From Lamprocystis purpurea DSM 4197 (GTDB lineage: Bacteria > Pseudomonadota > Gammaproteobacteria > Chromatiales > Chromatiaceae), in the NCBI RefSeq assembly GCF_000379525.1, contig NZ_KB902535.1, positions 1 through 33,354 on the forward strand: DNA of 33,354 nt, in the 5' to 3' direction. Under the pieces are notes generated by a model. It was not told the DNA's origin and did no database searches. It saw only the letters and a program-made list of their open reading frames with translations. Shown piece after piece: positions 1 through 33,354 of this stretch. Both the position numbers and the translations under genes were made by a program. Position 1 is the stretch's first letter, and the number at the start of each line of letters is the position of its first letter.

Positions 1-132
1 CTGCCCCACCTGGACCGGATGGACTCCATGCTCCTGTCCGATCTCGTTCGTCGTTTTGACCCCGCGGATCGCCTCCAGGCCGACTTTGGCCTTGAAGGAT
101 GCCGTGTACGTCTTGCGCTTCGCTTCGCCCAT
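1..132 (-). CDS. IS3-family transposase OrfA, N-terminal part (runs off the left edge)
   Basis: Forty-four codons are visible on the minus strand from an ATG at 132 to the window edge. The product begins [17 protein letters not shown] and continues with a helix-turn-helix pattern (residues about 12-44, with [18 protein letters not shown]). This is the usual N-terminus of IS3-family OrfA proteins, which bind the terminal inverted repeats and supply the first part of the OrfAB transposase made by frameshifting. An AGGGGC-like ribosome binding site lies about 10 bases upstream of the ATG. The rest of OrfA and OrfB lie outside the window, so intactness cannot be judged. I see the sequence similarity directly; assignment to the IS3 family is from recognition of the motif, not from a search. 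Confidence 0.8.
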
Positions 133-199
133 TATGATATGCCCCTTTTGGTTCGACGCGAGCTTAAATTACTGTCCGGTTTTCAGGGTCCACTATACA
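1..199 (-). mobile_element. End of an IS3-family insertion sequence
   Basis: The OrfA start is preceded by about 65 bases of non-coding sequence ending at a minus-strand TGTATAGTGGACCCTG, which has the TG start and GGACCCT-type body common to IS3-family terminal inverted repeats. The element tip is therefore placed near 197-199. The other end lies outside the window, so neither the inverted repeat pair nor a target duplication can be verified. Confidence 0.55.
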
Positions 200-349
200 G
201 GCGCTCCTGCAATTCGTCATTGCGAAGGACCGAATCGGTCAATCTAAGGCACGCTTCCATGCGCGCGGCTTGCTCATCCTCCAACCGACGAACAGTGCCG
301 GCGATATGAGATTCCGCAGACAGTTCTGGCCGCCCGCCTCGGTTAGGAT
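200..349 (-). other. Possible coding remnant interrupted by the IS
   Basis: On the minus strand an open frame runs through this stretch towards the IS tip and gives a charged helical peptide (RRLEDEQAARMEACLRLTD, then NDELQERL) before entering the IS end. It could be the 5' part of a small gene cut by the insertion, or an accidental open frame. I do not recognise it. Confidence 0.2.
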
Positions 350-780
350 TCAGGCAGCCACCGGATTCCAAACGGCTTGAAACCCGAATCCATCGAAATC
401 CTTCACATTGGCGGTCGCCAGTTCGGTCACTCCGTGATGGAGCAGGGTCAGGGCGATGCGCGCATCGAAGATCCGGCGCCGCGCGAACTGCGGCTTGCCC
501 GCAAGCGCCCAAACCTGATCCATGACCGGCGCGTTCTCGACCAGGCGCCAGCGGGGGTTGGTGCGGTAGGCCATGCAGGTTTCTGCCGCCAATTCGGCGG
601 TGAGGGGCGCGGTGAGGACAGCCGGGTGCGCAGCAGCAGGTAGAGTTCGACCAGCACCAGTTCGCAGATGACCACGTCTTCCCTGGTCCCGCAGGCCGCG
701 ACGAATCCAAAGGCGGCACCATGTTCGGCGCAATCGACGTTCTGGGCGTAGAGCAGGATATTGGTGTCGATCGAGCTTAC
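350..780 (-). pseudogene. VapC-like PIN-domain toxin, frameshifted and without a start codon
   Basis: Two minus-strand frames together spell a PIN-domain ribonuclease of normal length. The first starts at the overlap with the antitoxin and reads [13 protein letters not shown], which carries the first acidic residue, then VICELVLVELYLLLR. The second reads HPAVLTAPLTAELAAE, VMDQVWALAG, RRRIFDARIALTLLHHGVT and TANVKDFDGFGF, which carry the later acidic residues. The frames join near 624-630, where CGCACCCG replaces an expected CGCAACCCG, consistent with loss of one base. The codon at the expected start is GTA (778-780), so the presumed GTG start is also lost. Family knowledge: VapC toxins cut RNA using a cluster of acidic residues. 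Here the toxin is most likely dead unless sequencing error explains the missing base. Confidence 0.75.
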
Positions 781-1028
781 GGCAGGGCGCGATCGGTCGG
801 CTCATTGGCAAGCAGCCGCCAGTCTTCCGCCGGGGCTTGAAAGGTCCCCAGGGCTCGGGGTGGCGGAGGCACCCATGGGGGCGCACCGGATGGAACTGGC
901 GGGTAGATGCGCACGATGTACTCCAAACCGCGGCGGACGACCTCGGCGAGCGAGATCTCGCGGTCGCGGGCGACTCGCTTTGCCTCTCGGTAGAGTGCGT
1001 CAGGAAGCTGGATCTGAGTCTTGATCAT
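777..1028 (-). CDS. VapB-like antitoxin (ribbon-helix-helix type)
   Basis: This 83-residue protein begins [20 protein letters not shown] and continues [17 protein letters not shown], the beta-strand plus two-helix pattern of ribbon-helix-helix antitoxins (residues about 1-40). The tail is proline-rich ([19 protein letters not shown]), followed by a segment likely to wrap the toxin. The ATG at 1028 was preferred over upstream in-frame codons because homology to the fold begins exactly there and a good promoter ends six bases upstream. Its stop TAA overlaps the toxin's expected start. The antitoxin looks intact although its toxin is broken, which is the expected order of decay for such modules. 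Family assignment is by motif; the exact VapB subfamily is not known. Confidence 0.8.
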
Positions 1029-1034
1029 AATGGG

Positions 1035-1063
1035 AAAATACCACCATGGCGATTCTGTATCAA
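1035..1063 (-). promoter_or_regulatory. Sigma70-type promoter of the VapBC operon, probably leaderless
   Basis: On the minus strand TTGATA (1058-1063) and TATTTT (1035-1040) are separated by exactly 17 bases. The start codon follows after six bases (CCCATT), so the predicted transcription start coincides with the A of ATG. No Shine-Dalgarno sequence is present. Confidence 0.55.
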
Positions 1064-1145
1064 TCTTGCCGGTGACATCGGTGAGCTCTGACAGGTGACA
1101 ATCCCAGTTCGGTCGTCGGTACTTGGCGCGGAGCGCCAGGGGATG

Positions 1146-1170
1146 CGTTACACCGCGGAGCGGTGTAACG
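1146..1170. repeat. Perfect 11-bp hairpin with a 3-base loop
   Basis: CGTTACACCGC (1146-1156), GGA loop, GCGGTGTAACG (1160-1170). It lies between vapB and the DUF2126 gene and resembles a REP-type palindrome. Confidence 0.6.
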
Positions 1171-1230
1171 AGGGGCAACTGCGTCTTGCGTGGCCGGGTC
1201 AGCGCCGGCTGTGAGTGACCGTCCCTGGCA

Positions 1231-1260
1231 CTGGATTCCGGCATCCTGCCGGAATGACGG
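1231..1260. repeat. Dispersed palindromic repeat next to the DUF2126 stop codon
   Basis: ATTCCGGCA (1235-1243), loop TCC, TGCCGGAAT (1247-1255) forms a perfect 9-bp stem. It is flanked by CTGG and GACGG as in a widespread proteobacterial intergenic repeat. It sits just past the stop of the minus-strand gene at 1276 and could act as a transcript end, but there is no T-run. Confidence 0.6.
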
Positions 1261-1275
1261 CGCGGGGTTGACCGC

Positions 1276-4200
1276 TCAGCACCCCGCTCGATACCGCAAG
1301 TCGAGCGTATAGGGATGCTCCCCCGCCGGCTCCTCCGGCGGCGCGTCGATGATCCCCGGCGTATGGCCCATCAGCCGGAAGCGGGCAATACGCCGACTCT
1401 CCGCCTCATAGCTGTTGACCGGGAAATTGCTCTCACTGCGCCCGCCCGGGTGGGCGACGTAGTAGGTGCAGCCGCCCAGGCTCGCGCGGTTCCAGAGGTC
1501 GACGATTTCGAATACCAGCGGGCCGTGCGCGGGGATGGTGGGGTGCAGGCCGGACGGCGGGTTCCAGGCTTTGAAGCGGATGCCGGCGACGAATTCGGCT
1601 TTGCGTCCGGTGGGGCGCAGCGGCACCCGGCGGCCGTTGCAGGCGAGCACATGGCGGTCGCCGACCATGCCGTTGACCTTGACCTGCATCCGCTCCACCG
1701 AGGAGTCGACATACCGGGCGGTGCCCTGCGCGGTGACTTCTTCGCCCAGCACATGCCAGGGCTCGATGGCCGCGCGCAGTTCCATGTTGATGCCGTTCTC
1801 GGTCACCAAGTCCCCATAGTGCGGGAAGCGGAATTCGAAGAAGGGATCGAACCAGGCGGGATCGAAGGGGTAACCGGCGCGGCGCAGATCGCAGATCACG
1901 TCGTCGAAGTCGACCCGCGCGAAGTGCGGCAGCAGGAAGCGGTCGTGCAGTTCGGTGCCCCAGCGCACCGGCTTGCGGCTATAGGGCTCCTTCCAGAAGC
2001 GGGCGACCAGGGCGCGCATCAGGCTCATCTGCGCCAGGCTCATGCGCGCGTGCGGCGGCATCTCGAAGCCGCGGAACTCCACCAGCCCCTGACGGCCGGA
2101 GGCGCTGTCGGGCGAGTAGAGCTTGTCGATGCAGAACTCGGTGCGGTGGGTGTTGCCGGTGACATCGGTCAGCAGGTTGCGCAGCACCCGGTCGACGATC
2201 CAGGGCTGCGGGACCTGGCCCTGGGGCATCTGCTGGAAGGCGATGGCCAGCTCATAGAGCCGGTCGTCGCGCGCCTCGTCCACCCGCGGCGCCTGGCTGG
2301 TAGGGCCGATGAACATCCCGGAGAACAGATAAGAGAGGCTCGGGTGGTGCTGCCAGTAGGTGATCAGGCTTTGCACCAGGTCCGGACGGCGCAGTAGCGG
2401 ACTATCGGCCGGGGTGGGGCCGCCGAGCGTCACATGGTTGCCGCCGCCGGTGCCGGTATGGCGCCCGTCGAGCATGAACTTCTCGGTGCCGAGCCGGGCG
2501 AGCCGCGCTTCCTCGTAGAGGATGTGGGTGTCGCGCACCATGTCGTCCCAGGCCTCGGACGGGTGGATATTGACCTCGATGACGCCCGGGTCCGGGGTGA
2601 CGGCGAGCTTCTGCAGCCGATGGTCGCGCGGCGGCTCGTAGCCCTCGATGATGATGGGCATCTTGAGTTCAGCGGCCGTGTCTTCCAGACACATGGCCAA
2701 ATCCAGCCAGTGCTCCAGATGGGTGAGCGGCGGCAGGAAGCAGTAGAGCCGGCCCTCACGCGGCTCGATGCACAGCGCGGTGCGCACCAGATCCGGATGC
2801 AGATCGTCCGGGAGGGCAATCTGCGGGTGCAGGGCCTGATGCGAATCATCGAAGGGGGCCAAGCGGCCATAGCGGGCGGCGATGGCGCGCGGGTCGCCGC
2901 CCTGTTCGCGCAGCGTCTGCGGGGCCTGGGCCGGTGCCACCAGTTGACTGTAGCGGCGCGCGACCGGGTCGGTCGGCGAGCGCAGCGGCGTCACCGGCTC
3001 GAAGGGGTTGCGCTCCGGGACCTGGTCCAGCTCGGCCTCCGGCAGGTAGGGCAGGCTGTCGAGCGGCAGGCGGAAGCCCATCGGCGAGTCACCGGGGACC
3101 AGGAACAGACGCCCGTCGCGGAAGGTCCACTTGCCGCTCTTCCAGCCGCCCTGATCGCCGAAGCCCCACCAGCGCAACGGCAGGGTGTAGCCGGCGGTGC
3201 GGTTGAGTCCCTCGGTGAAGAGCCGGGCGATGCGCTTGCGCTCGTTGGGGTCCTTGAGCTTGTTGTCGAGCGGGTCGACGTTGGCCGGCAGACGCTGTTC
3301 CTTCCACAGGTAGTACCAGACATCCTCGTAGGCCGGCTCGGCATGGGTCGGGTCGACGCCCAGGTGCTTGGCCAGGGTGCGGATGAAGGTTTCCGCGTCC
3401 TCCGGACCGTGACCGTAGGTGGTGGTCTCGATCCCGAACAGGCTGGGATCGCGCCACACGGGCTCCCCGTCCTTACGCCAGTAACAGGAGAGCGCCCAGC
3501 GCGGGAGCTGTTCACCGGGGTACCACTTGCCCTGACCGATATGCAGCAGTCCGCCTGGGGCGAAATGGGTTTTGAGGCGGCGCATCAGGTCTTCGGCCAG
3601 GGGCTTCTTGGTCGGCCCCAGGGCGGCGGTGTTCCACTCCGCGCCTTCCATGTCGTCGATGGAGACGAAGGTCGGCTCACCGCCCATGGTCAGGCGCACG
3701 TCCTGCGCCTTCAACTCGGCGTCCACCTGGTGGCCCAGGGCTTCGATCGCCTGCCACTGCTCGTCGGTGTAGGGCTTGGTGACCCGCGGGTCCTCATGGA
3801 TGCGCCGGACCTGGTTGTGGAAATACATTTCCACCTCGCAGGTATCCATGGCCCCGGTGATCGGCGCCGCGCTCAATGGATCGGGGGAGCAGGCGAGCGG
3901 GATGTGTCCTTCGCCGGCAAAGAGTCCGGAGGTGGCGTCGAGTCCGATCCAGCCGGCGCCGGGGCAGTAGACTTCCGCCCAGGCGTGCAGGTCGGTGAAG
4001 TCCGCCTCCGGCCCCGAGGGCCCGTCCAGTGACTTCACGTCGGCCGTCAACTGCACCAGATAGCCGGAGACGAAGCGCGCGGCGAACCCGAGGTGACGCA
4101 GGGCCTGGACCAGCACCCAGGCGGAGTCCCGGCAGGAGCCCTTGGCCAGGCCCAGACTCTCTTCGCAGGTCTGGATGCCGGGCTCCATGCGGATCACGTA

Positions 4201-4671
4201 GCCGATGGATTCGTGCAGCCGCTGGTTGATGTCGACCAGGAAATAGACGGTCTCACGCGGGGTGCGGTCGACCCCTTCCAGCCACTTCATCAGCAGCGGT
4301 CCGCTTTCCTTGATCTCCGTGTAAGGCGCCAGTTCTTTCTTGAGCTGTTCGTCGTACGCGAAGGGGAACTTGAAGGCGTATTCTTCCAGGAAGAAGTCGA
4401 AGGGGTTGATCGTGATCATCTCGGCGATCACGTCCACCTCTACCGTCAGCTTGCGCGTCTTCTCCGGAAAGACTAGCCGCGCCAGATAGTTGCCGAAGGG
4501 GTCCTGCTGCCAGTTCAGGAAGTGTTCCTGGGGTTCGATCTTCAGCGAATAGGCTCTGATCGGGGTGCGGCAATGGGCGGCGGGGCGGAGCCGAACCACA
4601 TGGGGCGACAGGTTGACCGGACGGTCGAACTGGTACTCGGTCTTGTGATTGATCTGGACAAGGATCGACAT
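1276..4671 (-). CDS. Transglutaminase-like / DUF2126 fusion protein
   Basis: The 1131-residue product starts [15 protein letters not shown]. Residues about 1-270 form a bacterial transglutaminase N-terminal domain plus core. The expected catalytic triad is visible: C180 in [10 protein letters not shown]229 in DLHAWAEVY and D245 in GLDATSGL. The remainder (about 370-1110) matches the long DUF2126 domain, beginning near [16 protein letters not shown] and containing [12 protein letters not shown]. Family knowledge: these proteins usually sit beside alpha-E and circularly permuted ATP-grasp genes and are suspected of peptide ligation or hydrolysis; none of those partners is here. The ATG at 4671 was chosen because similarity begins there, with GGAG about 11 bases upstream. 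The open frame extends 81 codons further upstream but that part is unlikely to be translated. Biochemical function is unproven. Confidence 0.92.
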
Positions 4672-4894
4672 GGGGGTCCGGACTCCGAAATTGGGCGTAG
4701 GGTAGGCAAAGAGATGCAGCAGGAATCGTTCCAGCACAGCCCAGCATGGTAGCCGGCCGGGTCTGTCCCCGTCCATGTTGGTTTCTGCCCCAAAACGGGG
4801 CGTTGGATCAGGGGCTTGGCGTTTGCGTTCGCCCAGGCCCGGCCCCGATGGGGTAGCCTTATGCATGCCGCATTCCCAATCCAGAGGTCCCGCC

Positions 4895-6160
4895 ATGTCT
4901 CCCGAGCAAGCCACCTTCTACCATCTGGGTGTCGCCCTGGCGATCGGGCTGCTGATCGGGGTCGAGCGCGGCTGGTCGGAACGGGAGGAACAGGAAGGAA
5001 CCCGGGTCGCCGGGGTGCGCACCTTCGCCCTGATCGGCTTGTTGGGCGGCGCCCTGGTCCTGGTGGCGCCGCCCCTGGGGGGCTGGCTGGTGGCGCTGGG
5101 TCTGCTCGCGCTCGGGGGGCTGTTTGCCACCGCCCATGTGGTCCACGCCCGCACGCGGCCGGATCACCTCGGGATCACGGTTCCGGTGGCCGGGCTGCTG
5201 ACCTTTGTTCTGGGTGCTTTGGCGGCCTCGGGTCAGGTCGCCGCGGCGGCGGCCGGGGCGGTGGTGGCCGCCTTGCTGCTGAGCGCCAAGCCGGCCATGC
5301 ATCGCTGGCTCGGCACCCTGCGGCGTCACGAGCTGTCCGCCGGGCTTCAGTTGTTGCTCCTGTCGGTGGTGGTCCTGCCGCTGTTGCCGGATCAGGGCTA
5401 CGGTCCCTGGCAGGCGCTGAATCCGCACCGTATCTGGTGGATGGTGGTCCTGATCGCGGCCATGTCCTTCGTTGGTTATTTCGCGGTCAAGGAAGCCGGG
5501 GCGCGCAAAGGCGCCGTCTTCACCGGGTTGTTTGCCGGGTTGGCCTCGTCCACCGCGCTGACACTGCATTTTTCGCGTCTGGCGCGCGGCCGGCCGGACC
5601 TCAGTCCGATGCTTGCCATGGGTATCCTGCTCGCCTGCGGCACCATGTTCCCGCGCATGGCCGTGGTCCTGGCGGTGGTCGCCCCCGGCCTGCTGCTGCC
5701 GGCGCTGCTCCCGCTGGGGTTGATGACCTTGGTGATCTATGGGGCCGCACTGCGACAATGGTGGGCGCTGCGTGACCCGCCCGGGGAGGCCGCCGCCGCC
5801 ATGACCAACCCGCTGGAGTTGCCGGTGGCCATCGGATTCGGGGCGCTGCTGGCCTTGGTCATGGTGCTGGCCAAGGCGGTGGAGGTCTGGCTTGGCAACG
5901 CGGGCGTTCTGGTCCTGGCGGCGGCTTCGGGGATCGCCGACGTGGACGCCATCACGCTCTCGCTGGCGGGGATGGCCGGCACGGGTCTGGACCTGAACAT
6001 CGCCGTCACCGGCATCGTCATCGCGGCGGGGGCCAATTGTCTGGTGAAGGGCGGCATGGCGGGCGCCATCGGCGGCCGCGGGTTGGGGTTGACCGTCGCG
6101 CTGCCGCTCGCCCTGGCGGCCATGCTGGGCCCCCTGGCCATCTGGCTCGCCCGGTGGTGA
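4895..6160 (+). CDS. MgtC/DUF4010 family integral membrane protein
   Basis: The 421-residue product has about ten to twelve hydrophobic segments. Residues 1-130 carry the MgtC/SapB-like pattern GLLIGVERGW followed by VRTFALIGLLGG. The second half (about 180-400) has the DUF4010 pattern, with KEAGARKGAVFTGLFAGLAS and a conserved SGIADVDAITLS stretch resembling a metal- or ion-handling site. ATG 4895 has AGAGG seven bases upstream and matches the family start; an in-frame ATG 120 bases upstream is less likely. It is divergent from the transglutaminase gene with a 223-bp shared promoter region. The transported substrate, if any, is not known. Confidence 0.9.
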   Translation: MSPEQATFYHLGVALAIGLLIGVERGWSEREEQEGTRVAGVRTFALIGLLGGALVLVAPPLGGWLVALGLLALGGLFATAHVVHARTRPDHLGITVPVAGLLTFVLGALAASGQVAAAAAGAVVAALLLSAKPAMHRWLGTLRRHELSAGLQLLLLSVVVLPLLPDQGYGPWQALNPHRIWWMVVLIAAMSFVGYFAVKEAGARKGAVFTGLFAGLASSTALTLHFSRLARGRPDLSPMLAMGILLACGTMFPRMAVVLAVVAPGLLLPALLPLGLMTLVIYGAALRQWWALRDPPGEAAAAMTNPLELPVAIGFGALLALVMVLAKAVEVWLGNAGVLVLAAASGIADVDAITLSLAGMAGTGLDLNIAVTGIVIAAGANCLVKGGMAGAIGGRGLGLTVALPLALAAMLGPLAIWLARW

Positions 6161-6232
6161 GTCTCGGGTCTTGACGTCGGCGTGACGCCGGCCTAGCGTT
6201 GTGGTCACCACTTCCGTGATCACACGACGCGC

Positions 6233-6433
6233 ATGCCGACCGCCACGATCATTCCCCACCTGAGTCAGTACGATTACCTGCTGCTCGATCCGATGACCGA
6301 CGACGCCACGCTGTACCGCCGCGGCGGGGCCTTTTGGACGCGCCTTCAATGCAGCGCAGAGGACTCCGTGGAACTGCGGTCCATCGGTTTGGACGCGCCC
6401 ATGGCCTGGCTCCTCGGTATGCGTGAGGGCTAG
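6233..6433 (+). pseudogene. C-terminal fragment of a Uma2-family (DUF820) nuclease-like protein
   Basis: The 66 codons read LSQYDYLLLDPMTDDATLYR, then a tryptophan-containing strand, then DSVELRSIGLDAPMAWLL. That is the final third of Uma2/DUF820 proteins, a PD-(D/E)XK-fold family abundant in cyanobacteria and purple sulfur bacteria. The N-terminal part carrying the active site is absent, and a stop codon lies just upstream in frame. There is no convincing ribosome binding site. It is best read as a relic that may or may not be transcribed. The assignment is from recognition of the C-terminal pattern. Confidence 0.5.
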
Positions 6434-6487
6434 GTCGGGATGGCTGCGCAGCCAGGGTCTTGGTCAGGATTCCGGCTACGCGACATC

Positions 6488-6566
6488 GTAGGGTGGACAA
6501 GCGCAGCGCGGTCCACCAGCGGCGGCGCGGGATTCGGTGGACTGCGCTATCGCTTGTCCACCCTAC
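6488..6566. repeat. REPIN (GTAGGGTGGACAAGC family)
   Basis: Two REP-like units face each other: GTAGGGTGGACAAGCGCAG at 6488 and its near-inverse CTTGTCCACCCTAC ending at 6566. Each has a GTAG tetranucleotide followed by a GGTGGA...TCCACC hairpin. Related copies occur at 14382-14494, 21893-22014 and 27519-27631. Confidence 0.75.
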
Positions 6567-6626
6567 GGCTACGGCTGGAACGATGATCAAGGCCCGCAGC
6601 CGCATGGGCCGGTGTCCCCCGCGCCT

Positions 6627-7313
6627 TCAGTCGTCGCGCTGATCCGCCAATCCGGTCAGTTCCCATAGCCGCTCCAAATCCCCGCGCAGGCGTTCGACCT
6701 CCGCTTCCAGCGCCTCGATGCGCTCGTCCCGGCCGCCGCCCGTCGGCGACGACAGGACCGGGCCAGCCGTCGCCGCGGCCTGCATGGCAGCGAGCTCGGC
6801 CGGGTCGGGGGCTCCGCACAGCAGATGCATATAGCGCTCTTCGCGCTTGCCGGGCAGTCTGGGCAGATCCATCGCCAGGGCCGGCGCGCGGTCCATGAGT
6901 CCGCGAACCGCCTCCGCCACCTGCGCCAGGTCCCGGAACTCGGCCATGCGTCCGGTGTTGGTGCGCAACTCGCCCAGGGTCTGGGGTCCGCGCAGCATCA
7001 GCACGGTCAGCACCGCCTGTTCCTCGCGACTGAGATAGTAGGTGCCGACCATTTTGTGGTCATAGCGCTCCGTGCGTCCGGAACTGCCGGCGTGGATCAT
7101 GCCCCGCTCGCGGAGCTGATTGACCCGATGACCCACCTCACCCGGTTCAAGCGTCATCACCGGGTGACGGCTGCTCTTCTGATTGCAGGCATTGACCAAC
7201 GCGTTGAGGGTCAGCGGGTACTGTTCCGGGGTGGTACGTTGTTTTTCCATCAGGCAGCCGAGGATACGGGCCTCGATCGGGTGCAGCAGGGGTTCGGTTT
7301 GGTCATTCGGCAT
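6627..7313 (-). CDS. yceH: YceH family protein (DUF480)
   Basis: The 228-residue product contains the DUF480 double winged-helix body: LHPIEARILGCLMEKQRTTP, YPLTLNALVNACNQKSSR, then GELRTNTGRM and REERYMHLLCG. A short C-terminal coiled coil (about 200-222, ALEAEVERLRGDLERLWEL) ends the protein. The length fits the family. The function of YceH is not established; it is a conserved cytoplasmic protein of gammaproteobacteria. It is transcribed away from the next gene cluster on the same strand, 34 bases after the secretin-like gene's stop, so it could be distinct or upstream-linked only loosely. Confidence 0.93.
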   Translation of the reverse strand: MPNDQTEPLLHPIEARILGCLMEKQRTTPEQYPLTLNALVNACNQKSSRHPVMTLEPGEVGHRVNQLRERGMIHAGSSGRTERYDHKMVGTYYLSREEQAVLTVLMLRGPQTLGELRTNTGRMAEFRDLAQVAEAVRGLMDRAPALAMDLPRLPGKREERYMHLLCGAPDPAELAAMQAAATAGPVLSSPTGGGRDERIEALEAEVERLRGDLERLWELTGLADQRDD

Positions 7314-7347
7314 GGGTGTTCGCTCGCGTGCGTGAAATCACGCGATT

Positions 7348-8238
7348 CTAATCCAGCGGCAGAACCCGCAGTTCGATCCGCCGCTCCGCGCTGTCTCTGG
7401 TTGTTCCGTAAGCGAGGAGCCCGCCACTCTGGCTGCCTTGCGCCGTGTTGCTCAGACCCAGCGGAATCCAGTCGCCGAGGCGGCCCTGTACCCGGCCCTG
7501 CATGGCGCTGGTCTCCAGGGTCCCACGCGTCCCCCGGGCCGTGTCGCGGGTCGAGATATCCAGGGTCACTTGGTCACCCAGAACCCGCGGTACCACGTAG
7601 AAACCGCTCTCCGCACGGCGGTAGGTGCGGCCCTCACGGACCACCGTGCCGCCTGGGCCAACGGCCAGTTCCCGGTAGGGTAGCGGCAGTTCTTCACCGA
7701 CGGCGATGAAGGCGCGCTGTCCGTCCAGGGCACGCACCTCCTGGGTGAGGTCGCGTTGCTGGGAACGCTGACCCGCCCAGGCGCCGACCGCACTGCCCGC
7801 CGGTCCGGGCGGGCCGATGCGGATGCGTCCGTCACCGTCCCCGCCGACGCGCTGATCGATGCGCGCTCCCGCTCCGCCGCCCTGGGACGCGCTGCTGCCG
7901 CTCTGGCGCACCTGGATCAGGAGGCCCTGCGCCGGCTGGTCGAGGGCGGCGAGTGCGCGGCGGATGTCGGCCAGGCGTGCGGGCGCGGCGCGCACGAACA
8001 GGCTGTGGTTGGCCCCCACCAGGGTTCCGTCCGGTCCCGCCAGGGGTCGCAGGGTTGGAATCAAGTCCTCGGGCAGGCGGGCGCGCAGTTCGATGACCTC
8101 CAGCGGATAGTCCCCGGCCTGCGCGCCACACCAGAGGGCGGGCAGTATCCACAACCAGATCAGCACCCGCCAGGGCCGGCGCGGGCTCCGGCGGCCGCGC
8201 CGCTCAGAGGTATAACTGTCGCAGTTCGCTGTCGCCAT
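7348..8238 (-). CDS. Exported protein with a secretin N-terminal (NolW-like) domain
   Basis: The 296-residue product has a signal peptide: a basic stretch ERRGRRSPRRPWR, a hydrophobic core VLIWLWILPALW and a likely cleavage after CGAQA. Residues about 43-125 (DYPLEVIELRARLPEDLIPT through LLIQVRQSG) resemble the short N-terminal domain of type II/III secretins. The rest is glycine-rich and beta-prone but lacks the full secretin barrel, so this is not a complete secretin. ATG 8238 has GGGAG eight bases upstream and overlaps the end of the upstream gene by 35 bases, indicating translational coupling. Its role is unknown; a periplasmic beta-domain adaptor is possible. Confidence 0.8.
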   Translation of the reverse strand: MATANCDSYTSERRGRRSPRRPWRVLIWLWILPALWCGAQAGDYPLEVIELRARLPEDLIPTLRPLAGPDGTLVGANHSLFVRAAPARLADIRRALAALDQPAQGLLIQVRQSGSSASQGGGAGARIDQRVGGDGDGRIRIGPPGPAGSAVGAWAGQRSQQRDLTQEVRALDGQRAFIAVGEELPLPYRELAVGPGGTVVREGRTYRRAESGFYVVPRVLGDQVTLDISTRDTARGTRGTLETSAMQGRVQGRLGDWIPLGLSNTAQGSQSGGLLAYGTTRDSAERRIELRVLPLD

Positions 8239-8758
8239 CACTCTGCTCCCAAATCTCTTCGAAGGTGGTGCGCAGCCGGCGGGCCTCGCGCGGGGCGTCG
8301 AGCTCCATCCGGGCCCGGTGGCGGTCGGCCACGCGGTGAAGGCAATAGCCGCGAGCATCAGTGACAAGAAAAGAGTCCACCCGGTCGCGGAAATCGTCCG
8401 CGACCCGGCGGATACTGATGCGGGAGCCGAGCCTGCGGGTCAGTTCGATCAGTCGGTGACCGCCGATCACCGGCAGCCGCGGCTCGGTCACCAGCACCCG
8501 CACCGGCGTTCGCGGTGTCGCCAGTGCGAGTCGGCGCACGGCATCGAGGAAGGGGCGCTGATCATAGAGGTCCGGATCGAGATCGCGGCTGACGATCAGC
8601 AGTTCCCGCCGCGCCAGGTCAGCCAACTGCACTCCGGCCGCGCGGATCGACGACCGATCGGCGAGCAGGAGTGGGCCGTCGACCGGTGCGGTCTCGTCCG
8701 GGTCCGGTGACGCGGCAGCCTTGATGTCGGTTTGGTCGTGGTTGAGAGCGTCTGTCAT
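8204..8758 (-). CDS. DUF7931-type cytoplasmic protein (phospholipase D-like fold suspected)
   Basis: The 184-residue product has the pattern LLADRSSIRAAGVQLADLAR, RELLIVSRDLDPDLYDQRPF, VRVLVTEPRLPVIGGHRLIE, LGSRISIRRVADD and RRLRTTFEEIWEQSD. These are hallmarks of a gammaproteobacterial family catalogued as DUF7931, often found next to a small secretin-like protein as here. ATG 8758 was chosen because the longer frame adds a low-complexity arginine-rich leader without homology. No signal peptide is visible. It is the first gene of a two-gene operon with the exported secretin-N-like protein. Function unknown. Confidence 0.78.
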   Translation of the reverse strand: MTDALNHDQTDIKAAASPDPDETAPVDGPLLLADRSSIRAAGVQLADLARRELLIVSRDLDPDLYDQRPFLDAVRRLALATPRTPVRVLVTEPRLPVIGGHRLIELTRRLGSRISIRRVADDFRDRVDSFLVTDARGYCLHRVADRHRARMELDAPREARRLRTTFEEIWEQSDGDSELRQLYL

Positions 8759-9188
8759 CGTTCGACCCGGCGCAACGGCGAATGCCGACCGGTGCCCTCG
8801 CCTGGTTCGCTCGACGGGAGGGCATTTGTGTCTATCATGCAACAGATCAAGATGTGTCGGGGATCGTTACATCTGAGAATCCATGGTGTTTTGCCAGTCA
8901 TCGTGTTGCCTCTGGGTCATGTGCGTTGCAAATATGTTGCTCATGGGAAAAATAGTTGCACTTTTGTACTCATTGTGGGCTAAAATCTCAATGTCCGCAG
9001 GTTCAGTCAGCGAACCTCGCTCAGGCCCACATGACCGCAACCGCCGCGTCGGGAGGCTGGTGACATGGGAAACAAGCAAGGGTGGCCCAAGGCTCAACGC
9101 CGCGTTGTTTTTTCCTGACATGGGCTAAACCTTCAAACCACGCCGTCGTCCGAACACTCCCTCAATCAATCGCAACAGGTAACGAAAG
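8759..9188. other. Intergenic region upstream of the OmpA-family gene
   Basis: These 430 bases contain no convincing gene. The stretch 8880-8995 is markedly AT-richer than its neighbours and holds the best promoter candidate. The DUF7931 gene leaves in the other direction, so the region serves as a divergent promoter block. Confidence 0.6.
8956..8986 (+). promoter_or_regulatory. Candidate promoter of the OmpA-family gene
   Basis: TTGCAC (8956-8961) and TAAAAT (8981-8986) are separated by 19 bases, a little longer than optimal. The site lies about 200 bases before the start codon, implying a long leader. Several GTTGC words surround it. Confidence 0.35.
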
Positions 9189-9797
9189 ATGCGCAAAGAC
9201 AAACAGACCTACCGCGTCGCCGCCCTGGCCGCCCCGTTGGCCATGGCCCTGGTGATGGCCGCCCCCGCCAAGGCCGCCGACGCAATGGACACCTACTGGA
9301 AGGCCGCGCCGACCACGACCGCCTGGGTCAACCCCTACGGTGAGTGTTGGCAGGGGGTCGACGGCGAGAACCTGGAGCCTTGTGCGGCATTCACCCCGCG
9401 CGCCCCCCTGGTCATGCGCCTGCTGTTCAATCTGGACCGCTATCAGCTCAACGAGATCCGTAACCCAGAGGAACTGCGCAAGGTCGATGACCTGATTGCC
9501 GAGTTCCAGGCGACACCGCGTGAAGAGGTGGTCACCATCGTTGGTCACACCGACAAGCTCGGTTCCTGGGAACACAATGTCGTGTTGAGCGAGAACCGCG
9601 CCAGCACGATCAAGCAGTATATGATCGACAAGGGCTACCCGGAGCGCGCGATCCGTTCGGTGAAAGGCGTGGCCTGGGAAGGCGGCGACGACGTCGCTGC
9701 CGACGGTGCCGTCATCGATCTGGGTCCGCTCGAGAACAACCCCCTGCGTCGGCGCGTGGTCGTGACCGAGCTGGGACCGGATCAGCTCAAGAACTAA
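9189..9797 (+). CDS. OmpA-family exported protein (peptidoglycan-binding OmpA C-terminal domain)
   Basis: The 202-residue product has a clear signal peptide (RKDKQTYRVAALAAPLAMAL, cleavage likely after AKA near residue 29). Residues about 75-200 form an OmpA-like domain: LVMRLLFNLDRYQLN, VVTIVGHTDKLGS, then LSENRASTIKQYMIDKGYPE and the closing NNPLRRRVVV. That domain binds diaminopimelate in peptidoglycan. There is no N-terminal barrel and no lipobox, so it is probably a periplasmic wall-associated protein. AGGTAACGAAAG precedes the ATG. Family assignment is firm, but the particular role is not known. Confidence 0.9.
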   Translation: MRKDKQTYRVAALAAPLAMALVMAAPAKAADAMDTYWKAAPTTTAWVNPYGECWQGVDGENLEPCAAFTPRAPLVMRLLFNLDRYQLNEIRNPEELRKVDDLIAEFQATPREEVVTIVGHTDKLGSWEHNVVLSENRASTIKQYMIDKGYPERAIRSVKGVAWEGGDDVAADGAVIDLGPLENNPLRRRVVVTELGPDQLKN

Positions 9798-10020
9798 CCA
9801 GTTGTCCGGCCGTGGGCCGACGTCCGCAGGGCGCCGGTCCGCGAGCCCCAGGAAGATCCGCCGCATCGGGACCCGGGCTGGTGTCCCGCCATTCGTAGAA
9901 TCAATCTGCAACCGCAGCTCCGGACGCTTGCGCGTTCTGGGCCGGCGAGGTGCGGTCGGAAAACAAGGATGACACCAATCCAATAGGCCTCTTCCCCCCC
10001 GACCGAGGCTTAAAGGACGG

Positions 10021-10053
10021 CCGGTCCCCGGGTCACCCGAGGACCGGTTTTTT
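10021..10053 (+). terminator. Rho-independent terminator
   Basis: CCGGTCC and GGACCGG close an inner CGGG/CCCG stem around a TCA loop, followed by TTTTTT. The T-run is on the plus strand, so it ends the OmpA-family transcript about 220 bases after its stop. The same hairpin lies 18 bases past the purB stop, but without a U-tract in that direction. Confidence 0.8.
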
Positions 10054-10064
10054 CTTCGATGGAG

Positions 10065-11996
<1,932 letters not shown>

Positions 11997-14267
11997 TCAG
12001 CCGGCCTGCACGGCGGCCAGCGCGGTCAGGTTGAGCAGACCGCGTACCGAGGTGCTGGTGCTGACGATGTGTGCCGGGCGGTCCGCCCCGAGGAGCATGG
12101 GTCCGACGTTGATGGCGCCGCTCGGTCCACCCAGGGTGCGCAGCAGGTTCAGGGCAATGTTGGCGGCATCCTGATTGGGCATGATGAGCAGGTTGGCGCG
12201 CCCGGTGAGCCGTGAGCCGGGGAAGCGCACTTCACGCATGGCGGCGTCCAGTGCCAGGTTGGCGTGCATCTCGCCCTCGACTTCCAGTTCAGGCGCGCTC
12301 TCCTGGAGTAGCCGCAGGGCGTCGCGCATCTTGTTTGCGGAAGCCGTATCACGGCTGCCGAAGTTGGAGTGCGAGACCAGGGCAATCTTGGGCTCCAGAC
12401 CGAAGCGGGCGACCTGGGCCGCGCACAGCCGCGTGATCTCGGCCAGGTCTTCGGCGCTCGGGTCCTCCTGCACATAGGTGTCGGCGATGAAGAGCGGTCC
12501 CTGGGCCAGGATGACCGCATTCATGGCCGTGAGCCGACGCACCCCGGGGGCGCGGCCGATGATGGCTTCCACGTGCTCCAGGTGCCGCAGATAACGCCCC
12601 ACCACACCGCAGATCATGGCATCCGCGTCTCCCGAGCGCACCAGGGCGGCGGCCAGGACCGTGGGTGCCTTGCGCACATACTCGCGGACCTCGGTGAGGG
12701 TGTAGCCGCGCCGCTTGACGCGCTCGAAGACGGTGGCGCAGTGAACGTCGAAACGGTCGTTTTCGGACGCCACCACCAGATCGAAATCGTGACCCGGACG
12801 GATGGAGAGTCCCAGGTCGCTCAGTCCTGCCCGGATCACCTCCGGCCGACCGATCAGCATGGGCCGGGCGATGCCCTCGCTCACCGCCTGCTGGGCCACC
12901 TGCAAGATTTTTTCCTGCTCGCCCTCGGCGAAGACCACCCGGCGCGGCGCCGCGCGCGCGTGCTCGAAGACGGGTTTCATGGTCATGCCGCTGCGGTAGG
13001 CGCGCGCGCTCAGGTTCTCCCGATAGGCATCGAGATCCGCAATGGGGCGGGTCGCCACGCCCGATTCCATGGCGGCCTGGGCCACCGCGGGGGCCAGATG
13101 CGCCATCAGGCGCGGATCGAATGGCCGGGGGATCAGGTACTCGGGACCGAAACTCAGACCCTGTCCGCCATAGGCCGCGCGCACGATGTCCGAGGGTTCA
13201 GCCCGCGCCAAATCCGCGATGGCATACACGCACGCGGTTTGCATGGCCTCGTTGATCTGAGTCGCCCCGCAGTCCAGGGCGCCGCGGAAGATGAAGGGAA
13301 AACACAGAACGTTATTGACCTGGTTGGGGAAATCCGAGCGCCCGGTGGCGATGATGGCATCCGGGCGGGCGGCGCGGGCCAAGTCCGGCATGATCTCCGG
13401 ATCGGGATTGGCCAAGGCCATGATGATCGGGCGCTCCGCCATGCGGATGAGCCATTCGGGTTTGAGCACGCCGGCGGCGGAGAGCCCCAGAAAGACATCG
13501 GCCCCGGTGATCGCCTGCTCCAGGGTGCGCAGGTCGGTCGCCACCGCGTAGCGGCTTTTGTAGGGGTCCATCACCTCCACCCGGCCCTGATAGACCACGC
13601 CGGCGATGTCGGTCACGATGACGTTCTCGGGCTTGAGCCCCAGGGCCACCAGCAGGTCCAGGCAGGACAGGGCCGCCGCGCCGGCCCCGGCGGTGACCAG
13701 GCGCACCGCGCCGATCTCCTTTCCGACCACCCGCAGGGCGTTGATGATGGCCGCGCTGACCACGATGGCCGTGCCGTGCTGATCGTCATGGAACACCGGG
13801 ATGCCCATGCGCTCCTGGAGCGCACGTTCGATGATGAAGCAGTCCGGGGCCTTGATATCCTCCAGGTTGATGCCGCCGAAGGTGGGTTCGAGCCGCGCCA
13901 CGGTCTCGACGAAACGCTCCGGGTCCAGTTCGTCGATTTCGATGTCGAATACATCGATGTCCGCGAACTGTTTGAACAGCACCGCCTTGCCTTCCATGAC
14001 CGGCTTGCTCGCCAGGCTGCCGATGGCGCCCAGACCCAATACCGCGGTGCCGTTGGTGATGACCGCCACCAGATTGCTGCGGGAGGTATAGAGCGCCGCG
14101 TTCAGGGGATCGCGCACGATCTCCTCGCAGGCGGCGGCGACCCCCGGGGAATAGGCCAGGCCGAGATCGCGTTGGTTGGCGAGCTGTTTGGTGGCCTTGA
14201 TCTCCAGCTTGCCGGGCTTCGGGTAACGGTGATAATCGAGTGCGTTCTGCTTCAGGTCGTCGGACAT
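11997..14267 (-). CDS. maeB: NADP-dependent malic enzyme (malic enzyme-phosphotransacetylase fusion)
   Basis: The 756-residue product is a two-part enzyme of typical MaeB length. Residues 1-about 430 form the malic enzyme: Y39 in [15 protein letters not shown]94 in [12 protein letters not shown], the metal site [14 protein letters not shown] (about 131-143) and [16 protein letters not shown] Rossmann NADP domain follows ([19 protein letters not shown]). Residues about 430-756 form a phosphotransacetylase-like domain ([53 protein letters not shown]) that in MaeB is regulatory rather than catalytic. It converts malate to pyruvate, CO2 and NADPH. ATG 14267 gives the canonical N-terminus; the open frame continues upstream only through repeat DNA. 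Confidence 0.97.
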
Positions 14268-14340
14268 AGTGAATCTCGTTGGCGCGGCGATACTTGGCAT
14301 TGTGGGGCGCGCAACGCGGTTCGGCAACCAAACCACAGGG

Positions 14341-14556
14341 CAGGCAGCAGTTCCGAATTTGAGCAGCATCGCGCGACTCTTGGTGGATGCGGCGCGCGCG
14401 ACCGCTGTGCCGGGTCCTTGGCACCGCGTGGCGCGCCTTATCCACCCTACAACGGAGCCGGTTTCGTAGGGTGGATAAGCGCAGCGCATCCACCATCCGC
14501 CTCGCCGCCGACACTCTGCTGGCAGGGGCCACCCAAATTTGGAACTGCTGCAGTGT
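14341..14556. repeat. Long REPIN copy (GTAGGGTGGATAAG family) with extended flanks
   Basis: The core 14382-14494 holds two inverted REP units meeting at TCCACCCTAC...GTAGGGTGGA. The core is flanked on both sides by a related word (TTCCGAATTTGAGC at about 14351 and CCCAAATTTGGAACTGC at about 14543). The same flanking word and core appear in inverted order at 27467-27631. It fills the gap between maeB and the M15A gene. Confidence 0.75.
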
Positions 14557-14570
14557 CAGGGCGGCGCAAT

Positions 14571-15140
14571 TCAGGCGATCTGGTCCTGCAGTTCCTCGAC
14601 GATCACCCAGCGCCCGTTGCGCCGATCCCGGATCTGGCTGCGCAGTTGCGCGCGATTCGGGCCCAAAGCGGCCGGGCGCAGGGCGATGTGGACCCAGCCC
14701 GAGCTTGGCCCCAGGTCGGGGTCGACACATTCACAGCACACCTCATCGAAAACCGGCAGGTGGGTGGATGCCCATTGCGCCAGCGCCAGGGTGGTGAGGC
14801 CGGGAATGCGCAGATCGCAGGCCCAACCGCCGGTGTGGGGACTCAAGCTGATCCAGTCCGGAGGGCTCTTCTTGAGGACCCGTTCCAGTGCCTGACAGCG
14901 ATAGAGGCTGATGGGCGAGAAGCGGCCGTGCGCGTCACGGATCGGCTGCATGACCTCGCGCACCAACTGGACCGCGGCCCGCAGGAGCTGATCGTCGGGC
15001 AGGGCATTGTCGATGCCGAGTCGGGCGGCGACCTCGCAGCGGCTGAGCTCGTAGACACGAAAATTGGTGGCGATGTGGTCCTGCGGGTCCAGTCCCGCAA
15101 GCGTCAGGTGATCGAGCCTGGTGCGTGCCCGGTTGGCCAT
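14571..15140 (-). CDS. Peptidase M15A-type zinc D-Ala-D-Ala carboxypeptidase-like protein
   Basis: The 189-residue product shows the M15A pattern used by phage endolysins and VanY-like enzymes. It has FRVYELSRCEVAARLGIDN with a helical region, SLYRCQALERVLK, then H102 and D109 in LSPHTGGWACDLRIPG and H151 in GWVHIAL as the expected zinc ligands. It lacks a signal peptide, so it is either cytoplasmic or released by lysis. Its ATG lies two bases after the stop of the giant CHAT gene (TGATCATG), so the two are translationally coupled and probably act together. Alternative: a catalytically altered M15-fold domain with a sensing role. The fold assignment is by motif only. Confidence 0.7.
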   Translation of the reverse strand: MANRARTRLDHLTLAGLDPQDHIATNFRVYELSRCEVAARLGIDNALPDDQLLRAAVQLVREVMQPIRDAHGRFSPISLYRCQALERVLKKSPPDWISLSPHTGGWACDLRIPGLTTLALAQWASTHLPVFDEVCCECVDPDLGPSSGWVHIALRPAALGPNRAQLRSQIRDRRNGRWVIVEELQDQIA

Positions 15141-15142
15141 GA

Positions 15143-18100
15143 TCAGAGTGCTTCCCGGATCGCGGTGAGGGCCGCCAGTACCTGGGGCAGCGGGGTGGGC
15201 AGCGCGCCGACGAAGGCGATGAGAAAGTCCAGCGACTCATGCACGGAGGCGACCTCACGCGGACTCGCGCCGCGGCGGAAGAGTTCCCGGTAGAGCGCGA
15301 TGATGCGTTCCACGGCCGCGGGCGACGGGCTTGTCTGGGTGAGCAGCAGGACCGTCGCGTTGTCGGCCTCGGCCACCGCGTGACGGAAGCTCGGCTCCCG
15401 TGCGTTGCGCTCGGCGGCCACGTCGATCATCGTCTGAAGCGTGTCGGGCAGGCTGGCCTGCCAGTCGCCGCCGCTGGTCGCATCCAGCCGCAGGGCCAGC
15501 AGCTTGGCCGCGGCCCAGAGTGCGAAGGGGCAGGGGTCCGGTTGGTCGGATTGCGCGCCGGCGCGGGCCAGATAGTGCGCCATGTTGGCCAGGGCTTCGA
15601 GCCGGCCGCGCGGTTCGGTCTGGAGCCACGCGAGCTGGCGGCAGGCCTGGCCGAGCAGGGTCAGTCGCTCCGCCGTGGGCGCGCGTTGGCTGACCGCGGC
15701 CAGCTCCAGGATGTACTGCTCGATCCGCCCGGTCAGTTCCTGGCGGCGATCCTCCTTATGATGCCCCTCCGGTTCATGGCGCAGCGTCCGCCACTGCTCG
15801 CCGATGAGCCGCACCCCGAAGTCGCTGCATTGTTCCAGTGTCCGCAGCGAACAATCGCCGGTCTCCGCGCCCAAGGCGGTTTCCAGCCAGGTCACCGCTT
15901 CCTGATAGGCGCCGGTCTCGCCCCAGGCGAAGCCGATGGCCGCCGCCAGGTCTGCCCGCGCAAGCCAGGGGTCGCGCTGTGCCTCCGGGATCGCGCCGAT
16001 CAGGTCCTCGATCCGCGTGCGCAAGACGGTCAGTGTCGCGGGATCGGCGTCGCGCTCGCGGACCTGGGTGCGGATGGACTCGCTCAGATTGCTGAGGTCC
16101 GCGATCACTTCAAACGGGGCATGGTAGGGGCGGCGCACCGGCGCGACCGCGGGCGCGGGGACCACCCGCAGGCGATAGGCCGGGTCGCCGTAACATTGGT
16201 AGGCACCCCAGGTGTTCACGTCGGCAAAGCGCCGCCAGACCTCCTCGCGCGCGGCGCGTACCGACTCGCCAAACGGCTGGCCGGCGAGCATCCGGGCATA
16301 GAAGCCCTCGGCGAAGGCCAGTCCGGCGCGGTCGTCCACCGCCCATCCGGCTGCGATCACGGCCTTGACGCCCATGCGGATGAACTGCACCGCCAGGTTG
16401 GCCGCCAATTGGTTGGCGTTGGTCGGGGCCGTCGCTTGCGTCTTACCGAGGTGGCAGCAGTTGATGAACACCAGTTCCGGTACCCAGCGCAGTTGTTCGA
16501 CGTCGCCCGGAGTCAGGAAGGTTTCTTTGCCGATGACCATACCGGAGATCCGCTCGGCGACCGCCGGCGGGGCCTGACCACAGGCCGGGCAGGTGTCGAC
16601 CGCTCGCCCGGGCAGTGGGAATTCGTGCTCGCCGTGACCGGCCAGGTGCAGGATGCGCCAGGCGTCTTTGTGCAGTCCGTTGAGGATGGCATCGGCTTTT
16701 TCGTCGATCCGGTCCGTGACCTGGAAGCCGTGGTCGCGCAGCAGTTGGGCCACCCGGCCGGCTTCCTCACGGGCCCCCGGCAGGTCGCTGAAGGCGTTCC
16801 AGCCATCGAGATCCGGATTGCCCACGACATAGGCCTTGGCCTCCTGGGCATGTGCGACTTGGGACCGATAGCTCGGTGTCTTGAGCTGCCGCACGAGGCC
16901 GCCGCTGACGGCGGGCGGACGGCCGGTATGGCTCCAGCGGTCCTCCAGGAGTTCCCAGGGGAAGCGGGCCGAAACCTCGTCCACCAGCACCACCAGATGG
17001 CGCTGCTTGGGCGCGAGTTCGCGCAGCCGCGTGGGCAGGAGCATCTCGAACAGCGTTTTGGCTGCCTCGGCGTTAGCGGCGGGCGAACGGGACGCCTGGG
17101 CGATGAAGGTGTCGGCCAGGCGTAACTGACCGGCCGCCAACGTCACCTCGGCGCGCGCCCGGTCGGTGGCCGCGATGAAGCGCAGCGCCTCGCCGCGCGG
17201 CTCCTGGGTGATTTCCAGACGTTGCCACCATTCCGCGGCCTCCTCACAACGCACCCGCCGCAGACCGCCCACCCCCTCCTCGACCACCCGCGGTTGCCAG
17301 ACGAGGCGGGCGGCCAGTTGGTCGTCCTGCAGGACCTCCTCGAGCGCCTCGGCGGCCACCAGCGCCAAATCCTGATAGAGCTCGATGATCTCGATGTGAT
17401 CCAGGGCCACCCGATCGCCGAGCCCGGTCGCTGCCAGTCGATCGGCGGCGGCCAAGGCGCCGCGCAGGATCGCCTTGACGGCATCGGCGACCCGCAGTCC
17501 GCCGGCACCGGAACCGACCAGCAAGGCCGAGAAGGCCGCGGAGCGCACCGTGTCGGGCGCACCGAAACGGTCGCTCGACCAGCGGGCGACGCGCAGCGCA
17601 AAATCGAGCAGGGCATCCCGGACCCCCGTTTCCAGTGACGCGGGCGTCAGTTCCCCGACCTGACCGAGTCCGACCACCACCGCACCGGCCGGCATCGCCC
17701 GCGGGCGCTCATTGATGAAGAGCGCCGAACTGCCCGCCCGGCCGGGATAGAGTCCCAGTTGCAAACACTCGCTCAAACGTCCGGCAAGCCGTTCATCCAG
17801 CGCCAGTTCGGCACTGACGATGGTATCGCCAAGGTAATGTCCGACCAGCACCGGGTAGCGGGCATAACTCAGGTCGCCATGGCGGATGCAGACCTGGATG
17901 GCCGGTGCCGCCGGCGCGTCCCCCGGGTCCTCGGTCGACCGGCTGGATCCGAAGCCGAAGGATTCCACCGCCTGCTGATCCGGGATGTCGTCGGTGGGCG
18001 GCGGTGCGGGCAGCGGGAACAGTGCGCCATCCTCGGCCGCATCGTCCGCGGCAGTAGTGCGGGTCGCACCCGGCGGCGTCCGGGTCAGCCGGGTGGTGGT

Positions 18101-20659
18101 GCCCGTCATGAGCAGATCCAGGTAACCAGGGAAGGCGGCCTGACGCGTGCAGAGTGCGTCGTGGGCGGTGTCCCCGACATACCAGACCGGCACGTTCGGC
18201 AGTTGTCCGGAACGCCAGGTGACGGTGCCGTCCCCCTGGGCGGTGGCGAGAAAGTCGAGCTGTCCGGCAGCCGCCGGGTCGGACGCGTCCGCCGGTTGGA
18301 GCCGGTAGTCCGCGATGGTTGCCGCCTGGTGACCAGCCACCGAGACCAGGTGTCGCGGGTCGACCGGGCTGTCACGCAGCAGGCTCCAGGTCGCGCGTGC
18401 CTGGCGCAAGGCTGCAGCAGTGGGCGGGTTCCAGTCGGCACGCAGGGTCTGCTTGAGGTCGTTCCAGGCATCCATCCGGAGCAGGTCCGGCCCCCGTGTC
18501 GCGCCGGGCAGCAACTCCAGGAGTGCCGGATAGGCGCGCAGGATGTCGACCAGCGCATCAGGCCCCTGGGTGAGATCGAGCAGGCTCAACCGTGTCAGGG
18601 TCGGATGCCGGCCGGTGAGCCAGCGCAGGGCCTCGCAGGTGCCCTGGTGAGGGGTGCCGAGCATGAGCAGCCGCGACTCGGGCAAAGCGATGATGCGCCG
18701 CCACAGTGCCGCGCCCGTCCCGCCGTCGCCGATCATGGCGCGCACCACCAGTCCGCCCAGCGAGTGGGCGATCAGCCGGACGGGTTGTTTGGTCCGCTCG
18801 GCCTCGGGCAGCCAGGCGTCCAGGTGTTCGGTCAGAGTCTGCGCGGTGTCCAGAATCGAGCGCCGCCAGTCGTAGGCAAAGACCTCGACGCGGTGGCTGC
18901 GCGCCAGGAACGCGATCAACGGGCCGTAGCGTGCGTCCAGCGGTCCGACCGGCTCCACGCGATCCGTTCGGTGGCGCCGCAGGCGCTCGATGCCGCCGCG
19001 TTGCAGGGCCTCATAGTCCAGCCAGAGCGTGTGCCCATCGACCGCCAGGCTGCTGCCCATCATGCCGGGCACGATCACCGCCAATGGCTTGGGTGTACCG
19101 GCCGAGCGGGCGCGGCGCACCGTCTCGCGCCAGCGCGGCGCTTCATGCGGGGCCTGCTCGATGGGCTGGAAACCGGCATCCGACCCCTCGGCGCGGGCGA
19201 GCGCGGCGGTCAGCCAGCGCAGGCTGCGTTCATTGCTGAAATAGCCGAAATGATTGACCTCCGGACCTTGATCGCGGAGCAGCCGCGCCCCTCCCGGGGG
19301 GCGGCGCAGACCACCCGCCATCGACCCGGTATTGACGACCAGATCGTGATCGGAGCCATAGAACCAGTCGGCAACGAACAGTTTGAGCTGACCCCAGAGC
19401 GCGTCGCCCTGGGCGTCGCCGGCGATGACCGTCAGGTCCGCGCGGGTCATCAGGTCCGGATGCTGGAGCAGTCGGGTCAGGGCCGAGCCGGGCATCATCG
19501 CCTCCAGGCCGGGCAGGGTGCGCGGATCGGTGCGCGCCTTGACCGCCGCCAGCAGAAAGTCCATGGTCGCGTCGGTCAGGGTCCAGCCCGCCAACTGGGC
19601 GAGCACCGACAGCCAGCGGTCCAGGCGGCCGGAGGCCAGGGTGGTGCCCCGGGCGGGGCAGGCGACGCGCACGAAGCGGCTGATCCGCGGGCGCGCGGTC
19701 GCGAGCAGGGTCAGCAGTTGCGCAAGCGCCGCGCGGTCCGCCCGATAGGCCTGGTCGTGCTCGACGCGGGCGGTCGCGGCGAGCGGGCTCAAGCCGAGTT
19801 GCGCGGCGATCGTGTGGTCCGCGGCGAACAGAGTGTCGAGCAGGTCCGGCTGCAGTGGATCGGTCGCCCGGTCGCGCTCGCCCAGGCACAGCAGTTCGCC
19901 GACCAGACCGCCGCGCGAATGGGTGACCAGATGCAACTGGGCTCCGGCGGGGAGTGCGCGCACCAGTTCCAGCGCATTGACGATCGGGCTCTCGGTGAGC
20001 GAGCGGTGTTCCCAGGCGAGTGCCCGCGTGCCGTAGCGCCGGCTTAAGTCGTCGCGCGCCGCGGTGGCGGCGGCGGACCCGGCCCAGAGTGCGCCGAAGG
20101 ACCCCCGGCAACTGGAGCCGGTGCCGTGAATGAAGACCAGGAGCGGCCCCTGGTCAACGGCGAGCGGCGTCTGTGCGGTGACTGGCGTCAGGGCGAAGGT
20201 GTCTCCCAAGGCGCAGTGATAGAGTCCCGGCGACTGGCCCTGAAGCTGGTGCTCCTCCAGTCGCTCGCCCAGGGTACGGATGCTCTGATCCTTGAGATCG
20301 ACGCCGAAGCAGTCCAGGACCGAGAGACCGAGACCCCAGCCCCCGCGGGTTACGCCGCGCGCCTGCGCGGGCGGCCGGGTGTCCAACTCCCAGATCGTGT
20401 CCCGATCGATGGCAATCCCGCGGGTCGCGGTCTGCTGTCCCCGTTCACGGACCAGGTCGTCGGCCCGGGTCCAGAGGGCGAACCCATTGGTCAGTGTAAC
20501 GCGCACCACCTCGTCCGCGGCCAGGCTCGTCTCGCCGCCGCTCGCCCGGCCGCTGCCCGGCACCAGTCGCCGTGCGGTCTGCACGGCCACCAGTCGGGTG
20601 GCAGGCAGGGCGGCTGCCTGTGAGTCACCGCGGATGCGGACCCGTGGATTTTCTGCCAT
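15143..20659 (-). CDS. Giant protein: two alpha/beta-hydrolase domains plus CHAT protease and helical C-terminus
   Basis: The product is 1838 residues without a signal peptide. Residues 1-165 are unassigned. Hydrolase 1 (about 165-500) has the oxyanion stretch LLVFIHGTGSSC and a nucleophile elbow THSRGG (S248). Hydrolase 2 (about 520-860) resembles LCAT/PGAP1-like lipases: VIVPGMMGSSL, elbow AHSLGG (S633), a later GDGTVTW acidic motif and a TAHDAL histidine. Residues about 890-1190 are unassigned. The CHAT caspase-like domain (about 1205-1500) carries H1342 in LAGHGEHEF and C1401/C1402 in VFINCCHLGK, with a CPAC insert between them. The C-terminus (about 1510-1838) is alpha-helical, TPR-like. 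GGGAGC precedes the ATG. CHAT proteins are cysteine proteases, some acting as immune effectors; here protease and lipase activities are predicted in one chain. Confidence 0.85.
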   Translation of the reverse strand: MAENPRVRIRGDSQAAALPATRLVAVQTARRLVPGSGRASGGETSLAADEVVRVTLTNGFALWTRADDLVRERGQQTATRGIAIDRDTIWELDTRPPAQARGVTRGGWGLGLSVLDCFGVDLKDQSIRTLGERLEEHQLQGQSPGLYHCALGDTFALTPVTAQTPLAVDQGPLLVFIHGTGSSCRGSFGALWAGSAAATAARDDLSRRYGTRALAWEHRSLTESPIVNALELVRALPAGAQLHLVTHSRGGLVGELLCLGERDRATDPLQPDLLDTLFAADHTIAAQLGLSPLAATARVEHDQAYRADRAALAQLLTLLATARPRISRFVRVACPARGTTLASGRLDRWLSVLAQLAGWTLTDATMDFLLAAVKARTDPRTLPGLEAMMPGSALTRLLQHPDLMTRADLTVIAGDAQGDALWGQLKLFVADWFYGSDHDLVVNTGSMAGGLRRPPGGARLLRDQGPEVNHFGYFSNERSLRWLTAALARAEGSDAGFQPIEQAPHEAPRWRETVRRARSAGTPKPLAVIVPGMMGSSLAVDGHTLWLDYEALQRGGIERLRRHRTDRVEPVGPLDARYGPLIAFLARSHRVEVFAYDWRRSILDTAQTLTEHLDAWLPEAERTKQPVRLIAHSLGGLVVRAMIGDGGTGAALWRRIIALPESRLLMLGTPHQGTCEALRWLTGRHPTLTRLSLLDLTQGPDALVDILRAYPALLELLPGATRGPDLLRMDAWNDLKQTLRADWNPPTAAALRQARATWSLLRDSPVDPRHLVSVAGHQAATIADYRLQPADASDPAAAGQLDFLATAQGDGTVTWRSGQLPNVPVWYVGDTAHDALCTRQAAFPGYLDLLMTGTTTRLTRTPPGATRTTAADDAAEDGALFPLPAPPPTDDIPDQQAVESFGFGSSRSTEDPGDAPAAPAIQVCIRHGDLSYARYPVLVGHYLGDTIVSAELALDERLAGRLSECLQLGLYPGRAGSSALFINERPRAMPAGAVVVGLGQVGELTPASLETGVRDALLDFALRVARWSSDRFGAPDTVRSAAFSALLVGSGAGGLRVADAVKAILRGALAAADRLAATGLGDRVALDHIEIIELYQDLALVAAEALEEVLQDDQLAARLVWQPRVVEEGVGGLRRVRCEEAAEWWQRLEITQEPRGEALRFIAATDRARAEVTLAAGQLRLADTFIAQASRSPAANAEAAKTLFEMLLPTRLRELAPKQRHLVVLVDEVSARFPWELLEDRWSHTGRPPAVSGGLVRQLKTPSYRSQVAHAQEAKAYVVGNPDLDGWNAFSDLPGAREEAGRVAQLLRDHGFQVTDRIDEKADAILNGLHKDAWRILHLAGHGEHEFPLPGRAVDTCPACGQAPPAVAERISGMVIGKETFLTPGDVEQLRWVPELVFINCCHLGKTQATAPTNANQLAANLAVQFIRMGVKAVIAAGWAVDDRAGLAFAEGFYARMLAGQPFGESVRAAREEVWRRFADVNTWGAYQCYGDPAYRLRVVPAPAVAPVRRPYHAPFEVIADLSNLSESIRTQVRERDADPATLTVLRTRIEDLIGAIPEAQRDPWLARADLAAAIGFAWGETGAYQEAVTWLETALGAETGDCSLRTLEQCSDFGVRLIGEQWRTLRHEPEGHHKEDRRQELTGRIEQYILELAAVSQRAPTAERLTLLGQACRQLAWLQTEPRGRLEALANMAHYLARAGAQSDQPDPCPFALWAAAKLLALRLDATSGGDWQASLPDTLQTMIDVAAERNAREPSFRHAVAEADNATVLLLTQTSPSPAAVERIIALYRELFRRGASPREVASVHESLDFLIAFVGALPTPLPQVLAALTAIREAL

Positions 20660-20735
20660 CGCGATGCTCCCGCCGGCCTGATACAGGTGAATGAGTCGGA
20701 AATAAGTCCTTGATCATGGTTCCGGCCACGAGAAA

Positions 20736-20866
20736 AATGGCCCCCGTGGGAGCGGCGTCCCGCCGCGATGCGGTGCCGCGGCGATCTCGAACGCTGCGAT
20801 GACACGCCCGACCCCATCGCGGCGGGACGCCGCTCCCACAGGGTCGCCGCGCGACTTTCACGGTAA
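20736..20866. repeat. REPIN (GTGGGAGCGGCGTCCCGC family), inverted partner of 24269-24395
   Basis: The core 20746-20839 starts GTGGGAGCGGCGTCCCGCCG and ends with its reverse complement. Similarity to the copy at 24269-24395 extends beyond the core into GGTCGCCGCGCGACTTTCAC, in opposite orientation. The two copies bracket the metacaspase and sigma/anti-sigma genes. Confidence 0.8.
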
Positions 20867-20954
20867 AGCCTCGACCTCCTCAAAGCCCAGCCCGGCGCCG
20901 GGCATGGACGCCGACACTCCCGCTCCCAGCCGCGGCTTGGGTGAGCCGAGTGGG

Positions 20955-21746
20955 CTACTCGAACACCCCAAAACGCCGGGCCGTGGCTGAACCCAGAATC
21001 TGCGGCGTCTGGGCCAGGCGGGAACTGGGCAGATACTCGCGGATGGCGTTGAACCAGACATCGTAGTTGGACGGCTTGCGCTCGCGCAGGGTCTTGAGCG
21101 CGTAATAACTGAAGGCGCCGTTGGCCCGTCCCTGGAAGCTGGTGTCGTAGGAGTATTCGGTATCTTTGCAGCCGGCGAGCAGCAGGTCGCCGCCGGTGCG
21201 CCGCAGGCCGCTGACGACGCGCGGGGCTTGCGCAATGCCCCGCGGCAGTTCGTCCTCGGACATCCAGTCTTCCAGCGGCATGAAACGGGCGCGCGGCCCG
21301 CCGGCGTCCAGATCGTCCTCGCGCCCGCGGATCACCGAGCCCGAGTGACAACTGTCGGAGAGGAACAACAGCCGTACGCCCTTGCCGAGGGCGGCGAACA
21401 GCGTGCGGATCTCGTCGTCCAGGAGCGGACCGCGGGTGCCGATATCATGGGGGCAGAGGGCCTCGTCGCGGCCGTCCGGTTCATCGCCGGAGCTGTCGGG
21501 GACCCAGGTGCCATGACCGGAATAGGTCAACACCAGGGTGTCGCCCTCGCGCGCGGCACCGATCAGGCCGCGGATGGCCGTGACCATGGCCGACTTGGTC
21601 GCCTGCCCATTGAGCAGCTTGGTGACTGAAAAGCCGCGTTTGCCCAGTTCTACCGCCCAGTCATTGGCATCGTTCACGCACCCGGAGAGGTCGTTGTTGG
21701 TGCCCGGATAGTCGTTGATACCGATGCAGAGTGCCTTCTTATTCAT
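20955..21746 (-). CDS. Metacaspase-like (C14 family) stand-alone protease
   Basis: The 263-residue product starts MNKKALCIGINDYPGTNNDL, the characteristic first strand of type I metacaspases/orthocaspases. It has the catalytic dyad H78 in TYSGHGTW and C133 in SDSCHSGS, together with the acidic GDEPDGRDEALCPHD loop typical of this group. There is no signal peptide or prodomain, so the protein is a compact cytosolic protease with predicted arginine/lysine specificity (family knowledge). ATG 21746 matches the fold start; upstream in-frame sequence is repeat DNA. It lies on the same strand as the CHAT gene but is separated from it by a REPIN, so it is not obviously in the same operon. Confidence 0.92.
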   Translation of the reverse strand: MNKKALCIGINDYPGTNNDLSGCVNDANDWAVELGKRGFSVTKLLNGQATKSAMVTAIRGLIGAAREGDTLVLTYSGHGTWVPDSSGDEPDGRDEALCPHDIGTRGPLLDDEIRTLFAALGKGVRLLFLSDSCHSGSVIRGREDDLDAGGPRARFMPLEDWMSEDELPRGIAQAPRVVSGLRRTGGDLLLAGCKDTEYSYDTSFQGRANGAFSYYALKTLRERKPSNYDVWFNAIREYLPSSRLAQTPQILGSATARRFGVFE

Positions 21747-21892
21747 GGTGAGGATCTCAGTGCGTGGGTGAAAGCGGTGCTCAGACGCGCAGCATGGCCT
21801 GACACCTGGCCCGCTGGGGAGTGAGTTTGGTCGGTGCCGGCCGGTTGCGCAATATGGCGGCCCCCGCAACGCACCCGCGGCCTTACAGCGGC

Positions 21893-22014
21893 GGTGGATG
21901 CGGCGCGGTTCCCAGTGCCGGGAACCCTACGAAAGCGGCGCCGCTGTAGCGTGGATAAGGCGCGCCGCTCGGTGTCGGGGACCCGTGACGCCGGTCGCGC
22001 GCGCCGCATCCACC
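21893..22014. repeat. REPIN-like copy of the GTAGGGTGGATAAG family
   Basis: The right half (TAGCGTGGATAAGGCGCGCC to GCGCGCCGCATCCACC) closely matches 27553-27631. The left unit (GGTGGATGCGGCGCGG) is degenerate. Confidence 0.65.
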
Positions 22015-22209
22015 AGGGGTCTGTGGCGGCGCGTCAGGGTCTGTGGCGGTGTGTCAGTTGCACGACGGCGCCCTTACTGCGATCATCCGCTTCAGCGCCT
22101 CGTGTTCAAGCGAAACGCGCTTGGCAATGCCGGAAAACCGGAGCAGTGTCATCGCGGCAAGTGAACGGCCAGGCCTCGATCACGATTCCGGCCACTTGGG
22201 CGTGCCGGG

Positions 22210-22266
22210 TGCGTCGTCAGGCCATCCTGGCCTGACACCGTCAGGGCTGGAAGCCCTGACGACGCA
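22210..22266. repeat. Palindromic repeat
   Basis: TGCGTCGTCAGG (22210-22221) pairs perfectly with CCTGACGACGCA (22255-22266). A second small hairpin (CAGGGCTGGAAGCCCTG) lies inside. Confidence 0.6.
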
Positions 22267-22365
22267 TACCGCCGGCTGGGACTCGGCCCGGACCCCGAGT
22301 CGTTGGCTCGGCAAGCGCGGAAACAACAGGAGCAGGCACGGACACCCGCGGCAACCCAACACGCA

Positions 22366-23229
22366 ATGGCAGCCAACAACGCACACGATTGGATCGGTGA
22401 CCTCTACCAGCCGCACTGGACGGCGCGCTTCGAGCGGCTGGCGCGCGAGCGCTATGGGCGCTACACCGACGCCGCCGAGCTGGCGGCCGACGCGCGCCAG
22501 AAGCTCGCGCTGCGGCTCGCCGGGCTCACCGCCGAGGACGGCGGGCGCGCCCTGACCGACGGCTATCTCCTGGTCGCCTTCAAGCACGCACTCATCGACT
22601 GCTACCGCGAGCGCCGGGGGCGGCCCGAGCCCCGGCAGTGGCTGCGCGCCTACGGCCCATTGGGGCGGCGCATCTTCGAACTCTATTGCCTGGCGCGGCA
22701 GCGGTTCGATGAGGTCCTGATCGCCCTGCGCGCCGATCCCGAACTGGCCGCACACCCGGCCGTCAACCCGGCGCAGGTGCAAGACCTGCTGCGCGAGCTC
22801 GACCGCCGGCAGGAGTGCGCCGGCCGTGAGGAGGTCTCGCTCAACCAGGACGAGCCCGACACCAGCCCCGCGCTCGACCCGCCCGCCCCCGGCGACAGCC
22901 CCGAGGCCGCGCTCGCCCGCCGCCAGGCCGAGGCGCTCCAGGCGCTGCTTTTCACCAGCGGTTACACCGGGGCGTCCGAACCCCTGTTTGCCCGGCTCGC
23001 CGCGCTGCTGGCCGACAGCGGCGGCGCCGGCCTCAGCCTCGACACCGAGGAAGCCTTCATCCTGCGCGGCTTCCTCGCCGACCTCACCGAGCGGCGCATC
23101 GGCGAACTCCTGGGCGGGCTCAGCGTACGGCAGGTGCGCTACCGGCGTCAGGGTGCGCTCGCCAAGCTCGCTCGGCTGGTGCACCAGGCCGGGATCGGCC
23201 TGGACGACCTCCTGCCCCAAGAGACCTGA
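22366..23229 (+). CDS. ECF-like RNA polymerase sigma factor
   Basis: The 287-residue product has a sigma region 2-like N-terminus (AELAADARQKLALRLAG, YLLVAFKHALIDCYRERRGR). A long acidic, proline-rich linker follows at about residues 165-200. The C-terminus is region 4-like (TEEAFILRGFLADLTERRIG, LLGGLSVRQVRYRRQGALAK). The helix-turn-helix in the last part would contact the -35 element. The start is uncertain: ATG 22366 is used, but an in-frame TTG at 22303 is possible and neither has a good ribosome binding site. The next gene encodes a membrane protein of anti-sigma shape, so the two probably form a signal-responsive pair. Which promoters it reads is unknown; adjacent conflict genes are candidates. 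Confidence 0.72.
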   Translation: MAANNAHDWIGDLYQPHWTARFERLARERYGRYTDAAELAADARQKLALRLAGLTAEDGGRALTDGYLLVAFKHALIDCYRERRGRPEPRQWLRAYGPLGRRIFELYCLARQRFDEVLIALRADPELAAHPAVNPAQVQDLLRELDRRQECAGREEVSLNQDEPDTSPALDPPAPGDSPEAALARRQAEALQALLFTSGYTGASEPLFARLAALLADSGGAGLSLDTEEAFILRGFLADLTERRIGELLGGLSVRQVRYRRQGALAKLARLVHQAGIGLDDLLPQET

Positions 23230-23269
23230 AAATGTCAGAAACTCCACCGGCCGCCGTTCTCTGCCAACC

Positions 23270-24229
23270 ATGAGCCGACCGCCGCGTCAGCGCCGCCCCA
23301 TCATGCCCCACCACCCAGCCGATGCAGACCAGCGGGCCAACGCCGCCCTCGCGCTCGCCCTCGCCGACGCGACCCCGCCCGAAGCGCCGCCCGATCTTGC
23401 CGAGATCGAGCGCTGGCGCCACGGCGCCCTGTCCCCGGCACGGGCCGCCGCGGTGCGCGCCCGGTTGGCCCGTGACCCCGCGGCCTTCGCCCAGCTCGTC
23501 GAACTCGAAACCGCCGCCGACCTGGCCCGGCAGCTCGCCCCCGCGGCGGCGCCGGTCAACCCCGGCTTCCTTTCCCGCCTCCTCTCCGGTCGGCGGCTAC
23601 TCGCGGCGCCCTGGGCTTGGGGCGGTGGACTCGCCACCCTCGCGCTCGCCGCCGGCATCGGCTTCATCGTCTTGCCGCAACTGGGCCAACTGCCGCGCGC
23701 GCCCGACCTCGCCCATACACCGGCCGGCCGCGAACAGCAGGCGGGTCTGCGGGCGGCAGTGGAGCGCGATCTGGCGCACCTGGACGGGGCCGGTGGGGAC
23801 ACGGATTTGCAACCCGCGACATCCAGCCAGGCGGCCGCGACCGACGCCGACGCCCGGCAGGCGTTCCGCGACGGCGTGCGCCTGGCGCAGTTGGCGGCGG
23901 GCAGCGGCCGGGTCGGAAAAGGATTGGACCTGGCGGCCGGCCGCCGTCCCGACTGTCCCGCCGACGAGCGCGCCTGTCGCGCCCGGCGCGACGCCTACCA
24001 GCGACTCGGGCGCTGGGCCTGGGAGCTCGACGCGGGCTGCGCACCGGCCGCCGCGCGCGCACCCGACTGGGCGGCGGCGGCACGGACCCTGACACGTCTG
24101 GCGGCGGACCTGGCCGCCCAGTCGGGCGAGCCGCTGGCCGCCACCCTGGCCGCCGCGGCTCAGGCTGAAGATCCGCGCCGTCTGTGCGCGACCGCCGCGC
24201 GGCTGCTCGCCATCGGGGCCGGCGAGTGA
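23270..24229 (+). CDS. Membrane anti-sigma-factor-like protein
   Basis: The 319-residue product has a soluble N-terminal helical segment (DLAEIERWRHGALSPARAA, ARDPAAFAQLVELETAADLA) like the cytoplasmic domain of FecR/RsiW-type anti-sigma factors but without the zinc-binding His-Cys residues. A single membrane helix follows at about residues 111-136 (WAWGGGLATLALAAGIGFIV). The roughly 180-residue alanine-rich external part contains a few cysteines (CPADERAC). The start could instead be ATG 23303, eleven codons downstream; neither start has a Shine-Dalgarno. It lies 40 bases after the sigma-factor stop on the same strand, the usual sigma/anti-sigma order. The assignment rests on topology and context more than on sequence similarity. 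Confidence 0.62.
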   Translation: MSRPPRQRRPIMPHHPADADQRANAALALALADATPPEAPPDLAEIERWRHGALSPARAAAVRARLARDPAAFAQLVELETAADLARQLAPAAAPVNPGFLSRLLSGRRLLAAPWAWGGGLATLALAAGIGFIVLPQLGQLPRAPDLAHTPAGREQQAGLRAAVERDLAHLDGAGGDTDLQPATSSQAAATDADARQAFRDGVRLAQLAAGSGRVGKGLDLAAGRRPDCPADERACRARRDAYQRLGRWAWELDAGCAPAAARAPDWAAAARTLTRLAADLAAQSGEPLAATLAAAAQAEDPRRLCATAARLLAIGAGE

Positions 24230-24268
24230 CGGTTGCGCAACGTGTCCAGGCACCGCACCGAGGCGTTA

Positions 24269-24395
24269 CCGTGAAAGTCGCGCGGCGACCCCGTGGGAGC
24301 GGCGTCCCGCCGCGATGGGGCCGGGCGTGTCACCGCAGCGTTCGAGATCACCGTGGCACCCATCGCGGCGGGACGCCGCTCCCACGGGGGACATC
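24269..24395. repeat. REPIN (GTGGGAGCGGCGTCCCGC family), inverted partner of 20736-20866
   Basis: The core 24293-24385 is bounded by GTGGGAGCGGCGTCCCGC and its inverse. Flanking similarity to the first copy continues at least 20 bases beyond the core on the left side. Confidence 0.8.
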
Positions 24396-24458
24396 GTCCG
24401 GGATCGCTGATGTTCCTTCCATGGCCGTTAACCCGACCGGGCCAAGGAGGTTTCGAGA

Positions 24459-24516
24459 GGAGCCGGGGCGTCCCGCCCCGGCCCCTTCGCTATCCGGGGC
24501 GGGACGCCCCGGCTCC
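24459..24516. repeat. Perfect 23-bp inverted repeat (GGAGCCGGGGCGTCCCG)
   Basis: The left arm 24459-24481 and right arm 24494-24516 are exact reverse complements with a 12-base loop. The GGAG tip and internal hairpin fit REP architecture. It ends about 50 bases before the first caspase-FGE gene. Confidence 0.85.
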
Positions 24517-24568
24517 TGTGATATTAAAGGGTTCTAAACGAACGATAACGCGGAGGAGAACGCGCGTG

Positions 24569-26404
24569 ATGAACACAAGACGCTGGATGATGTTGGCTGG
24601 GGTCCTGATATTGGTGGGCCTGGGCGTGTTCTGGTGGGGCACGGCGGACCAGTGGGGGCCCTCGCCGAGCAAGGGGCGCGCTCCGGCGGCAACGGCCGCC
24701 GTGGCGGAGCCGGGCCACGGGCGGCGCATCGCGCTCGTGATCGGCAACGGCGCCTATGACCCGCAGACCGGCTGGAACCGGCTGCGCAGCCCGGACGCCG
24801 ACGCCGCGGCGGTGGCCAAGGTGCTGCGCGACGATCTGCAGTTCGACGCGGTGATCGAACAGACCGACCGGCGCCGCGGCCAGATGATCGACGATCTGGA
24901 CCGCTTCGCCCAGGCGCTGGGCGAGGGTGATACCGCCTTTTTCTATTATTCCGGGCACGGGGTCGGGGTGGGGGAGGACAACTATCTGATCCCGGTGGAT
25001 GCCGCTGACCCGAGCAGCGAGCGGCGGCTGCGCGCCGACGGCGTGGCACTGCGCGAAGTGCTCGGGGTGCTGGAGGAGCGCCGCACCGCGCTCAACGTGG
25101 TGGTGCTCGACGCCTGCCGCAACAATCCGCTCGCCCAGGGCAAGAGCTATGGCGGGGCCGGGCTCAAAGGGATCGAGCGGGAGCGACTCACCGGCGAAAC
25201 CCTCATCGGCTATGCCACCGGGCCGGGCAGGACGGCGGCCGACGGGGGCGGGGCACTCAGTCCCTATACCGCCGCCCTGGTGGCGGAGCTGGCGGCCCCC
25301 GGCAAGAGCCTGTGGGAGGTCTTTGGGGCGGTGACCGCGCGGGTGCAGCGGGCGACCGACGCCAAGCAGCAACCCTGGAAGAACGACACCCTGGTGAGGC
25401 CACACTATCTGGCCCAGGTGTCGCCGCCGCCCCCGCCAACGGTGGGGTATTTGCAGGTGAACGTGGACGCCCCCGGCGCGCGGGTGTGGGTGGATGGGCG
25501 CGAGGTTGGGGTGGCCGGGCCGGGTGAACCGCTGAACCTGAGCAACCTGTCGGTGGGCACGGTGCGGGTCGCGGCGAGCGCCCCTGGGCGGCAGCGGGTG
25601 GAGCAGCAAGTCGCACTGCAATCCGCGGTTTGGACTCAGGTCGGCCTGGCGCTGCCGGGCGCGGCGCCGGCGGTGCCCCCAGTCCCGGTGCCGCCGGCGG
25701 CGGCCGGGACCTGGACCGAGCCCCAGACCGGGATGGAATTCGTGTGGGTCCCGGCGGGCCGTTTCCAGATGGGCTGCGGCGGGGCCTGGGCGGGGGAGTG
25801 TTTCGACAATGAAAAGCCTGCCCGGCAAGTCCAGGTCAAGGGGTATTGGCTGGCGAAAACGGAGGTGACGCAGGCGCAGTGGCAGGCGGTGATGGGCAGC
25901 AACCCGTCCGAGTTCAAAGACTGCGCCGACTGTCCGGTGGAGGGGGTGAGTTGGAACGACGCCCAGGCGTTCATCGCCAAGCTCGATCCGGGCGGTCAGC
26001 AGGGGTTGCGGCTACCGACCGAGGCCGAGTGGGAATACGCCTGCCGCGGCGGCGGCAAGGAGGAGACCTACTGCGGCGGTAAGGATTTGGATCGGCTGGC
26101 CTGGTATGGCGAGAACAGTGGGAGCAAGACCCACCCGGTCGGCGGCAAGACGGCGAACGGGTTGGGGCTCTATGACATGAGCGGCAATGTCTGGGAGTGG
26201 ACTTGTTCGGCCTGGGCCAACCCGTATGATGGTGCTGAGCAGCGATGCATCAGCAATAATGATGCCAAGTCCGCGCGGGTGGTGCGCGGCGGGTCTTGGG
26301 GCAACAGCTCCAGGGACGCGCGCGCCGCCAACCGCTTCACCTTCGATCCCGAGGACCGCAACTTCATTCTCGGTTTGCGTCTTGCCAGGACGCTTTCCCC
26401 TTAA
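24569..26404 (+). CDS. Membrane-anchored caspase-PEGA-FGE-sulfatase protein (DGR-type target A)
   Basis: This 611-residue product has an N-terminal membrane anchor (residues 6-23, WMMLAGVLILVGLGVFWWG). A C14 caspase domain (about 52-285) starts RRIALVIGNGAYDPQ, with H130 in YYSGHGVGVG and C183 in VLDACRNNP. A PEGA-like beta domain follows (about 293-367, GYLQVNVDAPGARVWVDG). The FGE-sulfatase domain (about 381-611) has GMEFVWVPAGRFQMGCGG, RLPTEAEWEYACRGG and GLYDMSGNVWEW, closing with RVVRGGSW and LGLRLARTLSP. FGE domains with this ending have a C-type-lectin fold and are common DGR targets; the formylglycine-generating function itself is not implied. GGAGGAG precedes ATG 24569. The domain order suggests an external variable ligand-binding tip coupled to a protease. 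It is followed by an avd fragment. Confidence 0.88.
   Translation: MNTRRWMMLAGVLILVGLGVFWWGTADQWGPSPSKGRAPAATAAVAEPGHGRRIALVIGNGAYDPQTGWNRLRSPDADAAAVAKVLRDDLQFDAVIEQTDRRRGQMIDDLDRFAQALGEGDTAFFYYSGHGVGVGEDNYLIPVDAADPSSERRLRADGVALREVLGVLEERRTALNVVVLDACRNNPLAQGKSYGGAGLKGIERERLTGETLIGYATGPGRTAADGGGALSPYTAALVAELAAPGKSLWEVFGAVTARVQRATDAKQQPWKNDTLVRPHYLAQVSPPPPPTVGYLQVNVDAPGARVWVDGREVGVAGPGEPLNLSNLSVGTVRVAASAPGRQRVEQQVALQSAVWTQVGLALPGAAPAVPPVPVPPAAAGTWTEPQTGMEFVWVPAGRFQMGCGGAWAGECFDNEKPARQVQVKGYWLAKTEVTQAQWQAVMGSNPSEFKDCADCPVEGVSWNDAQAFIAKLDPGGQQGLRLPTEAEWEYACRGGGKEETYCGGKDLDRLAWYGENSGSKTHPVGGKTANGLGLYDMSGNVWEWTCSAWANPYDGAEQRCISNNDAKSARVVRGGSWGNSSRDARAANRFTFDPEDRNFILGLRLARTLSP
26300..26368 (+). other. 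Putative DGR variable region of target A
   Basis: Codons 578-600 of the protein, after an invariant GGGTCTTGG. Many codons are AAC or look derived from AAC/GAC/AAT. Compared with 31528-31596, the copies differ at 18 bases, none at a third codon position, all compatible with adenine-specific mutation of one template. The following GTTTGCGTCTTGCC block is invariant. Confidence 0.8.
26377..26393 (+). other. Small hairpin just after the variable region
   Basis: GCGTC (26377-26381) and GACGC (26389-26393) can pair. The same hairpin is at 31605-31621 and, with one change, in the middle gene. Its position directly 3' of the variable region resembles that of the hairpins that promote retrohoming in characterised DGRs. 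Confidence 0.4.
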
Positions 26405-26517
26405 TTCCTTTAACACTTTACCCCTTGAAGGCATTGAGCCCTAAGGATAGGCGGTCTTCTCCGGGGTAAGGGTTTAGGGGCGGGTGCGCTCGGACATGAT
26501 GTGTTGACCAGAATCCC

Positions 26518-26587
26518 GTAGGGTACGCATCGCGTACCCGCCAGGCCGCGGCGACTGCTGGGGGTGGGTACGCGATGCGTACCCTAC
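26518..26587. repeat. REPIN (GTAGGGTACGCATCGCG family)
   Basis: The arms 26518-26539 and 26566-26587 are perfect 22-bp reverse complements. Each arm is itself a REP: GTAG followed by GGTACGC-ATC-GCGTACC. It lies between target A and the avd fragment. Confidence 0.85.
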
Positions 26588-26678
26588 ACTGAAAGGGGCG
26601 TCAGTATCGGTATTGATCGCACCGGGGGCACGGCGGGCAGTGTCCCTCTTTAAAAATTTTTTTGGAGCCCCGGCACCC

Positions 26679-26792
26679 ATGGCCGACAATGCCCGTCACA
26701 CCGGTCCGGCCCTCGAGGTCATGTACCGCTTCATCCTCTGGCTCATTCCGACGCTGGAGAAGTTTCCGCGCGGGCAGCGGCCTGAGCAATGA
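26679..26792 (+). pseudogene. avd: Truncated DGR accessory gene avd (four-helix-bundle protein)
   Basis: A 37-codon frame with a GGAG motif 11 bases upstream reads MADNARHTGPALEVMYRFIL and then WLIPTLEKFPRGQRPEQ. The run MYRFILWLIPTLEKFPRGQR matches the first helix and turn of Avd/S23-type four-helix-bundle proteins, which normally continue with a FLLGDRI-like second helix and reach about 110-130 residues. Here the match stops after GQR, and the stop codon lies 12 bases from the end of the convergent antitoxin gene. In DGRs, Avd binds the reverse transcriptase and template RNA and typically lies just downstream of the target gene, as this fragment does. The truncation suggests that the retroelement was deleted or replaced by the toxin-antitoxin module. 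The match is from memory of the family, not from a search. Confidence 0.75.
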
Positions 26793-26804
26793 GCGGACGT
26801 AGGT

Positions 26805-27095
26805 TCAGGTGTGCAGAGCGGCCAAAGCGCCAGGGTTGGCCTCGACGATCCTCAGCAGCGCTCGCGCGGGTCCAGCCGGCCGCACGCGGTGCTGCTCCCA
26901 GTTCTGCAGCGTCTTGGGCTTGACGCCGATCAGATAGGCAAAGCGCGTCTGGCTCAGGCCGGTCCGCTCGCGGATCGCCTTGACATCGGGTTCCGGAAAT
27001 TCCTGCACCCGTGCCTCGGCCACGCGCTCACCGCGCATGTGGCGCCCCATGTCGCGCACGCTCTCCAGCAACTCTTCAAACTGCTTATTCTCCAT
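26805..27095 (-). CDS. XRE-family antitoxin (HigA/NadS-like)
   Basis: The 96-residue product has a helix-turn-helix of the Cro/CI type at about residues 38-70: DVKAIRERTGLSQTRFAYLI followed by KPKTLQNWEQHRVRP. The closing GPARALLRIVEANPGALAAL is typical of NadS/HigA antitoxins paired with RelE-like toxins. It binds the toxin and represses the operon (family knowledge). Its start overlaps the toxin's end by 11 bases, giving the toxin-first order usual for higBA-type modules. It ends convergently against the avd fragment, implying that the module was inserted there. Confidence 0.9.
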   Translation of the reverse strand: MENKQFEELLESVRDMGRHMRGERVAEARVQEFPEPDVKAIRERTGLSQTRFAYLIGVKPKTLQNWEQHRVRPAGPARALLRIVEANPGALAALHT

Positions 27096-27411
27096 TTTTT
27101 AGCTCAGCTTCTATGACATCGGCCAGTCGGTGCAGTTGCTCCTTGCTTAGGTCGGATGCTACGTTTTTGGCGTAGGCGTAAAGCAAATAGCATTGTTCCT
27201 TGCTGCACCAATAGTAGTAAATCACGCGCGCACCGCCGCGTTTTCCACGCCCTGGTAGTGCTATTCGTAACTTGCGCAGACCGCGACCACCGGGAATCAG
27301 GTCCCCCGCAGCGGGGTTGTTGAGTAGCATGCCCTGCAATTCAGCAATATCCTCGTCCGAGAAGAGGTCGCTGGCGCAACGGACTAAGATCGGCAGTTCG
27401 ATGAAAACCAT
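27085..27411 (-). CDS. RelE/HigB-family toxin
   Basis: The 108-residue product begins MVFIELPILVRCASDLFSDE and has the RelE core: LQGMLLNNPAAGDLIPG, LRKLRIALPGRGKRGGARVI, YYYWCSKEQCYLLYAYAKN and a final basic-acidic helix SKEQLHRLADVIEAEL. It matches the HigB2-like branch, ribosome-dependent mRNA interferases. The ATG at 27411 was chosen because the fold begins there and a strong -10 box (TACAAT) ends six bases upstream. No Shine-Dalgarno is present, which fits a leaderless transcript. The gene looks intact. Confidence 0.9.
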   Translation of the reverse strand: MVFIELPILVRCASDLFSDEDIAELQGMLLNNPAAGDLIPGGRGLRKLRIALPGRGKRGGARVIYYYWCSKEQCYLLYAYAKNVASDLSKEQLHRLADVIEAELKNGE

Positions 27412-27417
27412 GGTTGT

Positions 27418-27446
27418 ATTGTACGCTCGAAGCGGCGTTATTGCAG
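27418..27446 (-). promoter_or_regulatory. Promoter of the HigBA/RelE-type module, probably leaderless
   Basis: TACAAT (27418-27423, minus strand) lies six bases before the ATG. A weaker -35, CTGCAA (27441-27446), is 17 bases further up. The geometry is the same as that of the VapBC promoter at 1035-1063. Confidence 0.5.
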
Positions 27447-27466
27447 GCGCTGCCGGCAAAGCCGGC

Positions 27467-27631
27467 AGTTCCAAACTTGAGTGGCGGTTGCCGGCAGCGT
27501 GTCGGCGGCGAGGCTGATGGTGGATGCGCAGCGCTTATCCACCCTACAAAACCGGCTCGGCTGTAGGGTGGATAAGGCGCGCCGCACAATGTTCGGGACG
27601 CGGCACGTCGGTCGTGCGCGCCGCATCCACC
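27467..27631. repeat. Long REPIN copy (GTAGGGTGGATAAG family), inverted relative to 14341-14556
   Basis: The copy starts at GGCAGTTCCAAACTTGAGTG and runs through two inverted REP units centred near 27548 to CCGCATCCACC. Similarity to the 14341-14556 copy, in opposite orientation, covers more than 150 bases. The region up to 27789 carries no gene; a TATAGT box at 27719-27724 may serve the next gene. Confidence 0.7.
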
Positions 27632-27789
27632 AGGGGCCGCACAAGATCCTCAAGGTTTGGCACTGCTGGGTATGCGGCCACTTGTGTGCGCAACCGCAGA
27701 CGCTGCGGTATAGTGAGCACCGCGGATTCAACCCGGCAGCGTGCCGGGACCAGACACAGCGACGTTGCTTCAGCGGGCGGGAGATGGGC

Positions 27790-29331
27790 ATGCGTGGTCA
27801 GGGTTACAGGACGCAACGACGCCGTTCTTGGTGGTGTCTCGGTCTGGGGGCGCTGCTGCTTGCCGGCGCCGCACCGGCGGCGGAGCCTGAGCGCCAGGCC
27901 CTGGTGATCGGCAATGCCGCGTACACCGGCGAGCCGGTGCTGGTCAACACCCGCAACGACAGCGTGGACATGGCGCGCAAGCTCATCGGACTGGGCTTTC
28001 GGGTGACCGCGCACCAGGATCTCGGGCGGCGCGACCTGGCGCGGGCGCTCACCGACTTCGTGCGCCAGGTGCGCGGCAGCGACGGTGTCGCACTTTTCTA
28101 TTACTCGGGTCACGGCTTGCAGGTCGGCGGCAGGAACTATCTGGTTCCGGTGGACGCGCAATTGCACGACGCGCTGGACGTCCCCAACGAGACCATCCCG
28201 GTCGACACCCTGCTGGCCGGGTTGGGCGAGCGCGGCGACAGCGCCGTCAACCTCATCGTGCTGGACGCCTGCCGCAACAACCCCTACCTGCGCTCCGACC
28301 GCAAGGCCATCGGCGACAAGGGCCTGGCGCGGGTCGAGGCGCCCGGCGGCACCCTCATCCTGTACGCCACCCGCCCCGGCGAGACCGCCAGCGACAACCC
28401 GGCGGGGCGCAACGGGCTCTTCACCCAGCATCTGCTCACCGCCCTCGACCAGCCCGGCGTCCCGGTGGAGGAGACCTTCAAGCAAGTCGCCCGCGGCGTG
28501 CAGCGCGACAGCAAGAAGGCCCAGACCCCTTGGCAAGAGGGCCTGATCCTCGGGCAGTTCTATTTCCGGCCGGTGGTGGGCGGGGGCGGGCCGGTGCCGC
28601 CCGTGCAAGCGGGCAGTGACACCCCGGCAGCGACCTGGACCGAGCCCAAGACCGGGATGGTTTTCGTGCCGGTGCCGGCGGGCCGCTTTCAGATGGGCTG
28701 CGGCGGGGCCTGGGCGGGGGAGTGCCAGGAAATTGAAAAGCCTGCCCGGCAAGTTCAGGTCAAGGGGTATTGGCTGGCGACAACGGAGGTGACCCAGGCG
28801 CAGTGGCAGGCGGTGATGGGCAGCAACCCGTCCAACTTCAAAGACTGCGCCGACTGTCCGGTGGAGCAGGTGAGTTGGAACGACGCCCAGGCGTTCATCG
28901 CCAAGCTCGACCCGGGCGGTCAGCAGGGGTTGCGGCTACCGACCGAGGCCGAGTGGGAATATGCCTGCCGCAGCGGGGGCAAGGAGGAGACCTACTGCGG
29001 CGGTAAGGACCTGGATCGGCTGGCCTGGTATGACAAGAACAGCGGGGATAAGACCCACCCGGTCGGCGGCAAGACGGCGAATGGGTTGGGACTTTATGAC
29101 ATGAGCGGCAATGTCAGCGAGTGGACCTGTTCGGCCTTGACCCTGTATGATGGTGCTGAGCAGCGATGCATAAGCAATAATGATGCCAAGCTTGCCAAAC
29201 TTGGGTTGGTGTTGCGCGGTGGGTCTTGGAACGGCTCCAGTGAAGCCCGCGCCGCCGATCGCCTCAACGGCGATCCCGAGGAGCGCTGGGTCAATATCGG
29301 TTTACGTCTTGCCAGGACGCTTTCCCCCTGA
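27790..29331 (+). CDS. Exported caspase-FGE-sulfatase protein (DGR-type target B)
   Basis: The 513-residue product has a signal peptide (basic YRTQRRRSWW, core CLGLGALLLAGAA, cleavage near PAA-EP). A C14 caspase domain spans about 36-265 (RQALVIGNAAYTG, H108 in YYSGHGLQVG, C161 in VLDACRNNPY). A short proline/glycine linker leads to an FGE-sulfatase domain (about 282-513) nearly identical to those of the neighbouring genes but without the PEGA domain. ATG 27790 has GGGAG at good spacing; ATG 27784 in the same frame is an alternative. Eight cysteines in the FGE domain are conserved among the three paralogues and could form disulfides after export. Its variable tail differs more from A and C, including one codon fewer, so it may have had another template or be older. 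Confidence 0.87.
   Translation: MRGQGYRTQRRRSWWCLGLGALLLAGAAPAAEPERQALVIGNAAYTGEPVLVNTRNDSVDMARKLIGLGFRVTAHQDLGRRDLARALTDFVRQVRGSDGVALFYYSGHGLQVGGRNYLVPVDAQLHDALDVPNETIPVDTLLAGLGERGDSAVNLIVLDACRNNPYLRSDRKAIGDKGLARVEAPGGTLILYATRPGETASDNPAGRNGLFTQHLLTALDQPGVPVEETFKQVARGVQRDSKKAQTPWQEGLILGQFYFRPVVGGGGPVPPVQAGSDTPAATWTEPKTGMVFVPVPAGRFQMGCGGAWAGECQEIEKPARQVQVKGYWLATTEVTQAQWQAVMGSNPSNFKDCADCPVEQVSWNDAQAFIAKLDPGGQQGLRLPTEAEWEYACRSGGKEETYCGGKDLDRLAWYDKNSGDKTHPVGGKTANGLGLYDMSGNVSEWTCSALTLYDGAEQRCISNNDAKLAKLGLVLRGGSWNGSSEARAADRLNGDPEERWVNIGLRLARTLSP
29230..29298 (+). other. Putative DGR variable region of target B
   Basis: Codons after GGGTCTTGG include AAC, GGC, GAT, CTC, GTC and AAT at the places that vary in A and C. 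The region is one codon shorter, and some differences (AGT for AGG, GCC for GCG, TTA for TTG) are not adenine-type, so it is a weaker case than A versus C. Confidence 0.5.
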
Positions 29332-29464
29332 TTCCTTTACTGCTTTATCTCCTGAAGGCATTGAGCCCTAGGGCGTTTTCCGGGAAATGATCGACCGACG
29401 TGTAGGGGCGACTTTGGGTGATTTCCGGAGCACCGGATACCACCCGCCATCGGCTCGGACGCAG

Positions 29465-29486
29465 GTGCGACTGAAGGCGCACCTAC
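29465..29486 (-). repeat. REP-like hairpin (GTAGGTGCGCCTTCAG type)
   Basis: On the minus strand GTAG is followed by GTGCGC...TCGCAC, a stem with a six-base loop. It is a single unit, without a clear inverted partner. Confidence 0.5.
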
Positions 29487-29516
29487 ATTGACCGGTATCC
29501 GAATTGTCGAAAGTCG

Positions 29517-29600
29517 GTAGGATGGGCAGAGCGAGCGCGATGCCCATCCTCACGCGTCGCGGTGGCCGGATGGGCATCGCGCTCGCTCTGCCCATCCTAC
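29517..29600. repeat. REPIN (GTAGGATGGGCAGAGC family)
   Basis: The arms 29517-29549 and 29568-29600 are perfect 33-bp reverse complements. Each arm is a GTAG-tipped hairpin (GATGGGC...GCCCATC). The sequence after it continues into the direct repeat. Confidence 0.85.
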
Positions 29601-29750
29601 GCGTTGGCGCGAAGCCCAGGATTCCTTGTCATTTTTACAGCGACTTATCAGCCTTTCATCGGTGCCGAACGCCGCCTGACGGCGGCGGGCCGGCAGGCTG
29701 TCGGCGGTCCCAGTCGCGGCTTCGGCGCGGTGTTGGCGAATCCTTTCACC
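29590..29750 (+). repeat. 161-bp direct repeat, left copy (flanks target C)
   Basis: From GCCCATCCTACGCGTTGG to GGCGAATCCTTTCACC it matches 32296-32456 in the same orientation. About 12 mismatches were counted by eye, mostly clustered at 29617-29631. Confidence 0.85.
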
Positions 29751-29877
29751 GGGTCGCGCGAGGCCGCCCAAATTTGGAATTGCTGATCGTCGGCGACGCC
29801 GCCGCGCGCCGGGGCCAGGTGCGGTATATTGCGCGCCGACGATTGAACCATTGACGCACCGAGCGGAGTGAAGGGGC

Positions 29878-31632
29878 ATGAGGGATCGAGGGCATACACG
29901 GCAACGCGGCGGCTGGCACGGGTTCCGGCTGCTTGGTCTGGGCCTGTTATTGCTGCTGGGGAGCACCGTGGCCGCGGCGAGCGGGGGGCGCGCACTGGTG
30001 ATCGGCAATGCCAAGTACGAGCGTGAGCGACCCCTGGTCAACACCCTCAACGATGCGCGGGACGTGGCGGCCAAGCTGACCGCGCTGGGGTTCGCGGTCA
30101 CCCAGGTGCAGGACCTCGATGGGCGCGCGTTGCGCCTGGAGGTCAACCGCTTCCTCGACGCCCTCCGCGCCGCGGTGGAACCCGCCGTGATCTTCTATTC
30201 CGGGCATGGTCTGCAGGACAGCGACCGCGACAGTTACCTGTTGCCGGTGGATGCCAGGATCGAGCGCGAGGCCGACATCAAAAGCGAAGGGGTGAGTGTC
30301 AACGCCATCCTCGCGGAGTTGGAGCGCCGCCCCAAGGGGGCCATGAGCCTGGTGGTGCTCGACGCCTGCCGGGACAACCCCTATGCCGCCTCGCGCGGCG
30401 GCAAGGGGCTCGGCCGGGTGACGGCGAACGGCGGCACCCTGGTGCTCTATGCCGCCAGCCCCAATCAGACCGCCGCGGACAACCCGCGCGGGCGCAATGG
30501 GCTCTTCACCCAGCACCTGCTGGCGGTGCTCGACCGTCCCGGGCTGGACATCGAGGACGGCTTCGACGAGGTGGCCCTGAATGTCGACCGGGACAGTAAC
30601 GGCAGCCAGGTGCCCTACAAGGAGGGGAACCTGCTCGGCAAGCACTATTTGGCGCCCCCGGCGGCGGTGGGTTATCTGCAGGTGAACGTGGACGCCCCCG
30701 GCGCGCGGGTGTGGGTGGATGGGCGCGAGGTGGGCCGGGCCGGTCCGGGTGAGCCGCTGAACCTGAGCAACCTCCCGGTGGGTACGGTCCTGGTCGAGGC
30801 GAGCGCCCCTGGGCGGCAGCGGGTACAGCAGCAAGTGGCGCTCCAGTCGGGGGTCTGGACCCCGATCAGCCTGATCCTGCCGGGCGCGGCGCCGGCGGCG
30901 CCTCCTGCCCCGCCCCAGGCACCCGTCACGGCTGGGACCTGGATCGAGCCCAAGACCGGGATGGTTTTCGTGCCGGTGCCGGCGGGCCGCTTTCAGATGG
31001 GCTGCGGCGGGGCCTGGGCGGGGGAGTGTGACGATGATGAAAAGCCTGCCCGGCAAGTCCAGGTCAAGGGGTATTGGCTGGCGACAACGGAGGTGACGCA
31101 GGCGCAGTGGCAGGCGGTGATGGGCAGCAACCCGTCCAAGTTCAAAGATTGCCCCGACTGTCCGGTGGAGCAGGTAAGTTGGAACGACGCCCAGGCGTTT
31201 ATCGCCAAGCTCGATCAGGGCGGTCAGCAGGGGCTGCGGCTGCCGACCGAGGCCGAGTGGGAATACGCTTGTCGCGGCGGCGGCAAGGAGGAGACCTACT
31301 GTGGCGGCAAGGACCTGGATCGGCTGGCCTGGTATAGGGAGAACAGCGGGGGCAAGACGCACCCGGTCGGCGGCAAGGCGGCGAATGGGTTGGGGCTTTA
31401 TGGCATGAGCGGCAATGTCCGGGAGTGGACTTGTTCGGCTTGGGCCAATCCGTACGATGGTGCTGAGCAGCGATGCATAAGCAATAATGATGCCAAGTCC
31501 GCGCGGGTGGTGCGCGGCGGGTCTTGGAACAGCAGCTCCAGGGGCGCGCGCGCCGCCTTCCGCTACAGCAGCGTTCCCGGGGGCCGCAGCAACGATCTCG
31601 GTTTGCGTCTTGCCAGGACGCTTTCCCCTTAA
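29878..31632 (+). CDS. Exported caspase-PEGA-FGE-sulfatase protein (DGR-type target C)
   Basis: The 584-residue product starts with a signal peptide (RDRGHTRQRGGWHG, core FRLLGLGLLLLLGSTV, cleavage near AAA). A C14 caspase domain spans about 37-255 (RALVIGNAKYERERP, H110 in FYSGHGLQDS, C164 in VLDACRDNPY). A PEGA-like domain (about 264-338) and an FGE-sulfatase domain (about 355-584) follow. The PEGA and FGE parts are very close to those of target A, while the caspase part is clearly more diverged, so modules have moved independently. AAGGGG precedes ATG 29878. The last 34 residues contain the variable region and the invariant LGLRLARTLSP end. A predicted periplasmic or surface location follows from the signal peptide and conserved cysteines. 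Confidence 0.88.
   Translation: MRDRGHTRQRGGWHGFRLLGLGLLLLLGSTVAAASGGRALVIGNAKYERERPLVNTLNDARDVAAKLTALGFAVTQVQDLDGRALRLEVNRFLDALRAAVEPAVIFYSGHGLQDSDRDSYLLPVDARIEREADIKSEGVSVNAILAELERRPKGAMSLVVLDACRDNPYAASRGGKGLGRVTANGGTLVLYAASPNQTAADNPRGRNGLFTQHLLAVLDRPGLDIEDGFDEVALNVDRDSNGSQVPYKEGNLLGKHYLAPPAAVGYLQVNVDAPGARVWVDGREVGRAGPGEPLNLSNLPVGTVLVEASAPGRQRVQQQVALQSGVWTPISLILPGAAPAAPPAPPQAPVTAGTWIEPKTGMVFVPVPAGRFQMGCGGAWAGECDDDEKPARQVQVKGYWLATTEVTQAQWQAVMGSNPSKFKDCPDCPVEQVSWNDAQAFIAKLDQGGQQGLRLPTEAEWEYACRGGGKEETYCGGKDLDRLAWYRENSGGKTHPVGGKAANGLGLYGMSGNVREWTCSAWANPYDGAEQRCISNNDAKSARVVRGGSWNSSSRGARAAFRYSSVPGGRSNDLGLRLARTLSP
31528..31596 (+). other. Putative DGR variable region of target C
   Basis: Codons 551-573. 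They contain AAC, AGC, GGC, TTC, TAC, GTT and GGG where target A has GGC, AAC, GAC, AAC, TTC, GAT and GAG. All 18 base differences from A are at first or second codon positions. Confidence 0.8.
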
Positions 31633-31796
31633 TTCCTTTAACGCTTTACCCCTTGAAGGCATTGAGCCTTAAGGTGATTTCCGGGAAATGATCGACCGAC
31701 GCGTCGGGGCGACTTCAGGTGGGTAGGTAATGCGGTTCGAGTACTCACCGCATCCTACGCGCTCCAACCTACGGGCTCTCACCGAAAAAGAAGATG

Positions 31797-31889
31797 CTCT
31801 CACAAAGACACAAAGACACGAAGAAGAAAAAAAAGATAAAAAGCCATGAAAGGCTTCTCTACCTTTGTGTCTTTGTGTCTTTGTGAGAG
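31797..31889. repeat. 23-bp perfect inverted repeat of CAAAGACA units
   Basis: CTCTCACAAAGACACAAAG... (31797-31819) pairs with its exact reverse complement at 31867-31889. The arms are built of the short repeat ACAAAGAC, and the loop is A-rich, unlike the GC-rich surroundings. Confidence 0.85.
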
Positions 31890-31944
31890 GATTTCTTCTC
31901 TTTCTTGCGTGTCTTCATGAAAACCCTTGATCGGGCTCTCAGGC

Positions 31945-32058
31945 TCAAGGCTCGAATCCCAGGGCGCGCAACCGCTCGGCCAGTTGCTCCGCACGCGCGT
32001 GTTCCTGCTCGGCACGGGCACGCTCCTGCTCGGCACGCGCCGTCTCATCGCGCAAGCC
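31945..32058 (-). pseudogene. C-terminal coiled-coil tail of a Uma2-family protein (remnant)
   Basis: Thirty-seven minus-strand codons read GLRDETARAEQERARAEQEH, then ARAEQLAERLRALGFEP and a stop. Heptad-like ARAEQ repeats followed by LAERLRALG are the usual tail of long Uma2/DUF820 proteins in purple sulfur bacteria and cyanobacteria. The frame is cut off three bases from a GTAGGTTGGGG REP at 32061; no nuclease domain is present. Confidence 0.55.
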
Positions 32059-32060
32059 CG

Positions 32061-32240
32061 GTAGGTTGGGGTCACCGCAGAATTGCGCTCTTCTTGGCGT
32101 GCTTGGCGACTTGGCGTGAGATATGTTCTTTCCAGACTCCGCGGTCGGGAGAATTCGCCACCAGTGTCGGGAACGAAGCCCAACGAGCAGCCAAACGTAA
32201 GGCGCGGAAATGTTGGGGTTCGTTCCTCACCCCAACCTAC
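32061..32240. repeat. Degenerate REPIN (GTAGGTTGGGG family)
   Basis: One unit begins GTAGGTTGGGGTCACCG at 32061. A complete hairpin in the opposite orientation (GTTGGGGT, loop, ACCCCAAC, CTAC) occupies 32212-32240. Confidence 0.6.
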
Positions 32241-32295
32241 GGCATTGCGATGTTTTCGGGTTCGGAGCGAATACTTTCACAATATCGAGCGCGAT

Positions 32296-32456
32296 GCCCA
32301 TCCTACGCGTTGGCGCGAAGCGCCTGGTTTTTCACCATTTTTACAGCGACTTATCAGCCTTTCATCGGTGCCGAACGCCGCCTGACGGCGGCGGGCCGGC
32401 AGGCTGCCGGCGGTCCTGGTCGCGGCTTCGGCGCGGTGTTGGCGAATCCTTTCACC
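32296..32456 (+). repeat. 161-bp direct repeat, right copy
   Basis: Same length and orientation as 29590-29750. Together the two copies bracket target C and its 3' region. Confidence 0.85.
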
Positions 32457-32628
32457 GTCTCGCCGTGTGGGAGCGCTTCCCAAGACGCGCCGCGTCCCCC
32501 GGCCGGTACCCGCTTTTGTCACTTTCCGCCCGGCGATCCGTTTCTTGATCACGACACCGCCGCCCGTCGCGCGGGCGGCCCGACGGGCCATCCCAGCGCC
32601 CCCAGACCAACCTGAAGGAACTTGACTC

Positions 32629-33285
32629 ATGCCTCTCGCCACCGCCCCCATTATCGTCCCCGGCCGCCACTGGGCATTGCGATCCTTGCTGCTGGCCGGC
32701 CTGGCCGCGACCGCCGGCGCGCCGGCTTTCGCGCAGCAGGATGCGCCGGCGGTCGACGCCAAACAGGTCAGTGTCGTCGATGGTCAGGCGGACCGGCTGA
32801 CGCTGACGGTCGAACCCGCCAAGGACCGCTTTGTGGTCAACGAGCCCATCCGCTTCAAGGTCAGCGGCAACCGCACCTTCTTCCTCTATGTCTACAGCGT
32901 CGACCCGAACACGCGCGACGCCACCCTGCTGGTTCCGAGCCGCCGGCACAGCAACAACAAATATCCGGCCGGGCGCGAGATCCAGGTGCCGGACAAGAGC
33001 TTCGAGTTCGTCGCGGACAAGGCGGAGACTGAGCGCTTCGTGTTCGTTGCCAGTACGCGCTACATCGACCTCGATCAGGCGCAGCGCACGGCCCCGGGCA
33101 ACTCGCCGCCCGCGCAGGGGAAAGCGGCCGACGGGTGGTTGGTGACCAAGGAGGCCGCGCTCGAAGACCTGTTCGCGGAGAAGGGTGTGCGGGTGCGTGA
33201 TGTGCGCGGCGGCAAGCCGGACGGGGATCTCGCGATCCGCGACATCGAGATCAAGATCACCGAGCGTGGGGGCGCCCCGAACTGA
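32629..33285 (+). CDS. Exported DUF4384-domain protein
   Basis: The 218-residue product has a signal peptide (core LRSLLLAGLAATAGAPAF, cleavage near FAQ). A DUF4384 domain spans about residues 55-145: DRFVVNEPIRFKVSGNRTFF, LYVYSVDPNTRDATLLVPS, NKYPAGREIQVPD and ERFVFVAST. Family knowledge: DUF4384 is a beta-sandwich found in exported proteins, often fused or adjacent to caspase-like and kinase domains, with no proven function. AAGGAA lies nine bases before the ATG. Being next to three exported caspase proteins, it may belong to the same envelope system. The last 70 residues are charged and unassigned. Confidence 0.82.
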   Translation: MPLATAPIIVPGRHWALRSLLLAGLAATAGAPAFAQQDAPAVDAKQVSVVDGQADRLTLTVEPAKDRFVVNEPIRFKVSGNRTFFLYVYSVDPNTRDATLLVPSRRHSNNKYPAGREIQVPDKSFEFVADKAETERFVFVASTRYIDLDQAQRTAPGNSPPAQGKAADGWLVTKEAALEDLFAEKGVRVRDVRGGKPDGDLAIRDIEIKITERGGAPN

Positions 33286-33354
33286 TCCTGAGCCGGCCTA
33301 GCAGTCTGTCGGACTTTAGGCGATTTCCGAATAAGACGCTATCAAGAATCAAGC
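33286..33354. other. Right edge, non-coding
   Basis: Sixty-nine bases with no gene. GCAGTCTGTCGGACTTTAGG at 33301 resembles the tip of some insertion sequences, but the window ends too soon to tell. Confidence 0.3.

Follow-up and report, generated by a model that had tools for sequence, protein, structure and literature searches.

The window is the whole stretch of DNA analysed here, that is, the entire contig C172 (33,354 bases) of a 6.9-Mb draft assembly in 211 contigs (completeness score 100%). Both contig termini (1-198 and 33297-33354) consist of repeats that recur almost identically on contig C173. The window contains three paralogous genes, denoted a, b and c, in which a caspase domain is joined to an FGE domain, together with the following features.

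24569 to 26404, plus strand: gene a, caspase - FGE protein (Pfam Peptidase_C14 and FGE-sulfatase; SGHG and DAC motifs)
26252 to 26414, plus strand: tract equal in a and c save 18 variable bases (a/c alignment)
26300 to 26368, plus strand: variable region core of gene a, 23 codons (base comparison with c; relatives' templates)
26518 to 26587, no strand: palindrome separating gene a from the avd stump, its 25-nt arms being 96% complementary
26679 to 26792, plus strand: N-terminal Avd stump, 37 residues (comparison with the intact Avd of genome G028; family search)
26805 to 27474, minus strand: HTH protein and RelE-type protein, a toxin-antitoxin-like pair (Pfam HTH_31 and RelE)
27790 to 29331, plus strand: gene b, a caspase - FGE paralogue whose variable end, with its core at 29230-29295, looks older (Pfam; base comparison)
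29878 to 31632, plus strand: gene c, caspase - PEGA-like - FGE protein (Pfam; PEGA at 20.7 bits against a cut-off of 20.8)
31528 to 31596, plus strand: variable region core of gene c, 23 codons (base comparison with a; relatives' templates)

Upstream of the caspase-FGE genes, the minus strand encodes a 1838-residue CHAT and DUF7379 protein and a separate caspase-domain protein (15143-20659 and 20955-21869), and a DUF4384 protein is encoded downstream of gene c (32629-33285, plus strand). Judged by sequence, a, b and c are predicted caspases, the Peptidase_C14 domain (Pfam E 6.5e-33 to 9.5e-38) having its His and Cys motifs, SGHG and DAC, intact. The variable residues are located at the C-terminal side in an FGE/CLec domain, which is matched by Pfam FGE-sulfatase and for which TvpA of Treponema denticola (2y3c) ranked first among PDB entries, both in sequence (E 2.7e-31) and in fold (Foldseek E 2.6e-10, with ordinary FGE enzymes close behind). 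The AlphaFold model of the FGE domain had a mean pLDDT of 66, with values of ~40-48 over residues 161-210 and a weak variable end. While the FGE/CLec fold is common to TvpA and the window proteins, the solved TvpA chain covers no caspase domain, unlike a, b and c. The N-termini resemble export signals by eye, and PADLOC returned generic caspase hits only for the three proteins.

The first-pass annotation had described adenine-type hypervariation at the ends of a and c, and a recount of the bases agrees with it. When 26300-26368 was compared with 31528-31596, 18 of the 69 bases differed, five at first, thirteen at second and none at third codon positions. The codons that vary are numbers 1, 2, 6, 11, 13-16, 18, 19 and 21-23 of the patch. 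An A is present in one copy at 16 of these differences (eight A/G and eight A/T), and the remaining two, C/G and G/T, need an A in the common template. Upstream in the same aligned domain (25724-26299), where the annotation had reported partly silent changes, 23 of 43 differences between a and c are indeed at third positions and 16 contain an A (patch versus upstream, Fisher exact test: p=2.9e-5 for third positions, p=2.3e-4 for A-containing differences). A run of 18 non-third differences had p=0.00065 when the codon-position labels were permuted over all 61 differences. The differences closest to the patch are at 26251 and, on the 3' side said to be identical, only at 26415, so that a tract of 163 bases is identical apart from the 18 variable bases, while a and c diverge by 7.5% upstream of it. 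Across the 51 codons of 26252-26404 there were no third-position changes versus ~6 predicted from the upstream rate (p about 0.002).

Copying from one template leaves the flanks equal and confines the differences to template adenines; after gene conversion by itself no differences should remain, and selection acting on its own would hardly spare silent sites. The differences between a and c all lie at codon positions 1 and 2 and can be explained by template adenines, whereas this does not hold for b, in which third positions account for 8 of 20 differences to a and 8 of 26 to c at the same gene end. Gene b may be an older copy that is out of use. The copy on contig C186 differs over the 23 codons from a by 22 bases and from c by 19, two of them at third positions in each comparison.

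To compare the patches with templates of diversity-generating retroelements (DGRs), we used two templates of relatives (G028 and G107) and four A-rich repeats beside reverse transcriptases (RTs) of G168, of which those on contigs C347 and C198 were counted as template-type without a demonstrated pair of template and variable region (TR/VR). All six aligned codon for codon with the window patches, and of the 18 variable bases 13-16 coincided with an A of the repeat (p 4.5e-7 to 2.2e-5). For the G028 template the figure was 16 of 18 (p 6.7e-7; p 3.8e-4 when only codon positions 1 and 2 were considered). All of these template tests assume independent bases, and the templates were picked with the pattern already in view. 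The cassette of the closed genome G028 (locus L239) runs from a PEGA-FGE target through avd and the RT to the template, and a second target-avd unit is located ~7 kb from its RT. With the BPP-1 reverse transcriptase (Brt) as query, 97 of 194 family genomes gave a match at E 0.001, a level at which other RTs match too, and an 11-row DGR-RT profile (A1) matched seven of the eight genus genomes, own genome included. When 15 loci, 14 around relatives' RTs and one of the own genome (L032), were scanned for TR/VR pairs with >=80% of mismatches at A, pairs were found in six (L164, L165, L167, L170, L118 and L174); in the pair of G107, 12 of 12 mismatches are at a template A. A contig scan for relatives kept 80, with best segments 30-55% identical and none titled Chromatiaceae.

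The accessory protein of G107 weakly matched the window just 3' of gene a (E 0.07). There, the open reading frame at 26679-26792 has 25 of 34 residues in common with the N-terminus of the intact G028 Avd, which lies between an FGE target and its RT and is named Avd by PHROGs. The stump reached 15.3 bits with NCBIfam NF033474 (E 0.019; model cut-off 80) and had no match in Pfam or PHROGs. The window sequence leaves Avd after residue 34 and continues with a stop and then the opposite-strand HTH/RelE-type pair, which occupies the place in which one would look for the remainder of avd and for the RT. Of the Avd that a complete, working DGR would have, the window contains only an N-terminal stump. 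The G028 cassette resembles the window in this stump, in its order of FGE target and avd and in the template A at 16 of 18 variable bases; unlike the window, it has an RT and a template, and its PEGA-FGE targets have no caspase match. Twelve of the 194 family genomes, own included, matched in the Avd search. Among the 15 matches outside the own genome, of which 11 were classified, six are directly upstream of an RT match of the BPP-1 search, and five belong to units of FGE target and avd, either the second unit of G028 or units whose fetched stretch contains no RT. Units of FGE target and avd without their own RT were seen in G143 (L240), G153 (L241-L243) and G028 (L239), and the avd matches of G153 contain stop codons. 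The 70-base palindrome between gene a and the stump has one further counterpart, on contig C173, which gave no substantial match to Avd, RT or FGE.

Within the own genome, profile A1 run up to E 10 matched a single place, C1:267774-268115, which covers model positions 8-121 of 340 and has no [YF]xDD/YxDD motif in the three forward frames of 900 bases. Its assignment to DGRs rests on profile A1 and tblastn, and its sole NCBIfam match was weak and to a model for RTs of group II introns (E 2.1e-8, 33.7 bits, cut-off 300). At this locus (L205) the RT relic (9754-10281, plus strand) faces an FGE protein (10403-12589, minus strand), the end of which aligns to the window patch at 70%. This relic is all that we found of a DGR RT in the draft assembly, where an intact one could be missed because the assembly is a draft. 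The Brt search also gave one own-genome match (E 2.3e-10) of unlisted position, and the only PF00078 match in the genome is an RT fragment at C179:112943. This fragment had no Rfam match within 4 kb and was rejected as a DGR enzyme, since its frames look to us like the terminal part of a group II intron maturase.

Searches of the own genome by BLAST, by a pattern with three mismatches and with a relative's template gave no template repeat for a and c that equals the patches at non-A sites; the nearest templates are those of relatives. The own-genome copies were rejected as templates because they have few AAC/AAT codons in the 23-codon core, namely 0-4 in C186, C52, C142, C168 and C201:125199 and 0-3 in C201:85347, C112, C183 and C179:133230, compared with 11 in the G028 template; C14 and weaker matches to E 10 were outside this count. 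A TR/VR scan (>=85% of mismatches at A) of seven own-genome loci and the window, with L266-L275 outside the scan, gave no pair. As such, the template beside a DGR RT for which the first-pass annotation proposed to search the whole genome was not found in the draft by profile, BLAST or pattern. The absence of both parts, which it had named as refuting its reading, is nearly complete, except for the RT relic and the remains of a template from another DGR lineage.

Further FGE proteins with varied ends are encoded in the genome, among them a caspase (C168), PEGA (C52 and C142) and a kinase protein (C201:125199). Compared with templates of the sister genome G168, the end on C112 had 11 mismatches with nine at template A, that on C183 had 16 with 13, and that on C69 had 20 with 16, each with one third-position mismatch; the share at template A (80-82%) is given without a significance test, each end having been set against the best of five templates. 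The 51-base template fragment adjoining the C69 gene matches a G168 template at 46 bases and differs at five, and is a decayed template of another DGR lineage than that of a and c. The reading frames with these ends have 1467 (C69, L274), 1618 (C183, L275) and 795 (C112, L268) residues. The G028 template is a poorer fit for the end at C201:125199, where 13 of 19 mismatches are at A and five at third positions. No Avd or RT match was found in the C69, C183, C112 and C201 stretches. Considering these comparisons, at least two further DGR lineages seem to have left variable regions without an RT in this genome.

Several of these elements have known counterparts. Thiohalocapsa sp. PB-PSB1 has DGR loci, some degenerate, in which MITE-like repeats replace DGR parts (Dore et al., PMC10907252). 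Like the organism studied here, it is a purple sulfur bacterium with variable FGE/CLec ends on modular proteins, loci that lack RT or template, some of them MITE-replaced, and targets far from the RT; it differs in that intact RTs and templates are kept for each class, while no intact RT was found in our assembly. The caspase passages of that paper describe a CHAT domain on the DGR 2 target and no N-terminal caspase on an FGE target, and its coupling of a diversified binder to a protease in sensors is a proposal only. Variable orthocaspase-CLec proteins are in print (PMC7517822); as reported there, a caspase-type domain is fused to a variable C-type-lectin end in dispersed paralogues, as in the window, but those genomes have DGRs whereas the machinery here is a relic. 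Caspase/FGS conflict systems have also been reported (PMC7159879). Published precedents exist for decayed DGR loci, for targets remote from the RT and for caspase-lectin targets (PMC10907252, PMC7517822). Among the 20 of 59 papers listed by a search of the open-licence literature, none joined Thiodictyon and DGRs, which is a weak absence.

Based on these results, the a and c patches are probably variable regions of a DGR, in a genome from which several DGRs have gone while their hypermutated targets stayed. A DGR ordered target-avd-RT-template would have copied a single template into both genes, its reverse transcriptase misreading the template adenines and the cDNA replacing ~160 bases of each FGE domain, which would give the identical flanks and scattered adenine codons of a and c. 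The cassette would next have decayed to the ~34 avd codons beside a, followed by the toxin-antitoxin-like pair. Other DGRs of the genome would have been lost likewise, with the targets persisting as a binder set that is largely frozen and in part equipped with caspase domains. The part of the first-pass annotation that took the patches for variable regions is supported by the relatives' templates, the Avd stump and the TvpA match; the working DGR that it implied is not, as neither an intact RT nor an a/c template was found in the draft. For proteins of the a/c type, a diversified binder coupled to a protease is a likely role by analogy, and we infer both these functions and a true loss rather than an assembly gap. 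The third-position changes of b, the short stump below the model cut-off and the group II intron match of the relic count against this reading.

We also considered that the DGR could be alive, its RT and template lying in an assembly gap or a dropped contig and acting in trans to write a, c and the scattered copies. The assembly is a 211-contig draft, the window contig ends in repeats, so that machinery could hide in a gap, the C186 copy is near the end of its contig, and a and c look freshly written; activity in trans has been proposed for PB-PSB1 (PMC10907252). However, the genome is scored 100% complete, a ~1 kb RT and a ~120-base template did not turn up in profile, BLAST and pattern searches, and the stump and relic represent real decay, which makes a living DGR unlikely. 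We consider it very improbable that the regions were written in another genome and transferred as finished targets into a lineage that never ran a DGR on them. FGE ends closely related to those of a and c do occur in the genus behind other N-termini, as in a kinase-FGE protein of G127 that shares 79% identity with a across the aligned domain, but the presence of a and c together with the avd stump and an identical tract with adenine-type differences only fits writing in place. Least credible, and scarcely to be entertained, is that gene conversion and diversifying selection made the pattern without any DGR. Conversion could explain the identical flanks, and b diverges in an ordinary manner in the same region; yet conversion erases differences, whereas here 18 are new, none at a third position and 16 with an A, and they lie close to an Avd stump, at codons where the templates of relatives have adenine, which would not be expected.

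Taken all together, the loss of several DGRs with retention of their targets seems to be the best explanation, and since only DGR fragments were found, the a and c proteins may have persisted as hypermutated receptors after their mutator was gone. More tentatively, and with the balance somewhat against it, a lineage in a DGR-rich genus may have lost several mutators and may now inherit, in the manner of germline receptors, a dispersed and frozen repertoire of caspase-, kinase- and PEGA-linked proteins with recognition patches written by retro-hypermutation. Surveys that start from the RT miss such orphan variable regions, and the DGR of the window is visible through its product, the avd stump and relics at scattered places. 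Should the machinery really have disappeared, this case would allow one to ask whether hypermutated immune-type receptors stay useful once diversification stops.
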